Positions 1 to 64,000 of a stretch of 64,000 bases of DNA are shown piece after piece. Source of the DNA: Granulicella sp. (GTDB lineage: Bacteria > Acidobacteriota > Terriglobia > Terriglobales > Acidobacteriaceae); assembly GCA_027450185.1 (NCBI GenBank), contig DAIDKF010000014.1, positions 1 through 64,000 on the forward strand. The letters are read 5' to 3'. The translations under genes and the position numbers were made by a program. Positions within the stretch are counted from its first letter, which is position 1, and each line of letters begins with the position of its first letter. Under the pieces are notes generated by a model. The model made no database searches and was not told the DNA's origin. It saw only the letters and a program-made list of their open reading frames with translations.

Positions 1-880
1 TGAGTTCGGCGGCCCTGGGAAGGCTCATGCCGGCGTCTGCGTTGAGGCCGCTTTTGCGGGTGAGGACGCGGGTGATCTGGCGGACGCGGTCGGCGCGGTA
101 GTTGAAGCAGATGACTGCGTCGCCTTCGCGGATGGGGCCGACGGGCTGGTTGTGAGCGTCGATGCAGACGAAGGGTTCGACGAACTCGTCGGTGATGCCG
201 TTGTTGTAGCTCTCAATGACGCGCGCGTGGGGATCCTGATACTTCCCGGGGGCGTCGGCGGTGACCATGGCGCGGAAGGCTTTGGCTTCCTTCTCCCAGC
301 GATAATCGCGGTCCATGGCGTAGTAGCGGCCGCTGACGCTGGCGAGTTGGCCGACGCCGTACTCGGCGAACTTTTGCTGGAGTTCCTGGAGGTAGCCGGC
401 ACCGTTGGTGGGGAGGGTGTCGCGGCCGTCGAGGAAGGCGTGGACATAGACGCGCTTGAGGTTGTGCTGCGCGGCGAGGCGGAGCAGAGCGTAGAGATGG
501 CGCTGCTGGGAGTGGACGCCGCCGTCGGAGACGAGGCCGATGAGGTGGAGGGCATGGCCCTGCGCGGCGACATCGACGGCCTTGAGGAGAGTGGGGTCCT
601 TGAAGAAGTCGCCGGAGGCGATGGCGTTATCGATGCGGGTAATATCCATGTGGACGATGCGGCCGGCGCCGATGTTGAGATGGCCGACTTCGCTGTTGCC
701 CATCTGTCCGTCGGGAAGGCCGACGAAGTGGTTACTGGCGTGGATGAGGGTGTTGGGGTACTCGCGGAGGAGCCGATCGTAGGTGGGCTTGCGGGCCAGT
801 GCAATGGCGTTGCCGTGGGTCTCGGGGCGATAGCCCCAGCCGTCGAGGATGGTGAGGATTACCGGGGGCGTGATTCTCAT
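1..880 (-). CDS. gpmI: 2,3-bisphosphoglycerate-independent phosphoglycerate mutase (3' end outside window)
   Basis: Converts 3-phosphoglycerate to 2-phosphoglycerate in cytosolic glycolysis, using two metal ions and a phosphoserine intermediate. The visible 293 codons begin [16 protein letters not shown], with the metal-ligand Asp in LDGWG, and carry the hallmark MGNSEVGH at residues 60-67 whose Ser63 is the catalytic phosphoserine. The later segments HAFLDGRDT and NYRADRVRQ also match the family. Roughly 210 C-terminal residues of a usual 510 lie beyond position 1. The ATG at 880 has no Shine-Dalgarno; a TAAACT hexamer at 888-893 (read on the minus strand) ends 7 nt before it, so the mRNA may be leaderless. 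It lies near eno, the next enzyme of the pathway. Confidence 0.95.
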
Positions 881-887
881 GGGTACA

Positions 888-893
888 AGTTTA
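888..893 (-). promoter_or_regulatory. -10-like hexamer of gpmI at leaderless distance
   Basis: Minus-strand TAAACT ends 7 nt before the gpmI ATG. No -35 consensus and no Shine-Dalgarno are visible. It is one member of the window-wide leaderless pattern. Confidence 0.4.
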
Positions 894-1061
894 CTTGGTC
901 GCGCGGGATGGGGCTGTGGTGGGACGCACAGGATTGTGGTTCATGTGGCTGGATGCACGCCAGAAGCGGAAGAACAGGGGGCGCTCCGCTGCGCTGCGGC
1001 AGAGGCGACATACGTGTGAGGGGGAGAGATGCCGCTCGGCAGGCTGCGATGGGTGTGATGC

Positions 1062-1478
1062 TTAGGGCTTCGTTTTCTTCGCGGGTTTCGACTTGAGGGA
1101 GCTGTTGAAGGTTACTGCTTCGCGGATGAGTGTCTTGAAGGCGGACTCGTTCACTTCTTCTCCTTCGTGGATGTCGATTGCGCGGCGGACGTTTCCTTCG
1201 AGGCTGGAGTTGAAGAGATGGGTAGGGTCCTTCAGGGACGCGCCCTTGGCGAAGGTCAGCTTTACGACCTTCTTGTAGGTCTCGCCTGTGCAGAGAATGC
1301 CGTCGTGCGACCAGACTGGAGTGCCCCACTTCCACTCCTCCACGACGGCGGGGTCTGCTACCTGGATGAGCTTGCGCATTCTGCTGAGGGTCTCGCCACG
1401 CCAGTCGTCAAGCTCGGCGATTCTGTTCGAGATGAGATCCGATACCGATGGGTCTGGGCTTGCGGCTGGCTTTTTCAT
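1062..1478 (-). CDS. DUF1801-type protein
   Basis: A 138-residue soluble protein resembling the DUF1801/YdhG-like family, which adopts an SRPBCC-independent small fold of unproven function. Recognisable features are the early RIAELDDWRGETLSRMRKLI segment, the EEWKWGTPVWSHDG stretch typical of the family, and KLTFAKGASLKDP near the middle. The C terminus is Lys/Pro-rich. I chose the ATG at 1478 because AGGAGG lies 5 nt upstream; an in-frame extension to 1610 exists but would cross the hairpin after eno. It follows eno on the same strand, separated by a perfect stem-loop, so it is probably transcribed separately or at reduced level. The biochemical role is unknown. Confidence 0.75.
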   Translation of the reverse strand: MKKPAASPDPSVSDLISNRIAELDDWRGETLSRMRKLIQVADPAVVEEWKWGTPVWSHDGILCTGETYKKVVKLTFAKGASLKDPTHLFNSSLEGNVRRAIDIHEGEEVNESAFKTLIREAVTFNSSLKSKPAKKTKP

Positions 1479-1496
1479 GCTGCCTCCTGTAAGCAC

Positions 1497-1523
1497 CTTC
1501 GGCGCGATGAGCTCGCGCCGAAG
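1497..1523 (-). terminator. perfect 11-bp stem-loop after eno
   Basis: The arms 1497-1507 and 1513-1523 are exact reverse complements (CTTCGGCGCGA and TCGCGCCGAAG) around a 5-nt loop. The hairpin sits 22 nt past the eno stop and just before the ribosome site of the next gene. It lacks a T-tract, so it may act as a processing or stability element rather than a classical intrinsic terminator. Confidence 0.6.
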
Positions 1524-1545
1524 GTAAGACATACTTGTGCCAGAG

Positions 1546-2982
<1,437 letters not shown>

Positions 2983-3015
2983 CTAGACTCATCCTGCATC
3001 CTATCGTCCGACTCT

Positions 3016-4446
3016 TCATCCGCCATTGCGCTTGCCCACCGGCCTCATTTTAGCAAAGCGCTGGCGTTGCGTTTCGATGGTGTTGATCGATTGGCGGACA
3101 GTATCGGCGAGCATGGTGAGGATTTCGTCACCCTCTTCGCGGGTGGCGAGGGGCATGCGGAGGCTGACGCGGGTGCCGCGGCCGGGGCGGCTAACGATGT
3201 CGACGCAGGCTTCGTCGCCGTAGAGGACGTGGATGCGCTCGCGGACGTTGCGCATACCGATGCCGGAGCCCTCGCGGACGAGGCCGCTGACGGGTGCGAT
3301 GATGGGGCCGCCGGGCTCGATGCCGACACCGTCGTCTTCGATTTCGAGCAGCAGGCGGTCGTCGGCGATGCGGGAACGGAGGGTGATGGTGCCGCCGGAG
3401 ATGCGGGGTTCGAGGCCGTGCTTGATGCTGTTTTCGATGAGCGGCTGGAGGAGCATCGAAGGGACGATGATGTCGAGGGTGTCGGGGGAGATCTCCTTTG
3501 CGACACGAAGCTTTTCACCGAAGCGGACGACCTCGATGTCGAGATAGTCGTCGGTGAAGGCGAGCTCTTCACTCAAGGGGACAAAGGCCTCGCGGTCGCG
3601 GAGCAAAACGCGGAGGATGTTGCTGAGCTTGACGATCATCTCGCGGGCGAGGTTGGGTTGGGAGCGGACGAGGGAGGCGATGGAGTTGAGCGTATTGAAG
3701 AGGAAGTGCGGGTTGATCTGGCGCTGCAGGGCGTCGAGACGGGCTTCGAGCAGAAGGCGGGATTGCTCTTCGAGCTTGTGCTCGATGCGGACGGCGTTCC
3801 AGATTTTTAGAGGGATGCCGACGACGACAGGAGCACAGGCGCAGATGACCAGCTCGATGAGCCAGGAGGAGGAGTAGAGGGCGAAGTAGCGGCGCGGATC
3901 GAGGTGCGAGAGCAGGCTGGTGGCGAACTGCATCGCGGTGAGAAGAAGCAGGAGAAAGATCTGGCGGTCGAGGTGCGGCCAGGTGACGGTGCGGCGAATC
4001 CAGCGGTAGATGCTGAGGTCGATGAGGGGGGAGAAGGTCCAGATGTTTTCTTCGCCGGCGACACGGCGGTAGGCTCCGAAGATGGCGGCGACGATGAGGT
4101 TGACGGGGAGGGCGAAGAACTCGTGGTGGCCCAGGGCGGGGAGGGCGAGGGCTGCTCCGCCGAGCATGGCGGCCCAGGGACCAAGCAGAAGGCCGAGGAT
4201 GGCGGTGGCCTGGAAGGAGATGTCGGCGGCGAGAAAGTTGGGCACACGCACCCGGACCAGAACACCGAGCATCAGGGGAATGCAGATCCAGGCGGCGAGG
4301 TGGAGCGTCTCGCGGGGGGTGCGATGCTTCAGCAGAAGAAGACGCTTGAAACCGGTGGAGCGCGCGAGCGAACTGGCGACGGCTGCGGCCACGCCGAGTT
4401 CGACCAGCAGCGTGATGAAGATCAATTTGGAGTCGCTGGCGTGCAC
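3016..4446 (-). CDS. LytS/YehU-type sensor histidine kinase
   Basis: A membrane sensor kinase of the LytS group, expected to phosphorylate a LytTR-class regulator. With the GTG at 4446 it has 476 residues: hydrophobic segments at about 8-25, 49-65, 77-106, 113-126, 163-178 and 193-212, then a short coiled linker, the His_kinase box RQINPHFLFNTLNS with His247, and an HATPase domain with LIENSIKHGLEP, DDGVGI and GSGIGMRNVRERI. I prefer GTG 4446 because TM1 then starts at residue 8 and a TACACT hexamer lies 6 nt upstream; a TTG at 4521 is the alternative. No LytTR regulator is adjacent, so the partner is elsewhere. The ligand is unknown. Confidence 0.85.
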   Translation of the reverse strand: MHASDSKLIFITLLVELGVAAAVASSLARSTGFKRLLLLKHRTPRETLHLAAWICIPLMLGVLVRVRVPNFLAADISFQATAILGLLLGPWAAMLGGAALALPALGHHEFFALPVNLIVAAIFGAYRRVAGEENIWTFSPLIDLSIYRWIRRTVTWPHLDRQIFLLLLLTAMQFATSLLSHLDPRRYFALYSSSWLIELVICACAPVVVGIPLKIWNAVRIEHKLEEQSRLLLEARLDALQRQINPHFLFNTLNSIASLVRSQPNLAREMIVKLSNILRVLLRDREAFVPLSEELAFTDDYLDIEVVRFGEKLRVAKEISPDTLDIIVPSMLLQPLIENSIKHGLEPRISGGTITLRSRIADDRLLLEIEDDGVGIEPGGPIIAPVSGLVREGSGIGMRNVRERIHVLYGDEACVDIVSRPGRGTRVSLRMPLATREEGDEILTMLADTVRQSINTIETQRQRFAKMRPVGKRNGG

Positions 4447-4452
4447 GGTTTG

Positions 4453-4458
4453 AGTGTA
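4453..4458 (-). promoter_or_regulatory. -10-like hexamer before the LytS-like kinase
   Basis: Minus-strand TACACT ends 6 nt before the GTG at 4446, the same hexamer and gap as before murA. No Shine-Dalgarno precedes the GTG. It supports the shorter start and a leaderless mRNA. Confidence 0.4.
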
Positions 4459-4706
4459 CGCGTTCGGGAAAGAAGGAAGGCGCTTCTCCAACGTGAGATT
4501 GCGGAGAGATTGCGGGCGCAACCCGGTGGAGGGCCCTTCCCTGTTCCGGCTGATGCGACGTTGCTCCGGCCTCTATGGCCTTGTTCAAGGACGCCTATTT
4601 CCTGGCCATGCGCACAACCGCAGAGCGCGAGAGATGGACCAACCAGTTGCGAAGGGTTCGAGGTTGTGGGGTCTGGGACGGCAATGAAGGATCGCAAACT
4701 TTCTGC

Positions 4707-4736
4707 TTGACATGTGTTGGAGCAATCCACTACTGC
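4707..4736 (+). promoter_or_regulatory. putative promoter of the ArsR-type gene
   Basis: TTGACA at 4707-4712 matches the -35 consensus. After an 18-nt spacer, TACTGC at 4731-4736 is a poor -10. The GTG start follows 6 nt later, so initiation here would again give an almost leaderless transcript. Confidence 0.35.
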
Positions 4737-4742
4737 TTGGTT

Positions 4743-5075
4743 GTGGATAGACTGAGTACGACGTTTGGGGCCCTGTACGATCCGACCCGTAGAGCCATGG
4801 TCGAACGGCTATCCCATGGGCCTGTCTCTATACATAGACTGACGGAACCGTTTGAGCTCTCACAGCAGATGATTTCGAAACATGTTGCCTGCCTGGTCCG
4901 GGCGAGGATTGTGATCAAGACCAAGCGTGGACGAGAGAGTGTGTGCACGCTGAGACCGGAGGCGATTAAGACCATCAGTGAGTGGGCGATCAGCTATCGC
5001 CGATTCTGGGAAGAAAGCTTCGACAAGCTGGAAGTGGTTGTACATCAGATGAAAAACAACGGAGGCAAGGGATGA
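4743..5075 (+). CDS. ArsR-family winged-helix regulator
   Basis: A 110-residue winged-helix repressor of the metal-independent ArsR subgroup that usually accompanies AHSA1 genes. The N terminus DRLSTTFGALYDPTRRAMVERL matches the family, and the recognition region is LSQQMISKHVACLVRARIV followed by the wing TKRGRESVCTL. No cysteine metal-binding motif of the ArsR/SmtB type is visible. The GTG at 4743 places the usual ArsR N terminus at residue 2. The stop overlaps the next start as ATGA, so the two genes are translationally coupled. By family precedent it represses its own operon; the signal is unknown. Confidence 0.85.
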   Translation: MDRLSTTFGALYDPTRRAMVERLSHGPVSIHRLTEPFELSQQMISKHVACLVRARIVIKTKRGRESVCTLRPEAIKTISEWAISYRRFWEESFDKLEVVVHQMKNNGGKG

Positions 5076-5581
5076 GAAACGATAACGCTGACGAGATAGA
5101 GCGGATGGTTGTGACAAGAATATTCAATGCACCACGCGAGCTGGTTTGGCAGGCGTGGACTGACCCGAACTATGCGATGCAGTGGTGGGGACCGAAGGGT
5201 TTTACTACGCCGTTTTGCGAGATGGATTTTCGCGTGGGAGGGAAGTTTCTCATCTGCATGAGATCGCCGGATGGGCAGGAGTTCTGGAACGGCGGGGAAT
5301 ACCACGAGATCGTTCTGCACGAAAAGATCGTGTCCTCCATGTACTTTGCCGATTCGAAGGGAAACAAGGTCGAGCCTGAGGAGTATGGGATAGAACATAA
5401 GGCCATTGAGGGTGCGTACGACGTAACTCTTTTTGAGGACGCGGGAGAGGGCCGGACCAAGCTCACCTTCATTGGCAATGAACCCATGGAGGACGCAAAG
5501 AATAGCGGGCAGGTCGAGGGCTGGTATCAGATTCTCGATAAATTTGCAGCGGTGGTTGAGGGGCTAGCACGGGCGAAGTAG
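5072..5581 (+). CDS. SRPBCC/AHSA1-domain protein
   Basis: A 169-residue protein of the START/Bet v1-like SRPBCC superfamily, AHSA1 branch, which forms a hydrophobic ligand cavity. Family features are TRIFNAPRELVWQAWTDP, the QWWGPKGFTTP segment, FRVGGKFLICMRSPDG, and the C-terminal helix EGWYQILDKFAAVVEGL. The role is not established in this family; paired ArsR regulators suggest a stress or small-molecule response. Its ATG at 5072 overlaps the regulator stop by 4 nt, forming a two-gene operon. A strong hairpin lies 32 nt past its stop. Confidence 0.85.
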   Translation: MRNDNADEIERMVVTRIFNAPRELVWQAWTDPNYAMQWWGPKGFTTPFCEMDFRVGGKFLICMRSPDGQEFWNGGEYHEIVLHEKIVSSMYFADSKGNKVEPEEYGIEHKAIEGAYDVTLFEDAGEGRTKLTFIGNEPMEDAKNSGQVEGWYQILDKFAAVVEGLARAK

Positions 5582-5612
5582 GAGTGGAGAGTTTGGGCGT
5601 CCGGCATGGAAG

Positions 5613-5660
5613 CCCGCACTGTGGTGATCGCTCTGGAGTTACAGATCATCACGGTGCGGG
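5613..5660. repeat. 17-bp inverted repeat between the AHSA1 gene and ribA
   Basis: Arms 5613-5629 and 5644-5660 pair over 17 positions when two G-U wobbles are allowed, around a 14-nt loop. No T-tract follows on either strand. It may act as a Rho-independent stop or a structured 3' UTR for the ArsR operon. It does not match the FMN riboswitch often found before riboflavin genes. Confidence 0.6.
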
Positions 5661-5767
5661 AGCGGACGGTGCCGGAGCGTGCGCATGGTTCGGTTGGCGA
5701 TGGAGGGACCAGCGGCGGAAGCCATGCAGGATGTTGCCCGTGAATCGTTGCGTGGGAGGTGGGAATC

Positions 5768-5773
5768 TATAAT
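5768..5773 (+). promoter_or_regulatory. TATAAT -10 element of ribA
   Basis: A perfect TATAAT ends 5 nt before the ribA ATG, so the predicted transcription start falls on the start codon. The nearest purine-rich stretch (GGGAGGT, 5754-5760) is too far upstream to act as a ribosome site. There is no convincing -35. Confidence 0.55.
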
Positions 5774-5778
5774 AGGGT

Positions 5779-6396
5779 ATGCCGTATAGCAGCGTTCGCA
5801 AGGTGGCAGGTGCAGAGTTCCCTACGCGGTGGGGACAGTTTCGCATTCTTGGGTTTGAGGGTGTGGCGGAGCCGGGGTCGGCTTCGTTGAAGCGCGTGGA
5901 CAATGTGGTCGCGCTGACGATGGGGGATCTGTCGGCGGCTCCTCCGCTGGTGAGGATTCATTCGATGTGTCTGACCGGCGATGTGTTCCACTCGCTGCGC
6001 TGCGACTGCCACGACCAACTGCACCTGGCGCTGGGGATGATTGCCAGGGAGGGTGCGGGGATTCTGCTGTATGAAGAGCAGGAGGGGCGTGGGATCGGGC
6101 TGATGGCCAAGCTGCGCGCGTATGAGTTGCAGGACAAGGGCCGGGACACGATCGAGGCGAACCTGGAGCTGGGTTTTCGGGCGGACTATCGGGAGTTTGA
6201 GCTGCCGGCAGAGATTCTGAAGGCGCTGCATATTCCGGCGGTGCGGCTGATTACGAATAACCCGGAGAAGGTGGCGGCGCTGGAGGCGGCGGGGATTCGC
6301 GTGGCAGAGAGGGTGTCGGCAACGATACCCGCGGAACCTACGTTTGAGCGGTACCTGGAGACCAAGCGCGACAAGATGGGGCATCTGTTGAGCTGA
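5779..6396 (+). CDS. ribA: GTP cyclohydrolase II
   Basis: Opens the GTP ring to give the pyrimidine precursor of riboflavin, releasing formate and pyrophosphate. The 205-residue protein is a stand-alone GTP cyclohydrolase II, without the DHBP synthase domain often fused in bacteria. It has the zinc-binding cysteines in IHSMCLTGDVF and LRCDCHDQL, the EEQEGRGIGLMAKLRAY catalytic segment, LELGFRADYREF, the RLITNNPEKV nucleotide loop, and the terminal YLETKRDKMGHLL. No other riboflavin gene is nearby and no FMN riboswitch is seen. A TATAAT lies directly before the ATG, suggesting a leaderless message. Confidence 0.93.
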   Translation: MPYSSVRKVAGAEFPTRWGQFRILGFEGVAEPGSASLKRVDNVVALTMGDLSAAPPLVRIHSMCLTGDVFHSLRCDCHDQLHLALGMIAREGAGILLYEEQEGRGIGLMAKLRAYELQDKGRDTIEANLELGFRADYREFELPAEILKALHIPAVRLITNNPEKVAALEAAGIRVAERVSATIPAEPTFERYLETKRDKMGHLLS

Positions 6397-6496
6397 GTTC
6401 GGTGCGCTCGGGGTGCTTCGCGGATGCTCAGGGTTCTCAGGTGCTTCGCGTGCGTCGTTGATGGCGGGGGTGCATCCAACCATGAGGGAGAAGAAC

Positions 6497-7105
6497 ATGC
6501 CGATCAATCTGGATGAAGTGAAGTCTGGCCCGATGGAGTCCGGGGTGCTGGAGGTTATTTTGAAGCGGTGGAGCCCGCGGTCGTTTGCCGATAAGGCGGT
6601 GCCGAGTGCAGATCTGACGAAGATTTTTACGGCTGCGGCATGGGCGGCGTCGAGCTATAACGAACAGCCGTGGCGTTTCCTTGTCGGCAAAAGGGGCGAT
6701 GAGACGTATGCGAAGATTCTGGATTCGCTGGTGGAGTTCAATCAGGCCTGGGCGAAGACGGCACCGGTGCTGATCCTCTCGGTGGGCAAGAGAACGTTTT
6801 CATCCAATGGACACCAGAATGGATATGGGTTGCATGATACGGGTGCGGCGTCAGCGAATATGAGCCTGCAGGCGACTGCGTTGGGGCTGCATACGCATGG
6901 CATGGGCGGCGTGGACAAAGAAAAGGCGCGGAAGCTGTTTGGGATTCCTGAAGACTTTGAAGTAGGTGCGGCGTGGGCTCTGGGGTACGTGGGCGACCCG
7001 GAGGCGCTGCCCGACGCGTATCGCGAGATGGAGACGGCGGCTCGAACGCGGAAGGCGCTGAAGGAGTTTGTGTTTGGCGCATGGGAGAAGGCTGCGGAGT
7101 TGTAG
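6497..7105 (+). CDS. nitroreductase-family flavoprotein
   Basis: A 202-residue FMN-dependent oxidoreductase of the nitroreductase family. The N-terminal RWSPRSFADKAV is the typical FMN-phosphate contact (R-S-R-like), followed by AAWAASSYNEQPWRFLV, the conserved S-x-N-x-Q-P-W signature. Other family features are LHDTGAASANMSLQATALGL, THGMGG and ALGYVGDPEALP. The substrate cannot be read from sequence; quinones or nitroaromatics are family norms. I chose the ATG at 6497 because GGGAGAA lies upstream at good distance; an ATG at 6482 is also in frame. It converges on the DinB-like gene with only 47 bp between stops. Confidence 0.85.
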   Translation: MPINLDEVKSGPMESGVLEVILKRWSPRSFADKAVPSADLTKIFTAAAWAASSYNEQPWRFLVGKRGDETYAKILDSLVEFNQAWAKTAPVLILSVGKRTFSSNGHQNGYGLHDTGAASANMSLQATALGLHTHGMGGVDKEKARKLFGIPEDFEVGAAWALGYVGDPEALPDAYREMETAARTRKALKEFVFGAWEKAAEL

Positions 7106-7152
7106 CCCTGCTCTGCGCGGACGGTGGGAGGCGGCTGTGCGCGGGGGCCAGA

Positions 7153-7677
7153 CTAGGAAGCAGTGACGAGTTTGGCTGTGGTAACGAGTTGACCGGTGTG
7201 GCGCTGGGTGTGGTCGGCACAGTGGACCAGGAGGCCGGCGACGGTGGTGGGGAACTGCTTGCGGCCGATGCCGCAGGGGTCAGCGAAACGGTCAGGGGAG
7301 ATGGCGCGGATGCGGTCGGCGGCGCGGGCGAGGCCGGTGCGGAACTCGGCGCGAGCTTCGGCGGCAGAGCCTTCGGCCAACTCGGTTTTGAGGGCGAAGA
7401 GTTGGTCCGGGGTGAGCTGGTTCCCTTCTGCGTAGGTGAGCAGGCGGTCGAGCGAGCGGACGATGTGGCGCAGGTGAAATGCGATGGGTGGTAGGCCGGA
7501 GGGCCGGGCGAGTAGCTGGGCGTCGCTGAGGGGGCCGGTCCAGCGGGCAGCATCCTCGGCGGAGAGTTCGAGTGCGTGCAGAACGGCGCGGCGGACGGGG
7601 TCGATGTCGGTGAGAGTGCCGCGCAGCCAGGGTTCGGCGGGAGGGCTGTTCGGGGTGGTGGATTCGCTCATGGACAT
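7153..7677 (-). CDS. DinB-like four-helix metalloprotein
   Basis: A 174-residue protein of the DinB_2 superfamily, four-helix proteins that bind a divalent metal through three histidines. The candidate ligands are the His of HLRHIVRSL and the two in HCADHTQRHTGQL near the C terminus. Family relatives serve in bacillithiol, mycothiol and related thiol transfer chemistry, but the function here is open. A minus-strand TATAAT at 7716-7721 lies about 38 nt before the ATG, giving a conventional short leader. The N-terminal 20 residues look disordered. Confidence 0.75.
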   Translation of the reverse strand: MSMSESTTPNSPPAEPWLRGTLTDIDPVRRAVLHALELSAEDAARWTGPLSDAQLLARPSGLPPIAFHLRHIVRSLDRLLTYAEGNQLTPDQLFALKTELAEGSAAEARAEFRTGLARAADRIRAISPDRFADPCGIGRKQFPTTVAGLLVHCADHTQRHTGQLVTTAKLVTAS

Positions 7678-7715
7678 ACCGTGTGAGGCAACTTTGCAGG
7701 ACTCAGGCCGGGAAG

Positions 7716-7721
7716 ATTATA
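7716..7721 (-). promoter_or_regulatory. -10 candidate of the DinB-like gene
   Basis: Perfect TATAAT on the minus strand, 38 nt upstream of the ATG at 7677. No clear -35 is visible 16-18 nt further upstream. Confidence 0.4.
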
Positions 7722-7789
7722 ACCAAGTCTCCAAGGCTTCCCTCCGAGGCTAAAGCTGCGTTAGCTGCGTTGATCGAGATGACGTTGCA

Positions 7790-7807
7790 GCGGGGAAAAA
7801 ATCCCGC
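7790..7807 (-). terminator. hairpin with an A/T6 loop past the P-loop kinase gene
   Basis: GCGGG at 7790-7794 pairs with CCCGC at 7803-7807 around a loop containing a run of six A (T on the minus strand). It is located 18 nt past the stop of the gene ending at 7825. The stem is short, so it is a weak terminator candidate. Confidence 0.35.
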
Positions 7808-7824
7808 CGCTTAAAGCGTATGGC

Positions 7825-8688
7825 CTACGTTGAGATTGCCTGGGCTTCAGGTGCGGCTTCGGATGTGGCGTCGGGATCAGGAACAGCTTCAGAGGTGGGA
7901 GCGGCTCCTTTGACACGGACGACGGTGATCTTGTCAAAGCCCTCCTTGAAGGCGGGGGGGCGGAGGCGCTCGGCCATCTTGTGCATGACGTCGTCGGTGA
8001 CCTGACGGTCGCGCTTGGAGTTGCGCTCCAGGCAGACGGCGAGGGGCACGTCGAAGAAGACGGCCTGCACCTCGTAGCCAAAACTCTTCGCCATCTTGAT
8101 CCACTGGCGGCGCTCATGCGGGCTGAGGTTGGTGGCGTCGACGTAGTTCCAGGGCATCTTGGCGATGAGGCGGGCGCGGAGAAGGCTGCGCAGAGTGCTG
8201 AAGACCAGGCCCTGATAACGCTGCTCGGTGATGTCGTCGAAGAGGATGTTGCGCAGCATGTCGCTGGAGAGCGGGGTTACGCCGCGACGCTTGTACCAGG
8301 TGGTCTTGCCGGAACCGGGAAGGCCGATGGTGAGGACGACATAGCCGCGGGGAGATTTATTGGGGACAGCCTCGGGGCCGGCGGGCGGTGTGGCGAGAGA
8401 TTCGGGCTGCGTCTCGTGGACAAGCTGAGGCGGGTGATGCGCGGGGGGCTCGGGCACTGGCGTCGGCTGCGGGGTAACGGCAGCGGCGTGATCGGCGGCC
8501 GGGGTGAGGGATGGTGGTGGGGCTTCGGCCTGGGTTTGGGCCGGCGGCAAGGGCTCGGGATAGTCGGGTCGCAGGGGTGCGGGTTGGTTCGCAGGAATCT
8601 CCTGCCCAATCTTGCCCGTGGACTCCGATTCGTTCGGACCACGCTTCGTGCGTCTTCTCATGAGTGTCTCGCGCAACCATTCGCGCAT
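7825..8688 (-). CDS. P-loop kinase (polynucleotide-kinase-like) with Pro-rich N-terminal linker
   Basis: A 287-residue protein with an AAA_33/PNKP-like kinase domain. Walker A is GLPGSGKT at about 122-129, followed by LSSDMLRNILFDD, the substrate region WNYVDATNLSPHERRQW, and RNSKRDRQVTDDVMHKM, which supplies the lid arginines. Relatives phosphorylate nucleic-acid 5' ends or small molecules; the substrate here is unknown. Residues 30-112 are a low-complexity Pro/Ala/Gln/Glu linker, and the tail is also Ala/Pro/Glu-rich, unlike the compact kinase core. I used the ATG at 8688; a TTG at 8724 and an ATG at 8661 are alternatives, none with a good ribosome site. Confidence 0.75.
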   Translation of the reverse strand: MREWLRETLMRRRTKRGPNESESTGKIGQEIPANQPAPLRPDYPEPLPPAQTQAEAPPPSLTPAADHAAAVTPQPTPVPEPPAHHPPQLVHETQPESLATPPAGPEAVPNKSPRGYVVLTIGLPGSGKTTWYKRRGVTPLSSDMLRNILFDDITEQRYQGLVFSTLRSLLRARLIAKMPWNYVDATNLSPHERRQWIKMAKSFGYEVQAVFFDVPLAVCLERNSKRDRQVTDDVMHKMAERLRPPAFKEGFDKITVVRVKGAAPTSEAVPDPDATSEAAPEAQAIST

Positions 8689-8825
8689 AGCTGGTTTGTA
8701 ACACAAGCGTTCGGTCTGCCGCAAAAGTGGTGCAGAAGGGTGGGGATTGTTCGGTGTTCGGTTAGCGGTTTGCGATGGCCGATGGGCTTTGGTAGCCTGA
8801 AGGAAATTGTAAGAAATGAGGCATT

Positions 8826-9830
8826 ATGGCAGTCAAGGTAGGCATCAACGGCTTCGGACGGATCGGGCGGAATGTTTTCCGCACAGCATTGGGCAATCCT
8901 GAGATTGAGTTTGTGGCGGTCAATGACCTGACGACGCCGGCAACGCTGGCGCACCTGCTGAAGTATGACTCGATTCTGGGAAACTTGAAGCACGAGATCT
9001 CGGCGACAGAGGATTCGATCGTTATCGACGGGAAGGCGATCAAGGTATTTGCGGAACGCGATCCGGCAAAGCTGGATTGGGCGTCGGTGGGCGCGGAGAT
9101 TGTGGTGGAGTCGACAGGATTCTTTACCGACGCGACGAAGGCCAAGGCGCATCTGGGCGCGACGGTGAAGAAGGTGATTATCTCGGCGCCGGCGTCGAAT
9201 GAGGATTTGACGGTCGTGCTGGGCGTGAATGACGACAAGTATGACGCGGCCAGGCACAACGTGATCTCGAATGCGAGCTGCACGACGAACTGCCTGGCGC
9301 CGGTGGTGAAGGTGATCAACGATACGTTCGGGATTGCTTCGGGAATTATGACGACGATCCACAGCTATACGAACGACCAGGTGATTCTGGATACTCCGCA
9401 CAAGGACCTGCGGCGGGCGCGGGCGGCGGCGTTGAGCATGATTCCCAGCTCGACGGGCGCAGCCAAGGCGCTGAAGCTGGTGATTCCGGCGATGGACGGC
9501 AAGCTGGATGGATTTGCGATCCGGGTGCCGACGCCGAATGTGTCGGTGGTGGACCTGACGTTTGTGGCGGAGAAGCCGATGGATGCCAAGAGCGTGAATG
9601 CGGCGCTGAAGGTGGCGAGCGAGGGTCCGCTGAAGGGGATTCTGGGGTACACCGAGGAAGAGCTGGTGTCGACCGACTTCCGTGGGAATCCGCTATCGAG
9701 CATCGTGGACTCGAAGCTGACCAAGGTGATTGGAAACACGGGCAAGGTGATTAGCTGGTACGACAACGAGTGGGGGTACTCGAGCCGGGTGAAGGATCTG
9801 ATCCTGTTCCTGGTGAAGAAGGGGCTGTAG
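8826..9830 (+). CDS. gapA: glyceraldehyde-3-phosphate dehydrogenase, NAD type
   Basis: Oxidises glyceraldehyde-3-phosphate to 1,3-bisphosphoglycerate in glycolysis. The 334-residue protein opens with the Rossmann motif INGFGRIGRNVFR, has Asp34 in AVNDL (the NAD-selecting residue), the catalytic Cys152 in NASCTTNC, the partner His in TTIHSYTNDQ, and the C-terminal WYDNEWGYSSRV. A GAGG ribosome site precedes the ATG, so this gene is leadered, unlike several neighbours. Heptamer-type repeats follow the stop codon. It does not form an operon with pgk and tpiA, which lie 2-4 kb downstream. Confidence 0.97.
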   Translation: MAVKVGINGFGRIGRNVFRTALGNPEIEFVAVNDLTTPATLAHLLKYDSILGNLKHEISATEDSIVIDGKAIKVFAERDPAKLDWASVGAEIVVESTGFFTDATKAKAHLGATVKKVIISAPASNEDLTVVLGVNDDKYDAARHNVISNASCTTNCLAPVVKVINDTFGIASGIMTTIHSYTNDQVILDTPHKDLRRARAAALSMIPSSTGAAKALKLVIPAMDGKLDGFAIRVPTPNVSVVDLTFVAEKPMDAKSVNAALKVASEGPLKGILGYTEEELVSTDFRGNPLSSIVDSKLTKVIGNTGKVISWYDNEWGYSSRVKDLILFLVKKGL

Positions 9831-9834
9831 AGAA

Positions 9835-9900
9835 GTTGTCAGTTGTCAGTTTTCGGTAGAGAAGAAGATTTGTTGCTCCAACTGGAAGCTGACAACTGAC
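9835..9900. repeat. heptamer-type repeats in inverted arms after gapA
   Basis: Just past the gapA stop, GTTGTCA occurs twice in tandem (9835-9841 and 9842-9848) followed by GTTTTCG. From 9886 the opposite-strand version appears (AAGCTGA, CAACTGA, CGAATGC). The exact pairing core is TCAGTTGTCAG at 9839-9849 against CTGACAACTGA at 9889-9899, giving an 11-bp stem with a 39-nt loop. Confidence 0.7.
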
Positions 9901-9909
9901 GAATGCACG

Positions 9910-10056
9910 TCACTCGATGGCGCCGATGTATTTGAAGGGGCGGATACCGGCGGACTTCCAGAAGCAGGCGAAGATGATGGCGCTGGCTACCACTGCGTAG
10001 GCGCACCAGAGGCATGCAATGGCGTAGCGCTGTACAGCCGCTATGGCGAGCAGCAT
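9910..10056 (-). CDS. possible small membrane protein
   Basis: A 48-codon reading frame encoding one long hydrophobic stretch (AIACLWCAYAVVASAIIFACF) and a basic tail ending KYIGAIE. It lies head-to-head with the RidA gene, 36 bp apart, and converges on gapA across the heptamer repeats. No ribosome site precedes the ATG and I recognise no family. It could be a real one-span protein or a chance frame. Confidence 0.3.
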   Translation of the reverse strand: MLLAIAAVQRYAIACLWCAYAVVASAIIFACFWKSAGIRPFKYIGAIE

Positions 10057-10080
10057 GGCGAGGTCGGGGAGCGCTGCGGT

Positions 10081-10086
10081 TATGAT
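10081..10086 (+). promoter_or_regulatory. TATGAT -10 element of the RidA gene
   Basis: TATGAT ends 6 nt before the ATG at 10093, with only GGGGGC between. The GGGGG is too close to the ATG to serve as a normal Shine-Dalgarno. It fits the leaderless pattern. Confidence 0.45.
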
Positions 10087-10092
10087 GGGGGC

Positions 10093-10476
10093 ATGAGTAC
10101 AGCGATGAAGCGGACGAATATTGCAGGGACGTCGCCCTATGAGGCGGTGATTGGATTTTCGCGGGCGGTGCGGGTCGGGAATGTGGTGCATGTGTCCGGG
10201 ACAGGGCCGGTGGGGGCCGAGGAGTTAAGCGCCGCGGAGCAGACGCGGGCGGTGCTGGGGATCATCGAGGCGGCGCTGAAGCAGGCGGGCGCGCGATTTG
10301 AAGACGTGGTGCGGACACGCATATTCCTGGCCCGTGCGGAGGACTGGGAAGACGTGGGACGGGCGCATGGGGAGGTGTTTGGAACGATTCGACCGGCGGC
10401 TACGATGGTGGTGGCGGCGTTGTTGAACCCGAAGTGGCGGCTGGAGATGGAAGCTGAGGCCGTGGTGGCGGAGTAG
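10093..10476 (+). CDS. RidA-family (YjgF/YER057c/UK114) protein
   Basis: A 127-residue member of the Rid family, trimeric enzymes that hydrolyse reactive enamine/imine intermediates of amino acid metabolism. Visible family features are GFSRAVRVGNVVHVSGTGPV, the AEQTRAVLGIIEAALKQAGA helix, VVRTRIFLARAEDWEDVG, and the C-terminal RPAATMVVAALLNP followed by LEMEAEAVV. The catalytic Arg of RPA is kept. The start at 10093 follows a TATGAT hexamer at leaderless distance. It is not in an operon. The substrate is unassigned; other Rid subfamilies lack deaminase activity. Confidence 0.88.
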   Translation: MSTAMKRTNIAGTSPYEAVIGFSRAVRVGNVVHVSGTGPVGAEELSAAEQTRAVLGIIEAALKQAGARFEDVVRTRIFLARAEDWEDVGRAHGEVFGTIRPAATMVVAALLNPKWRLEMEAEAVVAE

Positions 10477-10533
10477 GCGATAGAGGCCGGGGGTGGGCGT
10501 CTGGACGCGGAGAAGCTTCGTCCCGACGCCGGT

Positions 10534-11580
10534 TCAGATGCTGATGAAGTGAAAGTAGATGGCGGCCAGCGAGGCCGTGCCGACGATGATCCAGAGGGCG
10601 ACTCCCTGCACCATGGGGCGGATGCCGACCCGGCGAAGGGTCTTCTTCGAGAGGCTGGTGCCGATGAGGAAGAGCGTGGCCGTGAGGCCGTCTTTGCCGA
10701 GCTGATTGAGAGCGGTGAACTCGGGGTGGAGGCGGGGGATGTAGGTGCTGAGGGCGGCGGCGATACAGAAAAAGAGGATGAACCAGGGGAAGGTGACCCT
10801 GGCCTTGTGGTGTGATTTGGCATGGCCGCGATGGGCGGCGATGCGCGCCATGCTGGCTGCGGTGAACAGGCTGACGGGGACGATCCAGAGGGCGCGGGCG
10901 AGCTTGACGGTGGTGCCGATGGAGAGGGCCTGAGCTCCGTAGGCTGCCGCGGCGCCGACGACGGAACTGGTGTCATGGATGGCGAGGGCGGCCCAGAGGC
11001 CGAACTGGTTCTGGCTGAGGTGGAGCAGATGGCCGACGGGGGGAAAGAGCAGGAGTGCGACGGAGTTGAGCAGAAAGACCGTGCCCATGGAGACGCTTAT
11101 CTCCTCCTCGTTGGCGTTGGTAATGGGAGCGATGGCGGCGATGGCGCTGCCTCCGCAGATGGCGGTGCCAGCGGTGATGAGGAAGGAGGATTTGCCACCG
11201 ACACGAAGAAGCTTGCCGAGCAGCAGGCCGAGGAGCATGGCCGTGGCGATGCTGATGGCGGTATAGACGAAGCCGGATCGGCCGGCGTGGGCGACCTGCT
11301 GGATGTTCATGCCGAAGCCGAGGGCCACGACCGAAGCCTGGAGGAGGAGCTTGGCAAGTTTGGCGCTCTCGGAGCGGAGAGGATGGACGATGAGGAAGCC
11401 GAAGGCTATGCCGCCGACGAGAGCGACAGGGGGTGAGACGATGCCGCTGCCCGCGGTGAGCAGGCCGAGGAGAAAGATGGTGCGGCTATCGAACTTTTTA
11501 CGGGCGTCCGGGTGGGCGGGCGAATGGGCGGGCGAATGGGCAAGGGTGTCTTCACTGGGCAGGACGGCGGTAGAGGGCAT
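10534..11580 (-). CDS. YeiH-family putative sulfate exporter
   Basis: A 348-residue inner-membrane protein of the conserved YeiH/UPF0324 family, annotated elsewhere as a putative sulfate exporter. About ten hydrophobic segments are visible. Family signatures are SVVALGFGMNI, the ITAGTAICGGSAIAAIAP loop, AIHDTSSVVGAA, and the C-terminal LFLIGTSLSKKTLRRVG. The first 30 residues are hydrophilic with a short His/Pro repeat (HSPAHSPAH) caused by a tandem 12-bp DNA repeat. It is convergent with the RidA gene and not obviously in an operon. Direct functional evidence for the family is thin. Confidence 0.8.
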   Translation of the reverse strand: MPSTAVLPSEDTLAHSPAHSPAHPDARKKFDSRTIFLLGLLTAGSGIVSPPVALVGGIAFGFLIVHPLRSESAKLAKLLLQASVVALGFGMNIQQVAHAGRSGFVYTAISIATAMLLGLLLGKLLRVGGKSSFLITAGTAICGGSAIAAIAPITNANEEEISVSMGTVFLLNSVALLLFPPVGHLLHLSQNQFGLWAALAIHDTSSVVGAAAAYGAQALSIGTTVKLARALWIVPVSLFTAASMARIAAHRGHAKSHHKARVTFPWFILFFCIAAALSTYIPRLHPEFTALNQLGKDGLTATLFLIGTSLSKKTLRRVGIRPMVQGVALWIIVGTASLAAIYFHFISI

Positions 11581-11822
11581 CGTTGGTTGTGGCTCCGAGT
11601 TCTACTGTCCAGGAATCGTAGCGTGGCGTCCAAGTAGAAGTTGTTATGGGCCATAGGATTTTATTGAGGACGCGAGATGTCAGGCCGAGGTGTTGGACAT
11701 TCACACCGAGGTGAAACCGCCACCATCAAGCAATAGGGTTTTCCACACGCAGCCTGATCGATTTGGAAGAGTCTGCGCAGAGTGGATCGGGCCTCCTGCT
11801 ATTCAATCGCGGCTGGTTCATT

Positions 11823-11828
11823 TATCCT
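11823..11828 (+). promoter_or_regulatory. -10-like hexamer of pgk
   Basis: TATCCT ends 7 nt before the pgk ATG at 11836. The identical hexamer and gap precede the M20 peptidase gene. No Shine-Dalgarno is present. Confidence 0.35.
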
Positions 11829-11835
11829 TCTGGCA

Positions 11836-13047
11836 ATGTCCAAGCTATCTATTCGCGACCTCGATCTAACCGGCAAGCGTGTCTTCATTCGTGTTGACTT
11901 CAACGTACCTCTCTCCAAAGAGGGCATTATCACGGACGATACGCGGATCCGCGAGACGATTCCGACGATAGAGTATGCGCTGCGGCGCAAGGCGAAGGTG
12001 ATTCTGGCGGCGCATATGGGAAGGCCGAAGGGCAAGGTGGTGGACTCGATGAGCCTGCGGCCGGTGGTGGCGCGGCTGCGGATGCTGCTGGATGGCGTGC
12101 TGGATGCGGATGAAAATGTGGCGTTCGCGCCGGACTGCGTGGGACAGGTGGCCGAGGAGATGGCCAGCAACCTCGAACCAGGGCAGACGCTGCTGCTGGA
12201 GAACCTGCGCTTTCATGCGGGCGAAGAGGCCAATGATCCGGGGTTTGCGCGAGAGTTGGCAAAGCTGTGCGATGTGTACGTGAACGACGCGTTTGGGGCA
12301 GCGCACAGAGCGCATGCGTCGACGGAGGGGATTACGCATTTTGTGGCGCAGTCGGCTTCGGGACTGTTGATGGAGAAGGAGCTGAACTACCTGGGCAAGG
12401 CGGTGACGGAGCCGTTCCGGCCGTTCGTGGCGATTATTGGCGGGGCGAAGGTTTCGGACAAGATTGAGTTGATCAATGCGCTGCTGGACAAGGTGGACTC
12501 GCTGCTGGTTGGCGGCGGGATGACGTACACGTTTCTGAATGCGAAGGGGCAGGCTACAGGCAAGTCGCTGGTGGAGACGGACAAGATCGATGTGGCGCGA
12601 GCGGCGCTGGATAAGGCGGAGGCGCGGGGCGTGAAGTTCCTGCTGCCGGTGGACCATGTGCTGGCGGACAGGTTTGCTGCCGATGCGAAGACACAGTTGT
12701 TCAGCGGGGATGGACCCTTCCCTGCCGAGTGGATGGCGTTGGATATCGGGCCGGCGACGGTGAAGCTGTTCGCGGAAGAGATTGCGGAGGCGGCGACGGT
12801 GGTGTGGAACGGGCCGATGGGCGTGGCGGAGTTTCCGGCGTTTGCCAAGGGAACGAATGCGATTGCCAAGGCGCTGGCGCGGAATGAGGACGCGATCACG
12901 ATTGTGGGCGGCGGAGACTCGGTGGCGGCGCTGCATCACTCCGGCGTAGCGGACAAGATTACGCACATCTCTACGGGGGGTGGAGCGAGTCTGGAGTTCC
13001 TGGAGGGGAAGACACTGCCGGGCGTCGCGGCGCTGACGGACAAGTAA
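11836..13047 (+). CDS. pgk: phosphoglycerate kinase
   Basis: Transfers phosphate from 1,3-bisphosphoglycerate to ADP in glycolysis. The 403-residue protein has the signature [13 protein letters not shown], substrate-binding Arg/His in [11 protein letters not shown] and [38 protein letters not shown], the hinge region [14 protein letters not shown], and the nucleotide-binding [11 protein letters not shown] with GGGDSVAAL and [14 protein letters not shown] set the start at 11836, where the usual pgk N terminus begins; the open frame reaches back to 11782. It is followed 78 bp later by tpiA in the same direction, a likely pair. Confidence 0.96.
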
Positions 13048-13125
13048 CGTGCGATAGCCGTCCAAGCGGCTTGCCAGTCGTGTAGACGTGCCCGTAGTCT
13101 CCGTTAACGTTTGGACAGGAGCTTC

Positions 13126-13881
13126 ATGCGGAAACCCGTAATTGCTGGAAACTGGAAGATGTACAAGACTCCGAAGGAGTCGCTCGCGTTCCTGGATGCA
13201 TTTCTGCCGCTGGTGGAGGGGCACGAGCGGGATGAGATTCTGCTGTTCCCCACGATGAGTTCGCTGGCGTATGCGATTGAGGCGGCGGCCGGGACGAACG
13301 TGCGCGCAGGTGCGCAGAATATGCACTGGCTGAACGAGGGGCCTTATACCGGGCAGACGTCGCCGACGATGCTGGTGTCGATTGGGTGCCGGCACGTGCT
13401 GCTGGGCCACTCGGAGCCGCGGCTGTACTTCAACGAGACGTATGAGCGCGTTAACCTGAAGTTGAAGGCTGCGATCAATCACGGGATTACCCCGATTGTG
13501 TGCTTTGGGGAGATGCTGGCGGAGCGCGAGGACCTGCGCACCGAAGAGGTGCTGCGCACGCAGGTGCAGGCCGCGCTGCGGAATATCTCAGCGAGCGAGG
13601 CGCGGCGGCTGGTGATTGCGTATGAGCCGATCTGGGCGATTGGGACGGGGTCTACGGCCAGCCCGGAGGTGGCGGCGGCGGCGCACGCGATTATTCGACA
13701 CGAGCTGAGCCATTGCTGCGGTCAGCAGACGGCGGAGAATACGCGGATCGTGTATGGGGGATCGGTGAAGCCGGAGAATATTGCCGCGCTGATGGCACAG
13801 GAGGAGATCGACGGGGCGCTGGTGGGTGGGGCGAGTCTGGTGCCAACCACGTTTGCGGATATTGTGCAGTACAAGGAGTAG
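13126..13881 (+). CDS. tpiA: triosephosphate isomerase
   Basis: Interconverts dihydroxyacetone phosphate and glyceraldehyde-3-phosphate. The 251-residue TIM barrel has Asn9 and Lys11 in AGNWKMYK, His95 in LLGHSE, Glu167 in AYEPIWAIGTG, and the phosphate loop YGGSVKPENI plus GALVGGASL. The usual GHSERR is GHSEPR here, so position 98 is Pro rather than the near-invariant Arg; the catalytic residues are intact. The ATG at 13126 has ACAGGAG upstream. The last codons (AAG GAG TAG) form the first unit of a heptamer-type tandem repeat that continues into the spacer. Confidence 0.95.
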   Translation: MRKPVIAGNWKMYKTPKESLAFLDAFLPLVEGHERDEILLFPTMSSLAYAIEAAAGTNVRAGAQNMHWLNEGPYTGQTSPTMLVSIGCRHVLLGHSEPRLYFNETYERVNLKLKAAINHGITPIVCFGEMLAEREDLRTEEVLRTQVQAALRNISASEARRLVIAYEPIWAIGTGSTASPEVAAAAHAIIRHELSHCCGQQTAENTRIVYGGSVKPENIAALMAQEEIDGALVGGASLVPTTFADIVQYKE

Positions 13882-13977
13882 AGGGTAAGGAGTAGCGAGT
13901 AAGGAGTAGAGAAAAACTTCGTCTCCACGATGCCCTGCTCCCTACTACTTACTATCTACTACTTGCTCTCTGCTCTA
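13873..13977. repeat. opposed heptamer-type tandem repeats between tpiA and lepB
   Basis: AAGGAGTAG occurs at 13873-13881, 13887-13895 and 13901-13909, exactly 14 bp apart; the array can be read as alternating heptamers (AAGGAGT, AGAGGGT, AAGGAGT, AGCGAGT, AAGGAGT). The facing array at 13942-13976 is CTACTAC, TTACTAT, CTACTAC, TTGCTCT, CTGCTCT. The two arrays are near reverse complements (about 19 of 23 positions). Each runs into a stop codon, tpiA on one side and lepB on the other. The whole could fold into one large hairpin acting as a bidirectional terminator. Confidence 0.75.
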
Positions 13978-14583
13978 GTGGACTACGCCGGCCTGGTCCA
14001 TGGGCCAGTAGACGAAGGCGGCTTTGCCGTAGATGAGGGGGCGGGGCACGGGGCCGAAGTCGCGGCTGTCGCTGGAGATGCTGCGGTGGTCGCCCATGAC
14101 CCAGAAGTCGCCCTGGGGGATGATCATGTCGGACAGGGAGCGGTCGTCGCGGTAGCGGAAGGGGACGTAGGGCTCGTTGAGCGCGACGCCGTTGACCCAG
14201 ACCTTGCCGTGGTCGATGCGGAGGTCGTCGCCGGGGAGCGCGATGACGCGCTTGATGTAGCTCTTGGAGTGGTCGCCGGGGTAGAGAAAGACGACAACGT
14301 CGCCGCGGTGGATGGACTCAAAGCGGTAGGCAAACTTGTTAATGAAGAGGCGATCCTGATCTTCGAGGCGAGGCAGCATGCTGGTGCCTTCGACGCGGAC
14401 GGGCTGATAGAGAAACAGAATGATGAAGAGGGAGACGGCGACGGAGACAACCATGTCGCGAGACCAGGAACGCCAGCCAGAGGGCCCGGTGGGAGCAACG
14501 ATGGTGGCCGGTGGTGCGGAGGTTGGCTCCGGTGCGGAGGGGGTGGAAGCTGGGCAATCTTCGTTGTGTTGCGGTTCAGACAC
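13975..14583 (-). CDS. lepB: signal peptidase I
   Basis: Removes signal peptides from exported proteins at the outer face of the inner membrane. With the GTG at 14583 the protein has 202 residues: a Pro/Ser/Ala-rich cytoplasmic tail, one membrane segment at about 44-60, then the catalytic Ser68 in VEGTSMLP and general-base Lys111 in SYIKRVIALPGD, plus the box-E sequence GDHRSISSDSRDFGPV. The compact size and single span resemble the Gram-positive/cyanobacterial type rather than E. coli. A TTG at 14643 would add 20 residues. It converges on tpiA across the tandem repeats. Confidence 0.92.
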   Translation of the reverse strand: MSEPQHNEDCPASTPSAPEPTSAPPATIVAPTGPSGWRSWSRDMVVSVAVSLFIILFLYQPVRVEGTSMLPRLEDQDRLFINKFAYRFESIHRGDVVVFLYPGDHSKSYIKRVIALPGDDLRIDHGKVWVNGVALNEPYVPFRYRDDRSLSDMIIPQGDFWVMGDHRSISSDSRDFGPVPRPLIYGKAAFVYWPMDQAGVVH

Positions 14584-14676
14584 CGTGAAAGGCCTCGCTG
14601 ACAGGTTGAACTGAGCGCGGCTGGTGAGGCGCCGCAGCTTCAAGATTAGACGAAACGGAGGAAATTAGGTACGCGC

Positions 14677-15777
14677 TCAGGGGGTGGGCGGAGTGGGGGC
14701 GGACTCGGGCAGGCCGAGGCCAGGGATGAGGTTCCTGCCATCCAGGCCGGTGGGAGACCAGGTGTTGACGATAAGCTGGGCAAGTTTGGCAATGGTGACC
14801 TCGGCTTCGTTGTCGACGGTCCAGCCGTGGTCGCGGTTGGCGTAGGTGAAGAGGGAGAGGACCATGGGACCGGACTTGCCCATAACGATGGCGACGTCGG
14901 CGCGGACGGCGTCGAGCGAGCCGGTTTTGCTGGCAATGGCGGTGCCGTTCTCGCTGGTGTCGACGGCCTCGATGTAACGTGGGATCGTTTCGCGGTAGAA
15001 CTGGTTTTTGAGCATGCTGAGGGCGACGGAGCAGACGGCCAGGTCGGCCGCGTCGGTGGGCAGGAACCGGGCCGTGCCGGGGGTGACGGCAGTTCCCTGC
15101 TGGTGAAGGTGGCATAGGCCGATGGTCTCCATGAGATAGGCCATCTCGCGGGGGGTGGTCTTGCCGAGGCCGAACTTTGGCTGGTCGGCGGGCATGGGAC
15201 CAGTGGCGGGGAGCATGATCTTCTTGTAAAGGTGGGTGTTGGCGAGGCCGAGAGCCTGAAGACGGGCGTTGACGGGGTCGATGCCGAAGCGGTCGATGGC
15301 GAGGTTGGTGGCGGTATTGTCACTGACGATGACCATCAGGGTGAGGACGTCTTTGAGGGTGAGGGTAACCGGGGTGTCGAGGAAGGTGAGGATGCCGGAG
15401 CCGGCGACGGCCTGGTGGGGATGAAGGGTGATGGGCTCGTCCCAGCGGGCTTTGCCTTCGCGAACCTGGACCATGGCGTGGTAGAGGATGGCGAGCTTGA
15501 TGACCGAGGCGGTCTGGACGGGGAGGTCGGCGTCGACGGCGACGGTCTTGAGGGTATTGAGCTGGATGGCGTAGAGGGCGGTGTGGCCGAGGCCGGCGGT
15601 GGCGCGGGCGTCGACCACCTGCTGGAGATGTTCCTGGAGGGAGGTGGGCGCGGGGATGGCCTGAGCGGCGGCGGGGCGCAAACTGAGGAGGCTGGCGGCG
15701 GCGAGAAGACACAGGCGGCGGGTGAAGGACGTGGTGCCCGACTGGGTATTTGGCTGGGTGTTCGGCTGGGTACTCAT
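14677..15777 (-). CDS. exported class A beta-lactamase-like serine hydrolase
   Basis: A 366-residue exported protein of the penicillin-recognising family. The N terminus has TRRLCLLAAASLLSL, a signal sequence with a twin-arginine pair, cleaved probably after AAAQA. Active-site motifs are SVIK (Ser91, Lys94), SDN (152-154) and KTG (284-286). Between SDN and KTG I find no E-x-x-L-N omega-loop motif; the matching region reads LPATGPMPADQPKFGLGKTTPREM in outline and has no Glu at the deacylation position. It may therefore acylate but deacylate slowly, or act on another substrate. I used the ATG at 15777, just before the short QPNTQPNTQ tail; a longer frame to 15906 exists. Confidence 0.75.
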   Translation of the reverse strand: MSTQPNTQPNTQSGTTSFTRRLCLLAAASLLSLRPAAAQAIPAPTSLQEHLQQVVDARATAGLGHTALYAIQLNTLKTVAVDADLPVQTASVIKLAILYHAMVQVREGKARWDEPITLHPHQAVAGSGILTFLDTPVTLTLKDVLTLMVIVSDNTATNLAIDRFGIDPVNARLQALGLANTHLYKKIMLPATGPMPADQPKFGLGKTTPREMAYLMETIGLCHLHQQGTAVTPGTARFLPTDAADLAVCSVALSMLKNQFYRETIPRYIEAVDTSENGTAIASKTGSLDAVRADVAIVMGKSGPMVLSLFTYANRDHGWTVDNEAEVTIAKLAQLIVNTWSPTGLDGRNLIPGLGLPESAPTPPTP

Positions 15778-15945
15778 GACGTGGGTGGCCCTCGTCAAAA
15801 GATGATACGCGGGGTGATGTGCGAGGCTGAAGCCTGAGCGGGCCGAGGTTGCCGGCAGAGGTGCTGTGCAGGGAACTCCGGTGATGGATACGTCGCGACG
15901 TATCACAATGCGATGCAGTAGAATGAAGCTGGTGACCCATTTACC

Positions 15946-16911
15946 ATGTCGACCTTGACTATGTCCTCCTCTCCGATGGAACAGCCCGCTGTGCGGATCA
16001 GGGCTGATCTCGAAAGTCTCCCGACAGAACGGCCCAACGAAGCATCCGAGGGCCTGGATACCAAATCAGCTATTGAAATTGCAAGGATTATCAATCACGA
16101 GGACGCAAAGATCGCAGCCGCGGTGAAGAAAGCGCTACCCGAGATTGCGATGGTGATTGACACTGTGGCGCGGTCGTTACGGGACGGCGGACGGTTGATC
16201 TATGTGGGTGCGGGGTCGTCGGGCAGAATCTCGGCACTGGACGCATCGGAGTGTCCGCCGACGTTTTCCACAGCGCCGCAACAGGTTCAGTACATTATGG
16301 CGGGTGGACCGAAGGCGTTGGCCAGTGCTTCGGATGTGAATGAGGATTCGCCGGAGCTGGGGCAACGCGATATCGCCCGGCGGCGGCCTACACGCAAGGA
16401 CATTGTGATTGGGGTTTCGGCTTCCGGCCGGACGCCCTATGTGGTGGGTGCAACCGAGTATGCGCGGGCCTGCGGAGCCAAGACAGCCGCGATTACCTGC
16501 AACGCAAGCTCCGACCTGAGCCAGGTGGTGGATATCACGATCTGCGCGGAGGTGGGACCGGAGATTCTGTCGGGTTCGACACGCATGAAGTCGTCGACGG
16601 CGCAGAAGATGATTCTGAACATGATCACCACGGGGGCGATGACGCGGCTGGGCTATGTGTACGACAACCTGATGGTGAACGTGCACATGAAGAACGCGAA
16701 GCTGGTGGAGCGCGGGATTCGGGTGCTGATGAAGGTCTGCGGCATCGACCGCGAGACGGCCATTCGGACGATCAAGTCGGCGGGCAAGTCGATTCCCATT
16801 GCGGTGGTGATGCTGAAGGCCAACGTGGACAAGATGGAGGCCGTGCGGCGGTTGCAGAAGTCGGATGGGAATGTGCGGCTGGCGATCGATGATTCGCGGC
16901 TGGAGCTGTAG
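15946..16911 (+). CDS. murQ: N-acetylmuramic acid 6-phosphate etherase
   Basis: Cleaves the lactyl ether of MurNAc-6-phosphate to give GlcNAc-6-phosphate, recycling cell-wall sugar. The 321-residue SIS-fold protein has LIYVGAGSSGRISALDASECPPTFS, matching the family signature with the catalytic Glu in ASECPP, then GGPKAL, NEDSPELGQRD, VIGVSASGRTPYV, and GSTRMKSSTAQKMILNM. Its product feeds the NagA/SIS-deaminase steps encoded at 49-55 kb. An ATG at 15961 is an alternative start. A 9-bp inverted repeat follows the gene. Confidence 0.93.
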   Translation: MSTLTMSSSPMEQPAVRIRADLESLPTERPNEASEGLDTKSAIEIARIINHEDAKIAAAVKKALPEIAMVIDTVARSLRDGGRLIYVGAGSSGRISALDASECPPTFSTAPQQVQYIMAGGPKALASASDVNEDSPELGQRDIARRRPTRKDIVIGVSASGRTPYVVGATEYARACGAKTAAITCNASSDLSQVVDITICAEVGPEILSGSTRMKSSTAQKMILNMITTGAMTRLGYVYDNLMVNVHMKNAKLVERGIRVLMKVCGIDRETAIRTIKSAGKSIPIAVVMLKANVDKMEAVRRLQKSDGNVRLAIDDSRLEL

Positions 16912-16966
16912 GGCGAACTCCCCATAGGCACAGAGTGCGAGCAGAGTGCAGGTCTCTCCCCAGCGC

Positions 16967-17001
16967 CATCACGACAGAGCGGGTTTGCTTGCGTCGTGAT
17001 G
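16967..17001. repeat. 9-bp inverted repeat between murQ and murA
   Basis: CATCACGAC at 16967-16975 and GTCGTGATG at 16993-17001 are exact reverse complements with a 17-nt loop. It may terminate murQ transcription. No T-tract follows. Confidence 0.5.
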
Positions 17002-17105
17002 ACAGCACCTTCGCTGGATGGTTCATGGAAAGATGCTTCGTTCAGGAGCGTTGCATTCGGGAATACTCTCGGTGGGTGTTGGGATTTCCTCACTTGGCTG
17101 CGATC

Positions 17106-17111
17106 TACACT
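17106..17111 (+). promoter_or_regulatory. -10-like hexamer of murA
   Basis: TACACT ends 6 nt before the murA ATG, with TGAGGG between. The purine stretch abuts the ATG and is too close for a normal ribosome site. It fits the leaderless pattern. Confidence 0.4.
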
Positions 17112-17117
17112 TGAGGG

Positions 17118-18398
17118 ATGGACAAGTTTGTTATTCGCGGGGGCAATCCCCTGCTGGGGACGATTCGGGTTTCGGGGGCGAAGAACTCTGCGCTGCCGTG
17201 CATGGCTGCGGCGATTCTTACCGAGGACGAGGTGATCCTGGAGAATATTCCGCAGGTGCGGGATATCGAGACCGAACGCAGGCTGCTGACCAGCATGGGC
17301 GCGGAGGTGGAGCTGGGATATGGGCGGGCGCAGCATCGGACGTCGATCAAGTGCGCGGTGCTGAGCGATCCGGTGGCGAAGTACGAGATTGTGAAGACCA
17401 TGCGGGCAAGTTCGCTGGTGCTGGGGCCGCTGGTGGCGCGGACCGGCATGGCGCGGGTGGCGATGCCGGGAGGATGCGCGATTGGGGGGCGGCCGATCGA
17501 TCTGCACATCAAGGGACTGGAGGCTATGGGAGCGACGATTACCCAGGAGCATGGATACCTGGAGGCGCGGACCGATCGGCTGAAGGGTGCGCATATCGTC
17601 TTTGACAAGATTACGGTGACAGGCACGGAAGATCTGCTGATGGCTGCGGCGCTGGCGGATGGGGAGTCGGTGTTTGAGAACTGCGCGCGGGAGCCGGAGG
17701 TGATGGACCTGGCGGCGTTGCTGAATGCGATGGGCGCGCGGATTGAGGGTGCGGGAACATCGACGATTCGGATCAAGGGCGTGGCGAGGCTGCATGGTGC
17801 GCGGCACAGAATCAATCCGGACCGCATCGAGGCGGGGACATTTTTGATTGCAGGAGCGATTACAGGCGGGGATCTGAATGTGGATGGCTGTAACCCGGAG
17901 CATCTGGGCGCGCTGATTGGAAAGCTGGAACAGTGCGGGGTGAAGCTGGAGATTGGCAAGGAGAATGTGCGCGTGCACTCGGGCGGCGCGCTGAAGGCGG
18001 CCGATATTACGACCGAGGAGTATCCGGGCTTCCCTACCGATATGCAGGCGCAGTATATGGCGCTGGCGACGCAGGCCGAAGGCACGTCGATTGTGACGGA
18101 GAATATCTTTGAGAACCGGTTCATGCACGTAGGCGAGTTGAATCGGATGGGCGCGAACATCTCAGTGCAGGGACGATCGGCGACGGTGCGCGGAGGTGCA
18201 AAGCTGCAGTCGGCGGCGGTGATGTGCTCGGACCTGCGGGCCAGCGCGGCGCTGGTGCTGGCGGCCCTGGTGGCCGATGGGGAGAGCATTCTCGACCGGG
18301 TATATCACATGGATCGCGGCTATGAGCGGCTGGAAGAAAAGCTGCGCGGCGTGGGAGCCCAGATTCGGCGGATGGGCGAGGTGTTTGGGAAGCGGTAA
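17118..18398 (+). CDS. murA: UDP-N-acetylglucosamine 1-carboxyvinyltransferase
   Basis: Catalyses the first committed step of peptidoglycan synthesis, adding enolpyruvate from PEP to UDP-GlcNAc. The 426-residue EPSP-synthase-fold protein has Lys22-Asn23 in VSGAKNSALP, the fosfomycin-target Cys120 in MPGGCAIGGRPIDLH, RINPDRIEAGTFLIAGA, EEYPGFPTDMQAQYMAL, and the C-terminal DLRASAALVLAALVA and DRGYERLEEKLR. Because the catalytic residue is Cys rather than Asp, intrinsic fosfomycin resistance from MurA is not expected. It neighbours murQ, so wall synthesis and wall-sugar recycling genes are side by side. Confidence 0.96.
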   Translation: MDKFVIRGGNPLLGTIRVSGAKNSALPCMAAAILTEDEVILENIPQVRDIETERRLLTSMGAEVELGYGRAQHRTSIKCAVLSDPVAKYEIVKTMRASSLVLGPLVARTGMARVAMPGGCAIGGRPIDLHIKGLEAMGATITQEHGYLEARTDRLKGAHIVFDKITVTGTEDLLMAAALADGESVFENCAREPEVMDLAALLNAMGARIEGAGTSTIRIKGVARLHGARHRINPDRIEAGTFLIAGAITGGDLNVDGCNPEHLGALIGKLEQCGVKLEIGKENVRVHSGGALKAADITTEEYPGFPTDMQAQYMALATQAEGTSIVTENIFENRFMHVGELNRMGANISVQGRSATVRGGAKLQSAAVMCSDLRASAALVLAALVADGESILDRVYHMDRGYERLEEKLRGVGAQIRRMGEVFGKR

Positions 18399-18517
18399 CG
18401 GCCGGGGAATTGACGGATGCGACGTGCGTGCGGTTTACTCAGGCGTGATATGAGACGCGTAGAATCGGTCTCTGCGGGCTCAAGCTCTTCAATCTAATTC
18501 TTAAACGAGGCAATCAG

Positions 18518-19549
18518 ATGGCGGCTCCCAACGCTTCTTCTGCAGCACCTGCTGTAACGCCTGAACGCATTATGCAGTTTGCGTGGGGCTACATTCCTCC
18601 ACTGGCGCTGGAGGCCGGAATTCGTCACCGCGTCTTCGATGTGCTGGACGAGGGGCCGAAGACGGTCGAGGAGGTTCACGTGGCTACGGGAGCTTCGGTG
18701 CGTGGACTCTCGGCGGTGATGAATGCGCTGGTAGGACTGAACTTTCTGGCCAAAGATGCGCGGAACGCCTACTCGCTGACGGCGGAGAGTGCGGCGTTTC
18801 TGGTGAGCACGAAGCCTGGCTTTCAGGGCGGCATCATCAAGCATACGAGCGAGCAGTTGCTGCCGAAGTATCTGAAGCTGAATGAGATTGTCGCAACCGG
18901 CAAGCCGGCGGTGGCGGTGAACCAGGAGGCGGCGGGCGGAGAGTTCTTCGAGCAGTTTGTGGTGGATATCTTCCCGATGAGTTACCCGTCGGCGCAGGTG
19001 CTGGCCCGGACGCTGGACTTCGATGCTGCGGGACGGCCGGTGAGCGTGCTGGATCTGGCGGCAGGGTCGGGCGTGTGGGGGATTGCGCTGGCGCAGAGCT
19101 CCGAGCAGGTGAAGGTGACGGCCGTGGATTGGCCGGAGGTGCTTCCGGTGACGCGCAAGACGGTGGAACGATTTGGCTTGAGTGGCCGGTTCTCGTTCGT
19201 CGAGGGAGACCTGCTCGCGGCGCAGTTTGGCACGGGACACAACGTTGCCACGCTGGGACATATTCTGCACAGCGAGGGTGAAGAACGCAGCAGAAAGCTG
19301 CTGGCGAAGGTGTTTGCGTCGCTGGCTTCAGGCGGGACGATTGCGATTGCGGAGTTCCTGGTGGATGAGGACCGCAGAGGGCCGGTCAGCGGGCTGTTCT
19401 TCGCCGTGAACATGCTGGTGAATACGGACAACGGCGGAACGTATTCGTTTGCGGAGATCAGCGCGTGGCTGGCGGATGCCGGGTTCGTGAACGCGCGAAT
19501 GGTAGCTGCGCCGGGGCCGTCGCCGTTGATTCTGGCGACGAAGCCGTAG
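18518..19549 (+). CDS. SAM-dependent O-methyltransferase (plant-type/hydroxyneurosporene-like)
   Basis: A 343-residue methyltransferase of the COMT-like (methyltransf_2) family: an N-terminal dimerisation winged helix (ALEAGIRHRVFDVLDEGPKT, VRGLSAVMNALVGLNFL) and a C-terminal Rossmann domain with the SAM loop VLDLAAGSGVWGIALA, the acidic ribose contact VDWPEVL, and EGDLLA. Family members methylate phenolic or polyketide hydroxyls, or carotenoid precursors. The substrate is not deducible; no biosynthetic cluster is adjacent. A GAGG ribosome site is present before the ATG. Confidence 0.8.
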   Translation: MAAPNASSAAPAVTPERIMQFAWGYIPPLALEAGIRHRVFDVLDEGPKTVEEVHVATGASVRGLSAVMNALVGLNFLAKDARNAYSLTAESAAFLVSTKPGFQGGIIKHTSEQLLPKYLKLNEIVATGKPAVAVNQEAAGGEFFEQFVVDIFPMSYPSAQVLARTLDFDAAGRPVSVLDLAAGSGVWGIALAQSSEQVKVTAVDWPEVLPVTRKTVERFGLSGRFSFVEGDLLAAQFGTGHNVATLGHILHSEGEERSRKLLAKVFASLASGGTIAIAEFLVDEDRRGPVSGLFFAVNMLVNTDNGGTYSFAEISAWLADAGFVNARMVAAPGPSPLILATKP

Positions 19550-19611
19550 GGCCGATACGGCTGACAACGCGCCGAAGCAGGGCCAACCATCGTAGCCGCA
19601 GGGTGACCCCC

Positions 19612-19617
19612 TATAAT
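19612..19617 (+). promoter_or_regulatory. TATAAT -10 element of the TPR protein gene
   Basis: A perfect TATAAT ends 7 nt before the ATG at 19625. The GAGGGG between them touches the ATG directly. It fits the leaderless pattern; no -35 consensus is seen. Confidence 0.5.
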
Positions 19618-19624
19618 CGAGGGG

Positions 19625-21265
19625 ATGCAGTCTTTGTTGAAGTCTATCGCCCTGTACCTCGCTCTTGTGGCGACCTTCGCCTGCGGTGCGGCTGCGACTG
19701 CGCAGGCCCCGGAGGCACTGAACGGACGTGTGGTGCTGGTGCTGCCATTCGACAACCACTCGGGGAATGCTTCGCTGAACTGGATTGGCGATTCGTTTCC
19801 GGATACGCTGAACAAGCGATTGAACTCGGCGGGGTTTCTGACGATCTCGCATGATGACCGCCAGTTCGCGTATGAGCACCTGGGACTGCCGGCAGACTTT
19901 CGACCGACGCGCGCAACGACGATCCGCATTGCGGAGCAGGTGGACGCGAACTATGTGATTATCGGCAGTTATAGCGTACAGCCGGGGCCGGCGGGCGGGG
20001 TGGCCAAAGACACGGCGAACAGTCGGATCATGGTTCAGGCGCGGGTGCTGTCGGTTGATGCGTTGCGACTGTCGGCGGTGCTGGAAGACTCGGCCGAACT
20101 GATGCGGCTGTTCGACGCGGAGAACGCGATTGCATGGAAGATTGCGGCGAAGATCGATCCCCACTTTTCAGGCTCCGAGCAGACGTTTCTGGCGGCTCCG
20201 GGAGCGGTGCCCCTGCCGGCGTTTGAGGACTATATTCGCGGGATCAACGCAGCGACGAGCGAGGAGCGGCTGAAGCGGCTACAGGATGCGGTGGCACTGG
20301 TCCCGAACTATGCGGCGGCGCTGCTGGAGTTGGGGAAAGAGCAGTATGCGCAACGCAACTTCGATGGAGCAGCGGCGACGCTGGCCAAGGTTCCCAGGAC
20401 CGACGCTCTGGCGCTGGAGGCGAACTTTTATTTAGGGCTGGCGAACTTCAACTCGGCCAACTATGCGGGAGCGCAGACGGCGTTTGCGTTTGTGGCGGGG
20501 CGGCTGCCGCTGCCCGAGGTGGTGAACGACGAGGGCGTGGCGCTGAGTCGGCAGGGGAAGGACGGCGCAGAGTTATTCCGGAAGGCGTCGGAGGCTGATC
20601 CTTCGGATGAGGACTACCATTACAACCTGGCGATTGCGCTGTACCGGCGTGGCGATACAGCCGGAGCTCTGCGCGAGGTGGAGACGGCGCTGCACCTGAA
20701 GGCGACGGACAATGAGGCGATTCAGTTGCGCGCGCAGTTGCAGCAGGCTGCACCGGGAACACGGCTGGCCCAGAGTGCAGACAGCGGATTTAGTCCGCTG
20801 GAACGGGTTAGGCGGAGTTATTCGGAGACTGGATTCCGGCAAGCGGCGTTTCTGCTGGACCAGATGAACGCGGCGCGTCTGGCGATGTTGCCACCGGAGA
20901 AGCGGGCAGCGGAGTATACGCAGATGGGCCGGGAGTATCTGTCGGAGGGTCTGCTGCCGGAGGCGGAGACGCAGTTCCAGGATGCGCTGGAGGCGAGTCC
21001 AAACTCCGCCGACGCTCATGCAGGGATGGCGCAACTGCGGGAAGCGAGCGGGGATGCGGCAAAGGCAAGAGATGAGGCGAAGACATCGCTGATCATGAAG
21101 CCGAATGTGGCGGCGCTGCTGGTGCTGGCGCGGCTGGATCTGGCCGAGAAGCAGCCGGGAGCAAGCGCAGAGGAGGTGTCGAGCGCACTGAAGCTTGAGC
21201 CGGCCAACGCCGCGGCGATCGCGCTGAAGCTGGTGCTTCAGGAGCATGGGCAGACGGTGCCGTAG
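19625..21265 (+). CDS. exported TPR-repeat protein
   Basis: A 546-residue exported protein. It begins with a signal peptide (hydrophobic LLKSIALYLALVATFACGAA, cleavage near AAATAQA). Residues 33-135 form an alpha/beta domain of the type seen in FlgO/CsgG-like and TPR adenylate-cyclase-associated proteins (VVLVLPFDNHSG, LNWIGDSFPDTLNKRL, ANYVIIGSYSVQ). From about residue 200 to the end there are tetratricopeptide units, for example ALLELGKEQYAQRNFDGAAA, YHYNLAIALYRRGDTAGAL and EYLSEGLLPEAETQFQDALE. It probably scaffolds a periplasmic complex. It heads a same-strand run with an NfeD-like protein, a beta-barrel and a SPOR protein. Confidence 0.75.
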   Translation: MQSLLKSIALYLALVATFACGAAATAQAPEALNGRVVLVLPFDNHSGNASLNWIGDSFPDTLNKRLNSAGFLTISHDDRQFAYEHLGLPADFRPTRATTIRIAEQVDANYVIIGSYSVQPGPAGGVAKDTANSRIMVQARVLSVDALRLSAVLEDSAELMRLFDAENAIAWKIAAKIDPHFSGSEQTFLAAPGAVPLPAFEDYIRGINAATSEERLKRLQDAVALVPNYAAALLELGKEQYAQRNFDGAAATLAKVPRTDALALEANFYLGLANFNSANYAGAQTAFAFVAGRLPLPEVVNDEGVALSRQGKDGAELFRKASEADPSDEDYHYNLAIALYRRGDTAGALREVETALHLKATDNEAIQLRAQLQQAAPGTRLAQSADSGFSPLERVRRSYSETGFRQAAFLLDQMNAARLAMLPPEKRAAEYTQMGREYLSEGLLPEAETQFQDALEASPNSADAHAGMAQLREASGDAAKARDEAKTSLIMKPNVAALLVLARLDLAEKQPGASAEEVSSALKLEPANAAAIALKLVLQEHGQTVP

Positions 21266-21330
21266 AGAGCACCGTAGTCGGTGCCGCAGCGGGCGTCTGG
21301 ACTGAGATGCGCTGAACCGGAGAGTGCTAC

Positions 21331-21795
21331 GTGGAGAGAGCTGTGCATGAGGCCGTGGAAGAGGCTGCGTTTCTGTTGAGACGAGCTGCGCATCTGCCGC
21401 CTGAAGCTGCGCTGGTCGTGCTGACGGCGGGGCTGCTGCTGATCTACGTGGAGCTGAACCGGCCAGGATGGATATGGAGCGGAGCGCTGGGTCTGCTGGC
21501 TACATTGTTTGCGGTGGCGTCGCTGGGGCGGATGGAGTTGAATACGGCGGCGATAGCTCTGGTGGGAACAGCGGTGGCGCTGCTGGCGCTGGATCTGGTG
21601 CGGCGAACAGGCGCGATCGTAGGGATGGCGGCGACGCTGGCGCTGGTGCTGGGATTAGCCCACCTGGTGGCGGGGCCGGATGAGCTGAGGGTGCATCCGG
21701 CGACAGCGGCGGGCTGTGGCCTGGTGCTGGGAGTGGGGACCACGGTTCTAACCGCCATTGCGCGACGCGCCCGCACCAACAAAGGTTTAGACTAA
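21331..21795 (+). CDS. NfeD-like polytopic membrane protein
   Basis: A 154-residue membrane protein with about four hydrophobic segments. The part from AALVVLTAGLLLIYVELNRPG through LGLLATLFAVASL resembles the transmembrane core of NfeD proteins, which assist stomatin-like proteins. It lacks the soluble OB-fold domain usually found after the membrane part. Start is a GTG at 21331 without a strong ribosome site. It follows the TPR gene by 65 bp and precedes the beta-barrel gene by 36 bp. The function is unknown. Confidence 0.55.
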   Translation: MERAVHEAVEEAAFLLRRAAHLPPEAALVVLTAGLLLIYVELNRPGWIWSGALGLLATLFAVASLGRMELNTAAIALVGTAVALLALDLVRRTGAIVGMAATLALVLGLAHLVAGPDELRVHPATAAGCGLVLGVGTTVLTAIARRARTNKGLD

Positions 21796-21831
21796 AGGCG
21801 AGCGCATTTTAGCGCCCGGAGCCTTCACGAC

Positions 21832-22533
21832 TTGATCCGCAAAGCCCTTCCCCTTCTTGCCGTCGCCCTTTTTGCAAGCACCCTCGGCGGTGCACATGCC
21901 CAGACCGCTGCACCACCTAATGGCTTCGAAAAGCAACTACAGAGGTTGGACCTCTCGGTAGCCGGAGTAGGAATCTATAACAGCACCGGGACAGGTTCGG
22001 TGGTGACCTATCTGGGAGCCCCGAACCAGGGACAGAGCATGACGGTGCAAGCGTCGAACACGCTGGGCGCGCTGATATCGATCCACTACATTGCCAAGCC
22101 GTATGTTGGACTGGAGTTCAATTACGGGTACGCACGCTATGACGATAACTTTACGGGGCCCGGGGTTTCGAATTACTTTTTGGCCCCGAATTCGCCGAAG
22201 TACCAGGTGCAGTCGAAGGTGAATGAGTACACCATTGGGTACTTGATTACGCCGCCGCATCCGCTCTTTGGCTGGCAGCCGTTTATCTCCGCGGGCGCTG
22301 GATCACAGGGCTTCAAGCCAACCCCTCTCGGCGGCCAGGAAGAACGGGAGCAGGCGCGCATGACCTACTACTACTCGCTGGGACTGCAGAAAAATTATGG
22401 CCAGCACCTGGGACTGCGCGTTGGTTTCCGCGAGCTGTTCTTCCTCGCTCCGGACTTTGGGGATAACTATCTCACCATTCTGCAGCGTGGCACAACGATG
22501 GAGCCGATGGCCGGCTTCTACCTTCACTTCTAG
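21832..22533 (+). CDS. outer-membrane beta-barrel protein
   Basis: A 233-residue exported protein with a clear signal peptide (LPLLAVALFASTLGGAHAQ) and alternating hydrophobic/aromatic strands typical of OmpA/OmpW-like eight-strand barrels: YVGLEFNYGYARYDDNF, VNEYTIGYLITPP, WQPFISAGAGSQGF, MTYYYSLGLQKNYG, and a terminal GFYLHF ending in the aromatic residue expected by the BAM machinery. It starts with TTG at 21832, with GGAG about 10 nt upstream. The cargo or partner is not known; it sits beside the TPR, NfeD-like and SPOR genes. Confidence 0.75.
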   Translation: MIRKALPLLAVALFASTLGGAHAQTAAPPNGFEKQLQRLDLSVAGVGIYNSTGTGSVVTYLGAPNQGQSMTVQASNTLGALISIHYIAKPYVGLEFNYGYARYDDNFTGPGVSNYFLAPNSPKYQVQSKVNEYTIGYLITPPHPLFGWQPFISAGAGSQGFKPTPLGGQEEREQARMTYYYSLGLQKNYGQHLGLRVGFRELFFLAPDFGDNYLTILQRGTTMEPMAGFYLHF

Positions 22534-22573
22534 TCATTTCCCTGCCTGAATACTTCCGATAGAGCCTGCCGCG

Positions 22574-23215
22574 ATGAACTCGATGCATGACGATGACGAG
22601 GATGATCTGGAGCGCAAAGACCGCGAGCTGACGCTCAGCACCGGAATGATTCTCGGTATTTTTCTGGGGCTGACGCTGCTGTGCGGATTGTTCTTTGGAT
22701 TCGGCTACAAGATGGGGAGCCATCCGGTAGCGCAGCCGTTGGCCGCAACCAGCACCGAGACGGCGCCAGCGGCCGCAACATTCAGCGGCTTCAAGCCGGC
22801 CCCGGGGTCGCCGGCGGTAGGCCGAGCGGAGAGTGCGGCGGACAATGCTGAGCCGGTTTCACGGACCACGGAAGCAGCGGATGCGCCGGAGAGCTCGAAT
22901 GGACCTGTGGTGGGTGCGCCTGCGGCTGGTGCAAAGCCGGGAGTCTCCACTCGTGCTGAGACTCCCGTGGTAACGACTCCAGCACCTGCGGTGGGAGCGG
23001 GAAGCTTCGTGGTGCAGGTGGCGGCAGTGTCGCACGAAGAGGATGCTCAACTGCTGGTGACGGCGCTGCGGGCCAAAGGCTATCCGGTGAGCGCACACAC
23101 GCAGCCCCAGGATAAGTTCTTTCACATCCAGGTGGGGCCGTTCACGAACCTCAAGGACGCGAACGCAGCCAAACAGCGCCTGCTGGCGGACGGCTATCAG
23201 CCCATCGTGAAGTAG
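22574..23215 (+). CDS. SPOR-domain membrane protein
   Basis: A 213-residue bitopic membrane protein. An acidic cytoplasmic N terminus (MHDDDEDDLERKDREL) is followed by one membrane span at about 24-46, a long Ala/Pro/Thr-rich periplasmic linker, and a C-terminal SPOR domain from about 142 (GSFVVQVAAVSHEEDAQLL, the YPVSAHTQP strand, FFHIQVGPFTNLKDANAAKQRL). SPOR domains bind denuded glycan strands at the division septum, so a role in cell division or wall remodelling is likely, as in FtsN/DedD-like proteins. Confidence 0.85.
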   Translation: MNSMHDDDEDDLERKDRELTLSTGMILGIFLGLTLLCGLFFGFGYKMGSHPVAQPLAATSTETAPAAATFSGFKPAPGSPAVGRAESAADNAEPVSRTTEAADAPESSNGPVVGAPAAGAKPGVSTRAETPVVTTPAPAVGAGSFVVQVAAVSHEEDAQLLVTALRAKGYPVSAHTQPQDKFFHIQVGPFTNLKDANAAKQRLLADGYQPIVK

Positions 23216-23251
23216 GCAGGCCGCGGAAGCAGACGAGGTGCGGTGACCGGC

Positions 23252-23953
23252 TCAACCTTCGGCGAGTGCGGTCTGCATTTCAAGACGAAGAGCGTCCATG
23301 AGATCTTCGCGGGAGTCGAAGTTTTGCGGACGGAGTGCGGGGAGAAAGCGGACAACAGCTTCGCCGGGATAGATCTTCGTGCTGCCCTTGTGCATCATCT
23401 GCGCGGTGCCGGTGATGACGATGGGAACCATGGGGGCGTTGGTGTCGGCGGCGAGAAAGAAGGCTCCCTTCTTGAAGGGCAGGAGATTGCCGTCGAGGGA
23501 GCGGGTGCCTTCGGGAAAGATGAAGATGTGCATGCCGCTGCGGAGTGCGTCGGCGGCAATGGCGACGCTCTGTGCAGCCTCGACGCGGGAGTGGCCGCGT
23601 GAGACGGGAATGTACTTGGCCATGCGCATGGCGGTGCCGATCAGCGGAATCTTGATCAGGGACTTCTTGAGAAAGACGCTGCACATGCCGGGGATGGCCG
23701 GGAGCAGGATCGGCGGATCGAGATTAGAGACGTGGTTGCTCAGGAAGATGCAGGACTCGCCGGAGGGAATGTTCTCGACGCCTTCGATGCGGACACGGAT
23801 GCCAGCGGCGCGGATGCCCAGACGCATGATGCTCATGGCCCAGGCGTACATGGTGTTGATATTGCCCCTGAGGAGCGAGTAAGGAATACCGATCAGCGCC
23901 GCAGGTACGGCAAGAACAGTGAAGACGAAAGACATTCGTAAGGCGGAGAACAT
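23252..23953 (-). CDS. plsC: 1-acylglycerol-3-phosphate acyltransferase
   Basis: Acylates lysophosphatidic acid to phosphatidic acid in the inner membrane. The 233-residue protein has an N-terminal membrane anchor (MSFVFTVLAVPAALIGIPYSLL), the catalytic NHVSNLDP (the HX4D box), and the acyl-phosphate-binding FPEGTRS, followed by KKGAFFLA and VPIVITG. It converges on the SPOR gene with 36 bp between stops. Other lysophospholipid acyltransferase activity is possible, but the motif set is standard for PlsC. Confidence 0.88.
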   Translation of the reverse strand: MFSALRMSFVFTVLAVPAALIGIPYSLLRGNINTMYAWAMSIMRLGIRAAGIRVRIEGVENIPSGESCIFLSNHVSNLDPPILLPAIPGMCSVFLKKSLIKIPLIGTAMRMAKYIPVSRGHSRVEAAQSVAIAADALRSGMHIFIFPEGTRSLDGNLLPFKKGAFFLAADTNAPMVPIVITGTAQMMHKGSTKIYPGEAVVRFLPALRPQNFDSREDLMDALRLEMQTALAEG

Positions 23954-24119
23954 GGCGGGTCGAGGTCCAAAGGTCGCGGGTTGCGCAGGGAGGGCTGTCT
24001 AAACACTACAGGGTTTGCTTGAGGTTTGGAGAGCATGCGACGGCAAAAGCTGGAAATACAGATGTCTCTCCACTGCGCTGCGCTCCGGCCGAGATGATGA
24101 GGGATTGGTGGTTGCAAGC

Positions 24120-25157
24120 CTAACCGAGAAGGCTGTTGGCCAGCTTGACGTAGAGGTCCACGCACTCCAGCAGTTCGGATTTGCGGATGTGTTCGTCGGG
24201 GGTGTGGGCGACGAGGATGCTGCCGGGGCCGAGGAGAAAGGGCTCGCCCCAGGCGGTGAGCGAAGGAATGTCGGTGGTGAACTTGGCGATCATGGTGTCG
24301 AAGCCGGGGATGGCGCGCATGTGCATGTAGGGGAGCTTGAGGGAGAAGGTCACGTCGCAACGTCCGTCGGCAGCGCGGAGGATGGACTGTTGGATCTCTT
24401 CTGGAGGCCCGACGAGACGGATGAGCAGGTGGGCTTCGGCCTTGTCGGGGATGACGTTTGGGGCCACGCCGCCGCGGATGACTCCGATGTTGAGGGTGGT
24501 GTCGCCGATGCCTTCGACGACCGGCAGGGGGAGGGCCTGGATGTCGTGGAGGGCTGCGAGGAGCTTATCGACGGCGGAGTCGCCCAGTTCGGGATAGGCA
24601 GAGTGGGCCATCTTGCCGTGGGCGCGGAGTTCGACGCGGAGGCAGCCCTTGGAGGCCAGCGCAAGACGGTTGTCGGTAGGCTCGCCGTTGATGAGAAAGC
24701 GCGAGCCTTTGGGTGTCTGGTTGGCGAGGAGCGCACCGGCGGAGTCCCGCTCTTCGCCAACGACGTAGAGCAGAGCGATGCGCTTGCCGGCGGGGATCAG
24801 CTTCTCGGCGGCGGCGATCTGGGTGGCGATGATGCCCTTGGCGTCGCAGGTGCCGCGGCCATAGAGGAAGTCGGCGTCCTCGCGGCAGGGGCCGAGAAAC
24901 GGCGGCACGGTATCCATGTGCGAGGAGAGGACGATGTCCGGGGTGGTGCCGGGAATCGACGCGTAGACGTTGAAGCGCGGACCGGAGCCGGCGGCGGGGT
25001 TCTTCGCGGGGTCGGGCTGAGGGACCGGTTGACGCTCGATGGCATAGCCCTGGGCGGCGAGATATTCAGCGAGAAACTCCCCGGCCGGGGCCTCATGATA
25101 GGTGGTGGATTCGAGGTCGACGAGCTGCTTGGTGAGTTGGATCGGATCGATCGGCAT
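24120..25157 (-). CDS. M20-family metallopeptidase (ArgE/DapE-like)
   Basis: A 345-residue zinc-dependent deacylase or peptidase. Metal-binding motifs are LSSHMDTVPP (His and Asp), YGRGTCDAKG (bridging Asp), VVGEERDSAGA (catalytic Glu-Glu), NGEPTDN, and a late His. The dimerisation domain lies in the middle (GCLRVELRAHGKMAHSAYPELG). It could be an acetylornithine deacetylase or succinyl-diaminopimelate desuccinylase; sequence alone does not settle which. The start at 25157 follows a TATCCT hexamer by 7 nt, on the divergent side from the hydrolase at 25224. The two starts are only 66 bp apart. Confidence 0.85.
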   Translation of the reverse strand: MPIDPIQLTKQLVDLESTTYHEAPAGEFLAEYLAAQGYAIERQPVPQPDPAKNPAAGSGPRFNVYASIPGTTPDIVLSSHMDTVPPFLGPCREDADFLYGRGTCDAKGIIATQIAAAEKLIPAGKRIALLYVVGEERDSAGALLANQTPKGSRFLINGEPTDNRLALASKGCLRVELRAHGKMAHSAYPELGDSAVDKLLAALHDIQALPLPVVEGIGDTTLNIGVIRGGVAPNVIPDKAEAHLLIRLVGPPEEIQQSILRAADGRCDVTFSLKLPYMHMRAIPGFDTMIAKFTTDIPSLTAWGEPFLLGPGSILVAHTPDEHIRKSELLECVDLYVKLANSLLG

Positions 25158-25164
25158 TATGGCA

Positions 25165-25170
25165 AGGATA
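25165..25170 (-). promoter_or_regulatory. -10-like hexamer of the M20 peptidase gene
   Basis: Minus-strand TATCCT ends 7 nt before the ATG at 25157, as for pgk. No ribosome site is seen. It lies within the 66-bp divergent spacer shared with the hydrolase gene. Confidence 0.35.
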
Positions 25171-25211
25171 ACCGACGCACGGTTAGGACGCGCGGGAAGA
25201 AGGCTGAAGGA

Positions 25212-25217
25212 TAGACT
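25212..25217 (+). promoter_or_regulatory. -10-like hexamer of the alpha/beta hydrolase gene
   Basis: TAGACT ends 6 nt before the ATG at 25224. The same hexamer and gap occur before mqnC. No Shine-Dalgarno is present. Confidence 0.35.
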
Positions 25218-25223
25218 GGGCTG

Positions 25224-25916
25224 ATGAGTGATGCAACCCCGTTTCGATCCCACGTGAAGAGTGTCGATGACCTGTGCGGGCCGGCAGGACGGCTGGAGGC
25301 TGTGCTGAATACCGGAAGGGAGAACGCTCCTTTTGCAGCCCTGGTCGCGCATCCGCATCCGCCCAGCGGCGGTACCATGCACACCAAGGTGGTGTACCAC
25401 GCAGCCAAGGCGTTCAACAGCTTTGGCCTGCCGGTGCTGCGCTTCAACTTTCGCGGCACGGGCCTGAGCGAGGGAGTGCATGACAACGGGTACGGCGAGG
25501 TGGACGATGTTCGTGCGGCGGTAAGCTGGCTGGTGGCTGCGTATGGTCTGCCCGTGCTGTTTGCCGGATTCTCTTTCGGAGCGAATGTGGGCCTGCGCGC
25601 GTGCTGCGGGGATACGCGGGTGAAGGGACTGGTGGGGTTGGGGCTGCCGCTGCGTTCGGCGGGGAGAGAGTATGGCTACAGGTTTCTGCCCGCGTGTGGG
25701 AGCGTTCCAAAGCTGTTTGTGAGCGGGGACCACGATGTATTTTGCCCGCAGGGAGTGCTCGAGTCAGTACTGGTGGACGCTCCCGAGCCTAAGCGGTTGG
25801 TGTGGGTGGAGGGCGCGGATCACTTCTTTGCGGGGACCGGTCAGTTGCCGGAGTCGAAGCTGGGCGTGATGGGCGGCGTGGTGAGAGCGTGGCTGGCGGA
25901 TGAGTTCGCGCTGTAG
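25224..25916 (+). CDS. alpha/beta hydrolase of the dienelactone-hydrolase-like group
   Basis: A 230-residue alpha/beta hydrolase resembling the YkyA/COG2945 group. It shows the AHPHPPSGGTMHTKVVYHAA segment typical of this group, LRFNFRGTGLSEG, the nucleophile elbow GFSFGA, VSGDHDVFCP for the acid, and the base His in GADHFFAG. The natural substrate is unknown. Its last 76 bp overlap the 3' end of the convergent hydrolase gene. The start shares a very short divergent spacer with the M20 peptidase. Confidence 0.82.
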   Translation: MSDATPFRSHVKSVDDLCGPAGRLEAVLNTGRENAPFAALVAHPHPPSGGTMHTKVVYHAAKAFNSFGLPVLRFNFRGTGLSEGVHDNGYGEVDDVRAAVSWLVAAYGLPVLFAGFSFGANVGLRACCGDTRVKGLVGLGLPLRSAGREYGYRFLPACGSVPKLFVSGDHDVFCPQGVLESVLVDAPEPKRLVWVEGADHFFAGTGQLPESKLGVMGGVVRAWLADEFAL

Positions 25917-26773
25917 CGCATGGATAGGATGGGCAGCATCTGATCGAGCCAGGCATGGACCCAGTCCGCGACGAGTTTTGGCGCCTCCTCAGCCGGGCGG
26001 TGGCCGACGCCCGGGAAGGTGATCAGCTCGGAGTGGCGCAGGTGGGAGCGGAGCTTGGCAGCGGACTGGAGCGGAACGGCGCGGTCGCAGTCGCCCCAGA
26101 GGATGAGGCTGGGCGTCAGAAGCGGACGGCGCATGGCCTTGCGCAGTTGGGACATGTCCTGATGCCAGGTGCGGAGCAGACGGAGGAGATGCAGAACCGT
26201 TCCGGGAGTACGGAGGTTGTCGCGATAGGGCTTGAGGCGCTGGGGAGTGTCCGAGCTTTGGGGGCCGGCCATACGGCGCAGGCCGATCATCTGGATCCAC
26301 TCCGGGAACCAGGGCATGATGTGGGCGAAGAGCTGCCCGGGCCGGGAGAGATAGAAGCGGATGAGCGGATCGCCTTCGTCGAAGTAGGGATGGGCCGGAG
26401 CCAGAAGAACGAGCGAATGCAGAGCATCGCGATGATGGGCGGCGAGACTGAGGGCAACCGCTCCACCATGGGAGTGACCGAGAACTATGGGCTTGTGCAG
26501 TTCGACGACGGCAAGAAAGCGGCGGACGTGTTCGGAGGTGGTGAGGAGACTCGCATCGATGTCTTCACGGCGCTCGGACTGGCCGGCTCCGGGAAGGTCG
26601 AGGGCGATGACGTGCTGATCGGGATGCAGCTCCTGGAGTAGCGGAAGGAATGTCTCCGCACAGCCCATGAGCCCGTGCAACAGGATGAGCGAGGGATGAC
26701 CCTTCGCCGCCGTTCCCTTTTCAAGGTAGGAGAGGCAAAGGCCATCAATACGAATCTCGCGGCGATCGATCAT
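25841..26773 (-). CDS. alpha/beta hydrolase
   Basis: A 310-residue alpha/beta-fold hydrolase: oxyanion LLHGLMGCAETF, LDLPGAGQSER, nucleophile elbow GHSHGGAVAL, acid in LWGDCDRAVPL, and base His in FPGVGHRPAEEAP. A cap region lies between residues 130 and 225. The fold core ends at WVHAWLDQML; the following 27 or so residues (YSANSSASHALTT and onward) are encoded in the overlap with the convergent hydrolase and resemble no domain. Substrate unknown; lipase, epoxide hydrolase and haloperoxidase-like roles are all possible. Confidence 0.82.
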   Translation of the reverse strand: MIDRREIRIDGLCLSYLEKGTAAKGHPSLILLHGLMGCAETFLPLLQELHPDQHVIALDLPGAGQSERREDIDASLLTTSEHVRRFLAVVELHKPIVLGHSHGGAVALSLAAHHRDALHSLVLLAPAHPYFDEGDPLIRFYLSRPGQLFAHIMPWFPEWIQMIGLRRMAGPQSSDTPQRLKPYRDNLRTPGTVLHLLRLLRTWHQDMSQLRKAMRRPLLTPSLILWGDCDRAVPLQSAAKLRSHLRHSELITFPGVGHRPAEEAPKLVADWVHAWLDQMLPILSMRYSANSSASHALTTPPITPSFDSGN

Positions 26774-27243
26774 AGGGTGGAAATCTACTCTTGCGGGGAT
26801 GTCAGCGATTCGGGATACAAAGATCGAGCAAGCCGGTTGCCTGCCGAGTGCGCATTCGAATCCAGGCGTGTGGTTTCATCACCTGAGTTATTAAGATTAC
26901 GTGAACATCGGCAAGGAATACAGCGCAATCGGCCCGATATGTCGCCCGATCGACTGCCCGTGTGCTGTGGGTGCATACAAAATTTAGATGCGGGGCAGCG
27001 TGATCCGGACTGTCCGCATCACGAGAGAGCAGCGAAGAACGTCAACCTGGGAATTGAGTGCATCCACAGGATCGCCGCGTTGGAACCAATGTATTCTGAA
27101 ATTCGTATACGCCTATGATTTAGTACATTCAGCGGGTAGTAATTTTCTTAGCCTCCCACTTTCCATGAATTTTTGGGAGCTTTGTGGCATTACGCCTTTG
27201 GCAGATGATTTGCAGGCATGGAACTGAAAGACGGAACTCTCCC
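26774..27243. other. 470-bp intergenic region before the PDZ kinase
   Basis: No supportable gene. A TAGATT hexamer at 26782-26787 (minus strand) lies 8 nt before the hydrolase ATG. CTCCCA and TGGGAG near 27153-27179 form a small inverted repeat. A nine-codon frame (ATG at 27218, encoding MELKDGTLP) ends by overlapping the kinase GTG. The rest looks like ordinary 5' regulatory DNA with a lower GC content than its neighbours. Confidence 0.5.
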
Positions 27244-30210
27244 GTGAAGAGCGGCGCTCAAACTCGACTGCTGGCGATCGTTCTAGCGGTGTTTACACTG
27301 GCAGCTCTGGGCCTGGCGATTGCGAATTTTATGCAGGAGAGCAACTACTCGCCTGCAACGGACGGCGCAAGCTGGACGGAGACGACGGGAGGTTTACGCG
27401 CGTACCAGGTGCCGCCGGATACCCCGGCGTATCGTGCGGGGGTGAGGCCGGGCGATATTCTGACCGCGGTAAACGATACTCCCACGCCGCAGTTGGCATC
27501 GCTGGAGCGCGAGATCTACAACAGCGGCGTGTGGTCCAAGGTGAGGTATTCCCTGCTCCGCAGAAGCGGTGGCGCGGCGAAACTGGTCGAGATTCCGGTG
27601 GTGGTCTACCTTGAGCCGACCGACCGTACGGACTGGCAAGTGGAGCGGCTGATTGCACTGGTCTACCTGGCGATTGGGCTGTTTGTACTGTTTCGACGCT
27701 GGACAGCGCCCAAGTCAACACACTTTTTCGTCTTCTGCCTGGTGTCATTCATTCTGTACGCGTTCAAGTACACGGGAATTCTTGACGGCCTCGACATCAC
27801 GATTCTGACGGGCAACGTCATCGCTACGGAGCTGCAACCGGCACTGTTTCTGCACTTCGCGATCAGCTTTACGGAAGAGCCCTCGCGGCGCCGGCGGCGG
27901 CTGCTCTATCCGCTGATCTACCTGCCGGGAGTGGCGCTGGGTGTCCTGCGCTATCTGTCATATACACACTGGGAGTCGACGGGCGAGTTGCAACTGCGGC
28001 TGAACAAGCTCGACTATGTGCACCTGGCCACGTTTTATGTTCTTGCGGCAATCGTGTTCTGGGTGAAGTATCGCGAAGAGGAGCAGCCGCTACAGCGGCA
28101 GCAGTTGAAGTGGCTCTCGCGCGGAACCGTGCTGACCGTGATTCCATTCACGGCGCTGTACGTGATTCCGTTCCTGTTCGATGCGTACATTCCGAGCGCG
28201 CTGACCCGAGTGGCGCTGCTGTCGCTGATTCTGCTGCCCCTCACGTTCAGTTGGGCCATCGTTCGCTACCGGTTGATGGACGTGGACCTGATCTTCAAGC
28301 GGGGCGCCTCTTATACGCTGGCGACGGCGGCGCTGGTGGGCATCTACTTTGGCGTCGTGGCGCTGAGCGCGGAGATTGTGCACAAGCGGTTCGAGCATCT
28401 GGGCGAGTGGGGGCTTGTGGCTGCGGTGATCGTGACCGGGCTGGTCTTCGACCCGCTCAAGCGCGTGATCCAGGGACACATGGATCGGGTGTTCGACCAG
28501 AAGAGCATCGACTACCGCGAGACGCTGGTGGAGTTTGGCAGCGAATTGAATGCGCAGACGGACCTGCGCACGTTGATGAATTCAATTGTGGAGCGGCTTC
28601 CGGAGACGCTGTTGGTAACCCGCGTCGCGGTCTTCCTGGCACAGGAGGACAACACCGGGAACAAGAGCAGATTCTCGCTGGCGGCATCGCACGGACTCTC
28701 GCAGCAAGTGCTGTCGAATGCGGATTTGCTGGAGCTTGGGTTCCTCGATTTCGATAACCGCGACAGCAGCAGCCACCTGTTTTTTGAGACTCCCAACGCC
28801 ATGCTCCGACTGCCCGATGCGGAGCGGAAGACTGCCGCTGCACTGGATCTGAATTACTACGTGCCGTGTCGAGCGGCGCGGCATGAGGGCACGGGACGAA
28901 GCACGATTGCGGTGCTGGGACTGGGACGAACCGGGGATGGCGACTTTCTTTCAAGCGAAGATATGGAACTGCTCGAATCCCTGGCTGGATACATTGGGAT
29001 TGCAATTCAGAATGCGCAGCTTTATCGGCGGCTGGAGCAGAAGATTCTTGACTTCGAGCGACTGAGAGACTTCAACGAGAACATCGTCGAGTCAATCAAT
29101 ATTGGCGTCTTTGCCGTGGACCTCGAAGACTGCGTGGAGAGCTGGAATGCGCAGATGGAGGTGATGTATGCGACGCCACGGGCAGATGCTCTGCGCCATC
29201 CGCTGCGCGAAGTCTTCCCTGCCGAGTTCCTGCAGGAGTTCGACCGGCTGCGCGGCGAGCAGGGCGTGAGCACGCTCTACAAGTTTCGCCTGCCCACGCC
29301 GACCGGAGAGGCGCGCATTGCCAACATCACGATTGCTCCGCTGCTGAACCGCGACTTTCAGGCCGTAGGGCGGATCGTGATTGTGGATGACATTACCGAC
29401 CGCATCAACATGGAGACGCAATTGACTCAGGCTGAAAAGCTGTCGTCGATTGGATTGCTGGCCGCTGGCGTGGCCCATGAGGTGAATACACCTCTGGCGG
29501 TGATCTCGAGCTATGCGCAGATGCTGGGCAAACAATTGCGCTCGGATGAAGCAACACATGCGCGGTTGCAGCCGGTGCTGGAGAAGATTACGCAGCAGAC
29601 GTTCCGCGCATCGGAGATTGTGAATGGGCTGCTGAACTTTTCGCGCATGGGCAGTGTGGACTTTGGACGCGTGGAAGTGAATGCGATGGTACGCGACACG
29701 GTGTTGCTGCTGGAACACCAGATGCGTTCAGCGGGAGTGGCCGTGGCCACGGAGCTGAGCGAGGATCTGCCGGCTGTATCGGGAAATCGCGGCAAGCTAC
29801 AGCAGGTGCTGGTGAACCTGGTGCTGAACGCGAAGGACGCGCTGCAAGAGAAGGGCAGCGGCAGCGTACGCATTTTGACTGCGCGCACGTCCAAGGGAGT
29901 GGAGATCCGCGTGGAGGACAATGGCGTGGGCATGTCGGCCGAGGTGCTGCGCAAAATCTACGATCCTTTCTTTACGACCAAGAGCAACCCCAAGGAAGGA
30001 CAACGCAAGGGCACCGGCCTGGGTCTGGCCGTAACCTATGGGATCGTCCAGGAACACGCCGGCACGATCGAGGTCACCAGCACACCAGGCGAAGGAACGG
30101 TGTTTCGGCTGGAGTTTCCCGGAGCGGATACAGCGGGACAGCGTCCTCAACATAAGAGACGCTCCGGCAACGAGCCAGCGAGTGCAGAAGGAAAGGAAGT
30201 CCATGTCTAA
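27244..30210 (+). CDS. PDZ-multispan-GAF-PAS sensor histidine kinase
   Basis: A 988-residue membrane kinase. In order: one span at about 11-30; a periplasmic PDZ domain at about 45-120 (YRAGVRPGDILTAVND); roughly seven to nine spans between 135 and 400; a GAF-like domain around 435-590; a PAS domain around 610-725; HisKA with AAGVAHEVNTPLAVISSY (His745); and HATPase with LVNLVLNAKDAL, VEDNGVGM and GTGLGLAVTYG. The H-E-V-N-T-P box is the NtrB-like type. It overlaps the NtrC-like regulator by 8 bp, so the two form a pair. A periplasmic PDZ suggests sensing of protein C termini or misfolding. I chose GTG 27244; ATG/TTG alternatives upstream are weaker. Confidence 0.88.
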   Translation: MKSGAQTRLLAIVLAVFTLAALGLAIANFMQESNYSPATDGASWTETTGGLRAYQVPPDTPAYRAGVRPGDILTAVNDTPTPQLASLEREIYNSGVWSKVRYSLLRRSGGAAKLVEIPVVVYLEPTDRTDWQVERLIALVYLAIGLFVLFRRWTAPKSTHFFVFCLVSFILYAFKYTGILDGLDITILTGNVIATELQPALFLHFAISFTEEPSRRRRRLLYPLIYLPGVALGVLRYLSYTHWESTGELQLRLNKLDYVHLATFYVLAAIVFWVKYREEEQPLQRQQLKWLSRGTVLTVIPFTALYVIPFLFDAYIPSALTRVALLSLILLPLTFSWAIVRYRLMDVDLIFKRGASYTLATAALVGIYFGVVALSAEIVHKRFEHLGEWGLVAAVIVTGLVFDPLKRVIQGHMDRVFDQKSIDYRETLVEFGSELNAQTDLRTLMNSIVERLPETLLVTRVAVFLAQEDNTGNKSRFSLAASHGLSQQVLSNADLLELGFLDFDNRDSSSHLFFETPNAMLRLPDAERKTAAALDLNYYVPCRAARHEGTGRSTIAVLGLGRTGDGDFLSSEDMELLESLAGYIGIAIQNAQLYRRLEQKILDFERLRDFNENIVESINIGVFAVDLEDCVESWNAQMEVMYATPRADALRHPLREVFPAEFLQEFDRLRGEQGVSTLYKFRLPTPTGEARIANITIAPLLNRDFQAVGRIVIVDDITDRINMETQLTQAEKLSSIGLLAAGVAHEVNTPLAVISSYAQMLGKQLRSDEATHARLQPVLEKITQQTFRASEIVNGLLNFSRMGSVDFGRVEVNAMVRDTVLLLEHQMRSAGVAVATELSEDLPAVSGNRGKLQQVLVNLVLNAKDALQEKGSGSVRILTARTSKGVEIRVEDNGVGMSAEVLRKIYDPFFTTKSNPKEGQRKGTGLGLAVTYGIVQEHAGTIEVTSTPGEGTVFRLEFPGADTAGQRPQHKRRSGNEPASAEGKEVHV

Positions 30211-31642
30211 GACGGCGGTGACCGACCAGATTGACGAGCCGAATGTAGGCGTGCGTCCTCTGGGACAAAGAATTCTAATCATCGATGACGAGGCGGGTAT
30301 CCGCGACTCGCTCGAGACACTGCTGACGCTGGAGGGATTTCGCGTCGACCTGGCAGCCGACGGAACTGCGGGGCTGGACCAGTTGACGCGCAATGCGTAC
30401 GACCTGCTGCTGCTGGATCTGGCCCTGCCGGGAGAAAGTGGCATTGATCTTCTGCCGCGCATTCGCGTCCTGGTGCCGGATCTGCCGGTGATCATGATTA
30501 CGGCCTTCGGTACGGTGGGCAATGTGGTGGATGCGATTCGCGCAGGGGCATCGAACTTCGTCCAGAAGCCATGGGACAACGAAAAGCTGCTGGCGGATAT
30601 TCGTGTGGCGATCGGCAAGAACCACGCCGAACAAGAGGTGGTATACCTCAAGCGCACGCTGAAGCAACGCGTGTCATTTGAGAATATCGTGGGCAAGAGC
30701 GAGTCGATGCTGCGCCTGTTCGATCTGGTGGCGCAGGTGGCGCCAAGCCGGTCGACGGTGCTGATTCAGGGCGAGAGCGGTACGGGCAAAGAGTTGATTG
30801 CCAAGGCCATCCATGCGCACTCACCGCGTCGCGAGAAGCCGTTTATCCCGGTGAACACCGGGGCGGTGCCGTCGGACCTGCTGGAGTCGACGCTGTTTGG
30901 CCACGAGCGCGGAGCGTTTACTTCAGCGGTGGCGGCCAAGAAGGGGTTGTTCGAGGTTGCGGACGGTGGAACCCTGTTCCTCGATGAGATTGGCACGATG
31001 CGCATGGATATGCAGGCCAAGATTCTGCGCGTGCTACAGGACAGGCGCTTCATGCATGTGGGCGGAACGCAGGAGATTCAGGTGGACATCCGGATCGTCG
31101 CTGCGACCAACGTTAATCTGCAACAGGCGGTGCAGGAGGGCCGCTTCCGCGAAGACCTCTTCTACCGGCTCAATGTGATCTCGCTGGAGTTGCCGCCGCT
31201 GCGTAATCGCAAGGAGGACATTCCTCTGCTTGCGAAACACTATCTGAAGTATTATGCCGAAGAGAACGGGCTTCCATCTCCAGAACTGGCGCCGGAGGCG
31301 CTGCGCCTGATGATGGACTACGAGTGGCCGGGCAATGTGCGCGAACTCGAGAATGCAATGGAGCGAGGAGTTGTGCTCTCGAATGGACCGATGCTTACGC
31401 AGGATCTGCTGCCGGCACAGTTGCGCGGCAACACTTTCTCTACGGCGCTGCTCGAGCAACGACCGGATGCTTCCCTGTTCGATGTGATCGAGGATATCGA
31501 GCGGCGCATCATTGCAGACCGGCTGGAGCGATGCAACTGGAACCAGACGGAAGCATCAGAGTTCTTCCGCATACCCCTTTCGACGCTCAATCAGAAGATC
31601 AAGCGGCTGAATATTGTGCTGAAGAAACGCGCCCGTGAATAG
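30203..31642 (+). CDS. NtrC-family sigma-54-dependent response regulator
   Basis: A 479-residue activator: receiver domain with the acidic pair in LIIDDE and phosphoacceptor Asp72 in LLLLDLALPGESG; AAA+ domain with Walker A GESGTGKE (190-197), the sigma-54 contact loop GAFTSA (237-242), Walker B GTLFLDEIG and WPGNVRELENAMERG; and a C-terminal Fis-type helix-turn-helix (EASEFFRIPLSTLNQKIKRL). The contact loop is GAFTSA instead of GAFTGA. It is translationally coupled to the PDZ kinase through ATGTCTAA. Targets should carry -24/-12 promoters; none was found convincingly near the kinase itself. Confidence 0.93.
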   Translation: MSKTAVTDQIDEPNVGVRPLGQRILIIDDEAGIRDSLETLLTLEGFRVDLAADGTAGLDQLTRNAYDLLLLDLALPGESGIDLLPRIRVLVPDLPVIMITAFGTVGNVVDAIRAGASNFVQKPWDNEKLLADIRVAIGKNHAEQEVVYLKRTLKQRVSFENIVGKSESMLRLFDLVAQVAPSRSTVLIQGESGTGKELIAKAIHAHSPRREKPFIPVNTGAVPSDLLESTLFGHERGAFTSAVAAKKGLFEVADGGTLFLDEIGTMRMDMQAKILRVLQDRRFMHVGGTQEIQVDIRIVAATNVNLQQAVQEGRFREDLFYRLNVISLELPPLRNRKEDIPLLAKHYLKYYAEENGLPSPELAPEALRLMMDYEWPGNVRELENAMERGVVLSNGPMLTQDLLPAQLRGNTFSTALLEQRPDASLFDVIEDIERRIIADRLERCNWNQTEASEFFRIPLSTLNQKIKRLNIVLKKRARE

Positions 31643-31672
31643 TGCTTGCCAACGCATCAAAACAGATCTGCT

Positions 31673-33211
31673 CTACGGCCTGTCCGGAACCTCTTCGGAG
31701 GTGAAGGTCGAGCCGGGAAGCCCTGCACTGTTATAAAACCAATTTTGGACGACATTACTCCAGCCATAGCGCACATAGCGCGGGTTTGGCACACCCGGCG
31801 CGGAGACTACGATCGTCTCGCCTTGAATCATTGCCGAAGCAGGGACAAATTGATGGTCGCTGCCGGCGACTTCAAAACCTTCCATCGACTTATTCGCAAA
31901 CCGTAGGCCGTTGGCGTTATCGAACCAGACGCGGATTGCTCCGGGTTCGGTCGTGGCCTCGCGGAAGAGCGGAGAGGCATATGCGACGGGCTCGCCGTAG
32001 ACGAGTCCGCGGGCGGCGAGTGCCAGACGCCTGGCTACAGTCTGCTTATCGGCGGGATGAACGTTTTCAGGATTACCTACATCCAGCGAAACGGCCATCG
32101 CGGTGTTCGTTACGAAGAGGGTGCGTCGCTGCGCATCGCGAACCATTCCCCAGTATTCCCCAGGAGAGTGGAAGCTGGAGATCTGAACGAAGAGAAACGG
32201 AAGATTTCCCTGCCCGAAATGCGCACGCCAATCCTCGATGAGCGCCGGAAATAGGGTGCTGTAGTGAGGTGCGCGTGTGGGCGCGCTGTCGGTCTCTCCC
32301 TGATACCACAGGAAGCCCTTGATGGATTCGTTCATCAGCGGCGCGATCATACCGTTGTACAAGCCCGCTGGCAGCCATGACGATTCTTCTGGGTGCCACG
32401 GGTGCGTGGGAACGGGCCTTCCGGCGGCCTTTGCGGATGCTGCAGCGGCATTCTCCGAAGCAATCTGCGCGTTAAGGTTCGTCTGTTGATCGGCAAATTT
32501 TGCGCGGTTGCTGAAGGCTGGCCAGAGCGCGGGATCGTTACCAAGAGTGTCCAGCGACAGCCATGAATCGATGGGCGTTCCACCCCACGTGGCATCGATC
32601 AGGCCGATGGGAACATGTTCTTCTTGCGCGATCTCGCGGCCAAACATGTAGGCGATCGCAGAAAACTCGCGCGCGGTTTCCGGTGTGCACTGCGACCACT
32701 GGCCCGCTACATCCTGGAGTGGAACATCTGAACTCTTGTGCTCGACCAGTAGCAGACGCAGCATCGGGTTGTTGGCTGCGGCGATCTCCTTTTCAGAATT
32801 CTGCACAGACGCAGTGGGAGGGAATCCTCTCAGCGGCATCTCCATATTGGATTGCCCGGAGGCGATCCAAACATCGCCGACCAGAACGTCGCGGAGCTCC
32901 TTCTTCCCTTCCTGCGGTCCTCCATCGATGATGAGCGAGTACGGACCGCCGGCATGCTCGGGCATTAGCCACGCTGTCCACTCGCCGAGTTCGTCGGCCG
33001 TGGCAACCAGGGATTGAGCGTGAAATCCGATCTTCAGCCTTGCGCCAGGTGTAGCCCAGCCCCACACGCGGACGGGAGCCTCGCGTTGCAGAACAGCGTG
33101 ATCGCTGAGGATATTGGGCAATTTGATCTCAGCACCTGCCCTCCAGTTGCCTGCCAGGACGGTGAGACCGATCGATAGAACTGTTGCGACGTGGGATCGA
33201 AGATTCAGCAT
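31673..33211 (-). CDS. exported sialate-O-acetylesterase-like carbohydrate esterase
   Basis: A 512-residue secreted SGNH-fold esterase of the SASA type. It has a signal peptide (VATVLSIGLTVLAGNWRAGA), a beta-sandwich start (SDHAVLQREAPVRVWGWATPG), the catalytic Ser in ASGQSNMEM, WGGTPIDSWLS, GFLWYQGETDS and the His of NVHPADKQ. Bacterial members remove acetyl groups from sialic acid or from plant hemicelluloses. Next to GH5 and GH44 genes in the same orientation, a role in deacetylating xyloglucan or mannan is the better guess. A GGAAA ribosome site precedes the ATG. Confidence 0.82.
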   Translation of the reverse strand: MLNLRSHVATVLSIGLTVLAGNWRAGAEIKLPNILSDHAVLQREAPVRVWGWATPGARLKIGFHAQSLVATADELGEWTAWLMPEHAGGPYSLIIDGGPQEGKKELRDVLVGDVWIASGQSNMEMPLRGFPPTASVQNSEKEIAAANNPMLRLLLVEHKSSDVPLQDVAGQWSQCTPETAREFSAIAYMFGREIAQEEHVPIGLIDATWGGTPIDSWLSLDTLGNDPALWPAFSNRAKFADQQTNLNAQIASENAAAASAKAAGRPVPTHPWHPEESSWLPAGLYNGMIAPLMNESIKGFLWYQGETDSAPTRAPHYSTLFPALIEDWRAHFGQGNLPFLFVQISSFHSPGEYWGMVRDAQRRTLFVTNTAMAVSLDVGNPENVHPADKQTVARRLALAARGLVYGEPVAYASPLFREATTEPGAIRVWFDNANGLRFANKSMEGFEVAGSDHQFVPASAMIQGETIVVSAPGVPNPRYVRYGWSNVVQNWFYNSAGLPGSTFTSEEVPDRP

Positions 33212-33316
33212 GTGATTTTCCGACGCTCATGGTTTCATGATTAGAAGAATGGGGCAAGAGAGGCAGCAAGGCCGCGCCTAAGAGAGAAGTTGATGGACCA
33301 ATCTCGGTTGGTCGAA

Positions 33317-34480
33317 TCAACGTGCGATGGGGGGCATCCGCAATCCAAGAGCATCGATATCGGCTTCGTCAGGGACCACCGTAGCTCCCTGGTGGTGAAC
33401 AATGCCAAAGTTTCCGCTCCAATCCCACACAGCCCAGCCAATACCGTTTTGAGCCAATGCAACCCGCACATCATGCAAATAACGAGCGCGGGACTCCGGG
33501 GGAGCTGTATCGCGGAAGGCTCCAAACTCATTACACAGGATGGGGACATGATGTTCTCTTCCCCAGTCCGCAGCGAATGCGATGTGCTGGCGTATCGACG
33601 CAGCATTCCATCCATCAGCGCCATACAAATAAAGCTGGTAACGAGCGTAGTCGTTCGGTATATCTTTCATGCGATCGGCGAGCTCACTTGACGTAGCGGG
33701 GTACGGAATATCTTTGAAGTAATTCCACTCAAATGAACCCCATGTTGCTCCCTGATGAGTGAAGGCATACGGCTCGTAGAAGTGGAAGTTGTAGATGATG
33801 TTTGGATCATCGATCGTCTGCGTGGTGAGCAGGTCGCCGAGGCTGTCGTAATGCGCCCCAGACGCAATGATCGTGTGCTGCGTGTCAATCTGCCGAATTG
33901 CCGCGACTGTAGCGCCTTCGATGCCGACCCAGCGGTAGGGGTCCTGTTCTTCCGACTCGTTCATCAATTCGAAGAAGAAGCGATCAGGGTCGCGGTCTAC
34001 GAAATGCTTAGCCAGAACCTGCCACAGCATGATGAACTGGTCTGCACCAGACTTGCTTGCTAGCTGTTGCTTGTAGTCATCCCTAGGAAAGACGACAAAA
34101 TCTATGGCGAGACCTTCATGCATTGCCAAGTCAATTGCCGCATCGATGCGCTTCCACACCTCATCTTTGTTTGCAGCCAGAAGGCCGCCTTGCATCAGCA
34201 ACGTCGGGTCCAGCGGGAAGCGCACATATTGAATGCCCATCGCGTGCATCGCGCGGAAGTCAGCCGTAGTAATGTAGGTCGAGGTGTGCAAAGCGGAGTA
34301 CTCGCCCCAGCCTCCAAACCATCCCGAAAGATTGGTGCCTTCGGTCAGTGTAGCCGCTCGGCGGAAAGCCACTGCATGATCGCCACTCACGATCTTCTGC
34401 TGTGCTGTTGACGCGCTGGAGCAACAGAAAGCTGCGAGAGCCAGGCCGAGAGTAGCAAGAGTTTTAACGCGCATCTCCAT
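33317..34480 (-). CDS. exported GH5-family glycoside hydrolase
   Basis: A 387-residue secreted (beta/alpha)8 enzyme with a signal peptide (LATLGLALAAFCCSSASTAQ). GH5 features include the GTNLSGWFGGWGEY start, MGIQYVRFPL, the acid/base Glu175 in ELMNESEE, NFHFYEPYAFTHQG, and the nucleophile Glu318 in CNEFGAF. Likely an endo-beta-1,4-glucanase or mannanase. I chose ATG 34480 because AGGAG lies 5 nt upstream. It sits between the esterase and GH44 genes on the same strand, forming a small polysaccharide-degrading group. Confidence 0.9.
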   Translation of the reverse strand: MEMRVKTLATLGLALAAFCCSSASTAQQKIVSGDHAVAFRRAATLTEGTNLSGWFGGWGEYSALHTSTYITTADFRAMHAMGIQYVRFPLDPTLLMQGGLLAANKDEVWKRIDAAIDLAMHEGLAIDFVVFPRDDYKQQLASKSGADQFIMLWQVLAKHFVDRDPDRFFFELMNESEEQDPYRWVGIEGATVAAIRQIDTQHTIIASGAHYDSLGDLLTTQTIDDPNIIYNFHFYEPYAFTHQGATWGSFEWNYFKDIPYPATSSELADRMKDIPNDYARYQLYLYGADGWNAASIRQHIAFAADWGREHHVPILCNEFGAFRDTAPPESRARYLHDVRVALAQNGIGWAVWDWSGNFGIVHHQGATVVPDEADIDALGLRMPPIAR

Positions 34481-34641
34481 TGTTCTCCTTGGATACCAGT
34501 TCGTGATTGATTCTGTACAAAACATCATGAGACTCTCCCGACGAAATCTGTGCTCCGGCTCCAATCCAGCAATTACGAGAACCGCATCCTTCAAGTGAAG
34601 CCCGTCGCCAGCGATTGCGCTGAACCAATATCTGGAAGCAT

Positions 34642-37600
34642 CTAGCTGGCAGGAACGATGAGCAGCGTAATCGACTGCGAGGGGAAAGTGGCTGTGATTG
34701 AACTGCTGGTTCCACCCGAAGCCGGCGGTGTTACGGCAATGGCTGTTTGTGCGACGATCGCGCTCAGATTGGCATTGCTATAAAGGAATGACTGCGCCGT
34801 TTCACCCGCGCTTGCAGTGTAGTTTGCAAGCGAGAGAGTTGAGGTCAAAGGACCATAGCTCTTATTAATGACGACGATGGTGATGTCATGATCGGACGAA
34901 CGCAGCGCCCCGTAGACGGATAGCGTGCCCTGATTGGCACTAGTGGAAGACAAGGCCGTGTCACCGAATGCCGAATTTTTCCCATCATAGTTGCGGTAGA
35001 TCTCAAATGCCATGACTCCGGGGATTTGACTGGTGTAGTTGGTCGTTGGCCATAGCATCGCCATGTCGAGACCGTACTTCCCGAAGATGCCTAGGATGTC
35101 AGCCTGGGCCACGGCGCCATTAATGGATTCCATGCCGCCAAAGTTGTACTCGTCGATGGAGGTTTGGGTGCCGGGATAGTCTTTAGCTACCCAACTTTGC
35201 AACATAGGAATTAATTCTGGAGCCTGGAGCGGGATATTGCAGTTTCCTTGTGTGACTGGATCGTAATAGTTGCTATCCGTGGGATAGTTTGGCTGCGTAT
35301 AGTTTGGGTCCGTATAAGTTGGGTCCCAGAAAACACGAGTAGAATTCAGGCGGGCCTGTTGCTCACCTGTGTCTCCAGCTGTAGCTAGGCCAACACTCTC
35401 ACCGTTATAGGTAGCAGCAAAATAAGCATGAATATCTACATAATCAAGAAGCCTCTCACCATAGATCGTAGATGCCGCTGCCATTTGCTGAAGATAGTAT
35501 TCTATGAGTGGTACGCCACCATGCGCGGTTCTATCCGTAGGATCGCTCCACGGCTTATAACATGGTCCAGTTCCATAACCACTATTGACATCCTGCTGCG
35601 AATAAAAATATTGATACCATCCAGAGATGATTGGTCCGCTGACCAGTGCGGTTGGGTCTTCCGTCTTAATGGCAAGAGATGTGCCGATACCTCCGTTTGT
35701 GATCTCGTCATAGGTCATCGGTTTGGGATGCACATCGCGATGAACGGCTGACCAGTACTCCGGTTCATTGTCCAAATCCCAGATGGCTACACCCTTGTTA
35801 CTCGCACCGTTGCCAAGGGAACTATTCGTGACAATTGAATTTACCCAGCCGCCGTCCCATGTAGAGTTAGCCCATGCAGAGGTCGCGCTGCCTGCACCCG
35901 GGGCTACGGGAGGAGGTTCGGCGATGCTGGTAATCGCAGCGATCGTGTCGTTGCCTTCTAAGGTGGTCCCATCAGTATCGACGCCATTGCCGCAGTTGTC
36001 TGCGTCGTAACTCTGCTGATTTGGATCAGCGGATTTCGGGAAACTGCAAGCTTTCACAGTGCTATTCGACACCCAACCGATGACGGACGCTGTACCCAGA
36101 GTCTTAATTCCGAGACCATTCGTTGTCGTGAGGAAATTATTGAAGAGACCACCGCCTAACATGCCCGAAGACCCAGTAAAATTCTCAAAGTAATAGTCGT
36201 TAGCAGAGTTCACGATGTTCGTCTTGTAGTTATAACGTGAGGTATCGTCACCGCCCCAGCGAGCTACCGTAATGTTCGCATTGGTGACCGTTGTCGCATC
36301 GAGAAGATAAGCATTCATACCATAAATATATGGACTGATTGGGCGAGTCGGGTTTCCTGCATCTACCATCAGCGCAGGACCCGCAGTAGTTGCAGGTGCT
36401 GAGAGAGTTACCGTCACGGTCGCGCTCTTGGTGGTGTCCTGGGTGCTGGTCGCGGTAACGGAGACCGTTGCCGGGGCTGGATATGGTGTGGTGTAGAGGC
36501 CGGTTGAGGTGATCGTCCCCGGACTCGATGTGCTGCCGGATGGCGCCATTAATGACCACGTCACAGTATTGCCAGAAAGACCAGTCCCGTTGACGGTGGC
36601 TGTAAACTGCTGAGTTGACCCGATGGTAACCGTTGCTGGGTTGGGTGAGACGGTCACAGACGTTACTGACGGACCGTTGTAGTTGGCTGCAACGGTGGTA
36701 TTGGCATTCATCGTAACGCTGCATGTCACCGTAATGGATGAAGTGCATCCAGTCCAATTATTAAATGTGTTGCCGCCCGCTGTGGAGGGAGCACTTAGGG
36801 TTACGTGTGTCCCAGAGTTATAGGTGCGCGTGAAGCTGGTAATTCCGTTGCCGCTGCCATTGTTATCCGTAGGAGATACGCTGATGGCAACGCCGCTCGA
36901 AGGTGCTGTCGAACTCACGGTGAGTATATAAGTCGTTGAGACAGGAGCGACGAAGTTGGCAACGACGGTAGTATTCGCATTCAGCGTCACTGTGCAGGTG
37001 GCGGAGGCAGCGGGAGCACATCCCGTCCACGACGAGAAGGTATTCGTACCTGATGTTGCTGGAGCGGTGAGCGTGACAGTCGTTCCAGCGTTGTAAGTTC
37101 GTGTGAAGGCCGTAGTTCCATTGGCTGCGCTATTGTTATCCGCAGGAGATACCACAATGGGAACACCGCTGACAGGATTGGTCGAGTTCACAGTCAGCGT
37201 ATAGGTCGTGGGTGGCGGTGGGGCTGCCGTATAGTTCGCCGTGACCGTGGTATTCGCGTTGAGCATCACGGTGCATGTTACGGTCGATGCACTGGTACAT
37301 CCAGACCACCCGGAAAAAGTATTCGACCCCGATGTGGCAGGCGCAGTAAGTTGAATGGAAGTTCCGGAGTTGTAGGTGCGGGTGAAGCTCGTAGCCCCGT
37401 TGGCTGCGCCACTGTTGTCCACAGGAGATACTCCGATGGCCACACCAGTCGTGGGATTGGTCGAATTGACGGTTAGTACGAAGGTGGTTGGTGCCGGGAC
37501 GGAATAGTTTGCGGTCACCGTGGTGTTCGCGTTAAGGACGACGGTGCAGGTCACGGTGCTCGAGGTCGCGCATCCTGTCCATGACGCAAAGGTATTACTG

Positions 37601-37860
37601 CCTGAGATAGAAGCTGCTGTGAGAGTAACGGAGGCTCCGGAGTTATAGGTGCGGGTAAAGCTTGTCGTTCCGTTCGCAGCACCGCTGTTATCCGAAGGAG
37701 CTACACCGATGGCTACGCCACTCGCTGGATTCGTCGAGTTAACGGTGAGCACATAGGTAGTCAAAATCGGGGCGCCTGAACTGCTTCCTCCACCACAACC
37801 AGTCAGAGACAAACCCATCCCCATTGCCAGCCAAACAGCAGTCCAGCGCACCCTCGTCAT
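34642..37860 (-). CDS. GH44 endoglucanase/xyloglucanase lipoprotein with four tandem repeats
   Basis: A 1072-residue surface lipoprotein. The signal ends in LSLTGC (lipidated Cys22). Four repeats of about 84 residues lie at 36-119, 127-210, 220-303 and 311-394; each runs from a T-L-T-V strand to NANTTV-ANY and carries two Cys (W-T-G-C and V-T-C). They resemble InlB-type B repeats. An Ig-like domain follows at about 399-490 (SVTVSPNPATVTIGSTQQF). The rest is a GH44 catalytic domain with the acid/base Glu699 in LDNEPEYW and nucleophile Glu904 in SIDEYNFGG. AAGGAA precedes the ATG. The gene is visibly less GC-rich than its neighbours. Confidence 0.9.
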   Translation of the reverse strand: MTRVRWTAVWLAMGMGLSLTGCGGGSSSGAPILTTYVLTVNSTNPASGVAIGVAPSDNSGAANGTTSFTRTYNSGASVTLTAASISGSNTFASWTGCATSSTVTCTVVLNANTTVTANYSVPAPTTFVLTVNSTNPTTGVAIGVSPVDNSGAANGATSFTRTYNSGTSIQLTAPATSGSNTFSGWSGCTSASTVTCTVMLNANTTVTANYTAAPPPPTTYTLTVNSTNPVSGVPIVVSPADNNSAANGTTAFTRTYNAGTTVTLTAPATSGTNTFSSWTGCAPAASATCTVTLNANTTVVANFVAPVSTTYILTVSSTAPSSGVAISVSPTDNNGSGNGITSFTRTYNSGTHVTLSAPSTAGGNTFNNWTGCTSSITVTCSVTMNANTTVAANYNGPSVTSVTVSPNPATVTIGSTQQFTATVNGTGLSGNTVTWSLMAPSGSTSSPGTITSTGLYTTPYPAPATVSVTATSTQDTTKSATVTVTLSAPATTAGPALMVDAGNPTRPISPYIYGMNAYLLDATTVTNANITVARWGGDDTSRYNYKTNIVNSANDYYFENFTGSSGMLGGGLFNNFLTTTNGLGIKTLGTASVIGWVSNSTVKACSFPKSADPNQQSYDADNCGNGVDTDGTTLEGNDTIAAITSIAEPPPVAPGAGSATSAWANSTWDGGWVNSIVTNSSLGNGASNKGVAIWDLDNEPEYWSAVHRDVHPKPMTYDEITNGGIGTSLAIKTEDPTALVSGPIISGWYQYFYSQQDVNSGYGTGPCYKPWSDPTDRTAHGGVPLIEYYLQQMAAASTIYGERLLDYVDIHAYFAATYNGESVGLATAGDTGEQQARLNSTRVFWDPTYTDPNYTQPNYPTDSNYYDPVTQGNCNIPLQAPELIPMLQSWVAKDYPGTQTSIDEYNFGGMESINGAVAQADILGIFGKYGLDMAMLWPTTNYTSQIPGVMAFEIYRNYDGKNSAFGDTALSSTSANQGTLSVYGALRSSDHDITIVVINKSYGPLTSTLSLANYTASAGETAQSFLYSNANLSAIVAQTAIAVTPPASGGTSSSITATFPSQSITLLIVPAS

Positions 37861-38386
37861 AGGAAGTTCCTTTCGGGTGATAAGGTTATCATAAGTATAG
37901 TTTGACTGTTTTCGAGGTTATAGCAGGTATGCCGAAGCAATAAGCGGTCGTGCTTCCGAAGCAGTTAGACTCGTTGAAATCTGCGGAAATTCTATATTCA
38001 GCAACGCAATCGATGCACTCTATCAGAGTGTCAAAGCCTGAACGCGCCGTACACACTTTGGGCGACGTGTCTTCTTAAGTTGTTTCGATGGGCAGTGTGA
38101 TCAGGAACGCCGGTAGTCGGCAGACGGGCGCCACGGCGCTAACGTCAATGGATCGTTGAACGAAGCTGCACATAGGAGAGTTTGTTTCCTGGAACATTCG
38201 CACCTGCGTGATGTTTGAGTGATATCGCAGATTTCTGCCAATGAACTTTCTGACAACTACTAGAAAACGGCGGGAGAAGTGCCGATAGAACAACGGCAGT
38301 CTAACTCCCTTTACCGGGATTTCTCTGCGGATTCAAGCGCGACAGGTTTACTACTCAGGCAGGCGGTAGTTCAGGGAACAGAGCAT
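37861..38386. other. 526-bp intergenic region between GH44 and motA
   Basis: No supportable gene. GATAA-GG-TTATC at 37879-37890 lies just upstream of the GH44 ribosome site and may be an operator. CACTCT/AGAGTG at 38016-38030 is a 6-bp hairpin with a 3-nt loop. A sigma-28-like promoter is at 38261-38288. Confidence 0.5.
38261..38288 (+). promoter_or_regulatory. sigma-28 (FliA)-like promoter of motAB
   Basis: GCCGATAG at 38281-38288 matches the flagellar -10 consensus GCCGATAA in seven of eight positions. TAGA at 38261-38264, 16 nt upstream, resembles the -35 core TAAA. The start would fall about 90 nt before the motA ATG. Flagellar context makes this plausible. Confidence 0.45.
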
Positions 38387-39271
38387 ATGGCTTCGATCAT
38401 TGGAATTGTGATGGTATTGGGCGCGATCCTGGCCGGATTCCTGATGGAGAAGGGGCCGGTCGCAGTTCTCATGCAGCCTTCCGAGTTCATCATTATTGGC
38501 GGCGCAGCGTTGGGAACGCTGGTTGCTGCGAATCAGATGCATGTATTGAAGAACATTGCGAGAAACCTGGTACTTGTGATTGGAGGGTCAAAGTTCAACA
38601 AACAGCGCTATCTTGATTCGCTCAGGATGATGTTCAACCTATTCAACAAGGCACGGAAAGAGGGGATGGTCGGCATCGAAAACGACATTGAGGAGCCAGA
38701 GAAGAGCCCATTATTTTCCAAGTATCCCAGCTTCATGAAGGACCATCACATTCAATGTTTTGTATGCGATACGATGCGCATGGCCATTACGGGAGGAGCA
38801 ACAGCCTTTGATGTGGACCGGATGATGGAGTTGGATTTGGAGGTCCACCATGCGGGGGCAATGGACCCATCGACGGCGTTGTCGACGATGGCGGATGCGT
38901 TGCCGGGCATTGGAATTGTCGCAGCCGTTCTAGGGATTGTGATTGCGATGAGCGCCCTTGGAGGTCCCCCGGAAGAGATTGGCAAGAAGGTTGCGTCCGC
39001 GCTGGTCGGAACATTTCTTGGCATTCTGATGTGCTACGGGGTGGTGGGTCCGTTGGCTGCAAGCATGGCTAAACTTGTCGATGACGAGCAGGCGTATTAC
39101 CACGTCCTGCAAGTAGTGATGATGTCGTTCATCAAGGGGATGTCGCCGATGCTGGCGATTGAAATGGCCCGGCGAGCCATTCCACAACATGTTCGTCCGA
39201 GTTTTCAAGAGGTTGAGAAAGCCTGCCGCCGCAAAGATGAGCCAGGCCCAGTGGCAGCGGTAGCAGCGTAA
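38387..39271 (+). CDS. motA: flagellar motor stator protein MotA
   Basis: Forms the ion channel of the flagellar stator with MotB. The 294-residue protein has four membrane spans: two near the N terminus (IGIVMVLGAILAGFLM, EFIIIGGAALGTLVAA) and two late (LPGIGIVAAVLGIVIAMS, KKVASALVGTFLGILMCYGVV), separated by a large cytoplasmic domain with RMAITGGATAFDVDRMMELD. The conserved Pro of ALPGIG is present. The start is ATG 38387; the open frame reaches back to 38279, but that region contains the promoter. No other flagellar genes are in the window. Confidence 0.93.
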   Translation: MASIIGIVMVLGAILAGFLMEKGPVAVLMQPSEFIIIGGAALGTLVAANQMHVLKNIARNLVLVIGGSKFNKQRYLDSLRMMFNLFNKARKEGMVGIENDIEEPEKSPLFSKYPSFMKDHHIQCFVCDTMRMAITGGATAFDVDRMMELDLEVHHAGAMDPSTALSTMADALPGIGIVAAVLGIVIAMSALGGPPEEIGKKVASALVGTFLGILMCYGVVGPLAASMAKLVDDEQAYYHVLQVVMMSFIKGMSPMLAIEMARRAIPQHVRPSFQEVEKACRRKDEPGPVAAVAA

Positions 39272-39292
39272 CTGTCTTTAGAAGGTGGCATC

Positions 39293-40078
39293 GTGGCAGA
39301 GGCACCAGAGATCATTATCATCCGCAAGAGAGCGTCCCATGGCAAACCCCATGGTGGTGCGTGGAAGGTGGCGTACGCTGACTTTGTGACGGGGATGATG
39401 GCGCTGTTCATTGTGCTCTGGCTGATGAACGCAAGCCAGCAAGTCCAGACGGCGGTCGGAGGTTATTTCAAAGACCCGCATGGGACCACCAAGAAGATGG
39501 GAATTCAAGACGTCTCAACTGTAGCCCTGCCATCCTTGAAGAAGGAAGACATGCAGAAGCTCAAGGAAGAGATTCTCAAGTCGATTCAGCGCATCGATCC
39601 GTTGAACAAACTAAAGAATCAGATCGAGATCACGATTACGTCGGAAGGACTGCGGATTGAACTGATGGAGTCGGCGAAGGGTACATTTTTTGAGTTGGGG
39701 AGCGCGGCGCCGACTCCCGCGCTGAAGGATCTGCTACAGGTATTAGCACCGGAACTGGGAAAGCTGCCGAACAACATCTCCATCGAGGGACACACGGATT
39801 CGACACCGTATTCCGGGAGCAAAGCGTACGACAACTGGGATCTGTCCTGCGACCGGGCAAATGCCGCGAGACGCATGATGCAGGAGCAGGGGTTGCGTCC
39901 GCACCAGATATCGCAGGTTCGCGGGTTTGCGGATCAGCGTCTGCGCTTGCCAGAGCATCCGGAGGATCCGTCCAATCGCCGCGTGTCTCTGATCGTCCAG
40001 TACCAGGTGAAGTCCGATGCGGAGGTGCCGCTGCCCGGAGACCTCAAGCTTTCGAATACGATTCCGTCTCTGAAGTAG
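39293..40078 (+). CDS. motB: flagellar motor stator protein MotB
   Basis: Anchors the stator to peptidoglycan and carries the ion-binding Asp. The 261-residue protein has a short basic N terminus, one span with Asp30 in VAYADFVTGMMALFIVLWLMNA, a plug/linker region (MQKLKEEILKSIQRID), and a C-terminal OmpA-like domain (GTFFELGSAAPTPALKDLL, IEGHTDSTPY, WDLSCDRANAARRMM, VRGFADQRL, NRRVSLIVQY). GTG start at 39293 with AAGGTGG upstream. It follows motA by 21 bp in an evident operon. Whether the ion is H+ or Na+ is not decided by sequence. Confidence 0.93.
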   Translation: MAEAPEIIIIRKRASHGKPHGGAWKVAYADFVTGMMALFIVLWLMNASQQVQTAVGGYFKDPHGTTKKMGIQDVSTVALPSLKKEDMQKLKEEILKSIQRIDPLNKLKNQIEITITSEGLRIELMESAKGTFFELGSAAPTPALKDLLQVLAPELGKLPNNISIEGHTDSTPYSGSKAYDNWDLSCDRANAARRMMQEQGLRPHQISQVRGFADQRLRLPEHPEDPSNRRVSLIVQYQVKSDAEVPLPGDLKLSNTIPSLK

Positions 40079-40117
40079 CGCCGGTGCTATTGTGCTGCCG
40101 ATAGGAGCAGCGTGGGC

Positions 40118-40972
40118 CTAGCGCGCAGCCTGTCGCAGAGACGGATTTTTTTGTCCGTCGCCAGTTCCCGCCAGCCGAAGTGTAATCACCATCGCCGGCA
40201 CCAGGTATGCGAACGATCCGAGCACCCACATCAGCACGGCCCCCAGGACCTGATCCTCGAGCACCGGAATGTGAAACGGGTTCGGATGAGTGACGTAGTA
40301 GCTGTAAACCGGCCGGTCGCAGAAGGCGAGAAACGCGGAGAGCAGCGTCATCACCACGTCGCCCAGCGCCAGGTAAACCAGCATGCCCCAATCATCCGGC
40401 CGCTGCTTTGCAGGCCACGGACGAAAGATATACCACCAGAACAGTAGAGACGTGAGAAAGAAGCAAAGGTGCTCCATCCCATGAACCGTCTCGTTCTCCA
40501 GCGCCAGGTTGTAAGCCGCTGGAATATGCCAGCATAGATAGGCCAGATTCATCGCAAGCCACGCAATCGCAGGCGTCACCAGCCACTCTGCAATGCGCCG
40601 CAGCGCTGTCACGCGCAGCAGCGGTCCAACAACCCGACGCAGTATGGGAGCAGGCAACCCGTGTAGCAGCGGCACGACGGGAAGCCCATAGAGCAGCAGC
40701 ATCGGAATCGCCGACATCAGCAGCAGGTGCTCGATCATGTGCACGGTCAGCAGCGAATCGGCAAACCCATCGAGCGGCGAAGCCACCACGATCCACAACA
40801 GTGCCAGCCCACCCATAAATGAGACGAGCCGTTCGCCATCAAACTGCTCGCGCCGGGTTCTGCGAATCGCCAACCAACCGCGAAGGTACAGGGCCGCGGT
40901 GATGAGCATCGAGAGCGTCAGCCATATCGGCAGGCTCCAGTCAGCGAAGATATCACGCACCGCGTCGGACAT
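40118..40972 (-). CDS. ctaG: caa3-type CtaG, cytochrome c oxidase assembly factor
   Basis: A 284-residue membrane protein of the caa3_CtaG family, needed for CuB-site formation in caa3 oxidases of Bacillus. About seven spans are visible, with conserved His residues as potential copper ligands in TVHMIEHLLLMSA, LCWHIPAAYN and GMEHLCFF. It is the last gene of the oxidase operon, starting 3 nt after the cytochrome b gene stops. This is not the Cox11-type protein that shares the CtaG name in proteobacteria. Confidence 0.9.
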   Translation of the reverse strand: MSDAVRDIFADWSLPIWLTLSMLITAALYLRGWLAIRRTRREQFDGERLVSFMGGLALLWIVVASPLDGFADSLLTVHMIEHLLLMSAIPMLLLYGLPVVPLLHGLPAPILRRVVGPLLRVTALRRIAEWLVTPAIAWLAMNLAYLCWHIPAAYNLALENETVHGMEHLCFFLTSLLFWWYIFRPWPAKQRPDDWGMLVYLALGDVVMTLLSAFLAFCDRPVYSYYVTHPNPFHIPVLEDQVLGAVLMWVLGSFAYLVPAMVITLRLAGTGDGQKNPSLRQAAR

Positions 40973-40975
40973 AGA

Positions 40976-42508
40976 TTACGGCTTCAGGGTTGAGTTCCCT
41001 GCCACATGAGACGCAGGCGCACCGACCTGACTTGTGTGGGTCAGTTCCCGTGAGGCATCGATGGCTGGTTGCAGTCCATCGCCACGCAACGTCATCAGGA
41101 AGCTCACGAGTGCCTTGGTCTCGGACGGGTTCAGAGCGTTGCCGTATGCTGGCATATTGCCCCCGCCCTGCAGCACCTGGCGGACAATCTGGTCCTCGGT
41201 CATGCGGCTCGCAACCGAATCCAGCTCCGGCCCTCGCAGGCCGCCATGGCCATCGAGCGAATGGCAACTGCGGCACTGTTTGTCCTGTAGCACCAGCGCA
41301 CCCTCGCGCTCGAGCGGTGTTCGGTCGTGCATATACCTCACCGGAACCGCGTCACTGGACCACGCGTTCATGATCGGGCTCCAGGGCGTATAGGTTCCCA
41401 GCCGCGTAAAGATTCCCAGCGTCACGGCGATCACTGAAACCATCAGCACCGCAACCGGACGTCGTGCCCAGTGACGCTCGCCTTCACTGGCAATAAGCGG
41501 CAGCAAGAGCATCGCCGCAATCCCCAGCACCGGCGCCACGAGCAGCACGGGAGTCTCGAGATTCGGGGGAAGGAAAGCCAGCACCGCATAGATCCAGAGG
41601 AAGGCAAAGTCTGGTTTGGGTGCGGTCTGGATGATGGTCGGGTCGGGCTGGCCGCCGGGGCCGAAGGGCCCAAAGAAGAAGGCGCACGCCATCACCGCGA
41701 AGAGGATAGCAGCAGCAAACACCGCGTCCTTCCAGGCCGCATCGGGCACAAACGGGATGCCCGTCTTCTCGGTGAGTTCGTGGTACTCACGCTCGTAGGT
41801 GGATTTGCGTACGAGGCGTCCCGGCATCGGCCAGTCGCTGACGCCATGCCGCAGAACCATGAAGACATGCACGCCAACCCCGGCCAGCAGCAGGCCCGGA
41901 ATCACGAAGACATGCAGCGTAAAGAAGCGTGAAAGCGTCGCTCCGCCGATGATGGGCCCGCCGAGCACCATGTGGACCAACTGTGCTCCAATGCCCGGGA
42001 TGCGGCTCGAGATGGAGGCTCCAATCCCGAGCCCCCAGTAAGCATCCTGGTCGAACCGCATCACCTGGCCGGTGAAGGCCATGCCCAGGGTCAGCAGCAG
42101 CAGGACAACGCCGACGATCCAGGTCAACTCTCGCGGAAACTTGTACGAACCGAAGAGAAACACCTGCACCATGTGAATCAGCACGATGGCAATCATGAAG
42201 TCAGATCCCCATCCGTGCAACGCACGCAGGTACCATCCAAGCGCGACGTTATGATTCAGAAAATTCAGGCTCGTCCAGGCCTCACTTGCCGACGGGCTAT
42301 AAACCAGTGCCAGCAAGATGCCGGTAACCACCTGCAACAAGAGAAGCACCGTTGCCGCGCTTCCAAAGACATACCACCAGCTCGCATTGTTTGAAGGCGT
42401 CGGGTGTTCGGCGGCTTCGGTCAGCGGCTTGATCAGGCCGAGCCGATGCTCAAGCCATGCATACGCCTTGGATCCCGTGGATGTTCCGCGCTCGTTCAGC
42501 CTTCCCAT
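40976..42508 (-). CDS. cytochrome b (full-length) fused to a C-terminal cytochrome c domain
   Basis: A 510-residue membrane subunit of a Rieske/cytochrome b quinol oxidoreductase. Residues 45-250 form the four-helix haem b core with ligands in RALHGWGSD, VLIHMVQVF, FTLHVFVIP and GVHVFMVLRHG. The subunit IV-like part follows in the same chain. At the Qo site the usual PEWY is replaced by PDFA (in KPDFAFLWIYAV). Residues 400-510 are a class I cytochrome c with CRSCH at 412-416 and a Met ligand in GNMPAYG. Its start overlaps the Rieske gene by 13 bp. It passes quinol electrons toward the caa3 oxidase encoded upstream. Confidence 0.9.
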   Translation of the reverse strand: MGRLNERGTSTGSKAYAWLEHRLGLIKPLTEAAEHPTPSNNASWWYVFGSAATVLLLLQVVTGILLALVYSPSASEAWTSLNFLNHNVALGWYLRALHGWGSDFMIAIVLIHMVQVFLFGSYKFPRELTWIVGVVLLLLTLGMAFTGQVMRFDQDAYWGLGIGASISSRIPGIGAQLVHMVLGGPIIGGATLSRFFTLHVFVIPGLLLAGVGVHVFMVLRHGVSDWPMPGRLVRKSTYEREYHELTEKTGIPFVPDAAWKDAVFAAAILFAVMACAFFFGPFGPGGQPDPTIIQTAPKPDFAFLWIYAVLAFLPPNLETPVLLVAPVLGIAAMLLLPLIASEGERHWARRPVAVLMVSVIAVTLGIFTRLGTYTPWSPIMNAWSSDAVPVRYMHDRTPLEREGALVLQDKQCRSCHSLDGHGGLRGPELDSVASRMTEDQIVRQVLQGGGNMPAYGNALNPSETKALVSFLMTLRGDGLQPAIDASRELTHTSQVGAPASHVAGNSTLKP

Positions 42509-43131
42509 GTCGTGGACCTCGTCTCAGGGGTTGGTGGCGCAATCTGCACAAGAGGCTTGTCTTTACACGATGCCTGCGTCGCAAGCGTCGGCATGTCGCC
42601 CGCATGGATCACCAGCGAGTTCCCTGCAATCTTATATCTGTATTCGAAGAGCCCACGTTCCGGAGGGCCCGAGGCCCGGCTTCCGTCTTCGTAGTACGCA
42701 CCTCCGTGGCACGGACAAAGGAAGAGCTTCGACTCGGAGAACCATCTCACCGGGCAACCGAGATGCGCACAGTTGATGGCGAACACCTGAAACTTCTGGG
42801 CAGAGACGCGCCGAACCCAACAGGAAACCTTGGCGGTTTCGCCATCGTCGAACGTGGCAACCGGGCTTCTGAACTCCGCCAGCCGCGTCTCCCCCACAGG
42901 AAAATCGGCGACATCGCCTATGCTGATCCACGTACCGGCAGCAGACTTCTTCTTCGCAGCCGGTCCTAGCAAATACCCGAACAGCGGCACGGCAAGAACA
43001 GCACCCACGACAGCATTCATTCCCACCGCAAGCTTGAACAGGAAGGCCCTGCGCGTGTGCGCGGCCGCCTTACCCTCCGGCGGCAACGCATCGTTACTGG
43101 ATTCTCCTGGGTATTTCAGAAATTCGCTCAT
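42496..43131 (-). CDS. Rieske iron-sulfur protein
   Basis: A 211-residue Rieske [2Fe-2S] subunit. The N terminus has a twin-arginine signal anchor (HTRRAFLFKLAVGMNAVVGAVLAVPLFGYLLG) that stays as a membrane tether. The cluster motifs are NCAHLGCPV and LCPCHGGAY, each giving a Cys and a His, with the disulfide cysteines also present. It extends about 35 residues past the Rieske fold (DMPTLATQASCKDKP). I chose ATG 43131 as the usual N terminus. It overlaps the cytochrome b gene and follows the dihaem cytochrome by 25 bp. Confidence 0.93.
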   Translation of the reverse strand: MSEFLKYPGESSNDALPPEGKAAAHTRRAFLFKLAVGMNAVVGAVLAVPLFGYLLGPAAKKKSAAGTWISIGDVADFPVGETRLAEFRSPVATFDDGETAKVSCWVRRVSAQKFQVFAINCAHLGCPVRWFSESKLFLCPCHGGAYYEDGSRASGPPERGLFEYRYKIAGNSLVIHAGDMPTLATQASCKDKPLVQIAPPTPETRSTTWEG

Positions 43132-43156
43132 ACTGGTCTCCGCACGTTGGTTAAAT

Positions 43157-43888
43157 CTATGGACGCGTGTAAGGCTGGCCGGGCGTGGCAATCCGATGCG
43201 ATGCCAGCCATGCGACGGTGTCGGTGATCTCCTGATCGGTCATGGCCCGCGAACCTGCGCCCGCGATGTCGGAGCGCCAGTCGGGCATGTTGTCCTGAGG
43301 TTGGCCGGCAATGATCAAGCTGCGCAGCCCCTGGTCGCTGATCAGTGCCAGGTAGGCCGGATCCACAAGCGAGCCCGTGTGCAGCTTCCCACGTATCACT
43401 CCTGTCCCATCGGCTCCGTGGCAACTTGCGCAGAACGTGGAGAACGCTATTTGTCCTCGTGCCGAATCTCCCGCAGAGGTGCTCGCATAGGGTGGCGCTG
43501 CTTGACCGCCGAGAGCATTCGGGCTTCCCCACTCAGCCTCAAGGCCTTGTGCGAGCACCGCGATCTGCTGGTCGGTGAGCATGCCTCCCTGACTCTTGGC
43601 AAAGGCCGGCATCAATGTGCCCGGAACACCCTTCGCCGTAATCTCCTGGATGTGATGCCCCCCCGCCACGGCAAGGTATACGGGATTTGCCAGCGAGATC
43701 GCGGCTCCATTTTTTCCGTTTTCACCATGGCAGGCAGCGCAGTTGTCCTTGTAGAGCACTGCGAAACTCAATACCTGGTCCGGGCGCGTTGCCGGGGCTT
43801 CTGGCCGTCCGGGCGCTTGCTTGCATCCGGCACAGAGAAGAGCGAGAGCGCAGGCCATCATCGAATGGCTCAATGAGCGAAGATTCAT
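43157..43888 (-). CDS. dihaem cytochrome c lipoprotein
   Basis: A 243-residue exported cytochrome with two class I haem domains: CAACH at about residue 50 and CASCH at about 153, with candidate Met ligands in TLMPAFAKS and DNMPDWR. The N terminus ends in LLCAGC, a lipobox, so it is probably tethered to the outer face of the membrane. It should carry electrons between the Rieske/cytochrome b part and the CuA/haem c domain of CtaC. Its start overlaps the stop of the preceding membrane gene as ATGA. Confidence 0.88.
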   Translation of the reverse strand: MNLRSLSHSMMACALALLCAGCKQAPGRPEAPATRPDQVLSFAVLYKDNCAACHGENGKNGAAISLANPVYLAVAGGHHIQEITAKGVPGTLMPAFAKSQGGMLTDQQIAVLAQGLEAEWGSPNALGGQAAPPYASTSAGDSARGQIAFSTFCASCHGADGTGVIRGKLHTGSLVDPAYLALISDQGLRSLIIAGQPQDNMPDWRSDIAGAGSRAMTDQEITDTVAWLASHRIATPGQPYTRP

Positions 43889-44775
43889 TGCGGAGTGTCC
43901 TTATCGTCTGAATCCGTTGGCTCGATGGGTTCCCATTCGCGGAGATTGCTGTGCAGACCTGCCCGCACGGAAAATGGTAACGCCTGAAACTGGGGCGTCC
44001 TCACCTTGGCCTGCAGATTGACCACAAACCCGCAGACAAGTCCGAAGGCGATCTGGGAGATGACAAACCAGAACCAGTCAATGCGTTGATTGAGGATGGG
44101 ACTCACGATGCCGATAGCAGAGTGCAGAATACCGGTGAAGAGCAACGGGGCCATGAAGCCTGCTGTAACAATCGGGTACTTGGGAAACATGGGCAGCATC
44201 GCTCCGTAGAGCAGCCCCACAAGAAGCGAGGTGAGCCCATGGATCACGAGCGCTGCCAGTAACCCGCGGAGGTGGAACTCGCTGAGAAATGCATTGCTGG
44301 CGCCAGCCCAACTGAGAAATCCGCCGGCCGCCAGCAGGTTCATCGCATACCAGATGCTGTGGTACTTGAGTTCACTGAAGATCGCAGCAGGTACAGCCAT
44401 CGCAATGCCGCCCGCGATGCCACCCTTGATGCCGGTGGTAATACGGAAGGTTTCAACGGGGATGATTTTGCGGGATGTAGCGTCCGCCGGAAGTCTGGTT
44501 GCGAGAGTCCGAGAGCTGAAGATGGGAACCTCTTCGGTGCTCACTTCGACGCTCTCATGCGCCTCGTGCGGCAGCACCTGACGAAACCAGCCAACCGTCG
44601 CTGCAATTGTCAGCACTGCGCCCAACGCACTTACGATACCGCTGGTGACCATGCCGAAGAGAACAAGCGCGATGCCCAGCGCGAGCACCATCGGCCACGC
44701 GGTAGGGGATGGGAGATGCAGCCCATGGTCTTGTTTGGGATGATCGACGTGCAACGTGCCTCCTTGTTGGGTCAT
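43885..44775 (-). CDS. uncharacterised multispan membrane subunit of the bc-caa3 operon
   Basis: A 296-residue membrane protein I cannot assign to a named family. Residues 27-64 form two spans (WPMVLALGIALVLFGMVTSG, IVSALGAVLTIAATVGWF) like the small subunit IV of caa3 oxidases. A soluble stretch follows (EAHESVEVST, ATSRKIIPVETF), then about five more spans between 114 and 253, including SIWYAMNLLAAGGFLSW and RIDWFWFVISQIAFGLVCGF. The tail is acidic. It overlaps both neighbours (ctaE by 4 bp, the cytochrome gene by 4 bp), so it is made in step with the complex. It may be a fused subunit IV plus a linker protein between the two complexes. Confidence 0.6.
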   Translation of the reverse strand: MTQQGGTLHVDHPKQDHGLHLPSPTAWPMVLALGIALVLFGMVTSGIVSALGAVLTIAATVGWFRQVLPHEAHESVEVSTEEVPIFSSRTLATRLPADATSRKIIPVETFRITTGIKGGIAGGIAMAVPAAIFSELKYHSIWYAMNLLAAGGFLSWAGASNAFLSEFHLRGLLAALVIHGLTSLLVGLLYGAMLPMFPKYPIVTAGFMAPLLFTGILHSAIGIVSPILNQRIDWFWFVISQIAFGLVCGFVVNLQAKVRTPQFQALPFSVRAGLHSNLREWEPIEPTDSDDKDTPQ

Positions 44776-45365
44776 CTGCCCAACACGTAAACGACCAGAA
44801 ATACGATGACCCATACCCCATCGACGAAGTGCCAATAGAGCGACAACACCTCGAGCTTCTCGGTGTGTTCGTGTGTCATCTGACCGCGCAGAGAGAACCA
44901 CAGGGCCAGCGCAAGCATGATCAACCCGACGAGCACATGGGTTGCATGCAGTCCGACCAGCGAATAAAACGTGGTTCCAAAAAGATTGGTGCTGATCGTC
45001 AAACCATGGTTATAGATCAGGTCGTACCATTCGTGGGCCGTTCCCGCGAGGAAGATCCCGCCAAGGAGCACCGTCGCAGCAAGCCAGAGGGAACACAGAT
45101 GTCGCTTGCTCCGGCTCAACGCAGAGACTGCGGCATGCACCGTCAGGCTGCTTGAAAGCAGGCAGATGGAGGTGAAGATCGGCAGGGTCAGGACTTCCTT
45201 CGGCGTGGGCCCAGCCAGGCTCTTTCCCATATAGAAGATATAGGCCACGACGAAGATGATGAAGATGGACGCTTCCGCGAGGATCAGGCAAACCATGCCC
45301 ACAATGCCACGGGAGGGCAGCACCCATTCTTCGTTCGGATTGGAAATCAAAGCGACGTCGCTCAC
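44772..45365 (-). CDS. ctaE: cytochrome c oxidase subunit III
   Basis: A 197-residue, five-span subunit III of the haem-copper oxidase, short form as in caa3 enzymes. Visible are GMVCLILAEASIFIIFVVAYIFY, TLPIFTSICLLSSSLTVHAA, LFLAGTAHEWYDL, SLVGLHATHVLVGLIML, and the C-terminal YWHFVDGVWVIVFLVVYV signature. Subunit III stabilises the proton-pumping subunit I. It overlaps ctaD and the following membrane gene by 4 bp each. Confidence 0.94.
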   Translation of the reverse strand: MSDVALISNPNEEWVLPSRGIVGMVCLILAEASIFIIFVVAYIFYMGKSLAGPTPKEVLTLPIFTSICLLSSSLTVHAAVSALSRSKRHLCSLWLAATVLLGGIFLAGTAHEWYDLIYNHGLTISTNLFGTTFYSLVGLHATHVLVGLIMLALALWFSLRGQMTHEHTEKLEVLSLYWHFVDGVWVIVFLVVYVLGR

Positions 45366-47092
45366 AGGCTCTCCTCCTGGCTGCTCCTGGGAAGATGCTG
45401 CTCTGTCTCGTAGTTGCTGTCAGGGTCCTCGGGATGCTTCAGATCCCATAGGGGCCGCCGGCTGGCAACGGTGGGGGTTTTGGCGAAGTTATACGCGGGC
45501 GGAGGCGACGTTGTCGACCACTCGAGCGTCCAGGCGTCCCATGGATCTGCCCCGGCGACTGCACCCTTGAAGTACGACCACACCATGTTGAACACGAACA
45601 GAAGCGTTGCAACAGCCTGAATGGCAGCTCCGCTGGACACAATCATGTTCCAGATCATCCAACCTCGATCGGCTTCGTAGGTGTAGATGCGGCGGGGCAT
45701 GCCCAGGAGGCCGGGTATGTGCATGAAGTCGAAGGTCAGGTGAAAGCCGATCACAAAGAGCCAGAAGTGCCACTTGCCCAGATGCTCGCTCAGCATGCGC
45801 CCGGTCACCTTGGGATACCAGTAATAGAAGGCCGAGAACAGCATGAAGAGGATAGCCCCGACCAGAACGTAGTGGAAGTGCGCCACCACAAAATAGGAGT
45901 TACCCAGTTGCCAGTCGAATGGTGCAACCGAGAGCATGATGCCCGTCAGACCAGCGACGAGGAACTGGAAAAGAAAACCGATGGCAAACAACATTGAAAC
46001 CGTGAAATGGATCTTGCCTCCCCACAATGTCGCCAGCCAGTTGAAGATTTTGATGCCTGTAGGCACCGAAATCACCATCGTAGCCAGCACAAAGAAGGTG
46101 TTGGCGCCGGGACCAAGCCCGACCGTGAACATGTGGTGCGCCCACACGCCGAGACTGATGAAGCCGATGCCCACCGACGCTGCCACCATCGCCGGATATC
46201 CGAAGATTGCCTTGCGCGAAAAGACTGGAATGATCTCATTGGCGAATGCAAACGCCGGGAGCACAAGAATGTAGACCTCGGGATGACCAAAGATCCAGAA
46301 GAAGTGCATCCAAAGCACAGCCGATCCACCCGCCTGCGTGTCGAAGAAGTGGCTTCCCGCATAACGGTCGAGCATCAGCATGATCTGCGCAGCAGTGAGC
46401 GGGCCAACGGCAACGAAGGTCATGCACGAGGTGACGAGGTACAGCCACACCAGCAGGGGCAGCCTGCTCATCTTCATGCCCGGGCAACGCATGCTGATGG
46501 TTGTCGCCACGATGTTCAGCGCTGTGCCAATCGTCCCAACCCCGCTGAGCAACACGGCGAGCGTCCAATAATCCGTACTGTGGCCGGGCGAGAATACGCG
46601 CGAGGTCAGGGGGGCATACGCAAACCAACCTACGTCCGGAGCACTGCCGGCGCCGTACAGTCCGCTTCCACCTATATAGCTGTAATAGAGAAGTATGCCG
46701 CCAAACGCTGAGATCCAGAAGCTAAACGCGTTCAGCCGCGGAAACGCCATGTCGCGGGCGCCAATCATCAGTGGGATGAGATAGTTTCCGAAACCGAAGA
46801 GGATGGGCATCCCGACGAAAAACACCATCGTCGTTCCATGCACTGTAAACAGGCCGTTGAAGACCTGGGGCGAGACGAAGTGATTATTCGGAACCGCCAG
46901 TTGAATGCGCATGAGCAAGGCTTCAAACCCAGCCACGACCAGGAAAAACAGCGCATAGCCGATATACATCAGGCCAATTTTCTTGTGATCGACCGTCGTC
47001 ACCCAGCCATGAAGCACCTCTAGCCAAAGAGGCCTGGATGGCTTCGACGCTGCTGCATTGTGCGTCTCAATTGCCGGAGTTTGCGTTGCCAT
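45362..47092 (-). CDS. ctaD: cytochrome c oxidase subunit I
   Basis: The catalytic haem-copper subunit. The 576-residue, 12-span protein has the low-spin haem ligand in FTVHGTTMVFF, D-channel residues in GARDMAFPRLN, the CuB ligand and cross-linked Tyr in FGHPEVYIL, the His pair WAHHMF, K-channel residues in SVPTGIKIFNW, and the haem ligands in VVAHFHYVL. The Glu of GHPEVY marks it as A-family with D and K channels. ATG 47092 has AAGGAA upstream. A C-terminal soluble tail follows the last span. Confidence 0.97.
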   Translation of the reverse strand: MATQTPAIETHNAAASKPSRPLWLEVLHGWVTTVDHKKIGLMYIGYALFFLVVAGFEALLMRIQLAVPNNHFVSPQVFNGLFTVHGTTMVFFVGMPILFGFGNYLIPLMIGARDMAFPRLNAFSFWISAFGGILLYYSYIGGSGLYGAGSAPDVGWFAYAPLTSRVFSPGHSTDYWTLAVLLSGVGTIGTALNIVATTISMRCPGMKMSRLPLLVWLYLVTSCMTFVAVGPLTAAQIMLMLDRYAGSHFFDTQAGGSAVLWMHFFWIFGHPEVYILVLPAFAFANEIIPVFSRKAIFGYPAMVAASVGIGFISLGVWAHHMFTVGLGPGANTFFVLATMVISVPTGIKIFNWLATLWGGKIHFTVSMLFAIGFLFQFLVAGLTGIMLSVAPFDWQLGNSYFVVAHFHYVLVGAILFMLFSAFYYWYPKVTGRMLSEHLGKWHFWLFVIGFHLTFDFMHIPGLLGMPRRIYTYEADRGWMIWNMIVSSGAAIQAVATLLFVFNMVWSYFKGAVAGADPWDAWTLEWSTTSPPPAYNFAKTPTVASRRPLWDLKHPEDPDSNYETEQHLPRSSQEESL

Positions 47093-47112
47093 TGTGTTCC
47101 TTCCTGAACGCA

Positions 47113-48126
47113 TTACTTAAGCGTGGTTAGGTATGCCGTCACAGCATCAAGATCATGACTGTTCAAGTGCATGGGTGGCATGAGCACCCCCGGTTTCAGG
47201 TTCGCTGGATTCTCTATGAATCTGTGGAGATTCTCCGGCGTATTGGGCACGGAACCCGATGCAATCGTATCGCGGCTGGCAAGATGGGTAAGATCGGGGC
47301 CGAATCTACCCGTAGCCACCGTTCCGCGGATAGTGTGGCAACTGATACATGCATTGTGCATGAAAACGTCACGGCCCTCCGCAACGCGAGGATCCTCCAC
47401 GGCTGGCTGCTGCTGGTGCGCTACCCAGGCTGCAAACTCCTGCGGCGTATCGGCGTAGACGCGAATCAGCATCTTCGCATGCTGCACTCCGCAGTACTGG
47501 GCGCACTGTCCCAGATACAGCCCTGGCGCTTGAGGATCGATCCACATGGTGTTGACCTTGTTCGGAATCACGTCGGTCTTCCCTGCAAGCCGCGGCACCC
47601 AGAAACTGTGGTCCGTATCCGCCGATGACATGGTCAAATAGGTTGGCAACGGATGGCTCGGATCACTAACCGGGACATGGAGTTCGTTGGCCGTCACAAT
47701 ACCCAGCTTGGGGTAGCTAAATTCCCACCAGAACTGACGCCCGATGACGGTGACATCCAGCGCGTCGGCCGGCTTGCGAGCATGCTCGGTCGTGTAGATA
47801 ACCCGCGTTGTGGCCAGAAACAGCATCACGACGATCAGGACCGGGATGACCGTCCAGGAAAGCTCAATCTGGTTGCTTCCATAGATCTGGTGGGGCTCCT
47901 GTTCGCTCTTGTCACCCGATTTGCGCCAGCGATAGCGCACCAGAACATAGATCAGGATGCCGGACACGATCACAAAGATTGCACTCGTAACGCCAAGCAC
48001 CAACATCGACAGGCTGAAGATTGAGTTCGCAGGAGTCCCCGCCGGCGCGAACATGTTCGTTGGATCGGCGCCCACGGCCGACGTTGCTATCGCGGCGAGG
48101 CCGCACCATCCTTGACTCGCGAACAT
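47113..48126 (-). CDS. ctaC: cytochrome c oxidase subunit II with C-terminal cytochrome c domain
   Basis: Accepts electrons at the CuA centre, making this a caa3-type oxidase. The 337-residue protein has a signal, two spans (about 37-63 and 90-108), the aromatic run GRQFWWEFSYP, CuA ligands His173 and C208/C212/H216/M219 in QCAQYCGVQHAKM, and a fused haem c domain with CISCH at 260-264 and a Met ligand in LMPPMHL. The usual Glu between the CuA cysteines is Gln210. ATG 48126 has GGGAG 4 nt upstream. First gene of the operon. Confidence 0.96.
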   Translation of the reverse strand: MFASQGWCGLAAIATSAVGADPTNMFAPAGTPANSIFSLSMLVLGVTSAIFVIVSGILIYVLVRYRWRKSGDKSEQEPHQIYGSNQIELSWTVIPVLIVVMLFLATTRVIYTTEHARKPADALDVTVIGRQFWWEFSYPKLGIVTANELHVPVSDPSHPLPTYLTMSSADTDHSFWVPRLAGKTDVIPNKVNTMWIDPQAPGLYLGQCAQYCGVQHAKMLIRVYADTPQEFAAWVAHQQQPAVEDPRVAEGRDVFMHNACISCHTIRGTVATGRFGPDLTHLASRDTIASGSVPNTPENLHRFIENPANLKPGVLMPPMHLNSHDLDAVTAYLTTLK

Positions 48127-48530
48127 TAGTCTCCCAAAACAGATCGATGAGGCGCAGAGGCCCTTTTCATGCAGCCAAGCCCGTAGACCGCTCGGTACAA
48201 AAAGCGAGCGGAGGCTCTCTGCGCAACCAAACACATCTCTATTTCAATGTATACACCTTTGGGCCGCATGGGAAGCCGCCCCTGCGAGTGCGGCAAATCC
48301 ATCGCAGATCAGCGGCTAACTGTGTTCAGCGAGAAGCAAATGAGGGGCCGGGCTCGACTTGGATTGATCTGCATCTTGCCACGAGAGCGGCTGCCCGAAC
48401 CATCGCAATTTTTTGGGGGGAATGAATGCATTCTTCTGTTGTAAACAAATTGACTATGATGTAGAGTTCATAAACGCCATAAAGTTGAGCAAATATAGCT
48501 AATTCGATCACTACCTTCCTGAGGACCGAG
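48127..48530. other. 404-bp divergent region between ctaC and the GH18 gene
   Basis: No supportable gene. It must hold promoters for both directions. TTGT-AA-ACAA at 48439-48448 is a small inverted repeat, TATGAT at 48455-48460 a possible -10 for the GH18 gene. The AT-rich stretch 48420-48500 is the likely promoter zone. Confidence 0.45.
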
Positions 48531-49580
48531 ATGAAAAAAGCTGCTACCGTGTTGATCGTTGGATCGGCCATGATGTCCTGCTGTGTCGCTGCGCGTGCGC
48601 AGAAGACAGAGTTCTGGATGGGCGATGGAGCTGCGTCGGTAAATTCGTTCTTGGCGCACAGCAACAGGATCGATATCATCTCGCCAACGTGGTATCAGAT
48701 CGATGAGACGGGACTGGTCAGTGGCGAGCCGCAACCCGTCGTACTGAAGGCAGCTAAAGCAGCTCACCTCTCGATCATTCCTCTGTTCGCGCTGTTCAAT
48801 CACGAGAAACTTCATACTCTGGCCGGCGACGAAAAGGCGCAGGACGAGATGAACAAGGCCTTCATCCGCGAGTGCAAGGAGAACGGCTACGACGGCATTA
48901 ACCTGGACATAGAAGATGTGATGTGGACGGACCGCGATGGCCTGTCTGCGCTGGTGAAAAAGACTGCGGACGCGTTGCACCGCGAACATCTGCAGGTGCA
49001 GATCGACGTTGTGCCAAACGCCCCGGGGCATCCGGGCGCGGCGGCCTTCAGCAAGTGGATCTTTGAAGAGTGGCGGGGAGGTTACGACTTGAAAGCCCTG
49101 GCTGAGTCCGTGGACCTGATCTGCCTGATGACCTATGACCAGAACACGCACTGGACGGAACCTGGCCCCGTGGATGGGTGGGGCTGGACCAAAGAGAATC
49201 TGGATTACGCGCTGAAGGTGGTTCCCAAAAACAAGTTGTCGCTGGGCATCGCACTGTATGGCTACCACTGGTTCACGGGCGACCCCGGACTGAAGAAGGG
49301 CGAGAAGACGCCGAACCCCACAGCGGAGTACATCTCCGAGCCGAACGCCATCTTCCTGCGCGATACATACGGCGGCAAAACGCAGTGGGACGAGCAGGAG
49401 CACACGCCCTGGTTCTACATCAATCGCGACCAGATGCGGGAGTGGGTCTTCTACACCGACAAGCGGGCGTTCATGGACCGCTATGATCTCGCCAGGGAGG
49501 CTGGGATCCAAGGCGTCTGCGCGTGGGTATTGGGCGAAGAGGATCCTGCAATCTGGGCGGCCATTCCGGATAAGCGATAG
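48531..49580 (+). CDS. exported GH18-family glycoside hydrolase
   Basis: A 349-residue secreted (beta/alpha)8 protein with a signal peptide (TVLIVGSAMMSCCVAARAQ). The GH18 signature is DGINLDIED at 121-129, giving Asp121, Asp126 and catalytic Glu128. ICLMTYDQNTHW and LGIALYGYHWF match later strands, and AWVLGEEDPAIW the last. The order resembles YaaH/SleL-like GH18 enzymes that act on peptidoglycan or spore cortex as well as chitinases. It sits next to nagA and GH20, so the product probably feeds amino-sugar catabolism. A perfect palindrome terminates it. Confidence 0.87.
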   Translation: MKKAATVLIVGSAMMSCCVAARAQKTEFWMGDGAASVNSFLAHSNRIDIISPTWYQIDETGLVSGEPQPVVLKAAKAAHLSIIPLFALFNHEKLHTLAGDEKAQDEMNKAFIRECKENGYDGINLDIEDVMWTDRDGLSALVKKTADALHREHLQVQIDVVPNAPGHPGAAAFSKWIFEEWRGGYDLKALAESVDLICLMTYDQNTHWTEPGPVDGWGWTKENLDYALKVVPKNKLSLGIALYGYHWFTGDPGLKKGEKTPNPTAEYISEPNAIFLRDTYGGKTQWDEQEHTPWFYINRDQMREWVFYTDKRAFMDRYDLAREAGIQGVCAWVLGEEDPAIWAAIPDKR

Positions 49581-49613
49581 CGCGGGTGAAAGATTTTCAG
49601 TGCAGCCCGGAGC

Positions 49614-49633
49614 GCCCCCTCTATAGAGGGGGC
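49614..49633. terminator. 20-bp perfect palindrome between GH18 and nagA
   Basis: GCCCCCTCTATAGAGGGGGC is its own reverse complement. It lies between the converging stops of GH18 and nagA and is followed by the T-rich ATTCTTATT. It should act as a bidirectional terminator. Confidence 0.75.
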
Positions 49634-49684
49634 ATTCTTATTCCGGCAACAAAATACCTTGTTGCGGCACACTTACTGAAGCGG

Positions 49685-50821
49685 CTACTCAAATAGCTGT
49701 CCATGGAAGATGCTTCCCGTGCGATCTCCAGCCTCATCGAACACGTTGAAGTTCGCGGGAGTACCCGGCGTCATCTGTGTGAGGTGAGGCATGCCCATCA
49801 TGCGCGCAGGGTTGCGCGAGGCCAATCGAACCGCGGCGCTGAGGGGCGTACCGGTAAACCGCCGCACATTCGCAACCGCCCGGTCCATCGTCAGGACGCT
49901 GCCCGCCAGTGTCTCGCCCAGCAGGCAGACACCATCCTTCACCACCACCTCAAAATCCCCTAGGTTATAGGTTCCGTCAGGCACACCCGTCGCCGACATT
50001 CCATCCGTCACCAGAATCGCATAGTCCTCGCCCTTCATCTTGAGCCATAAGCGGATGATCGCGGGATGCACATGCACGCCGTCGCAGATGGCTTCGGCAT
50101 ACACGTCTGAACGATCCAGAATCGTTCCCACGATACCCGGCTCGCGATGGTCCAGTGGGCGCATTGCGTTGAACAGGTGCGTCGAACTCGTCGCTCCCGC
50201 AGCGATGGCCGCGAGCGTCTCCGCCGAGGTTGCCATGCTGTGGCCCATGGTTACGCGTACGCCGGCAGCGGTCACGTGCTCGATCAACTCCAGCGCATGC
50301 GGCAACTCGGGAGCCATCGTCATCAATCGGATATGCCCACGCGCGGCCTGCTGCAACCGGTCAAATAACTCCACGCTCGGCTCACGAATACTAGCGTCGG
50401 GATGCACACCCCGCTTGCCGTGTGAGACGAACGGCCCTTCCAGATGGATACCTAACGGGATCGCCACCGGATCCCCGGATACATGCTTGCGAGGGTGCTC
50501 AATCGCATCGGCGAGATGCTCCATCGCCCTGAGGGTCAGATCCAGCGGAGCCGTCACGGTCGTGGGCAGATAATGCGCGACGCCCCGACTGGCCAAAAAC
50601 CGTCCCACCTCTGTAGTACCGGCAGCATCGGCCGCCATGAAGTCGAAGGATCGCGCACCATGGACGTGGATATCGAAGAATGGCGCGGTGAGGGTATCCG
50701 TTGAATCGTTTGCCGGCCCCGCCTCGACGCCGGCAATGTGACCATCCTCGACCGACACGACCGGGTACTCAATCTCTCCAGCGTCAGTAATTAATCTGCG
50801 TGCGGTAAGTCTCTTAAACAT
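49685..50821 (-). CDS. nagA: N-acetylglucosamine-6-phosphate deacetylase
   Basis: Removes acetate from GlcNAc-6-phosphate to give glucosamine-6-phosphate. The 378-residue amidohydrolase has DIHVHGARS, IHLEGPFVS with the metal Glu, VTMGHSMATS, STHLFNAMRPLDHREPG, GVHVHP, and the catalytic Asp in LVTDGMSATG. The first metal motif is HVHG, as in family members. The start at 50821 is the expected N terminus (MFKRLTARRL). It is separate from but functionally linked to the kinase and SIS genes at 54-56 kb. Confidence 0.94.
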   Translation of the reverse strand: MFKRLTARRLITDAGEIEYPVVSVEDGHIAGVEAGPANDSTDTLTAPFFDIHVHGARSFDFMAADAAGTTEVGRFLASRGVAHYLPTTVTAPLDLTLRAMEHLADAIEHPRKHVSGDPVAIPLGIHLEGPFVSHGKRGVHPDASIREPSVELFDRLQQAARGHIRLMTMAPELPHALELIEHVTAAGVRVTMGHSMATSAETLAAIAAGATSSTHLFNAMRPLDHREPGIVGTILDRSDVYAEAICDGVHVHPAIIRLWLKMKGEDYAILVTDGMSATGVPDGTYNLGDFEVVVKDGVCLLGETLAGSVLTMDRAVANVRRFTGTPLSAAVRLASRNPARMMGMPHLTQMTPGTPANFNVFDEAGDRTGSIFHGQLFE

Positions 50822-51151
50822 CGATTTCCATTCTTGGTTCCAGAACTCATCGAGGCGGACCGGCAACCTTCCTTAGGGCTACTCCTGCCGTCTCAAAAGA
50901 GCGCGTACTGCTGTGTTATCCCAAAGCTACGCTGAAAGCTCCGAAGGGGGCCGCAAGGAATCTTCCGTGATACATCTGTCTCTCTTCGGTGTGGTGCAAT
51001 CGACATCGGGAATCCGAAGCCAGTTTTTGAGCGGCTCCTTCAAAAAACTCTTGCCCACACCAGAGGGAGTGTGTTCTTGTAGTACACGATAGCTCATAAG
51101 TTTGCGCACTTCAATATAAAAAGATCATTTTCATGGGGACTGATTTTCATC
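50822..51151. other. 330-bp divergent region between nagA and the GH20 gene
   Basis: No supportable gene. TATAAA at 51115-51120 lies 31 nt before the GH20 ATG and is a possible -10. No riboswitch-like fold is recognised. Two candidate control zones for the amino-sugar regulon are expected here. Confidence 0.45.
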
Positions 51152-53317
51152 ATGATCCGCCTCTTATCCGCTCCCGCGCCATCGCCTTCACTTCGTTCCT
51201 GCGCAACTCTCCCTGCACTCTTGTCGGTACTGCTGGCTCCACTGCCCCTTGCCCCGGCACAATCGCCCACACCAGCCGCTCCCCTGCTCTGTCCGCAGCC
51301 AAAGAGCCTGCACGCGGAGGGGCTGACGGCCGTGCATGCGGCTACCATAATCGTGCCTGGCGGCGATGCAGAGGATATCTTCGCAGCACAGAATCTCGGC
51401 AGCGCGCTTGCACAGCGAGGAATCCTTAATTCGCCAGCCGCTGGCGCCGTCGACCTCACCGTCACGCTGCTACGCGAGGACTCTGATCAGGCAAGACATC
51501 TGATGTCCGGCAACAATCTCACCTTCTCCGCCGCGATGCAGGACGAGGGCTACATTCTGATCTCACGCAAGGATACCCATGGCGGCGCCGCCGTAGCCAT
51601 CATCGGTCACACCGCAGCAGGCGTGTTCTATGGAGTGCAGACTTTGAAGCAACTGCTCCAAAGCGATCGCGGCGGAGCAGCGATATGGACCGCAACCATC
51701 CGCGACTGGCCATCGATGAAGTATCGCGGCGAAGATGATGATCTATCTCGCGGGCCCTTTCCGACGCTGGCATTCCAGAAGCATCAGCTTGAAGTGTTCG
51801 CGGCATACAAGGTGAACCTGTACTCTCCGTACTTTGAGAACAACCTCGAGTACTCCGCTGATCCTCTGGCGGCGCCTCCGGGAGGCGCTCTCACACGCGC
51901 AGAGGCGCAGGAACTGGTGGCCTTTGCCAGCCGATTGCACATCACCATTGTTCCAGAGCAGGAGGCGTTCGGCCATGTACACCACGTCCTCGAATATGAG
52001 AAGTATGCAGACGTCGCCGAGACCCCGCACGGGTATGTCATCGCGCCGGGACAAGCCGGCTCGCTGCCACTCATCAAGAGCTGGTTCACACAGATTGCCG
52101 CCGACTTCCCCAGCCCGTTTCTGCATGTCGGCGCCGATGAGACCTTCGACCTCGGCACGGGACGCACCAAGCCGGACGTCGACCACCGTGGCCTTGGACC
52201 GGTCTACGCGGACTTCCTGAGCTCCATCCACACAGCTCTTGCTCCCCTGCACCGCCGTCTGCTCTTCTGGGGAGACATCGGCGACTCCGATCCTTCTGCC
52301 ATCCCCGGCATTCCCAAGGACATGATCGCGATCCCCTGGATCTACTGGCACGAAGACAGCTACGACCACGATATTCTGCCCTTCAGGAATGCAGGCCTGG
52401 AGACATGGGTCGCACCCGGCGATGCCAACTGGCGCGTCGTCTATCCTATCGGAAAGACTGCGCTCGACAACATCTCCGGGTTCGTCGCCGCAGGCCAGCG
52501 CCTCGGCAGCACCGGAGAACTGCTGACCGTATGGAATGATGACGGGGAAGGTCTCTTCAATCAGGATTGGTTCGGAGTACTCTTTGGAGCCGCCGCCGCC
52601 TGGCAGCCCGGCAAGAGCGACACCGCCGCCTATCAGGCGAGCTTTGGCCCGATCTTCTATGGCGACACCACAGGTCGGATCAACGATGCCCAGGCTGAGA
52701 TCATGGCCGCGGAAGATTTGATCGACGTCAGCGACAATGCCTTCTGGCTGGACCCCTGGAGCCCCGCCGGTCTAGCCAAAGCAGACAGAATGCGTGCGAA
52801 CATCCCTGCCGCGCGCCTGCACGCCGAGCACGCCATCGAACTCATCGAAGCAGCGCTGTCGACGAACCCATCGCTGCGCGAGAAGGATGCTCTGTTGGCG
52901 ATGGAGCTCGGCGCTCGCCGCATCGACTTCATTGGACTCAAGTTCCAACTCTCCGACGAGATGCGCGACGCCTATGCCAAAGCCTATGCGATGAAGGACG
53001 ATCGCTCCAGGGACACCGCGACCAGCAACCTGCTCGACTCCATCAGCAGCATGAACGGCCGCTGCCAGGACCTTCGCGACGGCTACTCGCTGCTCAAGAA
53101 TCTATATCGTGATAGCTGGCTTGCGGAGAACCGGCCCTACTGGCTTGATAACGTGATGGTGCAATACGATCTGCAGATTCAGCGCTGGCAGCAACGCAGC
53201 GATGACTTCCATACTTTGATCAACACATGGCAGAGCTCCAGGGTTCTTCCCACAGCGGCGCAGGCCGGAGTTCCAGCTCCCATCCCGGAGGCCGCATCGG
53301 CTCCCCCCGCAAAGTAA
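51152..53317 (+). CDS. exported GH20-family beta-N-acetylhexosaminidase
   Basis: A 721-residue secreted enzyme releasing terminal GlcNAc from chitin oligomers or glycoproteins. After a signal peptide (LPALLSVLLAPLPLAPAQ) comes a zincin-like domain (residues 45-170) and the catalytic barrel with HVGADETFDLG, where Asp329-Glu330 is the substrate-assisted catalytic pair. WYLW-like aromatic sequences are replaced by IPWIYWHEDS and TVWNDDGEGLF. A roughly 200-residue helical C-terminal region follows. The protein fits the extracellular step that supplies GlcNAc to the kinase and NagA. Confidence 0.9.
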   Translation: MIRLLSAPAPSPSLRSCATLPALLSVLLAPLPLAPAQSPTPAAPLLCPQPKSLHAEGLTAVHAATIIVPGGDAEDIFAAQNLGSALAQRGILNSPAAGAVDLTVTLLREDSDQARHLMSGNNLTFSAAMQDEGYILISRKDTHGGAAVAIIGHTAAGVFYGVQTLKQLLQSDRGGAAIWTATIRDWPSMKYRGEDDDLSRGPFPTLAFQKHQLEVFAAYKVNLYSPYFENNLEYSADPLAAPPGGALTRAEAQELVAFASRLHITIVPEQEAFGHVHHVLEYEKYADVAETPHGYVIAPGQAGSLPLIKSWFTQIAADFPSPFLHVGADETFDLGTGRTKPDVDHRGLGPVYADFLSSIHTALAPLHRRLLFWGDIGDSDPSAIPGIPKDMIAIPWIYWHEDSYDHDILPFRNAGLETWVAPGDANWRVVYPIGKTALDNISGFVAAGQRLGSTGELLTVWNDDGEGLFNQDWFGVLFGAAAAWQPGKSDTAAYQASFGPIFYGDTTGRINDAQAEIMAAEDLIDVSDNAFWLDPWSPAGLAKADRMRANIPAARLHAEHAIELIEAALSTNPSLREKDALLAMELGARRIDFIGLKFQLSDEMRDAYAKAYAMKDDRSRDTATSNLLDSISSMNGRCQDLRDGYSLLKNLYRDSWLAENRPYWLDNVMVQYDLQIQRWQQRSDDFHTLINTWQSSRVLPTAAQAGVPAPIPEAASAPPAK

Positions 53318-53348
53318 ACAACGCCACAGCACCGCGGCACATGAGCCG

Positions 53349-54134
53349 CTAAGCGATGATCACTTCAATCCCCCGGGCAATCAGCTCTTCATGAATCGTC
53401 TTTGGTAGATCGGAGTCGGTAACCAGCGCATGGATCGACGCGATGGGGCAGATGAGCGCAGGACTCACCTGCCCCATCTTTTTGGAATCAGCCACCACAA
53501 TCACCTTCTTTGCGTTGCGCACCATCGCCTGGCACACAGCAGCCTCCTCGGACTCCAGCGTCGTAATGCCGCGCTCCAGATCGAAGCCCGTGATGCTGAT
53601 GAATGCCTTGTCCAGATAAACATCCCGCAGAAAGTTGAGCGCCGGCTGCCCGGCCAGTGCGAAGGTCCAGGCCCAGGCCAGTGTTCCGCCGGTAAGCATC
53701 GTCTTGATGGCCGGTTGATTGCAAAGCTCCATCCCGATATTCACCGCATTGGTGATCACGGAGATTCCGCGGCGATGGCGAAGTGAACGGCCAATCTGCG
53801 TCGTCGTCGTACCGGCTGTCAGCCCGATTGTCTCGTTCTCTCCAATCAACTCACTTGCGACCACACCAATCCGCCGCTTCGCGTCAGCCGAGCGCAGCTC
53901 CCGGGCCTGAAAGGACGTGTCATGCCGGAACGGCTCGTACAGCAGAGGCTCTACCAGCGTCGCCCCCCCATGCGTCCGCAGTACCAGACCCCTCTTTTCA
54001 AGCCGCGCAAGATCGCGCCGGATGCTTGGCGCAGAGGTGCCTACCTGGTCCACCAACTCCTGAACGGAGATATCTCCCGCTCGAAGCAGAGCCTTCATAA
54101 TACGATCGCCGCGCACGTCAGTCTTTGTGGACAT
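53349..54134 (-). CDS. DeoR-family sugar-phosphate-responsive regulator
   Basis: A 261-residue DeoR/GlpR-type repressor: winged helix-turn-helix at about 8-60 (ISVQELVDQVGTSAPSIRRDLARLEKRGLVLRTHGGA) and a DeoRC sensor domain (LTAGTTTTQIGRSL, VITNAVNIGMEL, TGGTLAW, DKAFISITGFDLERGITT, VVADSKKMG). The ligand in this family is a sugar phosphate, here plausibly GlcNAc-6P or GlcN-6P given the neighbours. It is divergent from the SIS-deaminase gene over 97 bp containing palindromes. Confidence 0.9.
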   Translation of the reverse strand: MSTKTDVRGDRIMKALLRAGDISVQELVDQVGTSAPSIRRDLARLEKRGLVLRTHGGATLVEPLLYEPFRHDTSFQARELRSADAKRRIGVVASELIGENETIGLTAGTTTTQIGRSLRHRRGISVITNAVNIGMELCNQPAIKTMLTGGTLAWAWTFALAGQPALNFLRDVYLDKAFISITGFDLERGITTLESEEAAVCQAMVRNAKKVIVVADSKKMGQVSPALICPIASIHALVTDSDLPKTIHEELIARGIEVIIA

Positions 54135-54161
54135 AAGAATCTAGCTGAGTTTAGTCCCTCA

Positions 54162-54187
54162 AAGAGAATCGCAGAAATATTTCTCTT
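54162..54187. promoter_or_regulatory. candidate operator of the DeoR-family regulator
   Basis: AGAAATATTTCT at 54173-54184 is a perfect 12-bp palindrome. It is nested in a 7-bp inverted repeat, AAGAGAA at 54162-54168 and TTCTCTT at 54181-54187. It overlaps the putative -35 of the SIS gene, so binding would block transcription. Confidence 0.5.
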
Positions 54188-54214
54188 GTCGCATCCTAAA
54201 ACGTACCCTATTCT
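54186..54214 (+). promoter_or_regulatory. candidate promoter of the SIS-deaminase gene
   Basis: TTGTCG at 54186-54191 and TATTCT at 54209-54214 have a 17-nt spacer and match the -35 and -10 consensus in four of six positions each. The predicted start is about 10 nt before the ATG. Confidence 0.4.
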
Positions 54215-54231
54215 GATCGTATACGGCTAAA

Positions 54232-55395
54232 ATGATCATTAAGCGAGGATCTTCCACCGTGGCCCTACCGACCTCCCCAGCCCCTTTCGCGCACTGGATG
54301 CTGCGTGAGATCTTCGAGCAGCCAGCCACCCTTGCGGCAACGGTTCAGCGTTACCTGGATGGCACAGAACTCCGCACCGAGAGCTGCGCCGGCGTTCTGG
54401 CGTGGCTGCAGCGGGTGCAGAACAAAATTGTGATCGCGGCAAGCGGATCCAGCCGTCACGCCGGTCTGCTCGCAGAACTCATCATCGAGGACCTGAGCGG
54501 CATTCCCGTCGATGTTGAGTACGCCAGCGAGTATTGCTATCGCTCTGAAAAGGCGATGACCAACGCCGCCGTGATGGTCATCTCGCAGTCCGGTGAAACC
54601 GCCGACACGCTCGCGGCCCTGCGCAAGGCAAACCTGGCAGGGCATGAGACGCTGGCCATCGTCAACGTGGATGATTCCACCATGGACCGCGAGGCGACCG
54701 TCGCCTTCCCCACCATCGCCGGGCGTGAGCGAGCGATTCCTGCGACCAAGAGCTTCACCGCGCAGTTGCTTAACCTGTATCTGCTGGGACTGATGAGCGC
54801 GGTCTCGCGCGGTGCAATCGAGGCTGCGGACCTGAAGCAGCGGTTGCAGGAAGTCGCCGAGCTTCCGGGCCAGGTTGACACGCAGCTCAAGGGCTGGGAG
54901 GAGGCGATGCGTCGCGTAGCCTGCCAGTATCAAACCGCCAGAAACTTTCTGTTCCTTGGCCGCGGAATTCACTATCCCATCGCTCGCGAGGGCGCGCTGA
55001 AGCTCAAGGAGTCCGCATACCTGCACGCCGAAGGATATCCCAGCGGCGAGCTCAAGCACGGCCCGAACGCGCTGGTTGCAGAAGGAACGCCGCTGGTCAT
55101 GATCGCCACAGTCGACCACTCCGATGCCGACTCCGTGCAGCGCTACGAGAAGGTCATTCAACTGATGCGCGACATGCGCGAGCAACATGCAAACATTCTT
55201 GCCATCGCCAATCGAGGCGATGAAGTGGTCGCCAGCCTCGCGGACCACACCGTCTGCGTTGCCGGGATGCGCGAGCCTCTGCTGGCGATCTGCGAGACGA
55301 TTCCACTACAGCTACTCTCTTATTGGATGGCGATCAATAATGGAATTGACGTGGATCATCCACGAAACCTGACCAAGGCTGTACTGGCGGAGTAA
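54232..55395 (+). CDS. SIS-domain glucosamine-6-phosphate deaminase/isomerase (NagB-II/AgaS-like)
   Basis: A 387-residue protein with two SIS domains equivalent to the isomerase half of GlmS, without the glutaminase domain. Visible are the first SIS loop IAASGSSRHAG, ISQSGETADTLAAL, the second SIS GRGIHYPIAREGALKLKESAYLHAEGYPSGELKHGP, and the terminal DVDHPRNLTKAVLAE. Relatives (NagB-II, AgaS) deaminate GlcN-6P or galactosamine-6P to the keto sugar phosphate. With NagA and the kinase it fills the missing NagB step. It is followed 8 bp later by the kinase. Confidence 0.88.
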   Translation: MIIKRGSSTVALPTSPAPFAHWMLREIFEQPATLAATVQRYLDGTELRTESCAGVLAWLQRVQNKIVIAASGSSRHAGLLAELIIEDLSGIPVDVEYASEYCYRSEKAMTNAAVMVISQSGETADTLAALRKANLAGHETLAIVNVDDSTMDREATVAFPTIAGRERAIPATKSFTAQLLNLYLLGLMSAVSRGAIEAADLKQRLQEVAELPGQVDTQLKGWEEAMRRVACQYQTARNFLFLGRGIHYPIAREGALKLKESAYLHAEGYPSGELKHGPNALVAEGTPLVMIATVDHSDADSVQRYEKVIQLMRDMREQHANILAIANRGDEVVASLADHTVCVAGMREPLLAICETIPLQLLSYWMAINNGIDVDHPRNLTKAVLAE

Positions 55396-55403
55396 GCAAT
55401 CGC

Positions 55404-56339
55404 ATGGCGTTCTTCCTGGCACTGGATGTTGGCGGCACAAAAACGGACTACGCCCTCGCGGACGAGACACGCGAGCTGGCGCGAGTTCGCACCAGCACCA
55501 TCAAGCGTATGCGGGCGGACTCCGAGACAGCCACGGCGAACCTCGATCATGCTCTCGCCCAACTGAGCAGCCGCAGCGGTATCGCAATGCACGCCATCAC
55601 CCGTACCTGCGTCGGCACTGCGGGAGAGAGCGTTCCGCTGGTGGCCGACTGGCTCCGCGAGTCCATCGCAGCCAGAGTCTCCGGCGACCTTATACTCATC
55701 GGCGACGTCGAGATCGCGCTTGATGCCGCATTTCATGGTGGAGAAGGCGTCCTCGCCATGGCCGGAACAGGCTCCAACGTCGCCGGCCGCACCGTCGATG
55801 GGAGGCTGGTGAGGGCGGGCGGATGGGGACCGGCGCTGGCCGATCAGGGTTCCGCACACAGAATTGGACTTGAGGGCCTGCGCGCTGCGTTTCTCGCAAA
55901 AGATGAAGACCGCTCGACGCTCCTGTTCGACGCGGCCCTTGAGTTCTGGCAACTTGCGTCTCTGGATCTGCTGATCGAGTACGCCAACAGCCGCCCCGCG
56001 CCCGACTTTTCCCGACTTTCGGAGGTGATCCTGCGCTGCGCAAACCAGGGCGACGAGGTTGCATCTTCCGTGCTTCGAAAGGAGGGTGAAGATCTCGGGT
56101 GGCTCGTGAGGCTAGTGATTCGCCGCCTCCAATCGGCCTCGGCGACAGCCAGCGACAGAGAGCCAACCCCGCTGCCGCACCTCGCCTTCACCGGCTCCAT
56201 CCTGGAGAAAGTTCAACCTGTGCGCGAGGCACTCATCGCAGCCGTACGCCTGGAGTTCCCCACGATCCACACTCTCGATGGCGTCGTCGATCCCCTCGAG
56301 GGTGCAATCTGGCGCGCCCGCACAGGCCGCCTATCCTGA
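55404..56339 (+). CDS. N-acetylglucosamine kinase, BadF/BcrA ATPase type
   Basis: A 311-residue ATP-dependent sugar kinase of the ASKHA fold. It has LDVGGTKTDYAL (phosphate 1), the TCVGTAG loop, IGDVEIALDAAF with the catalytic Asp, GVLAMAGTGSNVAGR, RAGGWGPALADQGSAHRIG and HLAFTGSILEKV. Family members phosphorylate GlcNAc or muramyl/glucosamine sugars. It directly follows the SIS gene, so the two are an operon. A shared bidirectional terminator separates it from galM. Confidence 0.87.
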   Translation: MAFFLALDVGGTKTDYALADETRELARVRTSTIKRMRADSETATANLDHALAQLSSRSGIAMHAITRTCVGTAGESVPLVADWLRESIAARVSGDLILIGDVEIALDAAFHGGEGVLAMAGTGSNVAGRTVDGRLVRAGGWGPALADQGSAHRIGLEGLRAAFLAKDEDRSTLLFDAALEFWQLASLDLLIEYANSRPAPDFSRLSEVILRCANQGDEVASSVLRKEGEDLGWLVRLVIRRLQSASATASDREPTPLPHLAFTGSILEKVQPVREALIAAVRLEFPTIHTLDGVVDPLEGAIWRARTGRLS

Positions 56340-56368
56340 ATCGCCTGCCGCGCCCCATCATCACTGCA

Positions 56369-56394
56369 CGGCCATGACCGTACAATCATGGCCG
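56369..56394. terminator. 9-bp perfect stem-loop between the kinase and galM
   Basis: CGGCCATGA at 56369-56377 and TCATGGCCG at 56386-56394 pair exactly around an 8-nt loop. The right arm includes the galM stop codon. It is probably a bidirectional terminator for the converging genes. Confidence 0.65.
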
Positions 56395-57492
56395 CACGCC
56401 GAAGGTAAACACCGTCTCCGAATGCATCGTCTGTCCCGGCCTTAATAGCGTCGAAGGAAACTTCGGCTGATTCGGAGAATCTGGAAAGTGCTGCGTCTCC
56501 AGGCAGAATCCCGCGTACTTCTGATAGGCAACGCCATACTTTCCGGTCTTGGTCCCATCCAGAAAGTTCCCGGAATAAAACTGCACTCCGGGCTGGGTCG
56601 TGGTCACAGTAAGGGTTCGTCCGCTGGCCGGGTCGTAGACCTTCGCTGCCAGGTGCAGGCCATCGCCCGTAGCATTCAGCACCCAGTTATGGTCGTAGCC
56701 GCCGCCAATCTTCAACTGCTGATTGTCATCGTCGATGCGCGCGCCAATCGCCGTCGGCTTGAGAAAATCAAACGGCGTCCCTGCAACCGGCGCCAGCTCT
56801 CCTGTAGGAATCTGCGTCGCATCCACCGGCGTGTAGCGATCCGCGGGGATCATCAGCACATCCTGGAGAATATTCCCCTTCCCATCACCCGCCAGGTTGA
56901 AGTAGCTGTGGTTGGTTAGATTCACCACCGTCGGTTTTGTCGTCGTAGCGCTGTAATTGATACGCAACGAGTGCCCTGCCACCGTGTAGCGCACATGCAC
57001 CGTGAGCGTGCCGGGAAATCCCATATCGCCGTCCGGGCTCACCAGCGACATCTCCACACCATCTGGAATCTCTTTCGCACTCCACACCTTCGTGCTGAAG
57101 CCAGCCGGGCCGCCGTGCAGCGCGTTTCCATTGTTGTTCAGAGGAACATGGAACGTCTTGCCATCGATCGAAAACTCACCTTTGGCAATGCGATTTCCAT
57201 AGCGCCCCACGATCGAGCCGAAGTACGTGCTGGTGTCCGATTCGTACTGCGCCACATTGTCATAGCCCAGGACGACATCGGCCATCTTTCCGCTGCGATC
57301 CGGTGCTTCGATGCTCACCACCCTCGCACCGAAGGTCGTTATGCGCACCTCAAGATCATGATCGCTGATGGTAAAGATCTGCACCGCTTTGCCGTCTTCC
57401 GTCTTGCCCCACGGCGTGCTCGTCACGTTGGCTTGCGCCAGCGAACTCATCAGCAGAACCACTACTCCGGCCATCGCATGTTTGAACTTCAT
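56386..57492 (-). CDS. galM: exported aldose 1-epimerase
   Basis: Interconverts alpha and beta anomers of hexoses. The 368-residue protein has a signal peptide (AMAGVVVLLMSSLAQANV), which places this mutarotase in the periplasm, unlike the cytosolic E. coli enzyme. Motifs: GRYGNRIAKGEF, NNGNALHGGPAGF (His base), NLTNHSYFNLAGDG (second His), GGYDHNW and CLETQHFPDSPN with the catalytic Glu. AGGAGAG precedes the ATG at 57492. It leads, with a 64-bp gap after araD, the sugar block on the minus strand. Confidence 0.92.
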   Translation of the reverse strand: MKFKHAMAGVVVLLMSSLAQANVTSTPWGKTEDGKAVQIFTISDHDLEVRITTFGARVVSIEAPDRSGKMADVVLGYDNVAQYESDTSTYFGSIVGRYGNRIAKGEFSIDGKTFHVPLNNNGNALHGGPAGFSTKVWSAKEIPDGVEMSLVSPDGDMGFPGTLTVHVRYTVAGHSLRINYSATTTKPTVVNLTNHSYFNLAGDGKGNILQDVLMIPADRYTPVDATQIPTGELAPVAGTPFDFLKPTAIGARIDDDNQQLKIGGGYDHNWVLNATGDGLHLAAKVYDPASGRTLTVTTTQPGVQFYSGNFLDGTKTGKYGVAYQKYAGFCLETQHFPDSPNQPKFPSTLLRPGQTMHSETVFTFGVRP

Positions 57493-57556
57493 AATCTCTC
57501 CTTGAGCATTCAATCGATTTACATCAGGATCGCGGCACTATTTTTCACTACGCTTC

Positions 57557-58279
57557 TTACCCTTGTCCATAGGTCGCGTTCGCTCCATGCTTGCGCAGAT
57601 AGTGGCGATCCAGCAGTGCCTGCGAAACCTCCTGCGCACTCGCCTTCAGCGTCAACGTGCGATAGGCCATCTTCGCAACCGCCTCCAACACCACGGCATT
57701 GTGCGCCGCATCGGCAGCATTCCTTCCCCACACAAACGGAGCATGCCCTGCGACCAGGCAAGCAGGCACCGCCATCGGATCAATCTTTGATTCCCCACCG
57801 GCTCCGCCCTCCGCGCCATTGAACCGCGCCACAATGGCCAGCCCCGTCTCATGCACATACCGCCCACGGATAGCCTCATCTGTCAGCGGCGCCGTAACCG
57901 GTACCGGCCCATGAAAGTAATCCGCGTGCGTTGTTCCAAATGCAGGAATCGCCAACCCAGCCTGCGCAAAGCTGGTCGCAAACTCCGAGTGCGTGTGGAC
58001 GACCGCCCCAATCCCGGTGAACTCACGATACAGCAGCGTATGCGTATCCAGGTCTGACGAAGGCTTCAGCGTTCCCTCGACGATCCTTCCATCGAGGTCC
58101 GTAACCACCATATCCTCCGCCTTCAACACGTCATAGTCCACGCCCGATGGCTTAATCACCACCAGCCCCTGCTCCCGGTCCACACCCGAAGCATTGCCAA
58201 ACGTATACAGCACCAATCCCTTGCGCACCAACTCGAGGTTGGCCTCCAGCACCTGTTCCCGCAGTCTCTTCAGAAGCAT
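57557..58279 (-). CDS. araD: L-ribulose-5-phosphate 4-epimerase
   Basis: Epimerises L-ribulose-5-phosphate to D-xylulose-5-phosphate in L-arabinose catabolism. The 240-residue class II aldolase-like enzyme has the phosphate loop YTFGNASGVDR, IKPSGVDYD, the metal histidines in VVHTHSEFATSFAQAG, FGTTHADYFHGPVPV and VAGHAPFVWG, and the C-terminal LLDRHYLRKHG. AGGTG precedes the ATG. It follows araB after 90 bp in the same direction, a likely operon. araA is not in the window. Confidence 0.94.
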   Translation of the reverse strand: MLLKRLREQVLEANLELVRKGLVLYTFGNASGVDREQGLVVIKPSGVDYDVLKAEDMVVTDLDGRIVEGTLKPSSDLDTHTLLYREFTGIGAVVHTHSEFATSFAQAGLAIPAFGTTHADYFHGPVPVTAPLTDEAIRGRYVHETGLAIVARFNGAEGGAGGESKIDPMAVPACLVAGHAPFVWGRNAADAAHNAVVLEAVAKMAYRTLTLKASAQEVSQALLDRHYLRKHGANATYGQG

Positions 58280-58369
58280 CCGCTACACCTCGTTTGATTC
58301 TCGTTCTTCTTGCTGTTCCCTCTGCCGTTCCGCCGCAGATCCGCGCATCGCGCACTGCATGTTCGCGTG

Positions 58370-59950
58370 CTAATTGCCGCGGACCTCGGCCGCAATGCGC
58401 CGCAGTTCCGGAAGCACATCCCCCACCGCAGCCGGCGAACTTCCCCGCTGGCCAAATGCGAAGTACACCTTGCGATACAGCGCGAACAGTTCCTCGTAGC
58501 GAGCGACGGCCGCAGGCTCAGGCGCATACGTCTTGAACGGCAAACACATCTTCGCCTGTGCCTCCTCGATCGTCGCAAATACGCCCGCCGCAACCAACGC
58601 AAAGATCCCCGAGCCAAGGCTCGTCGGCACACCATCGGGCACCAGCACCGGCTTGCCCAGCACATCCGCGTAGACCTGATTCAGCACCGCATTGTTCTGC
58701 GGAATCCCGCCTGCATTAATCACGCGATGCACGGGAACTCCATGTTCTGCCATCCGCTCCAAAATAATTCTGGTGTGAAAAGCTGTTCCTTCAATCGCCG
58801 CAAACAACTCATCCTTGGCTGTATGAATCAGGTTCCAGCCCAGCGTCATGCCGCCCAGCTCAGGGTTCACCAACACCGTGCGGTCTCCATTATCCCAACT
58901 CAGCCGCAGCAACCCAGTCTGCCCCGGACGATACGCCTCCAATCCCGCCGATAACGCACGAACATCCGTGCCTGCGCGCCGCGCAATGGCCTCAAAGATA
59001 TCGCCCGTTGCTGAAAGCCCGGCTTCAATTCCGGTATATGCCGGATGCACGCTTCCCGGCACTACGCCGCATACACCCGGCACCAGGCGCGTCTCCCGGC
59101 TCATCGCGATGATGCACGTCGATGTTCCCACGACATTCACCACATCGCCTTCGCGGCAGCCCGCACCGATTGCATCCCAATGCGCATCGAACGCGCCCAC
59201 CGGAATTGGAATCCCGGCAGGCAGGCCCATCTCCGCGGCCCACCGCTCGCTCAACCCTCCGGCTATCGCATCCGAGCACCGATACTCCCCACCCAGCTTG
59301 GCTCGAACGCCATTGAATAGCGGATCAAGCTGCGACAGAAACTCCTGCGATGGCAAGCCACCCCAGCGTGGGTTCCACATCCACTTGTGCCCCATCGCGC
59401 ATATGCTGCGCGGAGCGAGCGCAGGGTCCGTAACGCCAATCAGCGTAGCCGCAACCATATCGCAGTGTTCCAGCGCCGTCGCAAAGCGCTCTCGTTTCTC
59501 CGGATTATTCCGCAGCCAATGCAGCAGCTTCGCAAATCCCCACTCATGCGAGTACACTCCGCCACACCACTCGATGGCCTCAAGCCCCGTAGAGTGAGCA
59601 AGCGCTGTGATCTCCTGCGCCTCCTTGTGCGCGCGGTGGTCGCACCACAACATATATTCATCCAGCGGCTGAAGATGTGCATCGACCGGAATCACGCTCG
59701 ACCCGGTCGTATCGAGCGCCAGTGCAACAATCTCGCTCGCCTTCACGCCGCTCTGTCGCACCACGGTCTGCACCGCCTCCACCAGCGCGCGCATCTGGTC
59801 CTCATGCGATTGCGTGGCAAAGTCCGGGTCCTCTCGCCGCCGATGCAGCGGATATCCCGCCGACGCAGTCCCCAGCCGGCCTCGCTCGCTGTCCAGCAGC
59901 GTCACGCGCACACTCAGCGTCCCAAAGTCCACACCTGCAACAATTGCCAT
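58370..59950 (-). CDS. araB: ribulokinase
   Basis: Phosphorylates L-ribulose in arabinose catabolism. The 526-residue FGGY kinase opens with AGVDFGTLSVRVTLLD (phosphate 1), then ALDTTGSSVIPVD, MLWCDHRAHKEA, the FGGY-type VGAFDAHWDAIGAG with the catalytic Asp, VVGTSTCIIAMS and GGIPQNNAVLNQVYADVLGKPV near the C terminus. ATG 59950 has AGGAAGGGT upstream. It is divergent from the LacI regulator; a near-palindromic operator-like site lies between them. Confidence 0.94.
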   Translation of the reverse strand: MAIVAGVDFGTLSVRVTLLDSERGRLGTASAGYPLHRRREDPDFATQSHEDQMRALVEAVQTVVRQSGVKASEIVALALDTTGSSVIPVDAHLQPLDEYMLWCDHRAHKEAQEITALAHSTGLEAIEWCGGVYSHEWGFAKLLHWLRNNPEKRERFATALEHCDMVAATLIGVTDPALAPRSICAMGHKWMWNPRWGGLPSQEFLSQLDPLFNGVRAKLGGEYRCSDAIAGGLSERWAAEMGLPAGIPIPVGAFDAHWDAIGAGCREGDVVNVVGTSTCIIAMSRETRLVPGVCGVVPGSVHPAYTGIEAGLSATGDIFEAIARRAGTDVRALSAGLEAYRPGQTGLLRLSWDNGDRTVLVNPELGGMTLGWNLIHTAKDELFAAIEGTAFHTRIILERMAEHGVPVHRVINAGGIPQNNAVLNQVYADVLGKPVLVPDGVPTSLGSGIFALVAAGVFATIEEAQAKMCLPFKTYAPEPAAVARYEELFALYRKVYFAFGQRGSSPAAVGDVLPELRRIAAEVRGN

Positions 59951-60033
59951 ACCCTTCCTCTCTCCGATCGCCGCGGCTTCGCCTCGCCCGTCTGGCTGTT
60001 CGGAAACGTCATGCATTCAAGACGCAACTTCAG

Positions 60034-60047
60034 TGTAAACGTTTTCC
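60034..60047. promoter_or_regulatory. LacI-family operator candidate between araB and lacI-type gene
   Basis: TGTAAACGTTTTCC has the LacI/CcpA-type central CG and near-symmetric half-sites; the core AAACGTTT is a perfect palindrome. It lies 84 nt upstream of araB. A weaker AAACGT copy is at 60004-60009. Confidence 0.5.
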
Positions 60048-60160
60048 ATCCGGTACTATAACTCTGTAGGACCGTCGTCGTCGAGTTTGCCCGCCCCTTA
60101 CCCCGCAGACACTCGCACAGTTATAGTTATCCTGTTTCCATACCTTCAGGTGCCCTACCC

Positions 60161-60173
60161 GTGAAACGTTCCC
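60161..60173. promoter_or_regulatory. second LacI-type operator overlapping the regulator start
   Basis: GTGAAACGTTCCC spans the GTG start of the LacI gene and shares the AAACGTT core of the upstream site. Occupancy would block the regulator's own expression. Confidence 0.35.
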
Positions 60174-61258
60174 GCAAGGCTGCTGACGCCTCCATGCCCG
60201 CAAAGATTGACATTCGCAGCGTAGCCTCGCTCGCGCGCGTCTCCATTGCGACCGTCTCCCGTACCATCAACCACGTACCCACAGTGGACCCCGTCCTTGC
60301 CGCCCGCGTCTGGAAGGCAGCCACCGACCTCAACTACTTCCCCAACACGCAGGCGCGTGCGCTTGTCTCAGGCAAGAGCCGATTGCTTGGCCTCATCGTC
60401 TCGGAGATTACCAACCCGTTCTTCCCCGAGTTGATCCAGGAGTTCGAGCATGCCGCCGTCGCGCATGGCTACGAGATCCTGCTCGGCTCCACCAACTACG
60501 AGACCAAGACCATGGAACTCTGCTCGCGCCGCATGATCGAGCGAATGGTGGACGGCGTCGCCATCATGACCTTTGGTATCGAGGACTTCCTGCTCGATCG
60601 CTTTACCGCGGACAACATTCCATATGTGTTCATCGATCCTGCGCCTTCGCGCCCTCTCAACAGCGTGCTTGCAGTAGATTATCGCGCAGGCATCTACGAA
60701 GGCGTTCAGCATCTGGCTGTCCTCGGGCATCGCAACATTGGCTTCATCAGTGGTCCGCTGAACCGCAGATCCTCCCAAAGCCGCAAGGCTGCCTTTCTGA
60801 GCTGCCTTGAATCCACAGGCCTCAAGGCCAACCCCGACTGGCTCATCGAAGGCACACACACCCTGGATGGCGGGCATGACGCCATGCAGAAGATACTCGC
60901 CTCACCCAACTGGCCCACGGCCATCATGTGCTCCAACGACATGACCGCCATCGGCGTGCAGCATGCACTCTTCGAAGCTAACTTGAAAATCCCCGGTGAT
61001 TTTTCACTCATCGGCTTCGACGACATTCATCTCGCCGAGTACACCATTCCGCCCTTGACGACCATACGCATGTCCTGCAGGGACCTTGCCAACAAGGCCA
61101 TCGAGAACCTCTTATCGCGCCTGAACTCCCCGGAGGGTCAGCCTGAGGACGTCAGCACCATCACCACTCGCCTGATCGTCCGCCAGACTACCGGACTGCC
61201 GCGAAATGCCCTGCAAGACCTGAAGCAGAAGCCCTCCCGCAAATCCCGAGCGCGCTAG
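60161..61258 (+). CDS. LacI-family transcriptional regulator
   Basis: A 365-residue LacI/PurR-type repressor. The helix-turn-helix is at about 17-70 (IDIRSVASLARVSIATVSRTINHVPTV, AATDLNYFPNTQARAL), with the minor-groove hinge and core beginning LLGLIVSEITNPFF. Sensor features are VDGVAIMTFG, VLAVDYRAG, LGHRNIGFISG, TAIMCSNDMTAIG and FSLIGFDDIHLAEYTIPPLTTI. GTG start at 60161. Divergence from araB and the palindromes between them suggest control of araBD and itself. The effector is probably an arabinose-pathway sugar, not proven. Confidence 0.9.
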   Translation: MKRSRKAADASMPAKIDIRSVASLARVSIATVSRTINHVPTVDPVLAARVWKAATDLNYFPNTQARALVSGKSRLLGLIVSEITNPFFPELIQEFEHAAVAHGYEILLGSTNYETKTMELCSRRMIERMVDGVAIMTFGIEDFLLDRFTADNIPYVFIDPAPSRPLNSVLAVDYRAGIYEGVQHLAVLGHRNIGFISGPLNRRSSQSRKAAFLSCLESTGLKANPDWLIEGTHTLDGGHDAMQKILASPNWPTAIMCSNDMTAIGVQHALFEANLKIPGDFSLIGFDDIHLAEYTIPPLTTIRMSCRDLANKAIENLLSRLNSPEGQPEDVSTITTRLIVRQTTGLPRNALQDLKQKPSRKSRAR

Positions 61259-61296
61259 CCCGGCTTCGACGCCCACTGCGAACGTCGGCGCCGCTC

Positions 61297-62412
61297 TTAT
61301 CTTCGATCAGAGTAGGCCGCGGGCACAGGTGTCGTCCGCGCCCGCGCAACGCTTCGGTATCTTGCCGTGTATCCAAGACCACGAGCGAACGCGAGGATCT
61401 TGTCGAACTGTAGATTAATCGTCGCTCCCGCCTTCTGCGTAACCTCGTCTTCGATCGGCAGATCGAAATCATCGGCTCCATACAACAGGCCTTCGAGCGC
61501 ACGCTCATTCTGTGTGAGAACGGACGTGCGAATACGCGGCACGTTGTCCAGATAGATCCGGCTCAGCGCGAGGTGGCGCAGGTACTCGCTCGTGCCGATC
61601 TCGATCCCGCCAAGCTGGCTGCCCAGCGGCGTAAAGTACGGCTTGAACGTCCAGCACAGAAAGCTTCCCAGCCCACCCACCTCGTCCTGAAACTTGCGCG
61701 TTCGTTCCAGGTGTTCGATCCGCTCTTCTATCGTCTCGTCGAAGCCGACCACCATCGTTGCGGAGGTGCTCAGTCCAGCCTCTACAATCGCCGTCTGCGC
61801 CTCAAAGTACTGTGCAACCGTGTACTTGAACTTGCTGTGGCGGCGCCGGAAGTCCTCGGTAAGAATCTCCGACCCGCCTCCCGTAATCCAGCGCACACCC
61901 GCGTCCTTGAATCTCCGCGCAGTTGTTGCGTAGTCGAGTTTGGCGTGGTCCGCCAGGTACATGAACTCGGCGATTGTCAGAGCATAAAACTCCAACCGGT
62001 CCCCATACCTCTCACGCACGGCGGCAAACAACTCGCAGTAATACTCCATCGACAACTGCGGATTGAATCCGCCATTAAATCCAACAAGGTCGCCACCAAG
62101 TTCGATCAGCTCATCAATCTTCGCAAAGACCTGCTCATGGCTCAGCACATAGCCGCCCTCTGCACCAGGAAGTGTATAGAACGCGCAGTAGTCGCACTGT
62201 GCCACGCACACATTGGTGTAGTTGATGATGCGCATCAACATGTACGTACACTCCGTGGGCTCATGGAACCGCTTGCGTACAATCTGCGCCAGTTCGCGCA
62301 GTTCGTCGTTGCTCGCGTTCTTCCACAACCACAGTGCTTCAGCGGACGTCACGCGTTCGCGATTCTCAAGCTTCACTCTAATTTCATTGGATAACGATGC
62401 CGTAGCGCTCAC
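61297..62412 (-). CDS. mqnC: cyclic dehypoxanthinyl futalosine synthase (radical SAM)
   Basis: Cyclises dehypoxanthine futalosine in the futalosine route to menaquinone. The 371-residue radical SAM enzyme has the cluster motif CVAQCDYC (Cys69, Cys73, Cys76) followed by AFYTLPGAEGGYVLS, then GFNGGFNPQLSMEYY, ALTIAEFMYLA, RWITGGGSEILTEDFR and SATMVVGFDETIEERIEHL. MqnE is the nearest alternative family, but the cluster spacing and length fit MqnC better. GTG start at 62412 after a TAGACT hexamer. Other mqn genes are not in the window. Confidence 0.85.
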   Translation of the reverse strand: MSATASLSNEIRVKLENRERVTSAEALWLWKNASNDELRELAQIVRKRFHEPTECTYMLMRIINYTNVCVAQCDYCAFYTLPGAEGGYVLSHEQVFAKIDELIELGGDLVGFNGGFNPQLSMEYYCELFAAVRERYGDRLEFYALTIAEFMYLADHAKLDYATTARRFKDAGVRWITGGGSEILTEDFRRRHSKFKYTVAQYFEAQTAIVEAGLSTSATMVVGFDETIEERIEHLERTRKFQDEVGGLGSFLCWTFKPYFTPLGSQLGGIEIGTSEYLRHLALSRIYLDNVPRIRTSVLTQNERALEGLLYGADDFDLPIEDEVTQKAGATINLQFDKILAFARGLGYTARYRSVARARTTPVPAAYSDRR

Positions 62413-62418
62413 TCTTCC

Positions 62419-62424
62419 AGTCTA
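62419..62424 (-). promoter_or_regulatory. -10-like hexamer of mqnC
   Basis: Minus-strand TAGACT ends 6 nt before the GTG at 62412, identical in sequence and gap to the hydrolase gene at 25224. The GGAAGA between is too close to act as a normal ribosome site. Confidence 0.4.
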
Positions 62425-62644
62425 TCCCCGGATGGACCAGGCAAGCTCCATCCCCCACCCTCTCCATCCACTTTTTCCGCCCTTGACGCACCCTCTCCAC
62501 GGATCACGCCCGTGGTCTTCCATTGTCCGAAGAAGGACGCTGAGTATGCAGCCGTCCACCGGCGGCCCAGCCTGTGCCTCAACGCTCACCCTCTTTACCC
62601 GTAGCCCAACGAACCTCCGCAAGCGTCTACACTGTCAAAGAGAC

Positions 62645-63112
62645 GTGAAAGATCCGATACGCAAACTCAACGAACCCCGCGCCACCCCTGACGCCAAGCC
62701 GCTCCGCCGCGTCGTAGCCGCATTGATCCTCCGTGGCGAAGCCCCCAACTGCGAGGTCTTCATCTGCCAGCGCAGCGCCAGCCAGCCCATGGCCCTCAAG
62801 TGGGAGTTTCCTGGCGGCAAGATCGAGCCCGGCGAAACCTCCGAGCAGGCCCTTGCCCGCGAACTCTCCGAAGAGCTCGACATCAGCGCCACCATCGGCC
62901 ATCGCGTCACCACCATCCGTCACAGCTACCGCAACGGTGGCGCCATCGAAATCGAGTTCTTCCTCGTCCGCGACTACACCGGCGAGCCCGTGAATCGCAT
63001 CGCCATCTTCGAGCAGATGCTCTGGAGCCCCATCGTCCGTCTCCCCGATTACGACTTCCTCGCCGCCGACCTCACCCTCATCCGCGACCTTGCCGACGGC
63101 AAACTCCTCTGA
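62645..63112 (+). CDS. Nudix hydrolase, MutT-like
   Basis: A 155-residue Nudix protein. The Nudix box GGKIEPGETSEQALARELSEEL fits G-x5-E-x7-R-E-U-x-E-E-x-G-U. Before it lies RRVVAALILRGE and the WEFPGGK strand; after it, HRVTTIRHSYRNGGAIEIEFFLVR as in 8-oxo-dGTP hydrolases. It probably sanitises oxidised nucleotides. I set the start at GTG 62645, since MutT-like proteins begin near this point; the frame is open to 62222 but overlaps mqnC. Heptamer-type repeats begin directly after the stop. Confidence 0.82.
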   Translation: MKDPIRKLNEPRATPDAKPLRRVVAALILRGEAPNCEVFICQRSASQPMALKWEFPGGKIEPGETSEQALARELSEELDISATIGHRVTTIRHSYRNGGAIEIEFFLVRDYTGEPVNRIAIFEQMLWSPIVRLPDYDFLAADLTLIRDLADGKLL

Positions 63113-63140
63113 CCGTTATCCGTTCTCGGTTATCCGCTGC
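63113..63140. repeat. four heptamer-type repeats after the Nudix gene
   Basis: CCGTTAT, CCGTTCT, CGGTTAT and CCGCTGC follow one another from the base after the stop codon. It is the third gene-end heptamer array in this window. A less regular heptamer-like stretch (CAACTGA, CCACTAA) near 63223-63236 precedes the converging gene, but the two arms are not clearly complementary. Confidence 0.6.
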
Positions 63141-63233
63141 TGGCCGCGAGTTGCCTGATGGAGCAGGACCGCGAGCGTGGCACAGCGATAGGTCCTGTAC
63201 GCTACCGCACCGGGGGTATCTGGCAACTGACCA

Positions 63234-64000
63234 CTAACTCGCCACCTGGTGCAACTGCTGCCACACCATCACCACCGTCAGCCCCACCACAATCACCGTC
63301 GTCGCCCAAGCCACCACGTTGAACCAGTGCGAGTTTGTATGCTTGCCCATCAGCGCCTTGTTATTCACCAGCTTCAGCATGAAGTACAGCACGAACGGCA
63401 GCAGCACCCCATTGAGCACCTGCGAAAGAATCGTCATCGTCACCAGCGGAAAGTTCGGGATCAGCACCACCGCCGCTCCCGCCACAATCAGCAGCGAATA
63501 CAGCCAGTAAAAGAACGGAGCCTGGCCGAACTTCTTATCCACTCCGCTCTCGAATCCCAACCCCTCGCACACGCTGTACGCGGTTGAAATCGGCAACACG
63601 CTCGCCGCAAAAAATGAAGCATTGAACAGCCCCGCCGCAAACAGAATGTAGGCAAAGTCCCCCGCCAGCGGCCGCATCGCCGCCGCCGCATCCGACGGCA
63701 CATTGATGTTTCGCATCCCCGCTTTATACAGTGTCGCCGCGCACGCCACGATAATGAACCACGCCACGATATCCGTGAAGAAGCAGCCCACAATCACGTC
63801 CAGTCGCGACGCCGGATACTGCTTCACCGTAACCCCTTTTTCCACCACCGACGACTGCAGATAAAACTGCATCCACGGTGCGATCGTCGTACCCACCACG
63901 CCGATCACCATGTACACATAGTTGTGGTCGCGCCAAATCGCGCGCCCCGGCACCTTCACCGTCTCGATCATCGCCGCATGCCAGTCCGGCTGCGCCAGCA
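63234..64000 (-). CDS. Nramp-related divalent-cation transporter (5' part outside window)
   Basis: The C-terminal 255 or so residues of an inner-membrane Nramp/SLC11-like transporter; at least six spans are visible. The segment matching transmembrane helix 6 reads VVGTTIAPWMQFYLQSS. Classical Nramp proteins have M-P-H there, and the Met is a metal ligand; here the position is Ala before Pro. That replacement is typical of Nramp-related Mg2+ transporters rather than Mn2+/Fe2+ carriers. The frame continues past position 64000, so helices 1-5 and the start are missing. Confidence 0.8.
   Translation of the reverse strand, partial: LAQPDWHAAMIETVKVPGRAIWRDHNYVYMVIGVVGTTIAPWMQFYLQSSVVEKGVTVKQYPASRLDVIVGCFFTDIVAWFIIVACAATLYKAGMRNINVPSDAAAAMRPLAGDFAYILFAAGLFNASFFAASVLPISTAYSVCEGLGFESGVDKKFGQAPFFYWLYSLLIVAGAAVVLIPNFPLVTMTILSQVLNGVLLPFVLYFMLKLVNNKALMGKHTNSHWFNVVAWATTVIVVGLTVVMVWQQLHQVAS

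Follow-up and report, generated by a model that had tools for sequence, protein, structure and literature searches.

The question raised by this locus is what a multispan membrane protein does when its gene lies between the genes of a caa3 oxidase and those of a Rieske/cytochrome b complex. We analyzed a window of 64,000 nucleotides from Granulicella sp. (contig DAIDKF010000014.1; the window is this whole stretch, at its full length). Open reading frames, Pfam and NCBIfam searches and CxxCH counts showed that positions 40118-48126 of the minus strand form a single operon of eight genes in the order ctaC(-c), ctaD, ctaE, X, dihaem cytochrome c, Rieske, cytochrome b-c and ctaG, X being the protein in question. 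All these products and their common strand had been named in a preliminary description of the DNA, which had counted nine genes instead of eight. The features are as follows:

47113..48126, minus strand: ctaC, oxidase subunit II, with a CuA domain and a C-terminal haem c domain (TIGR02866 over cut-off; COX2 and Cytochrom_C; one CxxCH)
45362..47092, minus strand: ctaD, oxidase subunit I, with the A1-type GHPEV motif (TIGR02891 over cut-off; motif)
44772..45365, minus strand: ctaE, short oxidase subunit III (197 aa) without the N-terminal helix pair, GTG start overlapping ctaD (COX3 profile match from position 79)
43885..44754, minus strand: protein X from its probable TTG start at 44754 (289 aa; 296 aa from the earlier ATG at 44775; starts compared in 21 sequences)
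44566..44718, minus strand: helix pair of X, homologous in sequence comparisons to subunit III helices 1-2 (also similar, below cut-off, to the C-terminal part of Cyt_c_ox_IV)
43948..44466, minus strand: second membrane domain of X, in which four spans are firm and a fifth is weak (nothing in Pfam or NCBIfam above cut-off)
43157..43888, minus strand: dihaem cytochrome c with a lipoprotein-like N-terminus, lipobox by eye (two CxxCH; Cytochrome_CBB3, Cytochrom_C)
42496..43131, minus strand: Rieske iron-sulphur subunit, CAHLGC / CPCHGG (PF00355 over cut-off)
40976..42508, minus strand: cytochrome b fused to a monohaem c domain, with the Qo motif PDFA and not PEWY (PF00033, PF13442; motif and CxxCH)
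40118..40972, minus strand: ctaG, caa3 oxidase assembly factor (PF09678, 6.8e-55)

The GHPEV motif of ctaD is what we take to be the mark of the A1 type. Most junctions are as tight as initially stated (4-bp overlaps or gaps below 30 bp): 20 nt separate ctaC from ctaD (ATG at 47092), 25 nt the dihaem cytochrome gene from Rieske and 3 nt cytochrome b from ctaG, and 4-bp overlaps join ctaD to ctaE and X to the dihaem cytochrome gene. The exception is the Rieske/cytochrome b junction, with an overlap of 13 bp. Promoter and terminator scans of the operon gave nothing above shuffles, and no dif-like site was found at the GC-skew turn with the one pattern used.

The junction between ctaE and X depends on the start codon of X. 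Translation from the ATG at 44775 would yield 296 residues and make X overlap ctaE by 4 bp, but this ATG is unlikely to be the true start. Seven codons inside this frame, TTG 44754 stands behind an AAGGAGG, and at its place 13 of the 21 aligned sequences have ATG (7), TTG (5, window included) or GTG (1), the remaining ones showing TTT (3) or a gap (5). Counter-evidence comes from the in-frame ATG at the place of 44775, present in 6 of the 21, window included. With the TTG start, X would have 289 residues, in place of the 296 first assigned, and would begin 17 nt past ctaE, with the predicted N-terminus MHVDHPKQ. The coupling of X proposed for both sides is doubtful on the ctaE side because of the start codon.

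Profile comparison shows the N-terminal helix pair of X to be a homologue of subunit III helices 1-2, which are absent from the short CtaE: the latter covers only positions 79-257 of the 258 positions of the COX3 profile. No second gene of the operon was seen that could supply these helices. An hhalign comparison of the helix pairs with four seven-helix-type subunit III sequences from the same order gave 95.7% and E 1e-8 (control 0.15), and X alone reached 89.7% and E 1.8e-6 with these sequences. When a profile of seven helix pairs was run against 177,635 PDB sequences, seven matches up to E 10 were obtained; the best six were all subunit III N-termini (E 7.6e-4, 0.001 and 0.02, then 0.36-0.42), and the seventh, non-significant at E 3.5, was a membrane protein of 7qhm, the Corynebacterium bcc-aa3 supercomplex. 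Cyt_c_ox_IV was matched by 16 of 21 members of sequence set A1 at E <= 0.1 and by 6 of 7 of set A6 at E <= 1, X itself staying under the Pfam cut-off for Cyt_c_ox_IV / CtaF (PF12270; 18.2 vs 26.9 bits, the pair alone 22.3). A different family of the order supplied five genomes with N-terminal-only matches, which were excluded from the X count; in four of them (L020, L021, L022 and L024) a longer subunit III gene begins with the matching stretch, and in the fifth (L023) the match is a 101-aa helix-pair protein. These five matches were the key to the identity of the helix pair. In Mycobacterium smegmatis, CtaE and CtaF jointly constitute subunit III, with helices 1-2 contributed by CtaF, and make the main contact with cytochrome b of complex III (extracts of PMC8361435). 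The 'subunit IV pair of helices' first recognized in X was thus right, and is sharpened to subunit III helices 1-2 by hhalign, the PDB profile search and these extracts.

The operon as a whole is of a described type. A bc1-A1 caa3 superoperon, with a possible supercomplex of its products, is reported for Acidobacteriaceae in extracts of Trojan 2021 (PMC8407424), and in the present locus, too, a single operon holds A1 caa3 genes with those for bc1 downstream of them. The genome of the window holds a further cluster (L089) resembling the ACIII-A2 caa3 superoperon of that paper. In extracts of PMC8407424 no gene is mentioned between ctaE and the bc1 genes, and its main text lacks the terms 'ctaF', 'hypothetical' and 'subunit IV'; a description of protein X was not found in the literature searched. 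The preassembled quinol-to-oxygen supercomplex suggested in the preliminary description is plausible, and for such operons the idea is already in print (PMC8407424, in extract). The actinobacterial bcc-aa3 system is similar in having subunit III split in two with helices 1-2 on a subunit of their own (extracts of PMC8361435), a dihaem cytochrome (QcrC, extracts of PMC8795186) and a Qo motif without Glu and Trp (PDFY and PDVY there, PDFA here). It differs in that CtaF lacks the extra C-terminal membrane domain of X, the dihaem cytochrome has a C-terminal membrane helix where the one described here is lipoprotein-like, and an additional haem c is carried by cytochrome b and by CtaC of the present operon. 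Compared with a seven-helix subunit III (COX3), whose helices 1-2 match the N-terminus of X, the pair is encoded on a separate gene downstream of ctaE and is fused to a different domain.

This second domain matched no Pfam or NCBIfam family over cut-off, in agreement with the preliminary description, which had not recognized it; the membrane domain proposed there is present, with probably four spans instead of five (four firm, one weak). A stretch H..WY..NLL is invariant in the 22 sequences of set A7 and the 11 of set A2. The full-length model of X was poor (pLDDT 48) and was left out of the fold search. With the middling domain-only model (pLDDT 69.5), Foldseek gave no match <= 0.001, and the best VIA match was chain E of a Na+-pumping NADH-quinone oxidoreductase (Z 4.9, rmsd 3.6, 100 aligned); neither search yielded a fold that could be used. 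DUF6789 (PF20587), whose small membrane proteins have, by eye, a comparable GxxGG...H...YG pattern, was tried as the family of this domain and set aside for want of proof. Weak hmmscan matches were obtained for 2 of 11 domain sequences (best 5.3e-5), full-length proteins reached at best 20.6 bits against a cut-off of 27.1 (21.9 in the genome search), and DUF6789 was absent among the matches of the window's own X up to E 1. In hhalign, two DUF6789 groups gave E 0.079 and 0.18, no better than the negative control (0.071), while the two groups against each other, as positive control, gave 9.2e-12; the alignments were shallow, and a distant kinship may exist. DUF6789 genes elsewhere in the phylum were of no help in placing the domain. 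Haloarchaea carry DUF7541 and DUF6789 near oxidases; matches to the two families were weak, and in one haloarchaeal plasmid region (L076) ctaD had neither among its listed neighbours.

X, ctaD (at least 72% identity) and cytochrome b (at least 64%) were present in the identical 19 of 61 relatives. In the phylum sample, X was found in 24 of 396 genomes and cytochrome b at 63% identity or more in 25, the additional contig beginning inside the dihaem cytochrome gene and thus breaking off before X. ctaE and the dihaem cytochrome gene flank X in every one of the 65 fetched loci (19/19, 21/21 and 25/25, with many loci from the same species), far more often than chance would give. Cultured carriers of the operon include Granulicella rosea DSM 18704 (L034) and Granulicella aggregans (L041). 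The 19 and the 24 genomes belong to one family, and co-inheritance reflects few independent events; the multi-phylum contig scan (21 loci) used patterns from X itself and reaches close relatives only. The sole match outside the family (G306, E 0.0066) fell in an ORF that by eye is glycosyltransferase-like and was left out of the count. A tblastn search of plasmids with the second domain gave no match and profile A2 no relative among viral contigs; in the genomes sampled the domain is restricted to one family. Synteny across Acidobacteriota, proposed beforehand as a check, places X beside the oxidase genes in these loci. Homologues lying mostly away from oxidase genes had been named as the refuting outcome; none lay elsewhere in the Acidobacteriota genomes searched, and the earlier suggestion that X is structural gains support from exact co-inheritance and fixed position.

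We consider it likely that X is an integral oxidase subunit which combines subunit III helices 1-2 with an extra domain at the III-IV interface, holding complex III and/or the dihaem cytochrome. The locus itself is a bc1-A1 caa3 superoperon of the described Acidobacteriaceae type; its subunit III would be split, the main part coming from ctaE and helices 1-2 from the N-terminus of X, comparable to CtaF in Actinobacteria. X would be made beside CtaE and packed against it, and its extra membrane domain would lie at the III-IV interface because complex III docks on that flank of subunit III in the mycobacterial supercomplex. The probable role of this domain is to hold complex III and/or the dihaem cytochrome there; electrons from quinol could then reach oxygen by way of Rieske, the haems c and CuA, with no need of a soluble carrier.

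Operon membership alone is no proof that X is a subunit, because ctaG, an assembly gene, closes the same operon. This gene and the conserved H..WY..NLL stretch, a putative ligand binder, would also suit an assembly or insertion factor (for copper, haem or membrane insertion of CtaD/CtaE) that binds CtaD through the helix pair and then leaves; with the pair corresponding to the very part of subunit III that CtaE lacks, and with no other source of it seen in the operon, we regard this as the least probable reading. It is hardly more probable, and in our view unlikely, that operon and X are ordinary, the two complexes sharing no more than their regulation and meeting via a diffusible cytochrome c. 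No isolated supercomplex from these bacteria was found in the literature searched, which is consistent with such an arrangement; however, CtaC and cytochrome b each carry a haem c as a fused domain and the dihaem cytochrome appears to have a lipid anchor, hence a soluble carrier is not encoded within the operon, and the actinobacterial analogues do form supercomplexes (PMC8361435, in extract).

A stronger competitor, which we rate as quite possible if not the favoured account, makes the second domain a membrane dock for the dihaem lipoprotein-like cytochrome, and not a clamp on complex III, with X tying the carrier to the oxidase. The 4-bp overlap of the two genes fits this arrangement, as do two outgroup operons in which a short helix-pair protein stands alone in the place of X: domain and dihaem cytochrome gene occur together in all 65 X loci and neither was found in these two. 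The protein of the first (L079) has 101 aa and 40% identity (E 7e-6). The second, on Deinococcus sp. D7000 plasmid p_2 (CP058536.1, L077), has a similar series coxB-ctaD-subunit III-assembly protein-helix-pair-like protein-Rieske-cytochrome b-c and differs, besides the missing domain and cytochrome, in the assembly gene ahead of the helix-pair gene and in its Qo motif PDWY. Homology of X to its 125-aa helix-pair-like protein is based mostly on motif and position, because hhalign against this protein alone was weak (13%, E 0.0021). The outgroup operons are, however, only two, and the cytochrome by eye seems lipid-anchored already, for which a four-span dock is more than needed. Returning to X as an interface subunit, we tentatively suggest, at somewhat short of an even chance, that it is a bridge of a new class, a mobile subunit III helix pair fused to a new membrane domain. 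The domain would have arisen together with the dihaem lipoprotein cytochrome and with a cytochrome b whose Qo motif lacks the tyrosine, and the III-IV interface of Acidobacteriaceae would differ from its actinobacterial and ACIII counterparts.

Acidobacteria are abundant in soils. Transcription of such superoperons at nanomolar oxygen has been found in one strain, and the operon type and the supercomplex idea were already known (PMC8407424, in extract); added here is X with its subunit III helix pair and extra membrane domain. Variability of subunit III of this sort has been noted for M. smegmatis and an ACIII supercomplex (extracts of PMC8361435). If X is an interface subunit, it would exemplify how a partner complex can be recruited by splitting subunit III and adding to it, and would be a single gene whose removal could show whether the two complexes need joining.

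The operon runs along the minus strand, 48126 to 40118, and, on the basis of open reading frames, Pfam and NCBIfam matches and CxxCH counts, contains eight genes, not the nine of the preliminary description:

ctaC with haem c domain, first gene, minus strand
ctaD, second gene, minus strand
ctaE, 197 residues, third gene, minus strand
X, N-terminal helix pair and second membrane domain, fourth gene, minus strand
Cytochrome with two CxxCH motifs (dihaem cytochrome), fifth gene, minus strand
Rieske protein, sixth gene, minus strand
Cytochrome b with haem c domain (40976-42508), seventh gene, minus strand
ctaG, eighth gene, minus strand

The genes are tightly packed: 20 nt separate ctaC from ctaD, ctaD overlaps ctaE by 4 nt and X overlaps the dihaem cytochrome gene by 4 nt, which is followed by a gap of 25 nt, an overlap of 13 nt between Rieske and cytochrome b genes, and a gap of 3 nt before ctaG. 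The genome (G000) is 54% complete, with Granulicella and further Acidobacteriaceae as near relatives. The ATG previously assigned to X (44775) is present and overlaps the ctaE stop, but the TTG at 44754, preceded by AAGGAGG, appears to be the better start candidate. Of 21 aligned sequences, 7 have ATG here, 5 (including the window) TTG, 1 GTG and 3 TTT, and the remaining 5 show a gap; an AGGAG-like run preceded this codon in most of the 13 sequences with ATG, TTG or GTG; one X operon (L027) lacks an ATG at the ctaE overlap. Counter to a TTG start, an in-frame ATG at the earlier place is present in 6 of the 21, including the window. From the TTG, X has 289 residues and begins 17 nt after ctaE; the other results on X hold whichever start is true.

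By eye, putative motA and motB genes (38279-40078) converge with ctaG, and a 1072-residue secreted-looking protein (34642-37860) carries four repeats of ~75 residues (LTVNSTNP...TVTANY) before a larger domain. Past the 5' end of the operon, 48531-53317 encodes a putative family 18 glycoside hydrolase, N-acetylglucosamine-6-phosphate deacetylase and hexosaminidase (by eye), perhaps a chitin cluster. The GC skew across 1-64000 changes from about +0.24 to about -0.24 near 40-50 kb, as at a replication terminus; one pattern for dif-like sites gave none at the turn.

Residues ~20-70 of X resemble the C-terminal part of Cyt_c_ox_IV (PF12270; E <= 0.1 in 16 of 21 X members). The match (18.2 bits) lies under the Pfam cut-off of 26.9. 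The 'subunit IV pair of helices' proposed previously can be narrowed to helices 1-2 of subunit III. A profile of 21 X sequences searched against the PDB up to E 10 had a subunit III N-terminus as its sole match (E 0.016; entry 6hu9 for this sequence, S. cerevisiae). With a profile of seven helix pairs, the best six of seven matches were all subunit III N-termini (E 7.6e-4, 0.001, 0.02, then 0.36-0.42); the seventh match, a membrane protein of the Corynebacterium bcc-aa3 supercomplex (7qhm), was non-significant (E 3.5). The helix pairs also aligned by hhalign with four longer subunit III genes from this order (95.7%, E 1e-8; control 0.15). Since the operon's CtaE aligns with the COX3 profile from position 79 onward only and X starts like subunit III, the two helices absent from CtaE open the next gene. 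The same split is described in PMC8361435 for M. smegmatis, where CtaE and CtaF together form subunit III, CtaF supplying helices 1-2, and make up the principal contact to complex III, at cytochrome b.

The second domain (residues 118-252), previously described as five-span, shows four clear hydrophobic spans and a weak fifth in an average over 50 sequences. Lys + Arg means are similar in the linker before it (5.7) and the tail after it (5.6), as would fit two cytoplasmic ends and an even number of spans; this argument is weak because acidic residues (4.9 and 5.3) nearly balance them. A domain-only model from 22 sequences (pLDDT 69.5, pTM 0.61) has four long helical segments, with a kink in the first and short helices after it. 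Searches with this model gave no Foldseek match at E <= 0.001 and a best VIA-align Z of 4.9, inside the common range. Kinship to DUF6789 (PF20587), tried by profile matches and hhalign, was unsupported.

The gene for X is flanked by ctaE and the dihaem cytochrome gene in 19/19 loci from a sample of relatives, 21/21 longer loci from a genome-contig scan and 25/25 loci from a 396-genome sample, sets which share species and therefore cannot be added up as independent. Of the 21 longer loci, 16 show all eight genes (an end gene being cut in two of these) and five are truncated by contig ends; in one locus (L045) the two parts of X stand in different frames. A single genome carries both X and this cytochrome b twice (G289:C1 and G289:C3). 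Homologues of X away from oxidase genes, which would have spoken against the preliminary description, were not found, a fair statement within Acidobacteriota only, as the wider searches (genome contigs, plasmids, viral contigs) are little sensitive to distant copies.

X is co-inherited with its neighbours: full-length X, ctaD at >= 72% identity and cytochrome b at >= 64% identity occur in the same 19 of 61 relatives, all within the 37 same-family genomes, the remaining 18 of which have none of the three at these levels. Among the 396 phylum-wide genomes (G000, G004, G019 and G035 are in both samples), a single query and profile search found the second domain in 24, all of that same family; one further weak profile match was dropped. 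Cytochrome b at >= 63% occurs in the same 24 and in G244, from another family, whose copy (63% identity, L102, G244:C789) lies on a 6.6-kb contig and may reflect either gene transfer or contamination; this contig begins within the gene for the dihaem cytochrome, which puts X out of view. An operon from another family of the same order (L079, genome G038) reads ctaC-ctaD-ctaE-ctaG-101-aa helix-pair protein-Rieske-cytochrome b-c, its helix pair sharing 40% identity with X (E 7e-6). In a Deinococcus plasmid (L077) the layout is the same, with a 125-aa protein whose kinship, judged by hhalign alone, is weak (13%, E 0.0021). Neither operon has the second domain or the dihaem cytochrome, and with these two outgroups the simplest history would be that the two features were gained together in Acidobacteriaceae.

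In cytochrome b of the X operons (window and L025-L045), all 20 sequences covering the Qo motif read PD[FY] with A, F, I or P as the next residue (PDFA in 14), so the PEWY tyrosine is lost. The other cytochrome b sequences (>150 bits, motif covered) have PEWY or PDWY in 11 of 11, excluding L023, which is only part of the gene in L079. PDFA was absent from the ten papers that a literature search listed. Elsewhere in G000, ACIII-like genes (by eye) adjoin an oxidase with a YSHPAV motif (L089, C9:24000-40000), apparently the second superoperon type of PMC8407424, and L090 (C12:22000-38000) is a second Rieske-cytochrome b cluster, split b6-like, with multihaem-looking cytochromes (by eye). Relatives of this operon's cytochrome b (40-42% identity) in L080, L081 and L082 stand beside putative narGHJI nitrate reductase genes (by eye).

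The operon and the supercomplex idea are already known from Trojan et al. 2021 (PMC8407424), who describe a bc1-A1 caa3 superoperon in Acidobacteriaceae, report that it is transcribed at nanomolar oxygen and propose supercomplexes. Among the papers listed by literature searches, and in passages of PMC8407424, PMC8361435, PMC8239418 and PMC8795186, no earlier description of X was found. We regard the locus as a superoperon of known kind with an unreported variant: as in Actinobacteria, the subunit III helix pair has its own gene, and here it is fused to an extra membrane domain. X would take the place of helices 1-2 in subunit III and its extra domain may lie at the III-IV interface, where it could secure the dihaem cytochrome, complex III or both. 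Electrons would then pass from quinol through Rieske, haems c and CuA to oxygen with no soluble carrier.
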